Source: Amanita rubescens (Eukaryota > Basidiomycota > Agaricomycetes > Agaricales > Amanitaceae). From it: a stretch of 64,000 nt of DNA. Numbering within the stretch: position 1 is the first letter of the stretch; every line of letters begins with the position of its first letter. Positions 1 through 64,000 of this stretch are shown piece by piece. Location of the stretch: contig WION01000123.1 in the NCBI GenBank assembly GCA_015039365.1, positions 1 through 64,000 on the forward strand, given 5' to 3'. The position numbers and the translations under genes were made by a program. The notes below the pieces were generated by a model. That model did no database searches. It saw nothing but the letters and a program-made list of their open reading frames with translations, and had not been told where the DNA came from.

Positions 1-2200
1 GACTCCTGGCCATATTATGCCCCGCGACACCGACCATTTCTCCCCATGAGAAGACCCACAGGAAGGTTCCACCCCATGCTGGCCAGGCTTAAATAAGACT
101 CCGCCCCAGAACCAAATTCTTAGACTTGTATGGACCAGTAGCTTTATCCATCGCTATATTCTCCCACCTTATTTGACATATGATCGTTCATGATCTTGGT
201 TCCATTTACTGCAATCTTTTTTTTTTGTAATCTCATGATACGAGAGCATGTAATTCTGCCAACACTCATCATCTAAGACCATGAGATGTTCTGAGGAAGA
301 ATGTAATGAGATCGTTGTTTGTGGCATTTGATCAAGCCTCACAGTGCACTTTCTGACACCTGTATCAAATTCTGATTTCGCCGCCCTCGGCGAGTTGTTG
401 CCCTCCCTCGAAAGTCTGCCATCCATTCTCACTCCACACTGCAGTTCACGGTAAAACTGGAGGGCGAATTGGCTCACGAAAAAGTTCCCGCGTGATGCAC
501 ATTTGCGGGTAATATATCAGTGGCGTTCCGACGACTTTCCGCTTCCAAGTCTTTTTTTATCCACACATCCTAAAAATATCTCCTCGTCGTTGGCATGCCT
601 TGTCGCCCATAACTCAGACTATCAGTTCATTCTTTGGCTCCCCTTGTAAGTTTAATCCACGCTCACGGCTGCCGCGAAGCAGAAACACGAAGATGACCAA
701 ATCTTGAATCTTATCTGTCATCCATTGTAGAGTAACTAGATAAACTGCGCAGCAGGTTTTACACGTTCAATATCACAAACGTTCTTCGCTTCAGTATCGT
801 GTATCATTCGCATCTAGAACGTAAAGCTTCTGACCATTTAATTCTTCGCTTGATTACGTATGACGGCGAGAGGCGCTGGACAACGTTCTGCTCTTTTCTT
901 TCCTTGATCTCCTTCACATATTCTTTAGCTAGGGGCCGTATCAGCGTAGGTGTCTTTTCTAGTTCACAATATAGAAAAGAATTGCAGAAACATGAACCAC
1001 ATGACGGTGCTCTGGTTGCGCACGTATTAAGCAAAAATGGGCGAGCAGGAGAAACGCACTGACAGGGCCATCGAAGCGACGCGCGTATGGCATATATGTC
1101 GCAACGACTTGCCTGACAAACCATCTACGACTTCCGAGGGCCCGCACTTGAATAACTCTCGACTCCAAGACCCACGCAAGGGAAGACCAAGCTCAATTCT
1201 CTCTCAGGACATCACCCAAAAAGAGCAATAGAAAAGTGGGACCTACTGTATATGAAATCGAGCCTGTAAACTTCGAAGCATACCCAAAATAGTCGTCGAG
1301 ACATGATTAAGGACTCGGCCGAAATGTTCGTCTATGTGTACAGTGTATGCTCCTACTGATGCTGCTGAAAGACATATTTACCACTTAAAGTCAATTAAGC
1401 CAAAAGTAGAATCCAAAACTCACAGAAAAATGATTCCGACTCCTGCGATTGTCACCGTGAGTTGTATATAGCGCGAGTCACGGAGGAAGGAAAAAATGGA
1501 ACAGGTTTCCGATCTGTCTATATCCGGCAACCAAAGCGCCAACTTTCATCAAGTTTGGACATGACATTGCCCTCCGGATAAGTTTTTTTGGGGGTGCCAA
1601 CAACGATCATACGTGATGAGTCAATCTAATGTGAGACTCAGTCATACGAATGCTATAATTCCAAATCATTGCGAAGAACACGGGCATACCACAATAATGG
1701 TCCGCAGTTGATCACCTACATTTGTGCATTGGAGAAGAACCGGAGAAAAATGTCACGGCGCGTGATACTCGTGATTAATTACCGCGAGATGCTCGCTGAC
1801 CCTATTGAGAGAAAAGTTATACAATCCAAGCTGAAAGATGGGATGAGCCGTGCATGATGGATCCGTCGAGCTTCTCCGGATCTCCGCTTTAGATACCTAT
1901 GGACAGATAAATCAACGCGGTCTATAAATATACGTGACAAAGGTAGCCTCGAGGCTAAATGTAGTTGAACCTGAACACGTACACGGCACATAGTAGCGTA
2001 ATGCCGCTCTCATACCTCCACCTTATGATCCTGACAGTTCATGTCGGCACATCGGGAACAAGCTGAGAAGTTTGACAGCTTTGACATTTTCTGTGAAATC
2101 TGATTTGGGCCTCGAAGGAACTAGATCATTGAGCATACAGTGGCCATTGAACGTCGTATACCTTTCAACACCAAGTATAATTGAACTTGCACAAAAACAG
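1..2200. other. Region without a recognisable gene
   Basis: No open frame here gives a product I recognise, and I see no spliced gene. A stretch around 640-860 resembles parts of 7080-7110 and 8620-8830 (for example a shared GTAAAGCTTC motif followed by a similar block), so this may be an old, decayed copy of the flank that lies upstream of the secreted-protein gene at 9.3 kb. Confidence 0.4.
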
Positions 2201-2208
2201 CTAGTTAG

Positions 2209-2925
2209 TCAATTCTCTTTGAATAGCAAAGGCACGCGCCGATAAAAGGAACCTGACTTTAGATGGGTTGGCGTCGCGAAGTAAGCCAAAATGAACAGAT
2301 ACGTGACGTGAGTGGGGCCCCAAATGTCGGGCCGTAACTTAATGTAAGTCTCGGCAAAGCGGCTTGAATTTTTTTTGGACATGATAGGTCCAATCGTTGA
2401 CGAAGGTGAATGTACCGAAGTTAATGCCGAGAACTTGTTCAGGGAGAAACTACACACACGTGTCCGAGGAGCTGGTAGTAGTTTCGGCAGGATATTCTTA
2501 CTCGATTTAGTAAGACTTTTAATATCATCGATACTCCCACGGTTGGTTGAAGCGCTGACTAATGATTTCGCCCCGTTCCGAAGCGCAACTCTCAGAGTCT
2601 CACTCATACATGCACAATGCGCTAATGGTTTGCAACTAAGTGCGCGACCAGAATGTTGAAAAATGGCTCTCTGCTTACCTTGGATTCTAAACACCCGTAA
2701 TCGGCACATCGGCATCCAGCCCTCCGGAGTAAAACACGTTACATTATTATTGTACTGTGGGCAAGCCTTACGGCAAATACGGTCTTCACTAACGCAATTC
2801 CGTAATAGTCTCTCCTCCATTGTGCGCGCAGCAAATGCCGTTTTGTGAACAAGATGATTGGGTGTTGTTATCGACACAAGAGGCTTTGGATTATGGTCAT
2901 TGGCACCAGGTATGTTCTCCAACAA
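2209..2925 (-). CDS. Hypothetical open frame of 238 residues
   Basis: This is a long open frame with no family I recognise. It is Cys-containing in its middle part (a cluster around residues 45-75) and basic elsewhere. There is no signal peptide at the listed start. A good splice donor (CAAG|GTAAGC) lies inside the frame at about 2684, so the real exon may be shorter and begin at an internal Met near residue 36. No neighbour suggests a role. It could equally be a chance open frame, and I give it low confidence. Confidence 0.2.
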   Translation of the reverse strand: MLENIPGANDHNPKPLVSITTPNHLVHKTAFAARTMEERLLRNCVSEDRICRKACPQYNNNVTCFTPEGWMPMCRLRVFRIQGKQRAIFQHSGRALSCKPLAHCACMSETLRVALRNGAKSLVSASTNRGSIDDIKSLTKSSKNILPKLLPAPRTRVCSFSLNKFSALTSVHSPSSTIGPIMSKKNSSRFAETYIKLRPDIWGPTHVTYLFILAYFATPTHLKSGSFYRRVPLLFKEN

Positions 2926-3710
2926 TTACATAAATCTCCATTTCACTTAGATATGATCAATTTGTGTCAGCATTCCCTGGGAAAACTGATTGGGCGCTCG
3001 GAGGGCAGAAAGAACACAAGTGCAGTCACTCACGTTAGCAAGCTAAGCTACTTGACGACTCATTATTTTGAGAGATCAAGAGGATGCGAAGAAACAGCTC
3101 ACGGCGTTCCAGGATAGTCGCTTCTTCTTGGAGCCGAGCCGAGCTTTTGGCACCGGCCGGTCCAGCTCATACAAACCCATTGCGGGTCCAAACTGCCCAC
3201 ATAGGCGTCGACAGCTCTCTCTCAGCCCAGCCGTCCCATCTCCCCATGTAGCGCACATCTATCGTTACATTTATAACGACAGCCGCACCACTTCCACTTA
3301 TTGCAGGCTAATCTCGCCTCTATTAGGTGACTTCCTACGTTGGGTTTAAATAAGTTCCCAAAGCATGCAAGCTCATTGTCACTCTCATCCATATTCGGCT
3401 GACTAACCACCCGCGCCAGGTGGCAATATTGGCTGTATTCAGACATGCTAGCATCAACAGATCACGCAATTTTATTATCGGATCTCGAAATTTATGTTGG
3501 TACGTCCAATGTGATACTGTGCCGGATCGAGACACAGCATCCCGAAAGCCTACGACTTTAGGTGGGACAGATGCGCATCCAGTCCAAAAAAATGTGTTCT
3601 ATTCTCGACATCGACTTCTAAACCTCTGATCCCGATTCCACGTATCACCGACGTTATCGCTGCTACACACAGATTTTTGAACGAAGTGAACTCATAATAT
3701 TACTTCCTCG
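2926..3710. other. No gene seen
   Basis: Only short, low-quality frames are present. I see no repeats or RNA genes. Confidence 0.4.
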
Positions 3711-4142
3711 GTGTCGTTCGCAGCACATACCATTTGTCGAATGGAGAGACCAGAGTCATCGTCCACACTGACCGGCATAGTGCCCGTCATCGTGACCACG
3801 ATCGTCACTGCGAGTCTGCGACCACCACCACCTGCCAATAGTGCCGACCATGATCGTCACCACGGCCACCACCGCGACCGCGATCATCATATTGCCCGCG
3901 ACGAGGCAAGTGCCAATAGTGCCGACCATTTCCGTCATCATGACCATGATCGTCACCGCGACCACCACCACCACCATATTGCCCGCGACGAGACAAGTGC
4001 CGATAATGCTGACCATGAGTCCAGTGACCACAACTGCGATCACCACCACCATATCCCCCGCCGCGAGGCTAGCGCCGATAGTACTGAGCACCTCCGTCAC
4101 CACCATGTCCCCCGCAATGAGGCAAACCCAGTCCAGGCTTGA
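3711..4142 (+). pseudogene. 5'-truncated His-rich secreted-protein relic
   Basis: The frame encodes repeated His runs with the linker I-A-R-D-E-(A/T)-S-A, clearly related to the intact His-rich gene at 5.2 kb, and ends in a V-P-R-N-E tail. It has no signal peptide. Its first ~60 bases (GCAGCACATACC onward to the CATCGTCCACACTGACCGGC block at about 3730-3775) match the upstream promoter element of the family rather than coding sequence. A deletion has therefore joined the promoter element directly to the repeats, removing the TATA motif, first exon, intron 1 and signal peptide. I infer a dead copy; an alternative is an intracellular His-rich protein. Confidence 0.7.
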
Positions 4143-4990
4143 AACCGCGTCTCAAAATAGCAACATGTAAATCTGAATCGTTATGTAACTTTCTTCCTTT
4201 ATGCCCATCCAGTAGACTTGACTGCCTTGATCTATTTTTCACTCTACCTATTCTATGTCTAGATGCTATATATACTGTACGTGTATAGTAAGACGTAGAA
4301 TAAGAAAATTGATACAATTTTTTGAACCAGATTGCCTTGACTGCACATATACGAGCATTTGTCGAAAGTTCTTTTGTCGGAAACTTACCTTGTTGGAGCG
4401 CGACAGGGGCTGACACCTGTTCAATCATTGTTGATTGGCACGCAATCTAAAAATAGTAGCAACTGAGCTTAGCCGTGCGAACGGAGAAGGATAAAAAAGG
4501 ACTCGAGGAAGTTGAAAGCTGTCTAAAGCTGTCAACGCCTGCGACGCAGGATCTGCTCTCCCGGTCGGGTACCGGGCCCATATGGAGCGCGACACAATTC
4601 TGATAAGAATCCACGCCACTCGTCTCTTCTCCGCAATAGCTCAAACCATGGCTAACCAGCTTCGCGAGTTAGCGACGTTGCGTTGGAATAATACGAGCGA
4701 GCAACAGGAGACAGGCTGCAATAGGGTAGGGTCCAGAAATATAAATATAAATATATACAAATATAGCTAGGCTATATATAGAAGGACGGTCACATAACCC
4801 ATTCTGTCACTGCCCGGACGAATACCAGCGCAATAGCGCCACTTGAAGCTGTCGTTTCTTCAAATTATCACTACCTTGAATATCCGATACAACGTTATTC
4901 CTGCCACAGCTCCTATACTTTCACATGATGACGGCATAATGGTAGGTATACATAGTCTCTCGGGACTCCTCAAACGCCACGAGTGGGATC
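4143..4990. other. 3' flank shared by the low-complexity gene cluster
   Basis: The block around 4230-4350 (TAGATGCTATATATACTG and the following TTTTTGAACCAGATTGCCTTGACT) resembles blocks at about 6360-6450, 8140-8240 and 10650-10720. It is the conserved downstream flank of this gene family. No other gene is seen. Confidence 0.5.
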
Positions 4991-4997
4991 TTCTCGA

Positions 4998-5126
4998 CTG
5001 CGGATGCAGCACATGCCGTAGTTCGAAAAAATGCTGACATGACAGGGGTCATCGTCCAGACTTACCGGGGCGTGTTTGGATTTTACAGTCGTTGAAAAGG
5101 TATTCGAAAAGGTATAAAGAGGCCTC
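4998..5126 (+). promoter_or_regulatory. Family promoter: CTGCGG element and TATA motif
   Basis: CTGCGGATGCAGCACATGCC begins at 4998, and TCGAAAAGGTATAAAG then GAGGCCTC ends at 5126, about 80 bp before the ATG. The same two blocks in the same order and similar spacing occur before the genes at 9.3 and 37.8 kb and before the relic at 7.5 kb. The TATA block alone is clear at 25.9 kb. Confidence 0.7.
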
Positions 5127-5206
5127 GACTATGGCTGCATTCTTCAGACAAGTTTCTTGCCTTTTTTTCGAATCCGGACTCTTGACTTCTTACTCGCTGC
5201 ATAACA

Positions 5207-6259
5207 ATGAAGGTAAAGCTCTTGTTGTAAACATTACGATTATGGTCAACTGATGCATTTGTGCAGTTCACTGCGCTCACTAGCATCGTTGCTCTTGCCC
5301 TGATCAGCGTCGCTGCTGCCGCTCCCGCTCCTGACCATGGCAAAGCCCCGGGCCATGTCCCTCCTCATCACGAAATTCCAGGCCATGGAAAGCCTCACGG
5401 CCATATAGTTGCTCGCGATGACGCAGTTGTTGACCATGATCATCATCGTCACCACCACCATGTTACCCGCGACGAGGAAGGCGCCGAGCATAAACACCAC
5501 CACCATGTTCCTCGCGACGAGGAAACTGCGGAGCATAAACACGACGACCACCACCACCACCATGTTGCTCGCGACGAGGAAACCGCGGAGCATAAACACG
5601 ACGACGACGACCACCACCACCACCATGTTGCCCGTGACGAGGAAGGCGCTGAGCATAAACACCACCATCACCATCACCATGTTGCTCGCGACGAGGAATC
5701 CGCGGAGCATAAACACGACCACCACCGCCACCACCATGTTGCCCGTGATGAGGAAGGCGCTAAGCATAAACACCACCATCACTACAATGTCGCCCGCGAC
5801 GAGGAAACTGCTGAGCATAAACATCACCACCACCACCATGTTGCCCGTGACGAGGAAAGTGCTGAGCACAAACACCATCACCACCACCATGTCGCCCGCG
5901 ACGAGGAAACTGCCGAGCACAAACATCACCACCACCATGTTCCTCGCGAAGTGGAAACCGCTGAGCATAAACACGACGACGATGACCACCACCACCACCA
6001 CCGCCACCATGTCGCCCGCGACGAGGAAACTGCTGAGCATAAACATAATCACCACCACCATGTTGCCCGTGACGAGGAAGGTGCTGAGCACAAACACCAT
6101 CACCACCACCATGTCGCCCGCGACGAGGAAACTGCCGAGCACAAACACGACCACGACCACGACCGCCACCATGTCGCCCGCGACGAGGAAACTACCGAGC
6201 ATAAACATCACCACCATCACCATGTTCCTCGTGACGATGCAGTTGCTGACCAACAGTGA
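5207..6259 (+). CDS. Secreted histidine-rich repeat protein
   Basis: The gene has two exons: 5207-5212 (ATG AAG only) and 5267-6259, separated by a 54 bp GT..AG intron, giving 332 residues. The mature start is set by the signal peptide (M-K-F-T-A-L then a hydrophobic core ending in S-V-A-A-A). The rest is about 16 imperfect copies of a unit V-A-R-D-E-E-(T/S/G)-A-E-H-K-H followed by 3-8 His, sometimes with Asp pairs, and ends in D-D-A-V-A-D-Q-Q. Such His density is expected to bind Zn, Ni or Cu (inference); no enzyme domain is seen. Repeat units differ by in-frame gains and losses of His codons. The start is chosen because the short exon and intron are conserved in four relatives. It lies between two related copies (3.7 and 9.3 kb), which implies local duplication. 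Cell-wall, metal-buffering or host-interaction roles are all possible. Confidence 0.8.
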
Positions 6260-7164
6260 TCATCACCGCCGTGGCAAACCTCTCGGCTTAACGCTCCACC
6301 TACCCCCATATTTGAATCGATGCGTTTCTTTACTCATTCGTCCCGACCCGTTTCATCACTCCTATTCCATATATAGATGCTGTATATGCCCTCTGTAGTA
6401 GTATAGGACTTCGAACGGGAATTTTGAATCAGATCCCTTTGACTATCCATGTGCGAATTCTTTACTTGAAATTGTTTTATCGACCACCAAACGCGTTTGC
6501 TTCGCGAACGAACATTGAACGTTGAACAACCTTTTATTCCGTTCCCACGATCTCCTCACTGGCATCCTTATCTTATCGCTTTGCACATATTTGACCCAGA
6601 GCCTGTGCACGACCTTTTTCGTTTGCTGCGTTTTTGTCCAAGTTCAAAATCCTACTTCGATACCTTCTTCTGCTTCGCTGACAGTGACATTTTTCCGCTC
6701 ATATCCTCCGTTCCATCTTTCCGGTTGGTTCCAATATCGGCGAAGCAGCAATTTTCCCATCCTTCAACACCTGGATGTGTTTACTTGTCAATGCGATTGA
6801 ATATAGACTTGACTCCGAAGGTCGGATGAGTCATACATACACAATTATTTTATCAAGACGACAAACATGTTCTATCATTGATCTATCTCCCAGAATACCA
6901 ATACTTCTTTCGCCCTCTATATATACAGGGTGACACGAAGAGAGCGAATTCGTATGACGGAGGACGCGGATTCAAGACCGACGATTTTGCAAAGATAGGC
7001 AGGATAGCTTGTAGCTTATACCTCAGACCATGGCTGACGTCAATTTTCCCGAAGATTATTGTTCGGTTGACTTCTCTTTCTCCGTTACATCACGTCTGTT
7101 GATGCCACGTGCGCGGTTGCCGCGAAGCTGAAAGATATCAATAAAGGTACGCATCAATACAAGT
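6260..7164. other. 3' flank and gene-free stretch
   Basis: The family 3' flank block lies at about 6340-6450. Beyond it I see only chance frames. Confidence 0.4.
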
Positions 7165-7512
7165 CTAAAAGTTGGCGTTTACGGCGGGGGTACTACCAGT
7201 ATTAACCCTGTTCGGGAGTTTCACCGCGGCGGGAGCATCTTCTGGCGATTTATCATGAGGAGGAATCTCTCCGAGAGAAAGAACCCGGCTGGGAGTCGTG
7301 CTAGGAGGAGGAATATGAATCTGGGCGAAGAGGAATACAGGCCGGAAATTTGTCAGGTGGAGAAACATGGCCAGGAGTTTTTCCAGAGCAGTGACGCGGA
7401 TGTATCATGTGGGCGAGGACAACGATACTGCCGAAAGCAATGGAGTGCACAAATGCACTCATAAAGTTTACAGCAAGAGCTGTACCTTCACTGTCATTTC
7501 AGTGAGTTAGCA
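7165..7512 (-). pseudogene. Pro-rich secreted-protein relic with lost start and acceptor
   Basis: On the minus strand the family 5' cassette can be followed: the CTGCGGATGCA block near 7660, TCGTCGAAAAGGTATAGAGG near 7590, then a position homologous to ATG AAG that now reads GTG AAG (7486-7491), a recognisable intron 1, and an acceptor that now reads CAC instead of CAG. The signal-peptide segment (F-G-S-I-V then V-L-A) is followed by decayed repeats with G-K-T-P-G and P-P-P-S-T-T-P pieces like the gene at 9.35 kb. Stops interrupt the frame. It is a clear relic in inverted orientation relative to its neighbours. Confidence 0.75.
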
Positions 7513-9172
7513 AAGATGGGGAATTCACGTTTGAAGAATCCAGGCAAGATGCTTCTCCGAGAAAGAAGGCAAAGCAAAATCCTCTATACCTTTTCGACGA
7601 TGTTGCACACCGGTCAGCGTGGGCGATGGCTAGTGACTTCTATTTCGAGACATGGCGAAGGTTGCATCCGCAGTCCAAAGGAGAGGCTATTATATCAATT
7701 ATCCGTTTCAGAAACCCATATTTACCACATGACAGTCCGTACCTCACGCCAAGAAATCAGTTGCATCCGCAGCAGTAGCGTTGTGTCGTGTATTCATGCC
7801 AGCCTGGAATTTTATGAATGAAGGCTTTAAAATCGCATTGTTGTGTCTTTGCATTAGACGGAATCAAGTGATTGAAGTCAGCCATCTGTTCCGCGACCAC
7901 AGGGATAGCGCAGCCGGAAATTCGAGACAAGATGATTTTTTCACAACCGCACGAGAACCAGTGTCTTCGTTCTCATCAGGAAACGGTCGGAAATTTTAAA
8001 TGAGTTGTACAATGTAAACTGCGCCTGCCATAATATTCTTACTCGAAGAACAATCCTAGTGTCAAACTCAAATACTACCCTGAATCTATCCGTAGTACCT
8101 ACGGACTGCTGCCCTCACGCATTCCTTTTTCACTATATGCGGCCTCATATACTATATACCTATGTCTGGAATAGAATTCGATAGGATCGTGAATTACGCC
8201 CCTTGACTACACATGTGCCGGTTGTGAAGCATTTGAAAGCTGCCTTCTCGACCACTCATCGCGTAGCTGCCAGCGCCCTCACGTCAGACGTAAGCCAAGC
8301 GGGAGGGTGACACGAGCCGTGAAGACAGTTCGTTTCCGTTTGTTCATCGTCTTGCCATAAATCTCCATCCTTGACTGTTAAAATTCTTTTGTGCTCTATA
8401 CGGGGAAGTATCACGAATAGATGCGTGCGGATGACATGTGGCGTTGACAGGTTTCCGAGACTTTTTTAGATCAGCGGATTCGAAGGTTAGCTTGAATGGA
8501 GGCCAAGATGAGAGTCCGCACCACTCCGCTGGCATAACTTGATGTTCAATGCTGTATTGTTAACGTGGTTTATCCTCAATCTCTCAGAACTAGATCCTTC
8601 TTTCGTTCTCCCTTTGATACATTGCGTTTGTCAATCGCGCGTGCGGTTGCCATGAAACCGAACCCGAAAATAAAGAGACTAAAAAACGTAGTAAGTGCTG
8701 CGCAGAAGATTGATTATACTGTGTCCAACGCCGGTACCGGAATTGTTGCCCGGGTTCGCATGTTACAGCATGTATGATTCACATTTGCACTCGTGTAAAG
8801 CTTCCGGCCATATCCTCACGAGAAAAGGTACACTGGCCCTCATTGTATTTCGCGTAGAATTTGACTCTCGCAATCTTGAAGTTAGTTGCTATATTTGGCT
8901 ATGCTCTTCTGAAGTGGCTGACTTCGAATCATCTGGTTCCGCCTAATGCAAAAACGCACTGATACGGTTTACGGACTTCTCTTGAGGGTATCGACAAGTC
9001 GTGCGCTGACATTGGATACCCAGCACAACATTATTGCTGCGGCTCCCATATGGAACTAGTGTTTTCTTGGCGTGACGGCATGGCGTGCAGATATACTTTC
9101 TTGTGGCAAAAAAAAAGCGAGTTCCTCAAACGCCGCGAGTGAGAATGTTAACATAACAACACCTCCTTTGAA
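7513..9172. other. Gene-free stretch with family flank remnants
   Basis: A block at about 8130-8240 resembles the 3' flank of the family, although no intact plus-strand gene precedes it. A block at 8620-8830 resembles 640-860. This suggests one more, now deleted, family copy (inference). Confidence 0.35.
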
Positions 9173-9266
9173 CTGCGGACGCACCATACGCCATATCTCG
9201 AAATTCTGAAATCATCATCCACATCAACCGGCCTGTAATGTCGTCGAAAAGGTATAAAAAGGCTCC
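9173..9266 (+). promoter_or_regulatory. Family promoter of the Pro-rich gene
   Basis: CTGCGGACGCACCATACGCC begins at 9173; TCGTCGAAAAGGTATAAAAA lies just before 9261. This is the same module as at 5.0 kb, about 81 bp before the ATG. Confidence 0.7.
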
Positions 9267-9346
9267 GGCTATGCCTTCGTTCTTCAGACAAGCACCTTCC
9301 CCCGTTTTCGAAGTCGACTTCCGAATTCTCTACCCCCCGAACAACA

Positions 9347-10340
9347 ATGAAGGTAAAGATTTTGCTGCGAGCATTATGATCATGGTCAACTCACGCATTT
9401 CATGCAGTTCACTGCGCTCGGGAGCCTTGTTGCTCTTGCCCTCATCAGTGTAGCTGCTGCCGCCGTGGTTCCTCCCGTTGGCAAAGCTCCTGGTTACGTC
9501 CCTCCGCCTGGCAAAACTCTGGACCATGTCCCTCCTCCTTCCAAAACCCCTGACCACATTCCTCCGCCGCCCCCCAGCGCAACTCCCGGCCAGGTTCCTC
9601 CCCGTGGCAAACCTCCAGGCAAGGCTCCACCCACTGATAAGACTCCTGGACAAATGTCTGGCGGAAAAACTCCCAACCAAGTTACTCCCAGTGACACGAT
9701 TCCAGACAAGGCTCCTCCCCAAGGCGAACCGCACGGTCAGGTTCCTCCTCCTGCCAAAACTCCCACCCATATTCCTCCGCCGCCCCCCAGCGCAACTCCC
9801 AACCAGGCTCCTCCTCACGGAAAGCCCCCCGGCAAGGTTCCCCAAGACAAAACTCCCGGACAACTTCCTCCTGCTGGGAAAACTCCCGACAAGGTTACTC
9901 CCCGTGACGTGATTCCAGACAAGGCTCCTCCCCAAGGCGAACCCCATGGTCAGGTTCCTCCTCCTGCCAAAACTCCCACCCATATTCCTCCGCCGCCCCC
10001 CAGCGCAACTCCCAACCATGTTCCTCCCCATGGCAAACCTCCGGGTAAGGTTCCATCCACTGATAAGACTCCTGGACAAATGTCTGGCGGAAAAACTCCC
10101 GACCAAGTTACCCCCTGTGATGCGATTCCAGACAAGGCTCCTCCCCAAGGCGAACCTCACGGTCAGGTTCCTCCTCCCGCCAAAACTCCCACCCATATTC
10201 TTCCGCCGCCCCCCAGCGCCACTCCCAGCCAGGCCCCTCCCCATGGAAAACCCCCGGCAAGGTTCAGCCCCACGACAAAACTCCCGGACAAGTTCCTCCT
10301 GCTGGAAAAACACCAGGCCAAATTACTCCCCGTGACATGA
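9347..10340 (+). CDS. Secreted proline-rich repeat protein, C-terminus frameshifted
   Basis: Exons are 9347-9352 (ATG AAG) and 9408-10340, with a 55 bp intron, giving 312 residues as read. The signal peptide (M-K-F-T-A-L-G-S-L-V then a core ending in V-A-A-A-A) is nearly the same as in the His-rich gene, but the mature protein is unrelated: Pro-Gly-Lys repeats with the units G-K-x-P-G-x-(V/A)-P-P and H-I-P-P-P-P-P-S-A-T-P inside a longer ~70-72 residue repeat, three and a half times. No enzyme domain is present. Near 10250 a C run is one base shorter than in the earlier repeat copies; the frame leaves the repeat and stops at 10340. The old frame stays open to 10546. A sequencing error in the C run cannot be excluded. 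A cell-wall or extracellular-matrix role is inference. Confidence 0.75.
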
Positions 10341-10546
10341 TTCCAGACCAGGCTCATCCCCAAGGTGAACCTCACGGTCAGGTTCCCCCCCCCGCCAAAA
10401 CTCCCACCCATATTCCGCCGCCGCCCCCCAGCGCGACTCCCAGCCAGGTTCCTCCTCCTCATGGTAAGCCTCCCGGGGAGGCCCCTCCCCAAGGCAAGAC
10501 TCCCGGCCAGGTTTCTCCCTCGGGCAAAACTCCGGGCCAGGCCTAA
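10341..10546 (+). pseudogene. Former C-terminal repeats of the Pro-rich protein
   Basis: In the frame shifted by one base relative to the upstream exon, the repeat units continue (G-E-P-H-G-Q-V-P-P-P, then G-K-T-P-G-Q-V-S-P) to a stop at 10546. They are unreachable unless the C-run deletion is an assembly error. Confidence 0.65.
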
Positions 10547-11266
10547 GATCGCACCTCAAACATCGACTTCGAATTTATACCCTTGTGTAGCTTGTCTCAC
10601 TTTCCACGATCTTTTGCGAACACTTTCCTTCACTTGATCCATCTCCGCCTTTTTCATATATGGTTGCTATAGATATACCCTGGGATGTTACTAGTAACGT
10701 AGAGCCGAACTTTTGAAATATCACCTTTAATTGTTCTCTCGTGTTAACCGCTCAATGAATAGCTTCAAGTTTTGTCTACCACAAATATCGGCATGTTCTT
10801 GCACTGGTGCAATCCTCGCCGCGCCTGACATCCTGAAAATTAGCTCGTGGACGGAGTCCCGCAAGTTTTGACGCCTGACCTCCGAGGATTTTCGCCATCT
10901 AAATATAGAGTTCCGTTCTTCAGTTGGTATAATCGTCCCTAAATAGATTGTTTTCCCGAGAGAGTCGTATACTCGACGTTGGTAATGGGATCATATAGCT
11001 CTTGGCTTTTAGCAGCGAGTTGAAGCCGAACAAATGACCAAACGTCATCGCGATATCATCCCATTGACGACTCGAAAAACTGTGCCGGCGACAGTTCCAT
11101 TGTCATTGCACGAGTTTAATCCTGAAACTCTTATTTTCATCGGTCTGGAGAGGTTATTTCAGTTCGGGGGTTACTAAGAAAAGAAAATTACACAATTGGT
11201 TGATTTGGCACGTGATCGTGAGCGTGGAGCTAAATTGGTGGGAAAAGTTTTGGAAGGGCATTACCA
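10547..11266. other. No gene seen; family 3' flank at its start
   Basis: The flank block around 10650-10720 matches those after the other cluster members. From there to the cyclophilin gene I see nothing I can support. Confidence 0.4.
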
Positions 11267-12092
11267 ATGTCGGGAGGACGTCAATTGTGAGCCTCATATT
11301 TCATACCTATCTTGGAAGTCTAACGTCTCAACCTTTTAGCCCATTCGTATTCGTGAGTTATTCCCCGCGACTAAGACGCGTCAAGTTTCATCGAGTCATT
11401 TTACACAGTTTGATATTGCTATCAACTACAGGAAAGCAGGGCGCCTTGTCTTCAGGTTGTACGATGACATTGTTCCGAAAACAGCCCGCAACTTCCGGGA
11501 GCTGGCAACGGGTCAACATGGGTTTGGTTACGCCGGCAGTACGTTCCATCGGATAATGCCTAACGTGCTCATTCATGGAATTTTTACTTGTCTTACATGA
11601 ATTGATGTTCTTCGCAGTTCATGATCCAAGGTGGCGATATCACGCATCATGATGGCAGGGGCGGGAAATCTATCTACCCGGAAAGGTGGTTTCCAGGTAT
11701 AAAAATGCTAGAATTGAAGGAAAACATAACTCACAATATTTTAGATGAAAACTTCAAATTACAACATTCCAAGCCTGGCTTGTTGTCCATGGCCAGTAGC
11801 GGACCAAACACGAACGGCTCGCAGGTACGCATTCTGTGGGTTTTGCGAGGCATATGATGTACGGATCGCTTCTAGTTCTTCATTACAACTGCCATTACCC
11901 CCTGGGTAAGCTTCGTCTTCATGTTAAGCTGCCAGTGAGCTTAGTTTATTCCCAAAGCTGGACGATCGACATGTGGTGTTCGGAGAAGTTAAAACTGGGA
12001 TGCTCTTGGTCAGGCGAATCGAAGCTGCGGGTACGACATCTGGGACGCCGAGGGTAAAGGTCACAATCACCTCAAGCGGTATCATAGAGTAA
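11267..12092 (+). CDS. Cyclophilin-type peptidyl-prolyl cis-trans isomerase
   Basis: Seven exons give an unbroken 170-residue protein: 11267-11286, 11340-11352, 11409-11564, 11618-11696, 11745-11824, 11876-11905 and 11958-12092; the lengths sum to an exact codon multiple. It is the single-domain cyclophilin A type, which isomerises Xaa-Pro bonds and binds cyclosporin. Visible active-site residues are R in F-H-R-I-M-P, then F-M-x-Q in N-F-M-I-Q-G-G-D, Q and F in N-G-S-Q-F-F-I-T, and W and H in [11 protein letters not shown]. All expected contact residues of the family are kept, including the Trp needed for cyclosporin. There is no signal peptide, so it is probably cytosolic. Oddities: a 13-base exon 2, an acceptor ending AAG before exon 7, and a slightly changed loop (E-R-W-F-P-D-E-N-F). 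The first exon is chosen by frame and donor quality and is the least certain part. Confidence 0.85.
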
Positions 12093-12460
12093 TTTTTGTC
12101 ATGCTCGGCCCGCAAGGTATTCATGTCCCGTCTAATCTGAATGATTTAAATCATCTTTCGAGCCTTATGAACGTTGCCCGTGGTCTCCTTCGTTGCCACC
12201 TGCCGTCGTAGCTCCCGATTGTTACGAAATCAGATCGCCTTTTATCTCTTTCAAGCGCTGCGGATCAGTGCTTGCCTCCCTGACATCAATTGCAAAGCTT
12301 TCAAACAATGCTCGCTTAACGTCATTTGTGGCCACCTAAATAGCTGTCTTGGTGGCAATTGTCTGCGCATATATATATAAGGCCCTGGATCTTCTGGGCC
12401 ATTATTGTTCTCCACTCCTCGTCTTGCTTATCCTCCGTTTCTGTGCGTTACTGACGCTTC

Positions 12461-13600
12461 ATGTTCTTCATTGCTAATTCTATCCATGAAAGCAGGATGG
12501 AAAGCCTATACGCCGATTTGCATGTCTGCCTCAACGATCCAACGACGTGTATGAAGTTACTCCGCAGTCCTCCAGTTGAGGCCCAGGGCATCCTTATCAC
12601 GTTTGATCCAGCATTGCCCTATTCTCTTCAGGACGCTGAGGAGATGACCCTTCGACTCCTCAAATCCTTCTCGTCCTGCAGGCAATTGACGAGCCTCGCT
12701 ATTCCCAGAATTCTCTCCCGTTCACGCACCAATCATCGCAAATTACTCCGCCCTCACGCGCCTGTCAATCGGCAAGGTCAACCTCTTTGTCGCCGTACAC
12801 GTCCTCACCATGTGCACCTCACTTCAGAACATTGAATTCAAAATGATAACATATAGCACAAAGCAATCCATGCCACCGCTCCTCTATGACCGGCAACAAC
12901 TAAAAGCCATGAAAAGTATCAAGATACGCGATGCACAATGTCACTTCATGGACCTACTACACCACTTTGCATGTCCCCGTCTTGAGGTCTTGGACGTGAC
13001 CAACAATCGGATACAATGTTCGGTGGGCGAGCAGCTACGCTGGTTCTTGTCATGCGAAACTGCATTCACCGACTTCCTGCTCCACTCCACGACTAATTTG
13101 AAGGAGCTGTCCGTCTTTGACGATAACGAAAGCGACCCTTTGGACGTCGGGCTTGCCGAGACATTGCACTACGTCTACAACCAAATCCTTCGCCACCCCT
13201 GTGTTCTGCAAAAGGTTTGCATCCCAAGGTTAACAGAGATGCCGTTCAAGCACAGCGGATTCAATTCATACACGATTTGCGTGATGCGATTTCCTTGCTT
13301 TCTCAGGAATTGCCTGTGGACCGTGTTATGGACCCGCCTCCTCCTGCGCCTGGTGTCCTACGAGCGTACATTCATGATGCAGTCAGGGGTGTAGCGTGTC
13401 CTCGTCCGAGAGAGGGACATGTGCCGTTGGCGATAGACCACTCGACCAATATTATGCCAAAAGGTTACGTGTTTGCCTGTGATGACTGCCCGCAAAAGAC
13501 GCGGAACGAGAAGAGCATACTAGCCATTAGAATGTTCGCCGAACTTGCTGATTTTCATTACGATATCCGTATTGGCGATAGGATAGTTTTGAACTGTTGA
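12461..13600 (+). pseudogene. Broken F-box/LRR-like gene
   Basis: Three reading-frame segments in different frames follow one another: about 12461-12720, 12730-13216 and 13217-13600. The middle one has leucine-rich content (A-L-T-R-L-S-I, L-E-V-L-D-V-T-N-N, L-K-E-L-S-V-F-D-D). The join near 12720 and that near 13216 look like frameshifts rather than introns, since no GT..AG pair restores the frame. No N-terminal F-box is visible. The overall look matches the agaricomycete F-box/LRR expansions (inference). A short coding gene around the middle segment remains possible. Confidence 0.45.
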
Positions 13601-14792
13601 ATCTTGGCAACCAGAGATTGTACGGTTAATGTTCACGATGATGGTATTCTGTTAATAATGTTATATTCCAAACATGCTGACGTGGCATTGTCGCGTCATC
13701 GATTATCAGTAATATATCGCATTCCTGGTCGAGTAAAGTCCCATTCATTATATCTCGCGTCGATGGGGACCGAGAGAACATTTGTCCGACAAGGCGAGAG
13801 GTGCGGATGTGCGCAATTATGTGATCAAGGCGGGTTTGGAGACGAGAAGCTTTGGGGTGACGCAGATCTTCGTCCAGAGTTTGGGAGTGTCGCGAGTTAT
13901 GTTTCGCCAGTCTTTGGATACGGTGGAGGGGACGAGGGCATCTTGACGGTGGCCGCAGCTGGAGCGTCTGGCTGAGACTACCGGGGATCATCCACCCTTT
14001 GCAATTGACATATGCAGTAATATATTGACGAGGACAGGTTTCCATTGACGTCGGTCTCTTTTCGCCTGCCGTTCTGTTTGGCGAGAAATCAAAATGCAAA
14101 ATGGAGTCTCTGTCGATATGTCAGTGAGAAACAGAAGAAACAATCAAGATGATACTTATCTCGTTCCCCACAGCCGCGGTGGTAAGTGCGAGGCCCGCGG
14201 ACTTGCCATGCGTATTGGGATAAAAAGTGGTGATGGCGAGAACAATAATGAGCGACCAAGCGAACGAAGCGACGCGGCATCTGTGACTCAAGCGGGTACG
14301 CGTCACACGTGGGCGCGTACCGTGACATACCCGTACCCATCGTACCCGCATACCCGCGGGTTATCCTTAGCGAACACTAACTCAGGGGCGAATCCTGAAC
14401 TTCCTTTCGAATCGGCTTACGCGACAACACAGCATTAGACACCAGTTCTCTCTATTCGGAAACTTTAAACGATAGTTTGGCTAGCTCATCGCAACCAACA
14501 AACTCGGTATCAAGAACATCAGTTTCTGGACGCCGATTTCAACGCACTGATGTTGGACTACCTCCATACTAACGCGTGAGTGTACCATCTTTGGGTGTTC
14601 GAGTGGCGCCGCTTTACAAATCATTGATCAGGTCTGATATGACGCTTACAGGTCGATGCACGGCGTCATATCGGTATTACTGATCATCCCATTTCGTCAC
14701 ATATTTCACAGGCCATAGAGTGCTTATAATCGGAGACGACGGGCTGAACAGCATCATCTCCGACTCGGTCTTTTGAATCTCTCTGCAGAAAA
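13601..14792. other. No gene seen; GTACCC-rich patch near 14.3 kb
   Basis: A compact patch at about 14290-14360 has GGGTACGCG facing several TACCCG copies, a motif density often seen in subterminal parts of fungal DNA transposons. No matching ends or target duplication were found. Long frames here look like chance. Confidence 0.3.
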
Positions 14793-16325
<1,533 letters not shown>

Positions 16326-17213
16326 ACTAGATATAGAGTAATATTGATGTATGTGTACGATTAGAATACTGTTTGTGACGAACGTTTTATACCACTAGAA
16401 AAACTCCCACCGTGAATGAAGAAAAGTTACATGTAATACCCTTAATTAGCGCGATTGGTTATTTGCTGAGGATATTAAGCTCAGTACAAGAGCCTCCGGT
16501 TCTGCCAGTATTACTGCTTATTTCCCTACACTCATAGTATAATTTACCTTGTTACCTTGCGCAGCAAGGTCACTCGCAAAGTAAAATAATAATAAACGTG
16601 GGAAACATGCAGAGATAAGATAAGATGATTCGGTTTTCCTCTTCATCGATCATCCTTCCTCTACTTGGAACATATTAACGAAAATGTGTGGATTTATATG
16701 AAGAAATCGGGCGCAAGGTTCGTGTCGGCGCTCCAGCTACGCTCGCTCTCGTACTGATTTACCATAACGGTATTATGTCATGTTTGGTCCATCCTGACTC
16801 GGACTCGGACAACTGCCAGCAAATCCAAAAAGTTACTACGTGTATTTCAATAGACTCGGACTATGTGGCGCCGAGTTTGACATGCCTGGTTCTAGTTTGC
16901 AGCGAATCGGCTAGTAGACGGAAAGCCAGCACGACGACGACTAATACTGGCGAATTGTCATCAAACACACTTCAGGTCGGCGCTCATTCACATTCGTCAA
17001 TCAATCAAACGTTTTTTAACGGTATGTTTTGAATGCTCTTCATGATGGCGCATTTTTTTAAAGCCTCGGGACTGCAGTTCGCGATACGGAAGAGTCAAAG
17101 GGTCTCTGCTATATGGGAATATACCTCGTCCATTCGGCGTCACATCGGTCTTTGATGTGCCTGATTCATATATAATGAAGGTTGTGGAAGAATGTTGAGT
17201 AGAAGTCTTCGCT
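16326..17213. other. Intergenic, no gene seen
   Basis: Nothing beyond chance frames. The last ~100 bases are presumably the promoter of the esterase gene (a TATATAATG string at 17169). Confidence 0.4.
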
Positions 17214-19571
17214 ATGAAGCTTCAAGTTCTTGTCGCGCTTGCGCTTCACGTATATCTCACCTGCGCTGCTCCGTCATCGACAAAGGTCACCTTGGACAAG
17301 GGTACTTTTGTAGGCACAACGGATGGGAGCGTGAACAAATATCTGGGCATCCCCTACGCACAACCGCCGTAAGTTAAATGCGCCTCATCTGTCTCGTGTA
17401 TTGGTGCCTGATGCTAGGATAGTGTCGGCAACTTGCGTTATCGTCTTCCAGAGTCATACGGCTCCTACAACGGTCACTATGATGCCACGAAGTTTGGCCC
17501 GTCATGTACCCAGGTGGCCCGGAAATTTCCCCATGTGCCCGGTGTCTCGCCAGAGATATTGGATTACTTGAACAACACTCTTTATCAAGTTTCTAAGCCA
17601 GACAGCGAAGACTGTAATTATCCAAGCCTACTCTTCTACAATTGATTAAAATCCCTTTAACAGGCCTTACGATCAATGTGCTGACTCCTGTTGTCTCTGG
17701 CAACGAAAAGTTACCCGTCGTTGTGGTCCGTCGGCTTTATTCTATACGACCTTCTCTAACGTCGCTTTTCCTTGCAGTGGTTCCATGGAGGTGACCCGCG
17801 TTTATGCATTGATTGAATGTGTATCGAAGTAACATCTCTTTTAGGTTTCTTCCAATTTAGCGGCAGCTCAACGTGAGTGTTCAGAATTTCACGAAGCAAA
17901 GTGACGTGCTAAGCGTGTTGATAGTTATGATGGCTCCAACATCATCACTCGTTCAGTAGCTCTCAACCAACCCATAATCTATGTCAGCATGAACTATCGG
18001 TAGGTCATTTTGGATCTTTCAGTCATACGTATTGAATCTTATTGCTAGTATTGGCGGTACGTGTTGGTATGACTGGGCGTGAAGGTGGCCTAACGCAAGA
18101 TAAGGCTTTGGTTTCATGGGCGGCGATGTCTTCAGGAATGCTGGCATAGGAAACCTTGGTCTTTACGATCGTAAGTCTTGTCGCGGGCGCTCCGTTCGTT
18201 TCTCTAATATTGAGTGATAAGAACGTTTGGCCCTTCGGTGGGTCAACAAGTACATCTCGTCGTTCGGAGGAGATCCCACCAAAGTCACAATGTAGGTTCA
18301 ACGCTCAATTGGCTTTCTACTTGGCTAAAGTTTCTCCTTACAGTTGGGGTCAAAACTCTGGCGCGTATTCCGTCGGTTCTCAAATGATCACAAATGGTGG
18401 CAACACCGAAGGCTTGTTCCACGCCGCTTTCATGCAATCTGGTGCGCCCAGTCCGTTCGGTTACATGGACAACGTTCATGGCCAGCGTTACTGGAATGCT
18501 ATTTCGAGTGAACTTTGCCCGACGGAAGTGGATAAGGTTGAGTGCATGAGGCAGGTGCCTTACGAAAAGCTGAGGGCTGCTATCGATGGCCAGCCCAATG
18601 TCTTCTCCTGGGAGGTACGCTTTGGTTGATTTTTTGACTCGCACGGAATGTGACGCATCTCTCAGTCGGTCATCCCAGCTTGGTGGCCACGATCCGATGG
18701 TATTTTCCTCACGAATACTGCTCAGGAGTTGGTGGCACTGGACCACGTTGCGCCAATCCCTCTTGTCATAGGTGTGACCTTAATTTTCTGTATCGTTTCA
18801 TTCTGACTATTTTTAGGTAACGTTGACGATGAGTCAACGCTATTCTCCTTTTCAAACTTAAACATTACGTATGGCACCTGTCTTTTGAGTCTGTTAATGT
18901 TATCATTCTCACGCATCGAATTACAGCACTACTCAACTGCTCGGCAACTATGCCCACAGCAACATGTTCCCCTATATTCAACCCCAGGAACTCTCCATGC
19001 TTCTCGGTGCTCATCAACCAGCCCCAAGTGCCGGTTCGCCATTTGACACCGGTGATGCCAATGCCGACCTGGGTCCAGAATACAAACGTCAGTCAGCCGC
19101 CAAGGGTGACTTGGTTTGGCAAGCTCCTCGTCGTTCCTTCATCCAGCAAGTCTATAACAAGCAACCATGCTGGTCATTCCGTAAGTATTTTCACGTGATT
19201 CGGATCGATCATTAATCTTTGGTGTCTTTAGTTAGCAAGCGCTACAAGCAGACGCCTTACCTTGGATCGGTAAGCGATAGATATTCACAAACCAAACCAA
19301 GATACTAACGCACATGGTACTGTAGTTCCAAGGGTCCGATGTCCTCATGATCTACGACAAAGGTGATCTTCAGGACTATCTAATCAACTTTGTCAACAAG
19401 CAAGACCCGAACGGCCAGAACCTATACCAGTGGCCGAAATACGATATCGACAACGTTGCATTGCTGACGCTGTATGACAATCCAGATGTTCCGGTCAATA
19501 TCACTACAGATGATTATAGGAACGCCACCATCCAGGTGGATGTTTATCTTGCTCTCAAATACCCTTTGTAA
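17214..19571 (+). CDS. Secreted type-B carboxylesterase homologue, catalytically dead
   Basis: Fifteen exons (17214-17368, 17423-17613, 17664-17725, 17778-17790, 17845-17872, 17925-17999, 18049-18056, 18105-18170, 18222-18291, 18344-18614, 18666-18771, 18817-18868, 18927-19180, 19232-19269, 19326-19571) sum to 544 residues with no stop. Signal peptide: M-K-L-Q-V-L-V-A-L-A-L through about residue 19. Fold landmarks: Y-L-G-I-P-Y-A-Q-P-P, S-E-D-C-L-T-I-N-V, W-F-H-G-G-F-F-Q-F, G-N-L-G-L-Y-D-Q-R, F-G-G-D-P-T-K-V-T. The nucleophile elbow, normally G-E-S-A-G, reads G-Q-N-S-G, so the catalytic Ser is Asn (about residue 227). The acid is kept in D-D-E-S-T (about 354). The catalytic His in F-H-G-S-D is Gln (F-Q-G-S-D, about 465). 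Hydrolysis by the usual triad is therefore impossible. The open frame over 15 exons argues for a retained non-catalytic role, as in other cholinesterase-fold pseudoenzymes, or for very recent loss. Confidence 0.87.
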
Positions 19572-19807
19572 TTTTTATCTACGAGCGAAAAATACACTTT
19601 CTTGCATCGCTGAGATATATATTTTCTTGGACATTTATATATCGTTGACGTTCAGTCCCGATGGATCAGTATCTAATCCATTAAGTCATTTAGCGTGGCT
19701 TGCTGCCGTGGTCGTTTTAGTCGAGAGGTGACTTGTGCTGAGTGTTAGGAATGGTCACATTTGCGGTAAGAGGTATACTACCATTCCATGACGCGATCAA
19801 GGATAGG
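19572..19807. other. Intergenic up to the inverted-repeat boundary
   Basis: No gene. The sequence similar to the right arm starts at about 19808 with GTATCAACCAGATTCACGCA. Confidence 0.4.
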
Positions 19808-20034
19808 TGTATCAACCAGATTCACGCAGATTGTACTTTTGCTACGCGCGCAATTCTAAGTACTGGCCCTGCCACATTTATTCTAAAGCAGAAAAACGTA
19901 GTTTGCGACAGAAGAGCCTGCAAAACGGTAAATTTCCAGCTCGTTCCCCACTCGGACCATTTCTCACTGGGGTCACCGTGATGGCGGCAGATAAGGTTTC
20001 TAAGTCCGACTAATGACTCTGAGCGCTCGCGACG

Positions 20035-21953
20035 ATGTTACTGGAGCTACGTGGTTCGTCCGCACGCCTGTTTTTCTTCATGTCTTTTAATCTATCGCAT
20101 AAGCAACCCCACTACATCACTTCCACTCCCCGGCGATTTGCTCGAAGAAATTTTCATGCATCTAGACGCACAAGATCTCAGAAAGTGCCTGCCGGTATCA
20201 AAGCAAATCAACAATTTCATACATTCCTCGGTGATCCTTCGGTATCGATTGGCCTGTCATGCGGCGGGCGTCGTTGACAACACGTATTGCACGCTCTCAT
20301 TCGCGGCACGCTACGAGGCTCTGATGAAGCGAGAAAAGGCATGGTGCAGGTTTCAGCCAGCCTTTATAAAGACATTTGATGATGTGCATAACCGATATCC
20401 CGTGTGGGACTTGACATCGGGCGTCTATCTGTATTATTTCCATGTCTCGGTCCATATTTATCACCTGCACTATTGCTTGCTTCCATCCACACCCGACGAT
20501 GTTCTACGATGGACAGCCATACCCAATCATACTCCAATAGTCGAGTTGACCTGGAATCGTCCACGTGCAGATATTATCCGTGAGGCGGGCATGGCCATTG
20601 ACGAACATGATCTCATGGTCAACGTCATCTCGTGCGTTCGTCTAAAACCTATTTTATGAATGACACTCTCACTTTAAACACCAGGTCGACGCATGTCGAT
20701 CAAGAAGGCACCATGCCACGGTGTTCAATATACATGACTCTTCTTCAATTCTCCACTGGAGAATACCATCCGTTGGCACATTGTCCACGAATCGATATAC
20801 AAGACAACTACGAACTAAATCAGATCATTAAGCTGGAAATCGCCGGCGACAACCTTGCTCTCCTAGTCGGGACTCGCGGGGGGGATCAACTATATATCTT
20901 CGACTGGAAGACGGGCCATAAGAGATTGGTAAGTAGCTACCCTAATCCATTTTCTTTCCTAAACATTTGTCTTTTTTGCGTTAGAAACATCGAACTTGGG
21001 AGAGGGCCTACTTTTTTCTTGCTTTTGTATCACCCGAAATTCTTCTGATACCCAACGATATCCGGGGCCAACATGAAGTTTGGGAGATCCCCAAGGAAGC
21101 GGATAGCGTTCCATATCAAGTGTTAAGTCTTCGTATTCCTGCTCTATCCAAGGAATATTCTATCAGTGGATTTTATTGCAGTGGTCGACCTGGCCCACAT
21201 AACGTTCTACGCACTTCACCTAAACCATTCCACGCTTCTGTAGACGAAACCACGATCATGACCACGGTTTTTATTAGTACCGCCCTTTCCCCAAACGAAA
21301 CCAACCGAACATTCGTTCTTTTCATCCGCCGCCGATCTCTTCTAGAAACCATTACGAACCTCAGACGGACAGGTGTGCCTCCCCCATTCAATGTTCTAGC
21401 TCATGCCAATAACGAGGTGGTCATGTATGATGACTCGGGAATGCCATACTCTTTCTCCACTATCACGGACTTTGAGGCACCCTCCGGAAAGGTGTATACC
21501 GTGAAGTCAATTCCTTGGTCTGAATGGGGACCACCTATCTCAAGGTGGCTCGAGGCCAGGAGCAAGGCTCGAACCTGGTACACCTCTTCCGCCGGACAAA
21601 GATGGGCGCGTCTTGAGCCCGTCAATGACGATGACAATGATGAAAGGTGCCGACTCAGCATAGTCGATTTCAACCCATATAACGTCTGCAATCCTCAAGA
21701 TAATCTGCCAGGAGAGTTGGTTGTAGGACGGAAAGGAGACTACTTTGATCATGGTAATGTTTTTGCGGAGGTGATCGAGATGGGATTGGGCTGTACGATA
21801 TACACAGCTCCCGAGGTGTATGATTATAATAGGTGGTTCATGGACGACGAGAGAGTGTTGGGTTTTAAGGTATTTGCAAGGCATGGCTTTACGTCGTATA
21901 ACTTACGGTTGGCAGTACGACTGGGACTCGGAGAACTTGAACGGAGGGGTTGA
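20035..21953 (+). CDS. F-box protein, left inverted-repeat copy
   Basis: Three exons: to 20631, 20685-20928 and 20985-21953, with introns of 53 and 56 bp; the joined frame is open to the stop. The F-box is near the N-terminus (L-P-L-P-G-D-L-L-E-E-I-F-M-H-L-D, then L-R-K-C-L-P-V-S-K). F-box proteins recruit targets to SCF ubiquitin ligases through Skp1. The C-terminal ~450 residues contain beta-rich segments (D-Q-L-Y-I-F-D-W-K-T-G, I-L-L-I-P-N-D-I) as in agaricomycete F-box proteins with a propeller-like tail (inference). The start is unresolved: the ATG at 20035 is in another frame and would need a very short intron near 20070-20103. Against the right copy, the F-box half differs mostly by amino-acid-changing substitutions, while exon 3 is nearly the same. 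Confidence 0.7.
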
Positions 21954-22583
21954 AGAGATAACTGTATTCCATTTTGGCTGAGAGATTGTCATGCTTATGT
22001 TTCTGCTCGTCCTTGGTACTCGTCAGAAATATATCACTTGCTGCCTCGACATCTACCACACCCTCAATCAAGATAAATGACTGGAATTGAGGGTATTGAC
22101 TTGTCACCGGCGGTGATGACGTTGGTTCAGTACAACTTCCTCATGGAAAAGACAAAACATCTTACTACTAGTACGTGGCATGTCTGGCAGTCGTATTTTT
22201 TCGCTTGGTTCTCCAGCGACGTTGTAGCTGCAAGTCTACATGCTTTATAAACCCATTCTACATAGCATTCTGAGTTTGCGCCACTAGTAGTACAGCAGTT
22301 CACGATTATGATTCTGCTGCGACGCCGAATGTGAAGTGTGAATTCTAAAAACAAATACGTGCTGCTCCAGGTTTGACTCGACATTACTACAGCGTACTAT
22401 CACACAGTGCTAGCGAGAGGCACGCGAAGCACCAACAAGGTCCTGTAATGTGTCGGTGGCGAAAACTTATAAAGCGCGCCACTCGAGTTCGCTGTCCCGG
22501 GATTACAATAACGACTAATCAATATATTCAAATCTGCATACAACTATGTACAATTGAAAGACTCGGACAAGGTTAGTAGATTG

Positions 22584-22986
22584 CTACAGTAACTGGAACC
22601 CGGTTGCAAGCTCTGGATTCAACTGCATTGATCATATTAATAAAACCCTCTTGGCACTGATTTCACCGAAAACGTACTAAATCCATGTAGGCGGCATCCT
22701 CCTGGGCTTTCTCCTTAAATTTATGCATCGCCCAGCCGAAAGGCTCGCCATTAACTGACGCATACCAGTCAGTTTACGGTGCAATCGATTTTCTCAGAGG
22801 TACTACGTACTGTAGACAGTAGCATGATGGAGGTACCGATTGTTGTCATACCCCCAACGATATTTGGGAGCTGGCAGTCTCTTGATTGTGGTCCAAATAA
22901 AGAGGTTCTGGGAATTGGCTGTGTTGGCGTTAGTTAAGTACAACATGGACAGCTGGGAAAGTACCATTACAGAGGTTGGTGTTCAT
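22584..22986 (-). CDS. Small dsRBD-like protein, left inverted-repeat copy
   Basis: Four exons on the minus strand, with the same layout and total span (403 bp) as the right copy, give 79 residues. The ATG is at 22986 and the stop at 22584. The fold pattern P-x-Y, H-H-A-T-V-Y-I-N-G-E-P-F-G and K-E-K-A-Q-E-D-A-A-Y-M resembles a single double-stranded-RNA-binding domain: three strands, then a helix starting with a basic K-x-x-A-x-x-x-A-A motif. This copy reads H-K-F-K-E-K at the start of that helix, more basic than the right copy. There is no signal peptide or other domain. Assignment to the dsRBD fold is inference from pattern only. The gene is too short and too split to be seen by open-frame search. 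Confidence 0.6.
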
Positions 22987-23879
22987 TTCGCTGGTACTGA
23001 GGAGTTGAACGATATTTTAATACCTGTATGACCCCACAGCCTTCTGAGTTGCGGCGATGCCATAGTACGCCAGTTAACAGTTATGATTCTGCTGCGACGA
23101 GGGTGAAGAGTCAAACCAATGCGTGACGCAAGAAATATAATGGAAAATGAAGCGTGAAATTTGGTATAAATCATGTTATAGCACTGAGGATGCACATAGC
23201 ATTACCTGTAAAAGAAATTGAATTCATATGGATTTCGTCATGTTAGACTCCTTACTACCAAAAACGCCTCAAGGTCCTAGTACGGCTGAAGCGTCGCCGA
23301 AATCCTAATGCGTTTAAGGCGCACGTCGGTGAATGATAGCACTGCCTAAGGACAATAGAGTTGTGATGCGAGAAACTGAGTCTTATAGTGTAAGTTACTT
23401 ACTGCCATACTTGAAAAGAGCGACGGGCGGACAGTAAAAATGACCCGACAAGTTCCTAAAGCAATTTGGCGGCGAAAGTCTAAATTAGGGCATGCCTTCC
23501 GCGTCAATTGTTTGCGACCTGGACTCCGAATCATTTTGATCGCCACTGACAACGCTGTTGTTCGTTTGACCGCCCAGTCAGCACATGTTGTACAGCCACT
23601 GTGAAACGATGAGGGATCGTCGAGGACTCAGTCATGACGATTTCTGGGGCCAGGAACTTTCCTTTGTACCGGGACGAAGCGATTATCTCGAAGGTGGTGC
23701 TGATCGTGGTTCCCAGAAATCCTAGCCAGCGCTGACGGGATACGGCAGTAGAGTAGGGTAGCGGAGAGGCGCTCGTGCCACTGGCGAAAGAGACATGAGC
23801 GGTAGCGGGGTAACGGAGCGGGACGACTCGAATGTGATACCTGTAGCAAGGAAACGCGTTCCAAACAATGTCATTGCAA

Positions 23880-24163
23880 CAATGACATTTGCTGCTATCC
23901 CACTTTCTGCGTCATCGCTTTGGACAACCGTACCCGACTTTCTTCGAGCCCGGATCTGAGGGCGCGCTGCTTCACATGTGCATAAACCCCGTTACGGAAT
24001 ACATGTCAGAAGATCCTGAGATATTCAAGTTGTTAGCAGCACATAACACGCAAATCCGTGAATTAAAATTCGCCGCGAGTATGGCCTTCATAGCGGGCGG
24101 TGTCATCTATGATCTCTTTCCAAACGTGAAAGCATTCCCAGCGCTCGAGGTGTTTCCTATATA
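23880..24163 (+). pseudogene. F-box-like gene relic cut by the inverted-repeat edge
   Basis: One frame reads A-A-I-P-L-S-A-S-S-L-W-T-T-V, the segment that usually follows an F-box, and stops at about 23960. Another frame continues with I-R-E-L-K-F-A-A-S-M and F-P-A-L-E-V-F-P-I, a leucine-rich style segment. A frameshift separates them. Similarity to the right arm ends in the middle of this segment. Confidence 0.45.
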
Positions 24164-25165
24164 AGGCCAAAATCACCTCTCTCTTTGTCTACTTGAAGGA
24201 CAAGAATAATCCCAGTTTAAGAGAGAGCGTCGTCAGCTGATATAAATACCTGGTGAACTCCCAACCATGACGAGCAAGGACATGGCGTCTAAGGAATGAA
24301 AATCAGCAGATCTCAAGATAAAAGAGACCAATTTCTTCAATTCCCTCGGAGCGGAGGAGCACAAGCCGAAACGGATGAGTTCAATTACTCCCGTTGCAGA
24401 CAAGTTTCCTCATTCTTCGAGCAGCGCTCGTTAACGTTCTTTATCCTGTCGAGAAATGCCGCTATGGACAAGCATAGACTCGTAGTGCTGGTGACTGAGT
24501 AACCGATAAATACCTCTCTTCCACATCGTCTCTAATTAACGCTTTCCAGACTTTGTTATGTGGGTTTTTCTCATCTCTCTCTTTATCATCACCAATCAAC
24601 ACCCTGTCAGCTGTACTGTCTGCGTAATAAATGGAAAATTTCTTAATCACGCCATCTCTCGGTTTCTTTTTCGACCGTTTCGACCATTCGCCTATACATT
24701 CTTTTTCTTTTCGTGCTCACGTCCGTATTTATTGCAGCTAAAGTGAACACTTGAGGCAGGTACATGTCCTGTGCTCATCATATGCGCTGTGCAAGTTATC
24801 TGAGTTGTTGCTGCCATCGGCGGCGGCGGCGTTTGCAGCGTTGAATGGAGGTAGCGATGAGAGCGAGAGTGCCAGCTTGACATTCACGGCGGTTCACGCC
24901 AGAATATAACAACAGGCTGGCACGGTTTGTCCGTCATAATCCTCGAGTCGCATGCTTCTGAGGTGTTCGTAAATGAATGTAGCGAATTTTGGTTCTAAAC
25001 CGAAAACTTAACGAGCTCGTGCACAATCAACTGTCTCAAATTGTCCAATCCGGATACACCGTACTACAGGAAACTAACAAATAGTCCAATCTGGATACAC
25101 TGTCATACTACAGGGAAGACACAACAGAACAGAGCACAGAAAAACTTGTTCATGACACAACAATC
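24164..25165. other. No intact gene; possible decayed secreted-protein fragment
   Basis: On the minus strand around 24760-24890 a short frame starting V-K-L-A-L-S-L-S-S-L followed by N-A-A-N-A-A-A-A-D looks like a signal peptide but lacks the Met, and its duplicate near 32670-32780 is also broken. Segmental duplication copy A starts here at about 24770. Confidence 0.35.
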
Positions 25166-25891
25166 TCAAAACTCGTCGTCGTCGCCCAGGCCTCGCCTCA
25201 TGCAAAAGAACTGGAAACCAAGGTCACAAGTCTCACCATCTCGGAGACATATGTAGAGGTGATCTTCACGGCAATGTTCGAAGCGGTGCTCGAAGCGGTG
25301 TACCCTATGGCCGCAGAATTCGCGCGGCCTTCCATCGCATCTGCATCTGGACCTCATGCACTACAACAACATTAAGGGACAAATCACGACAATAATTGAT
25401 CTATTCTTACGTGTCTAGGATGGCCGTGTCCAGGAAAGCCAGGGTGGCCAGGAAAGCCTGGAGGGCCAGGGTGGCCGGGAAAGCCGGGGGGGCCGGGAAA
25501 GCCGGGGGGGCCGGGAGGGGGACTAGGTGGGCCTGGAGGGCCTGGAGGGCCGGGGTGGCCGGGACCAGGAGGGCCGGGAGGTGGACTAGGGGGGCCAGGA
25601 GGGGGACTAGGAGGGCCGGGAGGGGGACTAGGTGGGCCAGGAGGGCCAGGAGGGCCGGGGTGGCCGGGACCAGGTGGACCAGGTGGGCCGGGAATAGGGG
25701 GGCCTGGAGGGCCTGGGTGGCCGGGTCCAGGAGGGCCAGGCGGGAGGGGTTCGCGGGCTGCAATGGGGCCGACGGCGGCGGCGACGCCGATGAGGGCAAG
25801 AGCAATGATGCTACTGAAAGCAGTGATCTAGGAAAATGCGTAAGTTGACCATTGTCATACAGGTTACAGTAAGAACCGTCCGTACCTTCAT
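25166..25891 (-). CDS. Secreted collagen-like Gly-Pro repeat protein with 8-Cys domain
   Basis: Exons 25886-25891 (ATG AAG), 25411-25827 and 25166-25360, with introns of 58 and 50 bp, both phase 0; 205 residues. The signal peptide (I-T-A-F-S-S-I-I-A-L-A-L-I-G-V-A-A-A-V) is the family one. Residues ~32-135 are Gly-Pro-Pro, Gly-His-Pro and Ser-Pro-Pro-Pro units with many G-P-P and P-G-P triplets, like a short collagen-type stretch. Exon 3 is a Cys-rich module: C-x4-C-x-C-D-G-x5-F-C-G, then C-x3-H-L-Y-x-C, D-G-E-T-C-D-L-G, and a last C; eight Cys, probably four disulfides. Compared with the 33 kb paralogue, a six-residue duplication (H-R-F-E-H-R-F-E-H) and a C-terminal extension (R-G-L-G then Asp-rich), caused by TGA to CGA, are new. 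Function unknown; small-secreted-protein or effector-like. Confidence 0.78.
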
Positions 25892-25967
25892 TGTTATGTC
25901 GTGTGTAAGATGAGGATTCAAATTCGACACAGAGAGAAGAAATTTGTCTGCTGAGTGAAGCCGAACC

Positions 25968-25996
25968 GAGGCCTCTTTATACTTTTTTGACGACGT
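25968..25996 (-). promoter_or_regulatory. Family TATA motif
   Basis: On the minus strand TCGTCAAAAAAGTATAAAG then AGGCCTC, about 80 bp before the ATG of the collagen-like gene. The upstream CTGCGG element is replaced by a GCGGCCGCAAGACATACC block near 26050, shared with the 33.5 kb copy. Confidence 0.6.
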
Positions 25997-28900
25997 TAAC
26001 AATATAGATGTAGCCGTGATTCCTAATTTCCTCGTTCGTGAAATGGTATGTCTTGCGGCCGCTGGGGACTATTTTGATGATTCACCCACTATGGGTGTCA
26101 CTCATGTTTGCCTCAAAAGCATATGCGATCACTATCGTGCCTTGATGGATGCAGAAACATGACCCTGGGTTCCTGTGGAACCCCGCCACCAACAGAATCG
26201 GCTTAGATTGAGTTCAATATTCAATATCCAAGATCCGTTTATAGCATTGTGCAGCAGTGATTCGATGGCCGCACGCGGGCAAATTGCCTCATTTTTTGCA
26301 TTTCAGCGAGGCAGAACGAGATGGTATGTAGGCGGAGGATATTGACTTACGATCGAGTGTAAAATTATCATTCTCCATATTTACGTGAATGAACTCGTGA
26401 TGATCAGTCAGTCTTCTCTATTCAATGAAGGGGTTGTGGCTTTACACGAGGGCTGATCTGGGTTGATACGAATTGTCAGGATTTGAGAATGGAGATATCA
26501 GAACGACGCTATGCTATGTACCGGTGTAGTATGGACACCGCGACCAGGTTTTATGACAAGATCTTAGGGTGGAGATACGCGAGAGGCGCCTGGGCTGTGT
26601 TCTGGCTCGTAGTAATGGCTGCCTGACAAGGATATGTTAAATCTAGCTGCATTGACATATTTTTTGCTGTGAGTTCTTCAAGGCGGTGAAACAGGAAAGT
26701 CCGTTGGCTCACCCAGTTCCTTTCTTTCGGCTTCCCTAGACCGTTATTATGTCGAGAGGACTTTGCTCTCAATAGGGATTAAATTTTGTTCAGTCGTGAG
26801 CTCTGGTGACGATGGATGCCCTGTATGTACGTTTTGTCTAACGCTATTTCGCCAGGCATTACAGCGTCACGTACCATTGGGGCGCCTGGAATCTTCGAGG
26901 AATCTTATCGGTTTGACTGGGCAAGGTGTGATTCTACTTGACGTTGTAACCATACTACATGATCACCGATCACCAATCGCCGATCGTGATGCCAAGAAAA
27001 CGTGGATCGAGACGGGAATGTCACGGTGTCCAAATTTGGTAGTGACTCGCATCACTCGGATTGGACACATTTTTCGAGCATGTCTTCACAGCCCTCTGGT
27101 CAGAATGTACCGCAAAAGTATATCCCCGTAACAAATATAACGGAGAAGGAGTTGCGATTCTAGAAGTCATGGCGCGTTTGCAGCAAATCATTGATGTCAA
27201 TTAACTTTCCAGGGACCGGATCTCGGCTGCACCGAGTAAGATTGTTATGTAATCCACGCTAAGATTGATTTGTATTGATTTATATCAATCAGAAACGGCG
27301 CAACGTCATAATTTTCGACTGACCTGTGATGGACTTTGTCTGTCTTTCCTCGTATTGCGGACCGATCGTACCCAGATACTCTTCACCGCGCGCGAAACGT
27401 GTTGTTCATTAGATTCCCAACAGAAATTCCGTCCTAGCGAGGAAGTATCACCTAACAACCGAGTTTATTTCCGTGCTGATATTTGGAACTTTAAAACATA
27501 CCCCTGTTTTGCGGCACAAAATCTCCTTACTTTATGCCTTGCTTCTTGAACAGGGAATACATCTGCCTCAACTAAATCGAGTCGGATGCTGTGGTGTGAC
27601 ATGTGAACGCCCGAAGCTTTGTCGCCTTGAATTAAGTTACTGCTGGCCGCTGGCGCTAATAACTATGGTCAAGCTAGCGGCACCGAAATATGTTTTTGCA
27701 CAGCATCCACTAGAGTATGGGTGTAAATGCAGGAGAAGACGGTCACTGAGAGGGTATTTTACTCATGGTACAGCCATGGTGCAGTGCGTCGTGTTGACAA
27801 CGTTTAGCTTCCAGTTTTGGAACTTCGCCTGAACCGCTGGCACAGGTTTGGAAGGAATTCAATTGTGGCCAATGCAGGCTAACTAGCCCGTGCCTGGCAC
27901 CCTATCACCGCAACGCCTCTCTTGTTGCACGTCCAGAGCCGAAGTCGATGCTTACGGACAGAAGAGAGCGAGATGGATTCCAGGTATGCCCGTGGAATTT
28001 CTCACGGTTGCTGAATACATCCGATTACAACGGATGCCCTAACCCTCTAGTGAATTTTAAGTGTAGATTAGTTACCTTGAAAGTCGTGATCCGGGAGCCA
28101 CAAGGATACACGACGAGAGGAAATAAAAATGAAAAATTCATCGTAAAACGATGAAGGAAGGGAAAGTGTGCGTATGTCATAATGTGGTCAAGAAACCGAG
28201 GACTCGGGCTGTTCTCACCGCTGTTAATTCCTCTTGAGGAAAAACGGGTCCCGACAGGGCTGTACTGGACCGCCAATACCGGCTTCTCGTTGACCATTTG
28301 GATTAAATTTTATTCGCCTTCCAGGGCCTGAGACTCGTCCATGATCTAAACGAGGTGCACCAAAGGTAGACAGAGCAATTATGGATAGAAAGATGAGTTT
28401 GTCCAATGCCCTGATCGTGCCCAATCCTGGCGAATAATGCCCGCCGTTTCCTATATGATTTGGTTTAGTCGTTCCTAAATGTAGGCGTATAGAGTTAAGG
28501 GCGCAGAAGGGGCCCTTGAGTCTTTCCTCAACCTGGATCCATGGCCGGAACGAAGCGAAATGGGACCCATCCATAGCGCGGTGCGGATTCTGCTATCGAG
28601 AGCCCTCGAAAAAATTTCCTTGACGGTCCCGCCTGCCTTGTGCACCCGCCATCGAGTGTCACCACACAGGTTGGAAGGTGAGATGGGCTGGCTCGCCCTC
28701 TCCGCCCTTCAAGTTCCTATACACCTCATCCGTTATCCCAGGAAACGCCAGAACATGCTGATCAATGTCTATGACAAGGCTGGCTCATTCTTATTCCTTC
28801 GGTTAACATCTGTTTCACCGAGAAGGTCGACAAGCTAGCGAAGAAAGGAAATCTGAATGGGTGGAGATGGTGATCGTTTCCAGGCTTTGGGAAGATTTCC

Positions 28901-31900
28901 AACAACGGATCGTCTTTGCCAATGTTATACGGTGATCGGTGACTGCAAAGGCCAAATCGAGAGTTAGACAAAGCATGTTTTCGGTCCCTCTGGTAAAAGT
29001 AGACGGATCACTAGGCAAGAATGGTTTGCGGTTGACATGGAGGGACATCACTGTTGACATTTCATAATGAAACGATGACCTTGGCAGACAGAAGATGCCA
29101 AGGTGCCAAGAAGGTGCCTGAAATGAGGCAACTCGGGGTTGATCGATTTGCAAGTGATTTACTCGCGAAGAATGAAGGGAGAGCTCTGTCACGCGGCCAG
29201 GTCAGGGGCCGCTTTGGTCAACGACGTTTCATACGCGGTGTTTGAGATTTACGTTCAGGTTACAGCCTTTCATACATTTGAGCAACGCATTGATAACGGG
29301 CAATCGCCGACATCCCTAGCGATTCGAAAAAACTGCTTCGTCCAGGATAGTTCCATCAGTTGATGCCTTCACTGCACTGACTGTGGGGTTACAGAGCAAT
29401 GTGGCTTGGGCCCCACGCCAAATCGAGAAAAACTTTGAAGGTAAACATATATGCGACTTCGGTCGTGTTGCAATGTTTTATCTTGAAGGGGGAAGGTCAA
29501 GGAAGGCGAATGAGAAGAATATGCGACATACGCTGCACAGGGGATGAAGCCCACGAGATGACCTCACACGTCTCGTATAAGTGTTAGAAGGACATAGGAT
29601 ACCATATTGCGGAAGTGAGACGTGTGAAATTGAGGATGAGTGCTAGGTGATGTTGATGCGTCGGAATACAACGAGGACAGGTGTTTTTGAAGGGAAAATA
29701 GTATCCGTAATGCAGGGATCTACACGAAGTCAATACGCGACAGAAAACAGGACGATTGTAGGATAACATACAATCCAAGCGCCTTTTCCTTGTCTTTCAC
29801 TAACCCGCTCAGAAATTCGACGTACAAGCAGAGGGATAGCACTGCATAGATGGCATTTTAAGTATTTTGAGTGATGCGCTCTCCGCCAACGAGGTTGATA
29901 GGATCGGATCTAGAGCTAAACGACGCGTTAGTTAACATAGCGCTCGTAACAACATCTTCTAGATACCTAACTGTTCGTTTCTTCTCTGGGGGGCTGGGGG
30001 GCTGGGGGGCGGAGAAGGACACGAGGTGGGGCCGTGTGAATTTCCATTTTTTTAGATAATACTGACTGTAATACTAATACTATTACTGTCAGTTATTCAG
30101 AACTGTTTTAAATGTGCTGATCGACTCGACAAGGAGATAACCCCATTCCCTGGAAACGTAACTAAAAGAAGAGTCGAGAGAGATGGTTGAAAAAAGGTAT
30201 GTAAATAATAAAAAATTGGAGTCAGAAACCCTCGAGCAGCGAGTAGTTCGGCCAGGACTCTCACTGTCCGCCATCTCCACCATTCCCTCTTGACGAAAAA
30301 GAGGAAGAACAGAAGACAAAACGAAACTTACCAATCTTGGGTACGCGCCACTACTCAGCTTTGCCGTCTCGTAGGCTCAAAGATATTGGCATGATCTCGT
30401 TAGACGCGCAGGGTGGTAAGGCTCTGAGAAGACGAGAATGGAAAGGAAAATTTCGCTCTGCGGTCGCCCTTGAACTCAAGAGAATACGGAGACGTCAACT
30501 TCAAGGATCAAAGGGAACGAAAAGAGAAAGGCACAAAAAAAATTTCCAAGCGCATTCTTCAAGTGTATATCGATTGTCTTGGCTCGTCGTCGCCCACCTG
30601 TATTGTTCTCCCATGAAAATTTCAGCAACGTTGACGGAAGAGACGTAGGAACGAAAAAAAAAATAGACGCCCGCTCTTCTTTCACATGATAGTCGCCCGC
30701 CCCGCCCTCGTTCGCCCGTAAAGAAGAATGAGCCCCTGGCCTGATTAAAGGGATGAAGGAAGACAGGAACAAAAGAAAAATCGTTCCATCTTATAGCGAA
30801 TCTTTTGCCCGTCGCGGCCCGCCTGATTTAACGCTCGCCCAATGGGGACGAACTACTAGCACCAAGGAGAAGCAGCCGCAGAAGAACACATCGGAAAGCA
30901 GAGATAAACGATGCCCGCCATGGCCCACAATCTAAGGAATCTAGGTTTGACGGTGAAAGAATCTGGACTATGGGTTATGTCAACGAAGAAGAGATGAATC
31001 ACACACCTTTTTCGGTTATCTCGCCCGTGACGTAGCCTGCGTCTCCTGGATCTTCATTTGTTTCGCCGCCGCTGCCCGCCCCACTTCATGACCACCACAA
31101 GCTGAAATGTAACCACAACGATGGAGAGAAAAAGAATTCTGGACATCTTAGCCATGTGGGTGAGGAAGATAAAAAAGAAAGCGAAGCGCCATTCCCGACG
31201 CCTCATTCTCCATCCTCTGCCATTCGGCGTCTGCCCTTATCGTGGATTTCGGAAGAAACGACGAACAGACCATCTCCGTACGTTACCAAATTCATGTTCT
31301 TGAAGTCCGTCTGTAACGTCTAAAAAGAATCTGCGCCAAGGGGGACGTCAATAGCTGAAGTTGTGTAAATGGAGGAACAAAACAAAATTTCCGACCCCGT
31401 TTTCATCTCGTGTCGATTTTTCTGCCTGTCGTCGCCCGCCTGACTTGACGTTCGCCCATGGCAATCTGTGGATATCAGCAACGCCGATAGAGGATAAAAT
31501 AAAGTCCGAATGAAGGAAAAGAGAAGAAAGTACGAAACTTTTCTAAACGTTTTATGCGGTTTTAACCTTTTTTATTATCCGATTTTTATAAAGGTTTTAT
31601 GGGCATATGGGAGTCGTCTAGTGGGGGTATTGGGAAAATCAAGAAAAGAGACAAGATAGAAAGAACAAGCTAAATCCGAGTTTGCTCTGAGTTTTGAATT
31701 GGGTTTTCGTATGAAACGACCGGAAAAAAGATGAGAGAGAAGGAACGTGCGCCAGCCCCAGTCTAGATTTCAGGGTTTTTCTTTTCTGATATTTTTGTAG
31801 GATTTGGATTTTATCATCAAGAATCGAGGATCGCCTGAAGCCAGAGGCGAGAGACGAAGAATGCCGCGAGGGAAGGAACAGCCCCAGGAAGCGAAGATAA

Positions 31901-32654
31901 ATGATGCTGATGGTAACCGTGATCTATGAAAGTCCAGTCAGTTATGCGAACAGATGAAAGAAGAAACCACCCTTCTGCCTCTCCGCTCTGGACGTCCCGT
32001 TACTTTGCTCCAATAGTTGGTTTCCATCTATGCCCTGAGTTGCCTGATGGCTGCTTCGGAAATAAAGCGTCAACCATGGCACTAGAAGAGAATGAAATGG
32101 AATGCTTTGCCCCACCACATCAACCCTTCATCGCCATCCGCATAAATTGAGTGATGTTCAGCCATCGCCAAACACCTTCCCACCCGGAGAGCGAACAGCA
32201 CCTGGCCAGAGCTCACGCCCTCTAATTCCAGGGCAACGCGTTCGAGCTTGGGGCGATGTCACCAAAAGTGAGGTGGACGTCTGCAGGTCCCATCGACTGA
32301 CGACTCAGAGACGAGCCCCTGAACATATTCCGCCCACAGTACGTGAGCGAGAGGAGAACAGTATGGAGGAGAAGCGAGGAACGCTGCGTGAGGAGCTTGG
32401 GACCCGGTAAGCCCTACTTTTTCTATTACTTCATATCTGATGGGCTACGTCATATAGGCATATAGGAACAGTTGATGGTCATTGAAGAGCGGATTTGACT
32501 CAAAGGCGACGGGGGACACCACTGTAACATTTATTGACCAATGACCAGCCGTGGAGAGTATTCCAAATAGAGCCCAATGCATCGAATCCGGCATGTATTC
32601 TCATTTTGGTGGCATGACAACACGAACAATACGTCCGACGCTCAGCGTAGGCGC
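25997..32654. other. Gene-poor duplicated DNA
   Basis: I see no intact gene. Around 27780-28150 and its partner 34430-34790 a minus-strand segment (L-E-A-K-R-C-Q-H-D, M-x-K-x-P) is conserved between the copies and may be an old coding relic. From 30.4 to 31.9 kb there are purine-rich runs and repeated blocks around CGCCCGCC..TTGACGTTCGCCCATGG. At 29986-30011 there are three runs of six G. Confidence 0.4.
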
Positions 32655-35600
32655 GGAGGCAAGTTACCTGGGTTGTTGCTGCCATCGGCGGCGACGGCGC
32701 CTGCAGTGTTGAATGGAGAGGCAGTATTGGATCGGCTCAGGCCCGTAGGAGTGAGAGTAGCAGCTTGACGTTCGCGTCGGCTTACGCTAGATCACGGGTG
32801 GGTCACGAACCGCAGCCCGTCATTGTGACATTTATGTGCAATACGGACCGCACCTATTGAATTTAGGTTCTAAATAACGAGCCATGCAAAAATCATCTGT
32901 CTCAAATTGTCCAATCTGGATACATCATACTATTACAGGGACTAACAGACGAAGCAGAACATAGAACAAATTGTTCACGACACAACGACTTCAAATTCAG
33001 AGCTTGACCTCACCTAGGCCTCATCTCCTGCAAGAGAACTTAAAACCAAGGTCACAAGTCTCTCCACCTCTGAGACATTCGTAGAGGTGATCTTCGTCAC
33101 AATCTTCGAAGCGCGGTTCCTGATGGCCGCAGAATCCGTGCGGCCTTCCATCACATCTGCATTTGGACCTCAGGCACTACAGCCACATTAAAAATTGAAT
33201 CACGAGCGTAATTGATCTATTCTTACGTGAGGATGGCCGGGGTGGATAGGATGGCCAGGGGGGAGAGCAGGGAAGGGTTCGCGCGCCGCAATGGGGCCGG
33301 CAGCGGTAGCGACGCCGATGAGAGCAAGAGCAATGACGCTACCAGTGGAAGCAGTGAACTGGGCAAACGCGTAAGTAGATCACCGTCATAAAGGCTGCAG
33401 TAAGGACTGTACCTTCATTGTGGTGCCAAATTCGAGACAGAGGCAAGAAACATGTCCGATGAGTGAAGCAGAACCGTCTTGTAACCTTTCGATGACGTTA
33501 CACAGAATAAATATGTGAAAGTAATTCCTGATTTCCTCGTTCGATGAATGGCATGTCTTGCGGCCGTTGGGGACTATTTTGATGATTTAGGAGGAAAGGC
33601 ATGTACGATCGCTATCATGATGCTGTAGATGAACCCGTATCCGTGTCTCCGTCAACAACCAGAATTGGCTACTTTTATATTATAGAAGCATTACTAAATT
33701 TAATACAAGTGGATTCAGCGGGGTTTGCCCCAAACAAGCTGAAGACAGAGAGTCCCTGAAGCTTGTATTTAATATTCAATGTCCAAGTTGATAGCAATGT
33801 GCAGTAGTCATATGATCTTTTGCATCGGTTTGACTGTGCAAGGCATGATTATACTTTGGAAACATGTTTTTAGCACCTCTTTGCAGCCCTCTCGTCGAAG
33901 TTTACCGCAAACGATATCTCCGTAACAAACATAGCGGGAGAAGAAGCTGAAGTCATCAGCAAATCATTGATGTCAATTACTTTTCCCAGGGACTGGATCT
34001 CGTGCCCCGAGTAAGTTGTTGTCAACCCGCGCTAAGATTGATTTGTATCAATCAGGAACGGCGCAAGGTCATATTTTCTACTGACCTGCAATGGACTAGT
34101 AGACTTTGTCTTTCTTCGCATGTTAACAAGAGACTCTTCGCCGCGGGTAGAAAGTATTCGAACGTTTATTAGATCCCCACAGAAACTGCGTCCTATAATA
34201 AAAATACGGGGAAGTAGCACCTAACAACAGAGTTTATTTCCTACTGCGGAACTTTAAGGCATACGTCGGTTTTGCGCCACCAAATCTCCTTACCAACCGT
34301 TTATGCCATGCTTCTTGAACAGTAAATTATATCTGCCTCAACTAAATCGAGTCAAGTGCGGTGGTGCATGGAGGAGCAGCATGGTCACGGTGAGAGGGTA
34401 TTTACTCATGGGACAGCCATGGTGCAGTACGTCGTGTTGACAACGTTTAGCTTCTAGTTTTGGAACTTGTTCACCTGGACCGCTGGCACCGGCTGGAATG
34501 TGACCGATGCAGGCTGGCAAACCTGCGCCTGGAACCATGTTGTATTCCAGACTCGCGTTGGACGTCCAGAGCCGAAATCGTCTTTGACATTGCTTACGAA
34601 TAGAAGATAGCAAGGATTCCAGGTATGCTCATGGAGTTTCTCGACTTTGTCGGATAGATCGGAGTACGACGGATGGTTAACTAATTCTGCGGGGAATTTT
34701 AAGCGTGCATTAGTTAACTTGAAAGTCACAATCTTGGAGCCACAAGGATGCACGATGAGATGAAAAGAAGATGAAAAATGTACCATAAAACGGTGAGGGA
34801 AGGGAAAATGTGCGTATATCATAATGTGGTCAAGAAACTGCGAATTACGGGCATGGTTAAGACTCGGGCTATTCTCACCGCTGTTGATCTCTCTCAAAAC
34901 GAGTCCAGATATCCACGAAAGGACTGCACTGGATCACCAATATCGGCTTCTCGTTGATCCTTTCGATTAATATTAGAGCCTGGGAGTTGTCCGTGATCTA
35001 GAAGAGATGCTTGCGCCAAAGGTAGAAAGAGCAATCATGGAAAAGAAAGAGTTTGTCCATCCCTGATCGCCCGATCCTGGCGATTAATGCCCGGCGTTGC
35101 TGTATGATTTGGTTCAGTCGTTCCTAAGACGGGTATTGTGGTCTATGCGTATGGAGTTTAGGGGCGCAAAAAAGCCCCTGAGTCTTTCCTCAGGCCGGAT
35201 CCATGGTCTAGGAAGGAAGGTGGGCAGAGGTGATGGGTTATGAATGCCGCTTTATCCAACGATGTTTTCTCCGCGGTGTCTGAGATTTACGTACAGGTTA
35301 CAGTCTTGAGCTCCTCCAGAATGGTTCTATCAATTGATGTCTTCACCGCACCGACTGTGAGACTACAGAGTAGGCTAGCAACCTCTATGTATGCGGACAA
35401 TCAAGGAGAGATGGACGAGAAGAGAATGCGACATACGCTACGCAGCGGATGAAAACCACGAGATGGCATCACACGTCTCGTGCAAATGTTAGAGGGAGAA
35501 AGGATGCCATCCTGCGGAAATGAGACGTGTGAAATTGAGGTTGAGCGTTAGGTGATGTTGATGCGTCGGAATACGACGATGACAGGTGTTTTTGAAGGGA

Positions 35601-37050
35601 ATATAGTATCCGTAATGCGGAGATCTACACGAACACATACTCAAAGCACTTTTGCCTTATAACCTAGTCAGAAATTCGACGTGTACGCAGATCCGCTCAG
35701 GGAGGGCACTGCATGTGGCTGCTTTTTTAGTATTTTGAGCGTCGCGTTCTCCGCCAACGAGGTTGATAAGAGCAGGTCGACAACTGAACGACGCATTGGT
35801 TAACATAGCGCCCGTAATAGCATCTTCTAGATTCTCAATTGTTCGTTTCTTCTGAGGCGGACTCAAAGAGCATGAGGCATACGAGGGAATTTCCGAAACT
35901 CAGCCTTGATCCGATACTACGCCGACGGTCAGTTACGTGTCAGTTGTGGGCCACCGCTTCGCGTGGCAGGGTCCGAGGCCAACCTGCGCTATCGGTCATA
36001 TAGCAGCACAGGCATGGGTCATAGGAGGCGAGGGCGAACGACAACGATATTCGTGTATCGCCGCTGCTTGAGCGGGAAACGCCGCGAATTGCTGTGCGAG
36101 GAAGAGACCGAGTCCTTTCAGGCCTCGGAACTTCTCGGAAGAAGCTTTGGTAGTCTTGACCCACAACAAGGAAGCACAAGGAGATGACCCGCTTCTCACT
36201 GCCGTTTTCCGTCATTCCCTCTTGACGAAAAAAGAAGAAAAGAAGAAAGAAAAGAAACCTACCAATCTGGGTGCGAATCACTTGCTTTGCCGTCGTCTTC
36301 GTATGTTCAAAGATATCCATGTGATCTAGGAACGTTATATGCGCAGGGGGGCAAGAGAGGACAAGGATTCGGTCCTCGCTTTGGATGACGGTCGCCCGCC
36401 CTGGCTTGACGTTCCCCTTTGGACGCGACAGAACACCTGCGAAAATGAAGATGTCAACCTCAAGGATCAAGGGGAACGAGAAAAAGAGGGTTTATCCTTC
36501 GCCCGTCCGTCTCGACGTTCGCCCATGGGAATATGTGGATACCAGCAACGCTCAATGAAAAAAAGTTCCAGTGAAAAAGAAAGGGGGAAGAGAGAAAGAA
36601 AAGAAAAGAAAGTACGAAGCCGCTTTGAACGATTTTTTCTTACGTTTCTAACCTCTTTTCTTTTCTTGTCATTTTCATTTTTTTTCCTTTCAAACAGCCG
36701 CCATGCACATACAGTGGGTATACGCGTCTGGAGTCGACGTCCATCCATTTAAGAAAGTCGAACAAGGCGGCAAAAGGGGAACAAGGACGAGTCAAATCTG
36801 GGTTTATTTACGCCTTGAATTTTTTTGGCTTTTTACGAGAAAGGTGCGCCAGCGCTCTAGATTTTTTTTGCGATTTTATTTTTTACCTTTTTTTGGTTTG
36901 GTTGTAGGTGGCTCAGGTGGAGTGGACGAACTGCCGACACCGGGAAAGAGAGGAACGATGCCCACCGTGGTCCATAATCCAAGTTTGGCGGTGAAGAAGG
37001 GAAAGAATTGGACTATAAATTATGTCGACGAATAAGAGATGTTTCGGCTG
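32655..37050. repeat. Segmental duplication, copy B
   Basis: The shorter partner of 24770-31830. It begins near GTTACCTGGGTTGTTGCTGC at 32662 and fades out near 37050. It includes the 33.0 kb secreted-protein gene and the matching flanks. Confidence 0.75.
33021..33418 (-). CDS. Secreted 8-Cys protein with short Gly-His-Pro linker
   Basis: Exons 33413-33418 (ATG AAG), 33227-33358 and 33021-33176; introns 54 and 50 bp, both phase 0; 97 residues and no stop. The signal peptide F-T-A-S-T-G-S-V-I-A-L-A-L-I-G-V is followed by G-P-I-A-A-R-E-P, a short P-P-G-H-P-I-H-P-G-H-P-H linker, and the Cys module C-x4-C-x-C-D-G-x5-F-C-G, C-x3-H-L-Y-x-C, G-G-E-T-C-D-L-G, C-R-R. It is the copy-B partner of the gene at 25.2 kb but has almost no collagen-like repeat. 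The TATA site is decayed to GGTTACAAGACGG (33471-33500 region), so expression may be weak. It is too short and too split to appear as a long open frame. Confidence 0.72.
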
Positions 37051-37505
37051 TGTCGGTGACATGACCTGCTTCTCCCCGGAGCTTCGCATACCATGAAGGC
37101 ACTAAGGATGTCTGCTTTACAGTTCGAATACACGAGATTCAGGTAAACCTCAAGATTCATATTCCTTTTCACTTACAGCTGTCCCATAGCTGTCCCCGGT
37201 TCAACGTGACATGCAATGTTCATATGTAAAAGTATATCTATTCTATAAATCACATTACCAACTTGCAATTGTGATCGACTTTTCATCATGAACCTGCTTT
37301 TGAAAGCGTTCTTTTGCATTCAGCTGCGAAGATAGTTCAGGATGACCAGTTATATAAACCTTATTTGATGGTTAGTCAAGCGGTATGATGTTCCGAAATT
37401 CATCAGGCCCGAGGATTCGATGCAGATGTCTCGTATTTTCCGATCGGGGGACAGACAACAATGATAGGAAATATTCTGTACGCTACTTCGGCACTTTAGC
37501 CTGCC
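33501..37505. other. Gene-poor duplicated DNA, copy B
   Basis: It matches copy A as listed there. Purine-rich tracts (AAGAAAAGAAGAAAG) occur near 36235 and 36590. No gene is supported. Single-copy sequence follows from about 37050. Confidence 0.4.
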
Positions 37506-37842
37506 TCACTTTTTACAAGAGTCGTTGAGGCCAAGGTCGCAAGTCGTTCCGTCTTGATCGCATTGGTAGAGATGGCCATCGAGACAATTAGGGTGGGCAG
37601 CATGATCACCACAGAAATTTCCTGCTCCCATGCCATCGCATCGGCAAGCGGCCTTGACCGTGCATGTCTAAAACCGCATTAGAACGCAAATCACAATGGT
37701 AGGTAAGAACTGGGGTTAGGCACCTGGGCAGCAGCAGCGCCGACGAGGGCAAGAGCAATGATGCTACCGAAAGCAGTGAACTGCAAAAAGGAATGAGTTG
37801 GCCGTAGTCATAAGTCTACAGCAATTTTAGCTGTACCTTCAT
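37506..37842 (-). CDS. Small secreted 8-Cys protein
   Basis: Exons 37837-37842 (ATG AAG), 37724-37780 and 37506-37667; introns of 56 bp each, both phase 0; 74 residues. The signal peptide is F-T-A-F-G-S-I-I-A-L-A-L-V-G-A-A-A-A-Q. The mature ~53 residues are only the Cys module: T-C-x5-C-R-C-D-G-x5-F-C-G, N-C-L-D-G-H-L-Y-Q-C, D-G-T-T-C-D-L-G, S-C-K-K; eight Cys. Compared with the 25 and 33 kb genes there is no linker at all, so exon 2 here encodes the signal peptide only. Together the three genes show linker length varying from none to about 105 residues between a fixed signal peptide and a fixed Cys module. Likely an effector-like or antimicrobial-like secreted peptide (inference). Confidence 0.8.
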
Positions 37843-37925
37843 CGTTATGTGGTGAGTATTGAGTTGAGAATTCGAGCTCGAAATCAAGGATTGAAGATGC
37901 TTCTCTGGGGATTGAAGAGACATTT

Positions 37926-38026
37926 GAGGCCTCTTTATACCTTTTCGACGTTACACACAAGCCGGCCCACATGGATGACTCCTCATCGTCGTCTTGTTTG
38001 AGCAACAGCATGTGCTGCGCCCGCAG
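37926..38026 (-). promoter_or_regulatory. Family promoter: CTGCGG element and TATA motif
   Basis: On the minus strand CTGCGGGCGCAGCACATGCT starts at 38026, and CGTCGAAAAGGTATAAAG then AGGCCTC ends at 37926, about 84 bp before the ATG. It nearly repeats the module at 5.0 kb. Confidence 0.7.
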
Positions 38027-38100
38027 TCCCAAGGAGAGAATTAGTATCTTGCTCTCGGCGTTACAGGATTGCATATTTACCACTAGAGTTCTGAGTACGT

Positions 38101-38337
38101 TGTGAAGACTTAGCCTATCGAAGCTGTAAGCACGAAAGGTAATGTCTCCAACGGAGGATTCCAGAGAGAGAGAGAGAGATCACGCGTAGATATGCGTAGT
38201 CAAAGGGTTAGAGAAATCCTTCGGTAACGAGTACAAGCTCGGCTTAAGTACTCTAGTATTCTAAATATATGTAGTCAAGGAGCCTGATAAGGCTCTTACG
38301 AGTTTTAATATCGGTGTTTGCGGCCTCATCCTTTACA
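38101..38337 (-). repeat. 3' LTR
   Basis: 237 bp, the mate of 42006-42242. It contains a GA microsatellite. The minus-strand polypurine stretch TTGGAGGGCGAA lies directly before it (38338-38349). The coding frame runs a few bases into this LTR. Confidence 0.9.
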
Positions 38338-41300
38338 TTCGCCCTCCAAGGTTTGAACCTGCAAACCTTCTTGCCGCAAGCAAACACGGTTTCTTCATCA
38401 TAACATCTTGGTGGTGACCACTCCCATCGTCGGCGTCACGGTTGTCATCCTCTCCAGGCGCGTGTGGTTCGTCGACGTCCGCGGGAAGTCTGGACTGCTC
38501 GGCGAGGGACCTCTTAGACCACTTATCCGTCTCGTCCTCGCATGTGTCCACAACCTCGATTAGTGTCTCCGCGCCACTACGAGTATGGTTTTGTCTTGTA
38601 AAGCATCCGCGTCCACGGGCAGCGCCGTTCGGCGAGTCATCCTGTGTGCCGCCTGCGTGCGGCTTTTGAGCCTCGGTAGGCTGGGTGCCATCTGATGGCT
38701 TTTGAGGGCCTTTTCGAATGAGTCTTTTGGTAAGCCTCGTCCTGTCACCACCGTGTAGTTGTTCGGCAAGTTCAACGCGCGTGCGTCCAGTGGTGGTGGA
38801 TGTAGCTAGGCAGCCGTGGGAGTAACCAATGTCGGGCCGGTCTATGGGTTTGCCAAATCCGGGTGTGCCCGAGTCACCAATCTCGGTGCGTCGTCCCATC
38901 TCTCTTACGCCCTCCATAACGAGCTCTAACATGGAGAGGCCCATGGTAGGACCCTTGCCGGAACGCGCCTCGGCCGCGAGCTTATCGGGCGACTCCTGTA
39001 AGTCAATCTCGACGCTTTCGGTTGCAGCTGAGCTAATAGAGTCAAGTTCTTCGCCGCACATTTCCAAGGCTTCCGTAGAACCTACTACCACACGCGTGGG
39101 GTTTAGGCCTATGAGAACTTTGTGCTGGTATAAGAAGGGCGTCCCCAGGATCATGTCGTAAGTGCCCAGGTTTACGACGTCGAAACGTCGTTTCTCGTTT
39201 ATCCCCTGATACTTAAAGTCCACAGACACGGAACAGTTAATTTTCGAACGCGAACCGTGTACGGCCAGCTGAACGTTGGTTCGCCCAGCCAAAACCTCGA
39301 GAGGAAGTTTCAGCTGGTCTACAATTGTGGTAGACATAAAATCAGCCATCGAGCCCGTGTCGAGCAAGGCATGTACGGGCTGGCCATTCACATCGACGGT
39401 CAGAATGATAGGTTTTGGAATGAGCCGTCTAAAATCTTTCGGGCGCATTGCGGTACGTCCGACAGCCTCTGGCGCTTCTTCAGCTGCTTTCTCATCGTAC
39501 TTGCAGGATGTGAGTCGTGACCGCTCCTCATTTTTATCTGGTCCATCGCCATTCTCGGGCATTCCAGACCCGCCCTCCATTTCAGCGGTAGGGAAATGAA
39601 CCATATTGATTTGTAAGTCCACTTCCCGAGCATAGTCGTCGTTTACTTGGACTGAACTAAAGTTAACTGCACCCGCATTGATAGTAGGGGCTTTGGCCTG
39701 GCGACGTTTCGGGCAATTTCGACTCTCGTGGCCCACATCCTTGCACGAGAAGCAGCGCTGTTCAGCGCGCAGCCTATCTCGTTCCTCTTCAGACATTCGG
39801 GATCGAGCAGTCTTTCGGAAGTCACGTCCTTGTGAGTGTTGGGTTTCCGTCGAAGTGTTGGGAGCTGACATATTCTCGGCAGGTTCGTCAGTTTCTGGAA
39901 GCTCTTCTTCACATAAGCCAGTACCCTCCAGTTGAATTGGTTCAGCTTCGTCCACCTGGTTTACAAAGCGGCCCCAACGGCGACCCGTAGCCTGGCCTTT
40001 CCACTTGCGCTCTTCGCGCTTTTTAGTTTCAATAGCGTCTTCACGACGCTGAGCATATTTTACAAGTTTTTCGAACCCGGTGCGTTCAGGATTCATACCC
40101 TTCTCGATTAGGTTCAGCCGAAGATCCTGACGCATTCCCTGCCAGAAGATCTGCGTAACTTCACGATCGGTTACATCTGGGAAGCGGACGGCCATAGCTT
40201 CAAGTTCGCGGGCGTAGTCACGGATGGACATGGGACCCTGGACTGCGCTCATCATTCTTTCGCGCAGTTCCAGTTTGAAGTGGGAGGGAAAACAGTAGTC
40301 GAAGAGCCCTTCATAGACTAGCTGCCTATCCCATTTCTTTATGTTCCTTACTACGTGCTTCATCATGAATTGACTAGCTTTTCCGCTTGTCCATTTCACC
40401 ATAAACTGGACCGACGTCCTAGGGCCAATCTCATACCAGTTGCAGTAGGTGTCGACCTCGAACGTCCATTGGTCGAATATATCCAAGTCCGCCGTACCGT
40501 TATACTCAAACGGGTCTTTCATCTTAATGTTTTTCATACTCGTTTTCTTCGCCTTCTTATGATTACGTCCCTTCGGCGAAGCCTTGGACGACACGAAAGA
40601 GTCATCGCTTTCATTTTCGGAAGAGTCGGGGCCCGGCGGACTTGGTGGTCCGTGCCCATTTTCTTCGTCGGACTCCGAGTCACTCGAGGAAGGAGGTGGA
40701 CTAGGGTCCGCTTTTTTAGTTGTAGCTCGGAACCAACCGCCGTCAGGCTTCTCCGAGTCGTCACGTCTGAAGTGCTCAGGCCTCTGATGGAACAGGGAGT
40801 TAGACTCCGAGGCTTTCTTTTTTTCAAGTTTTTTCAGTTTGGGCTTAAAGCCCGAGTAGCGCGGACCGGTCTCGAGGGGGTCAACATTCTTTCCTTTTCG
40901 TTCATAAATAGACCCGCCCTCCATTTCGGTAGTTAGCCTAGTAGGAGACGAGGCTCCCTTTTTTGTATCTTCGTCTCCAAGTTCTAGTATGACAGCCATA
41001 ACATGAATTGGTTCATATTCCATATCAGATATGTCTCGTAGTTTACTTAATAATTCATCTACGAGGTCTTCGTCATCACTGGTATCAATTTCAGGTAAAC
41101 GAGGAGGTTCGATGCTCGCCCGAGTGGGGAAGTATTCAACTTCGCAGTCGTCCTCACTCAGTTGGTTATCACGGGGTCCCAGTTGGGCCTCGTCGTCGCT
41201 CGACTCATGTTGTTGTAGTCGGCTTAGGTCGGGGCGGCGGACGAGAGACCCGCCCTCCAGGTCGGCCCCAGATTTAGCCACGAGATTATCACTCAAGTGG

Positions 41301-41881
41301 GCTGATAACTCCTCGGGGACGAGCCCGCTGCTCAAGTCCCTAGCCGCGAGCTCACCGCTCAAGCGATACTTCTCGGGGACGAGCTCCCCGCTCGAGTCCC
41401 TAGTCGCGAGCTCACCGCTCAAGCGAGAGTTGTTGTGGGCGAGCTCGCCGCTCAAGCGCCACTCCCCATCCACGAGCTCACCGCTCAAGTGGGAAATGTC
41501 CTCGGAGAATTCTCGTGTCGAATTCTCCAGCGCTGGTGTCGTGAGTTGAGACTCATTTGGATTGTCAAGTTTTTCGACGATACGCGTGACGTGGCAGTAG
41601 AAGTCGGCGATGTGTCGATTCAACGGGACGGAGTTGTGTGCCGGCTCCCGTCGTGCCTGTCCAGCGGGCGTCTGTCTCGGATTTTCGGAATCGTCGCCGT
41701 CGTGACCCCATTTATTACCTAGGTCATTAGTGGCAAAACCTACATCGGATTGGGCCACGACGTTGTGTGTCTGGTATCGCGACTTGCGGCGATTGGATGT
41801 TGTCTCTAGTTCCTTGGCCAGGTTCCCGGGCATGGCGCGAAGGTCGCTGTCGACTGGTTTTGTAGTTCTTCTCGTTGTCAT
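38333..41881 (-). CDS. Gag-protease polyprotein of the LTR element
   Basis: A 1182-residue open frame. Residues ~130-210 carry seven tandem units around R-L-S-G-E-L-A. Residues ~455-640 match a retrotransposon Gag core (F-E-Y-N-G-T-A-D-L-D, M-S-I-R-D-Y-A-R-E-L). A CCHC knuckle C-F-S-C-K-D-V-G-H-E-S-R-N-C lies near 715-728. An aspartic protease site A-L-L-D-T-G-S lies near 838-844. The C-terminal ~250 residues are low-complexity and match no Pol domain. A thirteen-base purine motif TGGAGGGCGGGTC occurs three times in the same frame (E-G-G-S). It is the Ty3-like arrangement with Pol missing. Confidence 0.9.
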   Translation of the reverse strand: MTTRRTTKPVDSDLRAMPGNLAKELETTSNRRKSRYQTHNVVAQSDVGFATNDLGNKWGHDGDDSENPRQTPAGQARREPAHNSVPLNRHIADFYCHVTRIVEKLDNPNESQLTTPALENSTREFSEDISHLSGELVDGEWRLSGELAHNNSRLSGELATRDSSGELVPEKYRLSGELAARDLSSGLVPEELSAHLSDNLVAKSGADLEGGSLVRRPDLSRLQQHESSDDEAQLGPRDNQLSEDDCEVEYFPTRASIEPPRLPEIDTSDDEDLVDELLSKLRDISDMEYEPIHVMAVILELGDEDTKKGASSPTRLTTEMEGGSIYERKGKNVDPLETGPRYSGFKPKLKKLEKKKASESNSLFHQRPEHFRRDDSEKPDGGWFRATTKKADPSPPPSSSDSESDEENGHGPPSPPGPDSSENESDDSFVSSKASPKGRNHKKAKKTSMKNIKMKDPFEYNGTADLDIFDQWTFEVDTYCNWYEIGPRTSVQFMVKWTSGKASQFMMKHVVRNIKKWDRQLVYEGLFDYCFPSHFKLELRERMMSAVQGPMSIRDYARELEAMAVRFPDVTDREVTQIFWQGMRQDLRLNLIEKGMNPERTGFEKLVKYAQRREDAIETKKREERKWKGQATGRRWGRFVNQVDEAEPIQLEGTGLCEEELPETDEPAENMSAPNTSTETQHSQGRDFRKTARSRMSEEERDRLRAEQRCFSCKDVGHESRNCPKRRQAKAPTINAGAVNFSSVQVNDDYAREVDLQINMVHFPTAEMEGGSGMPENGDGPDKNEERSRLTSCKYDEKAAEEAPEAVGRTAMRPKDFRRLIPKPIILTVDVNGQPVHALLDTGSMADFMSTTIVDQLKLPLEVLAGRTNVQLAVHGSRSKINCSVSVDFKYQGINEKRRFDVVNLGTYDMILGTPFLYQHKVLIGLNPTRVVVGSTEALEMCGEELDSISSAATESVEIDLQESPDKLAAEARSGKGPTMGLSMLELVMEGVREMGRRTEIGDSGTPGFGKPIDRPDIGYSHGCLATSTTTGRTRVELAEQLHGGDRTRLTKRLIRKGPQKPSDGTQPTEAQKPHAGGTQDDSPNGAARGRGCFTRQNHTRSGAETLIEVVDTCEDETDKWSKRSLAEQSRLPADVDEPHAPGEDDNRDADDGSGHHQDVMMKKPCLLAARRFAGSNLGGRM

Positions 41882-42005
41882 TGTCGGTGAACGCAGAGAA
41901 AAAAAATTTTGATGTTGTTTTGGTTTGTTTTGAGGCGACGTCGGGGGTGATCAAGCCCTTTGGAAGCCTTGTAGGGTTTCTAAGAGTAGTTTATACGCAA
42001 AAAAA

Positions 42006-42242
42006 TGTGAAGACTTAGCCTATCGAAGCTGTAAGCACGAAAGGTAATGTCTCCAACGGAGGATTCCAGAGAGAGAGAGAGAGATCACGCGTAGATATGC
42101 GTAGTCAAAGGGTTAGAGAAATCCTTCGGTAACGAGTACAAGCTCGGCTTAAGTACTCTAGTATTCTAAATATATGTAGTCAAGGAGCCTGATAAGGCTC
42201 TTACGAGTTTTAATATCGGTGTTTGCGGCCTCATCCTTTACA
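42006..42242 (-). repeat. 5' LTR
   Basis: 237 bp, by eye the same as 38101-38337. The sequence following it on the minus strand (TTTTTTGCGTATAAAC) does not look like a tRNA-complementary primer site starting with TGG, so a self-priming mode is possible (inference). Confidence 0.9.
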
Positions 42243-42328
42243 TACGTACCTGCCGTCATATAGCCAAGGATTAACGTCAGTAGTTTCCTCTGTCGCTGCG
42301 GAGCCGCAGCAGGGGTGAGAATGTGGGT

Positions 42329-43321
42329 TCAATTTTCAAGTCCATCAATCACGGCCTTACAACAATGGTGAACCAATACTCCCGGTGCGGGCTTGCAATA
42401 AATGCAAGCGCGTCGCGGAACCGAACGCTTAGTCAGCTGCTTGTTCCGCGACCGTGGGAGTGGTAACCTCACAGTACGTACTACCAGAACGCTCTCGTCA
42501 AACGCGTCCACGTGACCGCACGACATAGAGCTTCAATGCGTTGCCGCCGTTGCGCACCGACGTCCTCTCACGATCGCCCCATTCGTAGTCAGGTCGGTTG
42601 TATTCTCCATATCCCCCATCTACTAAAGGCAAATCCTCCAGCATAGGAACAGTGATGCACCCAATCAAGTCGTCGCAGGGACCGATATGGCCAGATGCTT
42701 CAGCCTCGGCAGTCGAATGTCCAGCGAATTCTCCAACCCTGGTCGTCCCTTGACAATACCCGAAGCTGTCGGCGGAGTCAAGGGTTTTCTCAATAGTGGT
42801 GTTCTCAACTGTGGCGTGCGATCGAGAAATGCCGCAATGAGCGCAGGGTAAGCAATCCCCGTCCTTGAGTGATCCGTCGAGAATAAGCGTTATTATGGTA
42901 GAGGCGTTTGCGAATACCAACTCCAGTCGCGCCAGACAGCTCTCAAGACTCGGCATTTAATCCGTCTCCCTCTGACAAAATAGGAAACACCTCGAGCGCT
43001 GAGAATGCTTTCACGTTTGGAAAGAGATCATAGATGACACCGCCCGCTATGAAGGCCATACTCGCGGCGAATTTTAATTCACGAATTTGCGTGTTATGTG
43101 CTGCTAACAACTTGAACATCGCAGGATCCTGACATGTATTCCGTAACGGGGTTTATGCACATGTGAAGCAGCGCGCCCTCAGATCCGGGATCGAAGAAAG
43201 TCGGGTACGGTTGTCCAAAGCGATGACGCAGAAAGTGGGATATGACATTGTTTGGAACGCGTTTCCTTGCTACAGGTATCACATTCGAGTCGTCCCGCTC
43301 CGTTACCCCGCTACCGCTCAT
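42329..43321 (-). pseudogene. F-box/LRR-like gene relic extending past the right arm
   Basis: The relic seen in the left arm at 23880-24163 has its partner here, and beyond the arm edge the coding look continues: A-L-E-V-F-P-I-L-S-E-G-D-G-L, then, in a shifted frame, L-E-S-C-L-A-R-L-E-L-V-F-A-N and L-I-L-D-G-S (152-residue frame 42498-42956). Relative to the left arm, a 24-base and a 2-base deletion break the frame again. No intact F-box is visible. It probably represents the fuller, ancestral version of the truncated left copy. Confidence 0.4.
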
Positions 43322-44125
43322 GTCTCTTTCGCCAGTGGCACGAGCGCCTCTCCGCTACCCTACTCTACTGCCGTATCCCGTCAACGCTGACTGGGATTTC
43401 TGGGAACCACGATCAGCACCACCTTCGAGATAATCGCTTCGTCCCGGTACAAAGGAAAGTTCCTGGCCCCAAAAATCGTCATGACCGAGTCCTCGACAAT
43501 CCCTCATCATTTCACAGTGGCTGTACAACATGTGCTGACTGGGCGGTCAAACGAACAACAGCGTTGTCAGTGGCGATCAAAATGATTCGGAGTCCAGGTC
43601 GCAAACAATTGACGCGGAAGGCATGCCCTAATTTAGACTCTCGCCGCCAAATTGCTTTAGGAAGTCGGGTCATTTTTACTGTCCGCCCGTCGCTCTTTCC
43701 AAGTGTAACTTACACTATAAGACTCAGTCTCCCGCATCACAACTCTATTGTCCTTAGGCAGTGCTATCATTCACAGACGTGCGCCTCAAACGCATTAGGA
43801 TTTCGGCGACGCTGCAGCCGTACTAGGACCTTGAGGCGTTTTTGGTAGTAAGGAGTCTAACATGACGAAATCTAGATGAATTCAATTTCTTTTACAGGTA
43901 ATGCTATGTGCATCCTCAGTGCTATAACATGATTTATACCAAATTTCACGCTTCATTTTCCATTATATTTCTTGCGTCACGCATTGGTTTGACTCTTCAC
44001 CCTCGTCGCAGCAGAATCATAACTGTTAACTGGCGTACTATGGCATCGCCGCAACTCAGAAGGCTGTGGGGTCATACAGGTATATAAGGCGAGAAAATAT
44101 CGTTCAACTCCTCAGTACCAGCGAA

Positions 44126-44528
44126 ATGAACACCAACTTCTGTAAGGGTGCTTTCCCAGCTGTCCATGTTGTACTTAACTAACGCCAACACAGCCAATTC
44201 CAAGAACCTCTATATTTGGACCACAATCAAGAGACTGCCAGCTCCCGAATATCGTTGGGGGTATAACGACAAACAGTACCTCCATCATGCTACTGTCTAC
44301 AGTACGTAGTACCTCTGAGAAAATCGATTGCACCGTAAACTGACTGGTATGCGTCAGTTAATGGCGAGCCTTTCGGCGAGGCGTGGAATAGATTTCCGGA
44401 GAAAGCCCAAGAGGATGCCGCCTACATGGCTTTAGTACGTTTTCGGTGAAATCAGTGCCAAGAGGGTTTTATTAATATGATCAATGCAGTTCAATCCAGA
44501 GCTCGCAACTGGGTTCCAGTTACTGTAG
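44126..44528 (+). CDS. Small dsRBD-like protein, right inverted-repeat copy
   Basis: Exons 44126-44141, 44194-44301, 44358-44434 and 44490-44528; introns 52, 56 and 55 bp; exactly 80 codons, 79 residues. Landmarks: R-L-P-A-P-E-Y-R-W-G-Y, L-H-H-A-T-V-Y-I-N-G-E-P-F-G, E-K-A-Q-E-D-A-A-Y-M-A-L. The order of three strands and a final helix with A-x-x-x-A-A resembles a lone dsRNA-binding domain, though the usual K-K-x-A-K is reduced to P-E-K-A-Q here, so RNA binding is doubtful. Introns 2 and 3 are base-identical to the left copy while exons differ at about 18 codons. Neighbours are the F-box gene and the F-box-like relic of the same arm. Function unknown; a recognition role is inference. Confidence 0.62.
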
Positions 44529-45160
44529 CAATCTACTAACCTTGTCCGAGTCTTTCAATTGTACATAGTTGTATGCAGATTTGAATATATTGATTAGTCG
44601 TTATTGTAATCCCGAGACAGCGAACTCGAGTGGCGCGCTTTATAAGTTTTCGCCACCGACACATTACAGGACCTTGTTGGTGCTTCGCGTGCCTCTCGCT
44701 AGCACTGTGTGATAGTACGCTGTAGTAATGTCGAGTCAAACCTGGAGCAGCACGTATTTGTTCTTAGAATTCACACTTCACATTCGGCGTCGCAGCAGAA
44801 TCATAATCGTGAACTGCTGTACTACTAGTGGCGGAAACTCAGAATGCTATGTAGAATGGGTTTATAAAGCATGTAGACTTGCAGCTACAACGTCGCTGGA
44901 GAACCAAGCGAAAAAATACGACTGCTAGACATGCCACGTACTAGTAGTAAGATGTTTTGTCTTTTCCATGAGGAAGTTGTACTGAACCAACGTCATCACC
45001 GCCGGTGACAAGTCAATACCTTAATTCCAGTCATTTATCATGATTGAGGGTGTTGTAGATGTCGAGGCAGCAAGTGATATATTTCTGACGAGTACCAAGG
45101 ACGAGCAGACACATAGTAAGCATGACAATCTCTCAGCCAAAATGGAATACAGTTATCTCT

Positions 45161-47064
45161 TCAACCCCTCCGTGCTCCGAGTCCCAGTCGTACTGCCAAC
45201 CGTAAGTTATACGACGTAAAGTCATGCCTTGCAAATACCTTAAAACCCAACACTCTCTCGTCGTCCATGAACCACCTATTATAATCATACACCTCGGGAG
45301 CTGTGTATATCGTACAGCCCAATCCCATCTCGATCACCTCCGCAAAAACATTACCATGATCAAAGTAGTCTCCTTTCCGTCCTACAACCAACTCTCCTGG
45401 CAGATTATCTTGAGGATTGCAGACGTTATATGGGTTGAAATCGACTATGCTGAGTCGGCACCTTTCATCATTGTCATCGTCATTGACGGGCTCAAGACGC
45501 GCCCATCTTTGTCCAGCGGAAGAGGTGTACCAGGTTCGAGCCTTGCTCCTGGCCTCGAGCCACCTTGAGATAGGTGGTCCCCATTCAGACCAAGGAATTG
45601 ACTTCACGGTATACACCTTTCCGGAGGGTGCCTCAAAGTCCGTGATAGTGGAGAAAGAGTATGGCATTCCCGAGTCATCATACATGACCACCTCGTTATT
45701 GGCATGAGCTAGAACATTGAATGGGGGAGGCACACCTGTCCGTCTGAGGTTCGTAATGGTTTCTAGAAGAGATCGGCGGCGGATGAAAAGAACGAATGTT
45801 CGGTTGGTTTCGTTTGGGGAAAGGGCGGTACTAATAAAAACCGTGGTCATGATCGTGGTTTCGTCTACAGAAGCGTGGAATGGTTTAGGTGAAGTGCGTA
45901 GAACGTTATGTGGGCCAGGTCGACCACTGCAATAAAATCCACTGATAGAATATTCCTTGGATAGAGCAGGAATACGAAGACTTAACACTTGATATGGAAC
46001 GCTATCTGCTTCCTTGGGGATCTCCCAAACTTCATGTTGGCCCCGGATATCGTTGGGTATCAGAAGAATTTCGGGTGATACAAAAGCAAGAAAACAGTAG
46101 GCCCTCTCCCAAGTTCGATGTTTCTAACGCAAAAAGGACAAATGTTTAGGAAAGAAAATGGATTAGGGTAGCTACTTACCAATCTCTTATGGCCCGTCTT
46201 CCAGTCGAAGATATATAGTTGATCCCCCCCGCGAGTCCCGACTAGGAGAGCAAGGTTGTCGCCGGCGATTTCCAGCTTAATGATCTGATTTAGTTCGTAG
46301 TTGTCTTGTATATCGATTCGTGGACAATGTGCCAACGGATGGTGTTCTCCAGTGGAGAATTGAAGAAGAGTCATGTATATTGAACACCATGGCATGGTGC
46401 CTTCTTGATCGAGATGCGTCGACCTGGTGTTTAAAGTGAGAGTGTCATTCATAAAATAGGTTTTAGACGAACGTACGAGATGACGTTGACCACGAGATCA
46501 TGATCGTCAATGGCCACGCCCACCTCACGGATAATATCTGCACGTGGACGATTCCAGGTCAACCCGACTATTGGAGTATGATTGGGTACGGCTGTCCATC
46601 GTAGAACATCGTCGGGTGTGGATGGAAGGAAGCAATAGTGCAGGCTACGGGCCAAGACAGGGCAATACAGATAGACGCCCGATGTCAAGTCCCACAAGGG
46701 ATATCGGTTATGCACATCATCAAATGTCTTTATAAAGGCTGGCTGAAACCTGCACCATGCCTTTTCTCGCTTCATCAGAGCCTCGTAGCGTGCCGCGAAC
46801 GAGAGCGTGCAATACGTGTTGTCAACGACGCCCGCCGCATGACAGGCCAATCGATACCGAAGGATCACCGAGGAATGTATGAAATTGTTGATTTGCTTTG
46901 ATACCGGCAGGCACTTTCTGAGATCTTGTGCGTCTAGATGCATGAAAATTTGTTCGAGCAAATCGCCGGGGAGTGGAAGTGATGTAGTGGGGTTGCTTAT
47001 GCGATAGATTAAAAGACATAAAGGAAAACAGGCGTGCGGACGAACCACGTAGCTCCAGTAACAT
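45161..47064 (-). CDS. F-box protein, right inverted-repeat copy
   Basis: Exons from the 5' end to 46477, 46180-46423 and 45161-46123, with the same three-exon layout as the left copy and open throughout. The F-box reads L-P-G-D-L-L-E-Q-I-F-M-H-L-D. Differences from the left copy concentrate in the region after the F-box: a short indel-rich patch (Y-L-Y-C-P-V-L-A-R-S versus Y-L-Y-Y-F-H-V-S-V-H), E/G, A/V, M/V, E/D changes and V/L, R/W, Y/H in exon 2, nearly all amino-acid changing. The C-terminus is two residues shorter. The start is as uncertain as in the left copy. Confidence 0.7.
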
Positions 47065-47289
47065 CGTCGCGAGCGCTCAGAGTCATTAGTCGGACTTAGA
47101 AACCTTATCGGCCGCCATCACGGTGACCCCAGTGAGAAATGGTCCGGGTGGGGAACGAGCTGGAAATTTACCGTTTTGCAGGCTCTTCTGTCGCAAACTA
47201 CGTTTTTCTGCTTTAGAATAAATGTGGCAGGGCCAGTACTTAGAATTGCGCGCGTAGAAAAAGTACAATCTGCGTGAATCTGGTTGATA

Positions 47290-47566
47290 CAGCGTCCGTT
47301 GTCGCTACCATGGAGTCCACCTTTCTCACAGTTAACAGTGCTTGCGAGCGGTAAGTATATTGAAAGTGCCGAGCGGGTTTATAGAGGGATGGAAGAGGGT
47401 GTGAAGATCTCTGAGTTGGCGACGAGTGCGAAGGAGATCTCAGACGAACTTGAAGATGTGGGCCACCAAGTGGCAGATCCGAGGCCAATTTTTTACATTT
47501 AATTTTGATTAATAATAAATAAATCTTGCCACTTAGTTTCATGTTCTTTCAACTATTGACCTAAAT
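47290..47566. other. Short coding-like fragment and Helitron 3' side
   Basis: On the plus strand 47330-47502 is a frame with Y-I-E-S-A-E-R-V-Y-R-G-M-E and I-S-E-L-A-T-S-A-K-E, helical and perhaps part of a captured or interrupted gene. Base composition turns AT-rich from about 47490. A small hairpin GCCACCAAGTGGC sits at 47463-47475, a possible Helitron 3' hairpin, but I could not fix the CTRR end. Confidence 0.35.
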
Positions 47567-50500
47567 TCAACACCTAACATAAATAGCTGTAAGTGCAGCT
47601 TTGCCTTTGCAATCTTTTAATGAAACTTGAAGGGTGTTTAACATCCCTTCATAAATCAAGTTCTGACAAGTTGCCGCAATGCCATCATGGAACCATACCA
47701 TACCATTATCAGTTACTACACGTGCAGTGTAATGTGCATCTCCAAAGTATATAATCCCACATAGTTTATAAGAAGTTTCAGCATTGTTAATGGATATAGT
47801 GAAAGTAGCATCAATTTGCATTGTTTGTCCTGAGAAGTCTAAAGCTATAAAAGGTAGAGGAAATGCAAAATATTTAACAATGAGAAGCTGTTCACTGCAG
47901 ATTGTGCAGCTTTTATCTGTTTCTTCATTCATTGTGCCCATCCAGTCTGATATAGATGGATATCTTCTGCTCCCTGCATATATAAGACAAGTGTTGTCAG
48001 GTGTTCTACATTGTGTAACATGATTGTTCTTGCATCTATACTTGAACACCATTGTGTCTGCAGGAAGTGTAAACATGTATAAGATGATGTGACTAGCAGC
48101 TGTGAGTTCTCCCCAACCAAAATGGGAAGGAGCTAGTTGGTGTAAAAAGTGTCTCATATCATCTCTTGTAGATTCCAGTGTTTTTAGTCCAAATGAATGT
48201 TTCCTGAAATTTAATGCAAGATTGCTCAGAATTTCATTATTTGTACTATTGAATATATGTGTGTATTGATCCTTATTTCTGGCCCACATAGCATGCATTA
48301 TGCATAGGATGGCATCATATGCACAGCTGTTCTGGTCCCATGCAGTTCCACATGGTATCAATGATGGTGTATCAATACTGACTTCTTCTGTGTTAGTACT
48401 GGCAAAGGTTTCTGTTTTTCTGACCTTGATTTTAAGTTCATTCTGTGGGGTGGTGTTTTTTCTTTTCTGCTTTGTTATAATTGGAGTTCCACATGGTATC
48501 AATGGTAGTGTATCAATACTAACTTCTTCTGTGTTAGTACTGGCAAAGGTTTCTGTCTTTCTGACTTTGGTTTTATGTTTGTTTTGTGGAGTGGTGTCTT
48601 TTCTTTTCTTTGTTATAATTGGAATTTCTGGAGAATTGTCCAGATTTTCTACACCTGTATCTGCTTCTTGTTTTTTTATGGAATCAGCCTTAGTTTTTGC
48701 TACTAAAGTCCATGGCATATCATCTGCAATTGGAGCTAGCATTGGATCACTTTTGTTCCACCTGATGGAAGGATGCACAGAGTCAGGGACATAAGTTGAG
48801 CCTTTGTATTCTCTGAAAGTGTGAATCAAGGCATTTCTTCTGTTGCCTTGTACTGACTCTGGTAATTTACCTATGTATCTCAATCTTGTGATTTCATCCA
48901 GCAGTTCCAGGTCACGAAATTCTTGTCGCAAGGCACCTGATGCCTTTCCAGTTATTTTTTTGGTATCAAATCCTTGTAATATAATTGTACCATCTGCTGT
49001 GGAACTGCGTGAAAGCACTGTATAATAAGATTGATGAGATCTGCAGTTATTTAAATCAACAGGATTGTATGGTCTTGTTTTCCCCTGGGAAGCAAAATCA
49101 GTCATGGCAAAGTTTGGGAGCACTTCAACTTGAGATCTTGAGATTGAGACATGATTTCCATCAGGTAAAAAGCATACCAAGGAAACTGTGGAACGTGTAA
49201 GAGGGACAACATTTAATGGTAAGCCTTCCAGTTGTACATCTTTTGAAGGATTTTTCAGCTTTACAAAAAGTATCTCCAATATTCTTTGATTTTGTTTACC
49301 TAATGATGATTCCCAACCAACTACTGTGCCTTCTTGTCCATTTGTTATGCATAATTCAGTTGCAACATTACATTTTATCATTACAGGAAGTCCCAAGCAC
49401 AGGGAAAGTTTGCCTGGTACAGGTTTATCAGCAGCTGAATGTGGCAACTCCCACAGTAACTTTTGTAGCTTTTCAGTTAATTTTGTTACTTTGTTCTTAC
49501 TTTTCTGTGATTTTCTGGTCCTATTCATATTTTCAGTTGATCTTAATGCATCATCTGAAGAAAAATCAACCAGTTCTTGTCCAGTTTCTTGTGCAAATTT
49601 TAAGCAACCTAGACGATTTATCTCATCCTTCTGTGCATTTTTGGCTATTATAATAGATACAAATCTAAACTCAGGAGCAGTGATAGAAGGTTTACCAGGT
49701 AGCTGAGATGTGATGCGAGTTCTAAGGAATTGTATGTCTTCAAGAGTGCAATCCTTATGTCTCATATTCTCCAGTGCTTTACGCAACTTACTATCATTCT
49801 TTGACTGCTGTCTCTGCCTCATGTTCTGCCTTAGTATAACAACTGTTGTCACTTGATGCCATAATGCTCTGCCTAATGCTTCTTCTTGCCATTTATTTTT
49901 TGTCCCATATACTCCTACTGTACGGCTATAGAGTGCCACATTCTCACCACCAATTGGAGGAGGTAATTGTGCAAAGTCACCTGCAAAAAGAATATTTAAT
50001 CCACCAAATGGTTTAGTAGGTTCATTCATTACTTTGCATAGCTGAGCACTAATCTTGTACAGCTCATGACATGATAGCATTGATACCTCATCCAAGAAAA
50101 TGTAGTCTACTCCTTGTAATCTTGTATGAACCTGTATCATTGTTTTTGTTGTCTGGGCTTCACCATTCATGTCATTAATTCCCAAAACAGAGTGATATGT
50201 GGAACCTGATATCAAAGATGCAGCTGATCCTGTAGGTGCAAGTATTACAAATCGATATGCTTCTTGCCTAATCTCAAAATATTTGCATAGAGCTGTTAAT
50301 ACTCGTGTTTTGCCTGTACCACCCATTCCACCAATATACATTTTCAGGGGTTCTGAGTTAGGAAGCACAACATGATTTGCAATAATTTTAAAAGCACGTT
50401 CCTGTTCTTCATTAAGTTTATATTCATGACATATATAATCAATACATGTACAGGTATTGTGATCTGTTGTATGGTACTTTTTTTCTAGGTAGGCCTTGTC

Positions 50501-50710
50501 CATAATCTTTACTTCATTTGGAGTAAATACATTAACAATCTGGGTGTGTGATTTTGAAGGGATGGTTTTACTCTGGAGAATCTCCTGTCTCTTTGCCTGT
50601 ACAATGGATTTCCATGTAGCAGCAGGTATCTGATGCTGTGGAACTAGAGGTTGTAGTTCTGCATTAGGATCAATTTTTTCTTTTTCTTCCATCCACCCTG
50701 TCCTCTGCAA
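47567..50710 (-). CDS. Helitron PIF1-type helicase with C-terminal peptidase-like domain
   Basis: The second part of the RepHel protein, in frame with the upstream part and separated from it only by TGA at 50717-50719 plus two codons. About 1047 residues. Walker A: G-G-M-G-G-T-G-K-T (near 125); Walker B: F-L-D-E-V-S-M (near 205); later helicase motifs follow (F-A-G-D-F-A-Q-L-P-P). A 47-residue tandem duplication (I-P-C-G-T-P-I-I-T-K start) lies at 48345-48626. The C-terminal ~250 residues read N-S-C-A-Y-D-A-I-L-C (near 795), then H-Y-T-A-R-V-V and W-F-H-D-G-I (near 990-1007): a Cys-His-Asp order like ubiquitin-type cysteine peptidases. Strongly AT-rich compared with the flanks, as expected for a recent arrival. 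Confidence 0.88.
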   Translation of the reverse strand: MQRTGWMEEKEKIDPNAELQPLVPQHQIPAATWKSIVQAKRQEILQSKTIPSKSHTQIVNVFTPNEVKIMDKAYLEKKYHTTDHNTCTCIDYICHEYKLNEEQERAFKIIANHVVLPNSEPLKMYIGGMGGTGKTRVLTALCKYFEIRQEAYRFVILAPTGSAASLISGSTYHSVLGINDMNGEAQTTKTMIQVHTRLQGVDYIFLDEVSMLSCHELYKISAQLCKVMNEPTKPFGGLNILFAGDFAQLPPPIGGENVALYSRTVGVYGTKNKWQEEALGRALWHQVTTVVILRQNMRQRQQSKNDSKLRKALENMRHKDCTLEDIQFLRTRITSQLPGKPSITAPEFRFVSIIIAKNAQKDEINRLGCLKFAQETGQELVDFSSDDALRSTENMNRTRKSQKSKNKVTKLTEKLQKLLWELPHSAADKPVPGKLSLCLGLPVMIKCNVATELCITNGQEGTVVGWESSLGKQNQRILEILFVKLKNPSKDVQLEGLPLNVVPLTRSTVSLVCFLPDGNHVSISRSQVEVLPNFAMTDFASQGKTRPYNPVDLNNCRSHQSYYTVLSRSSTADGTIILQGFDTKKITGKASGALRQEFRDLELLDEITRLRYIGKLPESVQGNRRNALIHTFREYKGSTYVPDSVHPSIRWNKSDPMLAPIADDMPWTLVAKTKADSIKKQEADTGVENLDNSPEIPIITKKRKDTTPQNKHKTKVRKTETFASTNTEEVSIDTLPLIPCGTPIITKQKRKNTTPQNELKIKVRKTETFASTNTEEVSIDTPSLIPCGTAWDQNSCAYDAILCIMHAMWARNKDQYTHIFNSTNNEILSNLALNFRKHSFGLKTLESTRDDMRHFLHQLAPSHFGWGELTAASHIILYMFTLPADTMVFKYRCKNNHVTQCRTPDNTCLIYAGSRRYPSISDWMGTMNEETDKSCTICSEQLLIVKYFAFPLPFIALDFSGQTMQIDATFTISINNAETSYKLCGIIYFGDAHYTARVVTDNGMVWFHDGIAATCQNLIYEGMLNTLQVSLKDCKGKAALTAIYVRC

Positions 50711-50716
50711 TGCATG

Positions 50717-53700
50717 TCAGATTTCTATAGCATCATTTTGTCGTCTAAGCTCTGATGTGCTGATTTTTTGTGTAATGGGATCATCAGGTAACTCACCTGT
50801 GCATAGATTAACATAAGGATCTGATTCAGTTGAGGCATCATCACCATGATCATTGTTGTGGTTCATGCAATCTATTGGCCAATCATCATTTGGAATAGTT
50901 CCAGCTTTCATTTGAGCACGGAAGTCATCACGAGCATCCAAACATTCATACTTTATGTTGAAATTTCTCATGATCTGTTTTTCTCTCTGTGTGAATTCAT
51001 GACTATTGAATGCTTCATCCCATGACTCATCCTTATTTTTTAGATCTAATCCTGCTCTCCATGGCTTAAAAAATGTTAGCATTGTTAAACAATAGAATTC
51101 TCTGTCTCCCTGGTCACATCTAGGTAGGAGTCGACCTATGAAGTTGATTGCTACGTTGGGAATCAATGATCTAAGGATGACAACATGTGAATGAAAAAGA
51201 GGATGATTTTTGTTAAATCTATACATATTCTTTGGTAGGTTCCTGGGAATAACATCATCCACAGTCTCTGTATCTGTTTCATCAGAACTATGATCACCTG
51301 AGACATCAGATGAAATATTGTCTGAATCAGTGTCATCATCATTGTAATCAATATCATGTTGCTCATTGGCATCAACTGTGTTGGTGTTATTTTTTCCTTT
51401 ACTATATTTATGGCGTTGACACCGTAATGCCCATTCATACAGATTCATATTTTTGAGCTCTGATGGCCTGTATATATAATCATAAACAGGAGACAAACCA
51501 ACTATGTGATTTTTGCTCCTCACCAATGTAACCTTTTCTATACATGTGGATGGATCAAGTTCACCCCAAGATTTCTGTGCTTCAAGTACAAAGCCACACC
51601 AAAAAAATGGAATGAAAGTATGATTGGTATAGTGATCAGGATTTCCCAAAAGATACATACAAACCATGGGACCTCCCATTTCTGTTTTTGTTGATAAAGC
51701 ATTGACAATCTTATTCATTATTTTTCGAGCCTTTTCTTTTTCTGACAATGAGCTAGCAAGTATGTCACAATGCTTGTTGAATACATTTCTTACTGCTTCA
51801 AACATAACATGTGTTTTTAGACTAGTTTTTGTTATGTAGTCTGATATATACATGATGACTGCTTTCAGTGCAGTACCTGACCACATACATGTAACATCAG
51901 TATTACAACGCAAAATATATGTCAGAGCAGGTGTTATAAAGTTGATCCATTCCTCATGTTTCTTTATATTCAGTGATCCAGTTTCTGGGTCAACTTCTGT
52001 GCATTTGAAAGTAGGTCGTGGAAAACGTGCTTTACATTTTCCATATTTATTGTCCTTGCAAGATCCATATTTTTTGCTTCCGGAGCCATCCTTGTTTGTT
52101 CCCCTTTCACAATTGTGTATATTAGATCTACTGACAATATCATCAACTGTGTTCTCAAAGTAGTCCCACCATTTATTCCACTCAGAACATCTCTTGCATT
52201 CACTTGGATTTGAAGTATGAATCAATGTGCAAAGTTTAGGAGGAGGTTGTGGCAATGTCTCTGTAGGATCTCTGTATGAATCACTTTTGGCATGTTCAGC
52301 CACTTTGTTGAGCACTTCAACCTGTGTATCTGTCATAAACTCTCCAATATGACAACTTTCCAGCCATGAAACCAGGTGCTGCTTCCATTCAGAATTTGGA
52401 TCAAGTATGCGTTCTCTCATTTCTTGAGCTGTCAAATTCCCCATAAGCCATATCAGCATGTGAAGGTGTAGTGTTAAACGTCCCTGTTGCTCTACTGTAC
52501 CATAATAAGCTGGAACATCTCCATAAACACCTCTGTGTTCTGAACCTACTCCAAGGATATCAGTTATAAAAGTGTTCACCATGAAGTCAAAGAAACGTGC
52601 CCCTGCAACTGGATTTGCACATACAAGCCTCAAACGTTCATCATAAGGGAGTATTTCTGCTTCAAATGTTTCATTTCTACCTGCATAATAGATGCAAAGA
52701 GGATGCTTGATATCAGCTGGTGATATTGTTATGTACCAAAATGGAGCCCCTCTATGATATATTAAAGACCAGATTTCATTTCTCATCCACTTCTTGCTTG
52801 TATTTGATCCTTTTACAGGACCTGCCACATGATCAAGATCCTTCATTAACTGAAAACACTGCTCTTCTTCTTTATTCTGTGGCTTAACAAATTCCTCTTT
52901 AGCCAAACGATCTATTATATTTGTCAAAACAGCATTGTCAATGTTTAATATTCGTTGTTTAATGTCATTGAATATCTTCTTCTCAGCCAACAAGAAACAT
53001 TGTGAAGATGCTGTCTTTACTTGCTCATGGCTAAATGCTACAAATGGGAAATCATGATCAACCTGGAAGCGCTTATCATGATACATCAAAAGCCATTTTT
53101 TATGTATTTTCTCAGATAATCCTTCTATTGAGCCTACTCCTCCAAGACCATAAGGAAATAACCATGGAAACATTTGTGGATAAAGCTGTGGGTTATGCCA
53201 TATGGATTCTGGTTGCTCACTGTGACCTATACAGAGAAATTTACCTTGTGCACCCAAATGCTGTAATGCTTTTGCTTTCACTGCATTAGTTGTCATGACA
53301 TTAAATTGTTGACCTGTCAGACCATGAACTGTAAATGCACAATCACCTTCTTCAGTACCATCCTCAGTTTCCATATCATGTACACTTGTCCCCTCAGGAG
53401 TTTTATTATGTGTCATGGCTTTATACTCAACACTTACAGGAGGCATGTCTTCAGGATATTCATTGAGATTGTCTAAAGAGATTGTAACATCCTCATAATC
53501 ACCATGATTCAAAATTAGCCATTCTAATGCTTTCTTCACATGATTGCGCCTTACAAGGAATGGTGTACGTTTAAAGTCTGCAGTGGTAGGTTTGCATGGA
53601 CCAGTGAACATTATAGCAATGACTTCCTCAATGTCAGCCTTTGGGGGAGGTAGAATATCATATATCTTAGGAATTGGTTGCTGGAAAGCAATTGCATGTG

Positions 53701-54754
53701 CTTTCATTTTTCTCATGCCTGAAGCAATCCTAATTGAACAAAAGCTATGGCGAATTCTGGCAACTAACATTTTTTCAACATATCGTAAAGAAGATAATGC
53801 TTCAGGGACAGGCCCCAACCATAGACCATTTGCAAGTGCCATTTTTGGTACCCTGGAAACCCTTATAGATGCACGACAAGGATTGCATATATGTTGACAT
53901 GATTGATCTATGGCATATGGATATTCACATATCTTCTCTGAAACCTTGAACCTTTCTTGCCTTGTAACACCAGGTGCCTCCAATACATGCAGGTAATTCT
54001 TCATTGCTGACAGTCTTGTAAGAGAAGATTGAGGGACAAGTTGTCCACACACACCACATCCTGCTTCTTCAAATAATTTGGGTTCAAACTTTTTACAAGC
54101 AGCTGTTATTACTTTATGCGACAATGTCTTGTCCAAAGGCACAGGAGGGAAGATTGAGGCAAGATCTTCATGAAAATTTGGCAGTTGAGTTGTATCCTGT
54201 TGGAGGCGATGAGCTATTACCCTCTCATGTGTCTTTTCACGGGACCTGTCTTTCTCTGCTGATGTTTTCATGTTTTCTGCCCTTTTCCTCTGAATCTTTT
54301 TATGCTCTTTGTTGGAAGGTACTGTTTCAAATACTGTTATATAGGTTGAGCACTTATCACATTCATGTTCGCTGAAAAGCTTCTTCATTGAAGCAATGGT
54401 TGGATTTCTTGGGTGTGTCAAAATGCCATGCTCACTGGCTATTTTTCGGCACTCAGTTAATTGTACAATTTTAACATGTGCATGTAGAGGTAATTGGGCA
54501 TGTATGTATTGAGTATCTCTATATTTTTCTGCATCTGATTTATGCATGTGACCTACAAACTTAAATTCAGAGGATTCAAGATCAGAATTTGTACAGAATT
54601 CTTCCAATATATAGTCCTTGATATCAGCATAAGTAGCTAGACACAACTTGTATCCACCTTTGTATATTGCACATGAACAAGTCTCTTGTTCACAAAGACA
54701 TTTGAACATATAGGCTTTTTGTGGGGTTTTGACATAGATGGATGCAGAATCCAT
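50717..54754 (-). CDS. Helitron Rep (HUH) part, ends at an in-frame TGA
   Basis: Reading from the Met at 54754 gives 1345 residues; the frame stays open further upstream to 55213 through a minisatellite that I regard as non-coding leader. The N-terminal part has Cys pairs (C-L-C-E-Q-E-T-C-S-C; C-G-V-C; C-N-P-C) of zinc-ribbon type. Rep nuclease: the HUH motif L-H-L-H-M-L-I-W near 52460 and the double-Tyr motif Y-I-S-D-Y-I-T-K near 51850. Rolling-circle transposition needs both this part and the helicase, so the TGA (which could derive from CGA by C-to-T) inactivates the copy unless read through. The flanking sequence of the stop has no GT..AG pair that would remove it. Confidence 0.9.
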   Translation of the reverse strand: MDSASIYVKTPQKAYMFKCLCEQETCSCAIYKGGYKLCLATYADIKDYILEEFCTNSDLESSEFKFVGHMHKSDAEKYRDTQYIHAQLPLHAHVKIVQLTECRKIASEHGILTHPRNPTIASMKKLFSEHECDKCSTYITVFETVPSNKEHKKIQRKRAENMKTSAEKDRSREKTHERVIAHRLQQDTTQLPNFHEDLASIFPPVPLDKTLSHKVITAACKKFEPKLFEEAGCGVCGQLVPQSSLTRLSAMKNYLHVLEAPGVTRQERFKVSEKICEYPYAIDQSCQHICNPCRASIRVSRVPKMALANGLWLGPVPEALSSLRYVEKMLVARIRHSFCSIRIASGMRKMKAHAIAFQQPIPKIYDILPPPKADIEEVIAIMFTGPCKPTTADFKRTPFLVRRNHVKKALEWLILNHGDYEDVTISLDNLNEYPEDMPPVSVEYKAMTHNKTPEGTSVHDMETEDGTEEGDCAFTVHGLTGQQFNVMTTNAVKAKALQHLGAQGKFLCIGHSEQPESIWHNPQLYPQMFPWLFPYGLGGVGSIEGLSEKIHKKWLLMYHDKRFQVDHDFPFVAFSHEQVKTASSQCFLLAEKKIFNDIKQRILNIDNAVLTNIIDRLAKEEFVKPQNKEEEQCFQLMKDLDHVAGPVKGSNTSKKWMRNEIWSLIYHRGAPFWYITISPADIKHPLCIYYAGRNETFEAEILPYDERLRLVCANPVAGARFFDFMVNTFITDILGVGSEHRGVYGDVPAYYGTVEQQGRLTLHLHMLIWLMGNLTAQEMRERILDPNSEWKQHLVSWLESCHIGEFMTDTQVEVLNKVAEHAKSDSYRDPTETLPQPPPKLCTLIHTSNPSECKRCSEWNKWWDYFENTVDDIVSRSNIHNCERGTNKDGSGSKKYGSCKDNKYGKCKARFPRPTFKCTEVDPETGSLNIKKHEEWINFITPALTYILRCNTDVTCMWSGTALKAVIMYISDYITKTSLKTHVMFEAVRNVFNKHCDILASSLSEKEKARKIMNKIVNALSTKTEMGGPMVCMYLLGNPDHYTNHTFIPFFWCGFVLEAQKSWGELDPSTCIEKVTLVRSKNHIVGLSPVYDYIYRPSELKNMNLYEWALRCQRHKYSKGKNNTNTVDANEQHDIDYNDDDTDSDNISSDVSGDHSSDETDTETVDDVIPRNLPKNMYRFNKNHPLFHSHVVILRSLIPNVAINFIGRLLPRCDQGDREFYCLTMLTFFKPWRAGLDLKNKDESWDEAFNSHEFTQREKQIMRNFNIKYECLDARDDFRAQMKAGTIPNDDWPIDCMNHNNDHGDDASTESDPYVNLCTGELPDDPITQKISTSELRRQNDAIEI

Positions 54755-54780
54755 AATAAGAATGATTAATACCAGAAAAG

Positions 54781-55103
54781 GCAGTTCATAGTACACCAAT
54801 AATAGCAATTCATAGTACACCAACAGTGGCAGTCCATAGTACACCAATACTGGCAATTCATAGTACACCAACAGTGGCAGTCCATAGTACACCAATACTG
54901 GCAATTCATAGTACACCAACAGTGGCAGTTCATAGTACACCAATACTGGCAATTCATAGTACACCAACAGTGGCAGTTTATACACCAATAATGGCAATTC
55001 ATAGTACACCAACAGTGGCAGTTTATACACCAATAATGGCAATTCATATACCAACAGTGGCAGTTTACACACCAATAATGGCAATTCATATACAAATAAT
55101 AGC
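54781..55103. repeat. 24-bp minisatellite
   Basis: About 14 units built on AGTACACCAA(T/C)A(C/G)TGGCA plus TTCAT or GTCCAT, alternating in two types, with 18-base variants at the right end. Because the unit is a multiple of three, the minus strand stays open (Y-E-L-P-V-L-V-Y type repeats). Confidence 0.85.
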
Positions 55104-55384
55104 ATGTCACTCACAAACAGTGGGATCTCAAATACCCCTGAGGGCAGAAATATCATGTATTGAGTATTATCACATGCAGACAGAAAATGAAACACAAGAA
55201 CAAAATACAACACAAAAATCTGTGATATTCAGCTTTTCTCATTCAAAAAATAAGAAAAAGAGAGACATACCAAAGAGAATAACATGAAATAGTCAGACAT
55301 AGTATAGGATAACAAAAATGTAGACAGGAGGATGGACTGGGAGGGTGAAGGATGAGATGGTCAATCAGTAATGTCAAAGCCAGG

Positions 55385-56060
55385 TGACACATGGCTTACC
55401 TGGGGTGCAACAGGGTGTGGGAGGTTGTGGGAGGTTGCCAAAGGGTGTGGAGGGTGCAGTTGAATGGCAGGAGGGCAAAGTGGGTCAGTTATGTCGACAC
55501 AAGATGTCATGTGGCTTACCTGGGTTGCGGCAGAGTGCAACGGGGCATGACGGGGTGCGACAGGGTGTGACAGGGTGTGGCGGGGTGCGATGGGGTACGA
55601 CAGAGTGCAGGGGGTGCCCAAAAGGTGCAGTGGGTGCCGTTGAATGGTGGGAGCCAGAGGACAATGGATTGGAGGGCGGATCAGCAACGTTGACTCAGCC
55701 ATGTGCCACATGGCTTACCTGGGTTGCAGCAGTGTGCAACAGGTTGCGGGAGGTTGCCAAAGGGAGTGGAGGGAGCAGTTGAACGGCGGGAGGGCGATGG
55801 ACGGGGTGGGTCAGCTATGTCGACGCGAGGTGTCATGTGGTATACCTGGGTTGCAGCGGCGTGAGACAGGGTGCGACGGGGTGCGACGGGTGCGACGGGG
55901 TGCGAGAGGGTGCAACGGGGCGTGACGGGGCGCGAGAGGTGCGGGGTGCGCAAAAGGTGCCATGGGCGTCGTTGAATCGTGGGAGGACGATGGATTAGGG
56001 GCGGTGGATCAGCTACATTGACTCAGCAATGTGTCATATGGCTTACCTGGTGTGTGGGGT
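55385..56060. repeat. Satellite with alternating ~120 and ~200 bp spacing
   Basis: The block GGCTTACCTGGG(T)TGC recurs at about 55391, 55511, 55710, 55836 (as GGTATACCTGGG) and 56038. Spacing alternates near 120 and 200, so the higher-order unit is about 325 bp. G-rich GGGTGCGAC runs fill the longer spacers. On the minus strand most blocks read CCCAGGTAAGC, a perfect 5' splice site. Confidence 0.75.
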
Positions 56061-56600
56061 GCAGTTGGGTGTGGTGGGGCGCTAGCAAGGACGAGAGTAA
56101 AGGTCTGGCGGGCAGGACGAGCAGCGGGGAGGCTGTGCACGGATTCCGGAAATTGCCGCTGACATAATACGGCAATCACCGCTAGGTTAAGAGAACGTTA
56201 CAGACTTTCACGTCATAAGACCGAGACCTTCATCTTACGACTACGGCCTCGGAATAAGAGCGTACAAGGTGCTAACGAGAGTCGGTTGGCCGGATAGATG
56301 GGAAAAGGTAAGTGTTGGTTTGTGCTAATACTGATTCATTCTCTGATCAAAAATAGATGCAACAGGTAGATGGTGGTTGAACTGGGTAATAGAGAAGTTG
56401 TTCCACCTATATAAGTCAGAGCTAGAAAAATTCAGCTTTTCAACATCTCGATTAGATGGAAAATAAACTGCATTACTCAACTGTGTGACTGTGTCATCGG
56501 AGCCGACAGCGGTGGAATTTAGATGATCATGGACGTCATCGAAAAGAGCACCTTACAATGCACTGCTACCATTGATGATTTTCCAATACGAGAACGGCAA
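56061..56600. other. No gene seen
   Basis: Single-copy sequence between the satellite and the 8-Cys relic; only short frames. Confidence 0.35.
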
Positions 56601-56604
56601 AACA

Positions 56605-56810
56605 GACACGAGACGAAGCTATCATGTGTTGCGTGTCTTCCGTCTGATTTGTGTTCTAATCCGATTGTTGATGCGACGGGATGGGCATCAGGCAATTTCT
56701 GTGGTGATAATACTAACCGATGTGTTGTCTGCAACCTCATCAAGACGGATCGACTTGCGACCTTGGGCCCAACGACTCTTACACAAATTGAGGTAGACAG
56801 GGTGCCGAAT
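56605..56810 (+). pseudogene. Relic of the 8-Cys secreted-protein module
   Basis: The sequence follows the exon 3 of the 37.5 kb gene: GATGCGACGGGATGGG, then GGCAATTTCTGTGGTGAT, ATCAAGACGGA, CGACTTGCGACCTTGG and CCAACGACTCTT, in the same order and spacing. Small indels put A-S-G-N-F-C-G-D and the later part in different frames, and TGC codons are lost. No promoter, first exon or signal peptide is found upstream. It shows that the family once had a member on the far side of the Helitron. Confidence 0.7.
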
Positions 56811-57122
56811 TAGTCACGCGTATAAAATATTTCCTGTCCTGTTCTATTTTCTCATTGACTCAAAATACGAGACGGAAAAAAAAAGATAATATTTTCATAT
56901 GATCAGCACTTGTTTGACATCTGCATACGCTGGTTTGACGAAATCTATATTCAGTCAACCTTCACATTTTAGTATCTCAGTAACAGCGTCACTTGTGGGC
57001 TGGTCGATGACTTCACATTACACTTCGGACTTCCTATTTTGTGATCTAAACCAGCTCTAATACGCTTTGCTGTCAGTTGCATCAATCTCGTGTTCATAAT
57101 TCCACCAATCATCCTCATACAC
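56811..57122. other. No gene seen
   Basis: AT-rich single-copy sequence. Confidence 0.35.
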
Positions 57123-57356
57123 TGTGAAGACTTAGAATATCTTCGTAGTTGTACGATTTGATAAGTCTCCAACAGAGGATTTCCGAGAGGGAGAGAGAGA
57201 TCACGCGAGGGAATTGCGTAGTCAAAGGTTAGGAAAGTCCTACGGTTACGAATACAAGTCCAGCTTATATACTATGGTAATCTAAATATAAGTAACTAAG
57301 GAGAAAGATAGGGATACTACTTGTAGTATCTCGGCGTTTGCGGGTGCTCCTTTACA
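57123..57356 (-). repeat. Solo LTR related to the 38.1 kb element
   Basis: Starts TGTGAAGACTTAG and ends CTCCTTTACA, and keeps the internal GGAGAGAGAGATCACGCG and AGTCAAAGGTTAG blocks of the 237 bp LTR, but is clearly diverged. No internal region and no clear target duplication. Orientation follows the 38.1 kb element by convention. Confidence 0.8.
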
Positions 57357-57576
57357 CATCAGGAAAACGGGTTCCGACTTAATTGACTTATATTAGACTT
57401 AAACTACTTGCACAAGTAAATTAAGACAGAATTAAGAAGGATTTTTTTGTCTTTGGGGACTTAAATATTAAGACATTTAAGACACTTTAAGACAGGTCTC
57501 ATACTTTTTTTACTTTTATACCTACTTATTTGACTTAAAGTGCCTTATTTCTCTGCGCTATATTAATAAGAATTAA

Positions 57577-57672
57577 GCCAGATAAGCCGGTATAAGCCAG
57601 ATAAGCCAGATAAGCCAGTATAAGTCAGATAAGCCAGATAAGCCAGTATGAGCCAATATAAGTCAGATAAGC
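57577..57672. repeat. 9-bp tandem repeat (ATAAGCCAG)
   Basis: About ten imperfect units of ATAAGCCAG / ATAAGTCAG. The surrounding 57370-57690 is rich in GACTTA and its inverse, with TGACTTATATT near both ends, and might be a small non-autonomous DNA element; the ends were not resolved. Confidence 0.7.
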
Positions 57673-57955
57673 AAGACCAGTCACTCAAGTCAATAAAAGC
57701 AAATTTTCAATAATGCTAGCACTGATTGTACTACAGGTACTAGCTCTACACGATGTCGGTATGACTGGGTATTCAAATGGTATAATAGTCATATGACGAG
57801 AAATGTTGGACAGCAAGCTTGGAATCACGTAAATATAGGTGTGGCGCGAAATGGTATCGACTCTGAGTGAGATGCAGACTCTGACATACTACCCAAAAAT
57901 CTGGAGTACAAGAAAGAAAGCTCAGTAGTAAACAATAGTGGAACGTGGTGAAAAC

Positions 57956-60559
57956 TTATTCATCGAGTTCAAAGTCAAACTCGTCATCATCACTCTGGGC
58001 CTGTGAACCAGCGCTGTTCCCTTCGGCTGAACTCTTTGCTACCGTCATCGCGTGCGATTCGGCCACGATGTGCCGGAACCGCTCGTCGCTAACCTCTAGA
58101 ATTGCGCTGACGTACTTAGCAGTACGGTCACCCCAGTTGTTGCTGCTAAATTCGAGGTGCTTTGTTGACATATTGCCGGTGCTTGGATTGAGCCGCTTGA
58201 TAAGTTCACTGTCAATGCCATTCACCGCGACTACGAGTTGACCATTTTTCCACATCGACAGCACCCGTTCGGCCTAGTACACATGTCAGCCAAAGGCCCA
58301 AAGTTGACCATTAATGAATTATTATACTCACCGTGGTGGCAGCAAGCGCTAACGCACCTACCGCTCGCCCAGGGGGCTTGAGTCCTGTAATATCTAATAC
58401 AGCACCGGTGACACTCTTGAGATGGGCGCCAAATATCTCCAGGACCAGTTCGCCCCGGAAAATGCCCACAGACCGAACCTACAATAACTTAGGTATTCAA
58501 TAGTTATAAGGTCAGAAAATTAACGACGCACCCGCCCATCAGCTAGAATTCTGTTAGGCTCATAATAAAGGAAAGCCTTTTTCTCCAACATATGGGTTGA
58601 AAATGTCCTGCGGGCCTCAGGTGTATACTGTGACTCCTCTGACATAAAGTAAGCCTCGAGAATGCTGATGGCGGTGGAGCCGAAATATGAGCGCCACTCA
58701 TTCAAATGTTGTGAAACCTAGAACACAATATTAAAACATCTATATAGTAAGGTGAAGGCTACGCACGAGGGCCAAGATAGGGTCAGAAGCTTGAATGACA
58801 AAGCGGTTTGGCCTCGGGAGGAAGTGATCGAGGATAGGCTGAAGGTGGGCAATGATTCTATCTTCATCGATTGTCCAAGGATTATGGAAGGTCCCCACAT
58901 AGTTAAAGAGCGTTGGCAGAACAGCAGACCGCCAAATTCTTTTGTTCGCCGTAAATGCGGGAGGAAGGCTGGAGTCATTCGTGGGTCGCTCCTGCAGCTT
59001 TTTCTTCTTGGTGCCTTCGTCTTCGCTAGTTGGTTCGCTCCTGTCTTCCAAGTCACTTGCCGGTAGTGTTTTAAAGTCCGGTCCGGTCCGGTCTTTATTG
59101 CCTTTTTAGGAAAGACCGAGACCGGACCGGTCCCAGGGTGTCCCTGATATCAAAAAGACCGGAACCGGACCGCTTAAGACCGCTAGACCGGTCTAAATTC
59201 AGAAAAAAGACCGGTTAGGACCGGTCTGGACCAGGACCGGTCTTGGACCAGTCTTGGACCGGTCTAGACCAGTCCTTACATTGTTTTCCATGTCCCTATG
59301 GCTCCCATACAATTAATTGCAATGTTGAAATTGATGTAAAACTACAAAAGACAACATAAATATCAATATAATAGTATAAGCCATGCCATCACATGTGAAA
59401 CCCAGTGTTGCTAACCCTCACCCTCTCATATATCACACCCAACTGCACTCCAGGTAAGTCAGGAGAGTGCCAAACATTGCCAAAGAGATCACCAAAGAGA
59501 TCACCAAAGAGAGAATGAAACCCATTGTTGCTGACCCTCACCCTCCCACTGATAAACTATACTCCATTGGACCAACTGCACCCTCTCACACTCCCTCTCA
59601 CACCCACCTGCACTCTAGGGAAGCCACATGAACCATTTTTGACAATACTAGGAGACTGCCAAACATAGCCAAAGAGAGTGCCAAAGAGAGTGCCAAAGAG
59701 AGTGCCAAGATCATACCACCTCAAATGTTAGCCATTTCCTATAGCTGATGGGTCAAAAAATAACTTGGATGTACTAGAACATAGTTGGATTAACCATGTT
59801 CAGAATTTCTTACTTGGAGTGTTGCAACAACAATATTCACAAATTATATATAGCTTCAAACAAAAGTTACCATTGTAAGCTCAGATCTCAACCGTTTTGG
59901 ACGTTTGAGTGCTCAAAAAAAAGCTAAAATATGGTAGAATACAACTGTATTGGTCACCCTTTGCTATGAGCGGTCTAGACCGGTCTGGACCGGTCTTTTG
60001 CGGTTTTTTTGATTTTAAAAATTTAAAAAGACCGGAACCGGACTGCCCTTGGACCTGCCAAGACCTGAGACCGCAGTCCGGTCCAAATCGGTCCTGGTCC
60101 GGTCCGGTTCCGGTCTTTTTCGGTCCTGCAGGACTGGAAATAGAAACACTACTTGCCGGTTCTGCTTTCACCTTGACCTGAGACTTTGGCTTAGTGGGCC
60201 TGGACTTTGTGGCGAGAGCGAGCGTAGCATTATCTAGTGGTTCTTCTTTGACAATCATGCGCTTCTGAACCTTCACATTGTTGCTGTCTTTCGGTGGGTG
60301 TATAACCTTCACCATGGGCTGTTGTACTAGTAGTTAAATACGATAATGAGATATGATTTGGAGAGTGGACTTTACTACTTAAACGTTTGCCATGTTTGAG
60401 CGGGCTGTTGCGTGCTGCATCCCTTTCAACCTTCTGATCTTCTTCGAATGCAGGAACGTCTGAGTCGTCATCGATTTCAATTATGTCTGATTGAGCCACA
60501 TCGGTGTGTGAGTCTACTGCGGGGGTAATGCGTCCTATTTTGCTATGCTGGCAGGTCAT
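57956..60559 (-). pseudogene. Uncharacterised agaricomycete protein gene split by a hAT element
   Basis: Exons on the minus strand: 60385-60559, 60152-60326 continuing at 58767-59055 (the break is the hAT element), 58532-58717, 58332-58478 and 57956-58273. Without the element and one target copy the exons sum to 1290 bases, exactly 430 codons, so the gene was intact before insertion. N-terminal ~130 residues: low-complexity, acidic/basic, with a SUMO-interaction-like D-I-I-E-I-D-D-D and two V-K-(E/A)-E-P pieces. The globular C-terminal part includes K-R-I-W-R-S-A-V-L-P, H-L-N-E-W-R-S and G-L-K-P-P-G-R-A-V-G-A-L-A-L-A, resembling proteins I know as DUF6532-type, common in agaricomycetes and of unknown role (name from memory, not checked). 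As it stands, translation enters the element and stops. Confidence 0.75.
59064..60151. mobile_element. Non-autonomous hAT element, 1088 bp
   Basis: Flanked by a perfect 8-bp duplication CTTGCCGG (59056-59063 and 60152-60159). Terminal inverted repeat TAGTGTTT at both ends. Subterminal regions are packed with GGTCCGGTC and GACCGGTCT copies in opposite orientations; the middle has CCAAAGAGA-type short repeats. No transposase frame. These are hallmarks of hAT MITE-like elements. Confidence 0.9.
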
Positions 60560-60673
60560 TCATAATGAGAAGCTTCCCGACAGTTTAACGATGATATCAA
60601 ATTTCGTCGCTTTCGGCGCCAATTGCTACAAAGCTCGCTAGCAACAATACTGAGTTCCATAAGGCCTGGAATG

Positions 60674-62733
60674 ACCACGCCCGAGGTTATTCGCTGCCCC
60701 GATGGCCATTTTCGTCGGGCCCTTTATATCCTTGGTCCCTATATGGCTGACTATCCCGAACAAGCGGCAATTGCATCTATTGTTAACGGATGGTGTCCAA
60801 AGCAAGTCAATTCGATACTGTTGCCGCACCTTTCTGATTCGGACAGATGTACAGTGGAGGATCTTGGTAGCGGGGTCCCTGGAGGACGGCGTGCCTGTCA
60901 ACACACCGAATACCTTATGCAGGCATGCGAACTTGGTGAGCTTTGGGACGATTATGGTCTAGTTGGCGACGTTGAGGTAAGCAAGGTATCAATCATCTCG
61001 TATCCAGTATTCGATATTAATTATTTTTTTCTACTCACCTTAAGCCATTTACGAATGAATTTCCCAACACGGATATCCATGAACTCATGGCTCCTGATCT
61101 CCTTCATCAAGTTATCAAAGGTGTCTTCAAAGACCACCTTGTAACCTGGGTTGAGCGCTACTTGAACACGGTTAAAACTCCCGCTCAAGCAAAAAAAATA
61201 CTCGATGAAATTGATTATAGGTGAAATTAACTAGAAACGGATTATAAAGGGCGATGATTGAAATTACCTCAAGGATATCACTTGCTCCCCCTTTTACCGG
61301 CTTGCGCCGTTTCCCGATTGGCCGAGGTTTCAAACAATGGACCGGCAATGATTCTAAGGCCTTAATGAAGGTACGATTCTCAGTGGACTTACACAAATGT
61401 GACCATAACCAGATTAATTTCAGGTTTATCTTAACGCTATCAAGGGCCTCGTTCCACCAGAGATTGTGCGAACATTTCGCGCGTTTCTCGAGTTCTGCTA
61501 CATTGCTCGACAAGAGTTTATCACTGAAGAAGCATTAGACAAGTTAGAAGATGCTCTTGACCGCTTTCACGAGTATAGGACCATCTTTGAAACCAGCGGA
61601 GTCCGGCCTGATGGCTTCCACCTTCCTCGGCAACATGCCATGGTACATTATCCGAGCCTGATTTGAGCTTTCGGCGCTCCAAATGGCTTAAGCACGTCCA
61701 TCACCGAGTGCCAGCACATCAGGTCAGTCAAAGAACCTTGGCGGCGGTCAAATCACAACAATCCTTTGGGGCAAATACTCGTTATCAACACACGTACCTG
61801 TAAGCTTGTGTCAGCAGGGAACAATTTCAAAGGACGAGGAATGCTAGCCGCGCATGTTGTTAAAGGTGGGAAGTTGTTAACCATGATTCCAAGTTTCGAA
61901 GGGCTGAGATTTTACCAAGATGACGGTGATCCTGTGACAAATGGCGGTAACAACGAGGCTCAGCAATTGGATCCAGAGGAAACTGTAGATAAGTTGATTG
62001 TAGATGGACCAAGTGTACCGACGCACGTCGAACTGAGGAAGAAAAAAGGTATGTGATTCCCTGTAATTAACTGCTGTGTTTCTAATTAGTACTATGAGCT
62101 CGGAGCAGAACATTAGATCGATTGGTCAATGATGCCGACCAACCGAATCTCAAATCTCTTATACTGCAATTTCTTCAGGAGGAGATGGACATAGAGGAAG
62201 TCGATCCGGAAGATATACACCAGTCCTTCGCAATTTTCAACTCAGCGGTACTAGCCATCGTCCATGCTCCTAGTGACCCTAGTGGTATTGGTGGAATGCG
62301 TCGGGAGTTTATACGCGCAACCCATTCATGGAGAAAAGGTGCACCCCGCTTCGATTGCATGCTCTACAAAGGTAATACTGCAAATCCACGCGACATGCAC
62401 AACTTGCAAGTGGTACGGGCACGTCTGTTTTTCTGGTTTGGATACAAGAATCAGTTATATTCCTGCGCCCTTGTTCATTGGTTCAAGACATTGGAGGATG
62501 AGCCGGATGACGAAACCGGGATGTGGAAGATTGAGCCAATATATGCTGCAGATGGTAAGCCCTTGGCGACTGTAGTTGCTGTGAGGGACTTAGTCCGTGC
62601 AGTCCATATTTTGCCCGTCTTTGACTCTTCCTTCACTGAGAAAGACCTTACTTTTAACCAGACGCTGGACAAATTCAAGCTATTCTACGTAAACAAATTT
62701 ATTGATAATAACAGCTTCTGGCTAGTATCATAG
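60674..62733 (+). pseudogene. KDZ/Plavaka-type transposase, 5'-truncated, one stop
   Basis: Exons ~60674-60976, 61045-61220, 61274-61370, 61424-62048 and 62117-62733 join in one frame. Signatures: [57 protein letters not shown]: the C-terminal half of Plavaka transposases of basidiomycetes. The N-terminal half with the first catalytic residues is absent. One TGA (61664-61666) interrupts the motif before F-G-A-P-N. The remainder is open to the stop at 62733, so decay is mild. It lies next to the hAT-split gene, in opposite orientation. Confidence 0.8.
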
Positions 62734-64000
62734 TAGTAGTACAAGCCAACTTGAATATTATATATATAATTTGTCAGAACGTGCCACTGTCAAGAGCGTG
62801 AGCCTGGGAATTTGCCCTTATCATTGCTGTGCGGTTTCATCATGGTCTTCATCCACTCGCTCTGGCGATTTGCAGCATACTCACCTCTTCATCCTTGTCT
62901 GTCTTAGCCGCATGGTATATATGTTATGTTCGGGGAACTCATCGTCAGCAATGCCACGCAATGACTTGACCTTTTCGCTCGTGGGGCTGTGCACGGCTGT
63001 GCATCTCCTCGCCTTCAATGATGTTTTTTTGGTTCGTTTCCTTGCCATAGGAGTTCACGGACGAGCATCTGATTTTTGTCAATTGTAGATCTACAGGCCA
63101 TCGCTTCCAAGAGCTTTCAAGGCGAGGAATTGACGATTGAGGGAAGAGTTAATCCCACATGCTCCTACCTCATGACACTGGGCTGTTGTGTAGAACGCTG
63201 GAGCCGACCCTGGCACCCTTCTACCCACGTCTCCATTCTGCCATGAGGCTCTCCTGTTCTCGTGTTTCGGAATCCGCAGCTTTCTCGGTTAAACTTGCAG
63301 TCATCAACATGGATAAAGATGTAGGTCTTCTTTTCCACCTTGAAGGCCATGACTGATTCAACGTGTTCGAGTAGGATGACGTGGCATCATCCGTTGCTTC
63401 GCCCTCTTCTTTCCCTCGTCATTATCCTGAAGAGCTGAAAGCAAGCTAAAATTTACATTTGTACGACAGTGGTGAACGTTGTGTATGGCAAGTGGCGACC
63501 CTGTCACTGCTTCCACAGCCGTAGCCAATGATCATGTTCGGGTGGTCATCCAATACCGACTCCCAGACATAGAGTACGACGCTCGGATAACTATGTTTTT
63601 GTCAGAATTCTTCTTCACAGCTAAACTTGCGGTTAACGTCGACAAGACCGATAAAGATGTAAGTTGTCTTTTCCACCTTGAAGGCCATGGCTGATTCGAC
63701 ATGTTCAAGTCTATTTACTGGCTGTTCAGAAGCTTAGCGACCTCCGCAACAAATTTGGAACGAAGGCCATTTTATCATTCTTTTTATTCTACCACGAGAA
63801 CGTCGAGAACGTCAATCCTGACGAGCAAATGAGCTGGCACAATTTTGATACTGAAACACCTTCATAATGCAAGCGATTTACATACCAATAGCGATCGTAT
63901 TCTATACTAATTGTCTCTTGCAATAGCCCAAGCAAACCGGCACCTTTCGACACAAGATATTCCTTGAAACACTATCCGCCTTGATGGGGTGCCTGGACAA
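62734..64000. other. No intact gene; ~90 bp direct duplication
   Basis: 63281-63370 and 63611-63709 are similar: both read A-K-L-A-V or V-K-L-A-V, then D-K-D-V and L-F-H-L-E-G-H in frame before a stop. They may be old exon duplicates of an unrecognised gene. Nothing else is supported up to the end of the window. Confidence 0.45.

Follow-up and report, generated by a model that had tools for sequence, protein, structure and literature searches.

Exon divergence above the intron and repeat background in single-dsRBD-fold paralogues of Amanita rubescens, with probable positive selection between gene copies

The window analysed here, a stretch of 64,000 nucleotides from an Amanita rubescens contig, contains an inverted repeat whose arms lie approximately 18.8 kb apart. 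Each arm holds a copy of a small gene for a protein with a single predicted double-stranded RNA-binding domain (dsRBD), designated L in the left arm and R in the right arm, together with an F-box gene region:

19808..24160, no strand assigned, left inverted-repeat arm of about 4.35 kb, matching the right arm at 96.6% identity over 4365 alignment columns
42980..47291, no strand assigned, right arm of the inverted repeat, recurring in contig C262 (99.7% over window 42243-47448)
22584..22986, minus strand, left copy (L), single-dsRBD gene, 79 aa if intron 1 is 22919-22970
22971-22986, 22811-22918, 22678-22754 and 22584-22622, minus strand, exons of L
22919-22970, 22755-22810 and 22623-22677, minus strand, introns of L
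44126..44528, plus strand, right copy (R), single-dsRBD gene, 79 aa, deposited as F5887DRAFT_1081538
44126-44141, 44194-44301, 44358-44434 and 44490-44528, plus strand, exons of R
44142-44193, 44302-44357 and 44435-44489, plus strand, introns of R
19982..21953, plus strand, left-arm F-box gene region, with ORF 19982-20659 encoding the F-box domain
45161-47117, minus strand, F-box gene region of the right arm, mirror of the left and near-identical to it

The exon–intron model was taken from the deposited R protein (P0001, F5887DRAFT_1081538; starting with MNTNFSNSK), which places intron 1 at gene positions 17-68, intron 2 at 177-232 (56 bp), and intron 3 at 310-364 (55 bp). With an alternative intron 1 at 23-68, the two copies differ at 19 codons instead of 18, the extra one being codon 7. 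The intron-1 donor of L is GTAATG, versus GTAAGG, and L is not among the annotated proteins returned by searches with R, with a relative from contig C608, or with an 11-member family profile. Rfam, at its gathering score, yields no matches within the 64-kb window.

The spacer between the arms is also present in C262, at 97%. It holds an old tandem duplication (25078-29995 and 32903-35863, in pieces about 73-88% identical), and an LTR retrotransposon, of Gypsy type by reading, occupies 38101-42246, its ORF 38333-41950 (minus strand) encoding gag and aspartic protease domains. The 241-bp LTRs of this element are alike at 240/241 bases and the element is absent at the matching place in C262, so it is probably a recent insertion. 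Directly adjoining the right arm, a Helitron-like element (47448-56252) carries Helitron_like_N and PIF1 helicase ORFs on the minus strand; it is absent from C262, where window positions 47448 and 56252 are adjacent. Near the 5' end of its frame 50717-55228 (minus strand), 24-base tandem repeats with an LPxLVYYE-like translation lie at 54747-55055. Elsewhere in the window, 5231-6398 and 9330-10340 are repetitive (units of about 51 and 213 bases) and remain open in several reading frames, and the first of these stretches has many CAC/CAT codons in one frame.

The surroundings of L differ between contigs. The C262 counterpart of the left arm ends at window position 22256 and restarts at 24159, while C423 and C663 lack window 22499-23490, a stretch that includes L; these presence/absence differences represent either haplotype structural differences or collapsed assembly. 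A mobile-element origin of the gene-bearing stretch was considered and set aside, since no target-site duplication was evident, read by eye, at the gene-less junctions of C423 and C663.

A third version of the gene, T3, is found on contigs C327, C200, and C100, with no exon substitutions among the three, although the C100 copy holds a one-base frame-shifting insertion. At the T3 locus of C100 (L015:8016-9679), window 47221-47435 (reversed) adjoins window 43312-44736, as if the gene-bearing segment were inverted relative to its flank. The R version is found again, unchanged, in C262. C700, C581, and C377 hold the L version; its exons there show no substitutions but have lost single bases at two places, and its intron 3 has four substitutions and two gap columns. 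Because L, R, and the third version all recur on other contigs, misassembly of one exon set, which the preliminary description had named as a finding that would undo its reading, is unlikely.

Aligned gap-free over 403 bases, L and R show 23 differences, 21 of them in the exons (21/240 sites, 8.75%) and 2 in the introns (2/163 sites, 1.2%; both in intron 1, none in introns 2 and 3), a contrast with p = 8e-4. The remainder of the inverted repeat differs at 61 of 3897 sites (1.6%), and the exon excess over it has a Fisher p of 3.5e-9. When an exon-shaped mask was slid along the repeat, the maximum (21) fell on the L/R gene itself, and the best placement more than 403 bases off, within the F-box gene, captured 15 differences. 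The differences affect 18 codons, 15 of them residue-changing and 3 silent; with intron 1 at 17-68, these and the intron counts agree exactly with the preliminary description. The introns are not, however, "spared", as had been stated there: they have diverged about as much as the other parts of the repeat, which is what is expected of a recent duplication.

The diversifying selection originally read from this pair does not emerge from its exons alone, where dN is 0.104 and dS 0.068, and where 18 replacement and 3 silent changes give p = 0.36, not significant. It does emerge when homologous non-coding DNA serves as the yardstick (replacement excess, p = 8e-7 for L-R; 2e-10 and 7e-14 for the pairs with T3) and when T3 is brought in: the exon-only tests then give p = 0.0055 for L-T3 and p = 0.015 for R-T3, dN/dS in the two pairs with T3 is 0.178/0.021 and 0.192/0.043, and a codon model on L, R, and T3 returns an omega of 4.1 (LRT p = 0.006). 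By parsimony, replacement changes outnumber silent ones on every branch, and R and T3 show no silent change in exons 2-3. The silent sites of L and R are maybe somewhat more diverged than non-coding DNA (3 changes, p = 0.052). Adjacent double changes at codons 51, 53, and 57 (numbering with intron 1 at 23-68) could be multinucleotide mutations, which inflate dN/dS. Upon removal of multi-hit codons, the exon-only p values become 0.64 (L-R), 0.042 (L-T3), and 0.17 (R-T3), only L-T3 remaining below 0.05, and the non-coding yardstick gives 7e-4, 1.5e-5, and 4e-6 for the three pairs. Within a set of three distinct sequences from one assembly, and with pair tests that have sequences in common and are mutually non-independent, the replacement rate exceeds both the silent and the non-coding rates, and positive selection between paralogues on this dsRBD-fold protein is very probable.

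Relaxed constraint, under which the copies would be drifting pseudogenes, would agree with the single-base indels that shift the frame in the copies on C700/C581/C377 and C100, with the different donor in L, and with the missing gene-bearing stretch in C423 and C663. Under drift, however, the exons should diverge as fast as non-coding DNA, whereas they exceed its rate about 4- to 6.5-fold, and open frames and GT-AG introns are retained in L, R, and T3 (C327, C200), which makes decay of the genes a very unlikely explanation; the indels themselves are either real decay or assembly errors.

The copies of each locus on different contigs (2-3 distinct copies per locus, one assembly) carry no exon substitutions, as seen for L in C28 and C700, for R in C28 and C262, and for T3 in its three contigs. 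Within this assembly, the divergence thus lies between paralogues and not between alleles, and the analogy to self/non-self genes that had been proposed is not favoured. Old alleles of a self/non-self or mating-type-like locus, held by balancing selection while their introns and flanks were homogenised, would fit the high replacement divergence amid near-identical surroundings and the presence/absence differences between contigs; the unchanged same-locus exons and the low silent divergence within exons, which argues against old lineages, make such a history quite unlikely. Variation between loci is better suited to neofunctionalisation or a multi-target arms race than to allelic recognition.

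Gene conversion, dismissed in the preliminary description, does seem to occur between the arms. In the F-box region, C700, C581, and C377 are mutually identical and separated from the C262 left-arm counterpart by one indel column and no base differences. Over the compared portion of the 3' half, on the other hand, the left arm of the window equals its own right arm, unlike the left-arm version of C262/C700, for which conversion between arms appears the best reading. Such conversion may have homogenised the flanks, although on its own it could not act differently on replacement and silent sites that lie only a few bases from each other. Its other conceivable role, the pasting of exon patches from diverged relatives, would make selection unnecessary and would be in keeping with the clustering of the changes and with the conversion-like pattern of the F-box gene. 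Distant donors should nevertheless bring silent changes, of which R and T3 have none in exons 2-3, whereas T3 and C608 members reach a dS of 1.5 and 4.1 in two pairs (among the best 40 of 120). Furthermore, the R patch (24 bases) and the T3 patch (30 bases), with up to three mismatches, occur in the assembly only at their own loci (2 + 2 places), and a protein search to E 10 reached 15 places, all of them L, R, or T3 copies. Donor-driven patches are hence highly improbable.

The F-box gene also has at least 13 further relatives on other contigs, which align with most of the 2093-base query at 77-81% DNA identity. Its first frame (stop to stop, 666 sites) shows 24.25 nonsynonymous versus 3.75 synonymous differences and its last frame 3:2; no selection signal is claimed for it, the first-frame count including a possibly non-coding patch beside a 9-base length difference.

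The predicted structure of R is an alpha1-beta1-beta2-beta3-alpha2 domain (pLDDT 88), and most of the 50 matches listed against solved structures are dsRNA-binding-domain proteins or complexes containing them; in the mitoribosome entries, the matched chain is presumably the RNase-III-like protein with a dsRBD. The Pfam model PF00035 (dsrm) scores T3 at 18.8 bits, below its curated cut-off of 23, and does not match L or R at E up to 1, whereas the 11-member family profile matches dsRBDs in the PDB at E 1e-5. The dsRBD-like label given to these genes is consequently supported by predicted fold and profile, even though Pfam's model scores under its cut-off. Among L, R, and T3, 29 of 77 compared residues vary, with two patches standing out, whose boundaries were set post hoc, with the data already seen, and whose genome coordinates were derived by hand from the exon table:

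22830..22856, minus strand, variable patch 1 of L, residues 27-35 of 79 aa, exon 2, 9/9 residues varying among L, R, and T3
44256..44282, plus strand, variable patch 1 of R, residues 27-35, 9/9 residues varying
22708..22734, minus strand, variable patch 2 of L, residues 49-57, exon 3, 7/9 residues varying
44378..44404, plus strand, variable patch 2 of R, residues 49-57, 7/9 residues varying

In the predicted fold, patch 1 runs from the last part of beta1 through the loop into the first part of beta2, and patch 2 from the last part of beta3 through the loop into the first part of alpha2. Residues 64-68 (4/5) and 1-20 (5/20) also vary, and the stretches 36-48 (2/13), 58-63 (0/6), and 69-77 (1/9) are nearly invariant. 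According to PMC11309768, dsRBDs contact dsRNA at three regions, namely the central part of alpha1, the loop joining beta1 and beta2 (GPxH), and the first residues of alpha2 (KKxAK), so that the patches overlap or adjoin two of the three.

The KKxAK motif at the start of alpha2 is degraded to PEKAQ in R, KEKAQ in L, and KETAQ in T3, while three modelled relatives on C608 keep KKxA (KKAAR, KKAAQ, and KKAAE); GPxH is not kept in the beta1-beta2 loop of R, L, or T3, as read by eye. The computed net charges at pH 7 are +0.8 (L), -1.3 (R), and -2.2 (T3). Canonical dsRNA binding by this clade is therefore doubtful.

A secreted effector or toxin directed at a plant host, an animal, or a competitor is an unlikely product of these genes. 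The ectomycorrhizal habit of A. rubescens would suit one, but dsRBDs are intracellular as a rule, and no hydrophobic stretch resembling a signal sequence is seen at the N-terminus (MNTNFSNSKNLYIW...), judged by eye alone, which speaks against secretion. The tempo of change equals that of venom gene families as described in PMC3862624, which counts in favour of such a product.

The family has so far been met in A. rubescens. A protein search with R (E up to 0.1) gave two matches, and searches at E up to 0.01 gave one match with a C608 relative and four with the 11-member profile, all of them from this species; because the search depends on 5-residue words in common, and annotations often miss small genes, absence outside A. 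rubescens is weak evidence. The A. rubescens relatives P0003 and P0004 carry PF00035, and a PF00035 scan of the whole assembly returned 57 exon-level matches, 25 above cut-off, in clusters on several contigs, many of which look like mutual copies; ordinary dsRBD genes will account for some of the 57 matches, none of which lies at the L, R, or T3 locus. With nhmmer, 19 rows were obtained at E up to 1, and the 17 with E < 0.02 yielded 16 models (one gave none). After dropping three models scoring under 50 (49, 25, and 5), the 13 kept, together with L, R, and T3, made up 16 members and 120 pairs. These 13 relatives, on C13, C162, and C608, have the exon 2 - intron 2 - exon 3 arrangement, a requirement of the modelling, and their intron 2 is alignable with that of the window genes; the family proteins, among those deposited or modelled, are short, of about 63-84 residues. 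Among the best (most alike) 40 of the 120 pairs, dN exceeds dS only in the three L/R/T3 pairs, the other 37 having dN < dS, so that the burst appears particular to this clade as sampled. The members are no fair family sample, as the 13 relatives were chosen by likeness to the window genes with an imposed exon layout, and there are probably two or three alleles of other members among them.

Taken together, L and R would be recent paralogues and T3 a third one elsewhere in the genome, all built on one dsRBD fold. After duplication, partly inside the inverted repeat, positive selection (omega about 4) would have driven amino-acid replacements in each copy, chiefly in the beta1-beta2 and beta3-alpha2 patches, whereas introns, flanks, and silent sites would retain the small neutral divergence of young duplicates, perhaps aided by conversion between arms. 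The variable patches would form a binding surface for a partner that changes or differs between paralogues; positive selection and a changing binding surface jointly are rather probable. Given the loss of most canonical RNA-contact residues, the most likely target of the clade, judging from its sequences, is an intracellular partner that changes, either a protein or a structured RNA. The proteins might, for instance, compete with Dicer or other dsRBD proteins, or serve as their adaptors, where mycoviruses or transposons are being fought. Because of the predicted fold, a role in RNA-silencing or dsRNA conflict is the most attractive reading, and it is proposed here as a tentative possibility. 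The fuller picture is a shade more speculative still: lineage-specific fungal single-dsRBD miniproteins whose domain would be a hypervariable scaffold for recognition, the two RNA-facing patches having diversified between paralogues under selection. These proteins would work inside the cell, recognising targets or serving as decoys, in conflicts over RNA silencing or dsRNA with mycoviruses or transposons. Should the paralogues bind different RNA or protein partners, their changes, which sit at or beside RNA-contact regions, would provide a natural variant set for how a dsRBD changes its target, and would point towards an unknown fungal conflict system. A literature search, with most subscription journals outside its coverage, found no description of such a family.

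With the dsRBD proteins of PF00035, such as Staufen, TRBP, HYL1, and DUS2, L, R, and T3 have the predicted alpha-beta-beta-beta-alpha fold and profile matches in common; unlike them, they do not keep KKxAK and GPxH, and they score below the Pfam cut-off (T3) or remain unmatched (L, R). Exons outpacing introns are known from animal venom families, and are seen here in a fungal gene with an intracellular-type fold. The phospholipase A2 genes of crotaline venoms are said to have been described in this way by Nakashima et al. in 1993, their exons reportedly diverging more than introns and flanks after duplication. Crotaline phospholipase A2 is a secreted enzyme of animal venom, unlike the dsRBD fold of L, R, and T3. 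According to PMC3862624, the conotoxin genes of one superfamily have conserved introns but a rapidly changing mature-peptide exon with positively selected sites; they share slow introns and fast exons with L, R, and T3, but encode venom peptides, as opposed to a dsRBD fold without a signal sequence (by eye). The loqs2 gene of Aedes, as portrayed in PMC10809485, is a lineage-specific duplicate made of dsRBDs, where duplication was followed by positive selection, interpreted as neofunctionalisation. It stems from a known RNAi cofactor (loqs) and is reportedly involved in the control of virus infection, whereas the function of the fungal genes is inferred; these have, moreover, one domain, no known parent, and a degraded RNA-binding motif. 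Like loqs2, L, R, and T3 are lineage-specific dsRBD duplicates with probable positive selection after duplication.
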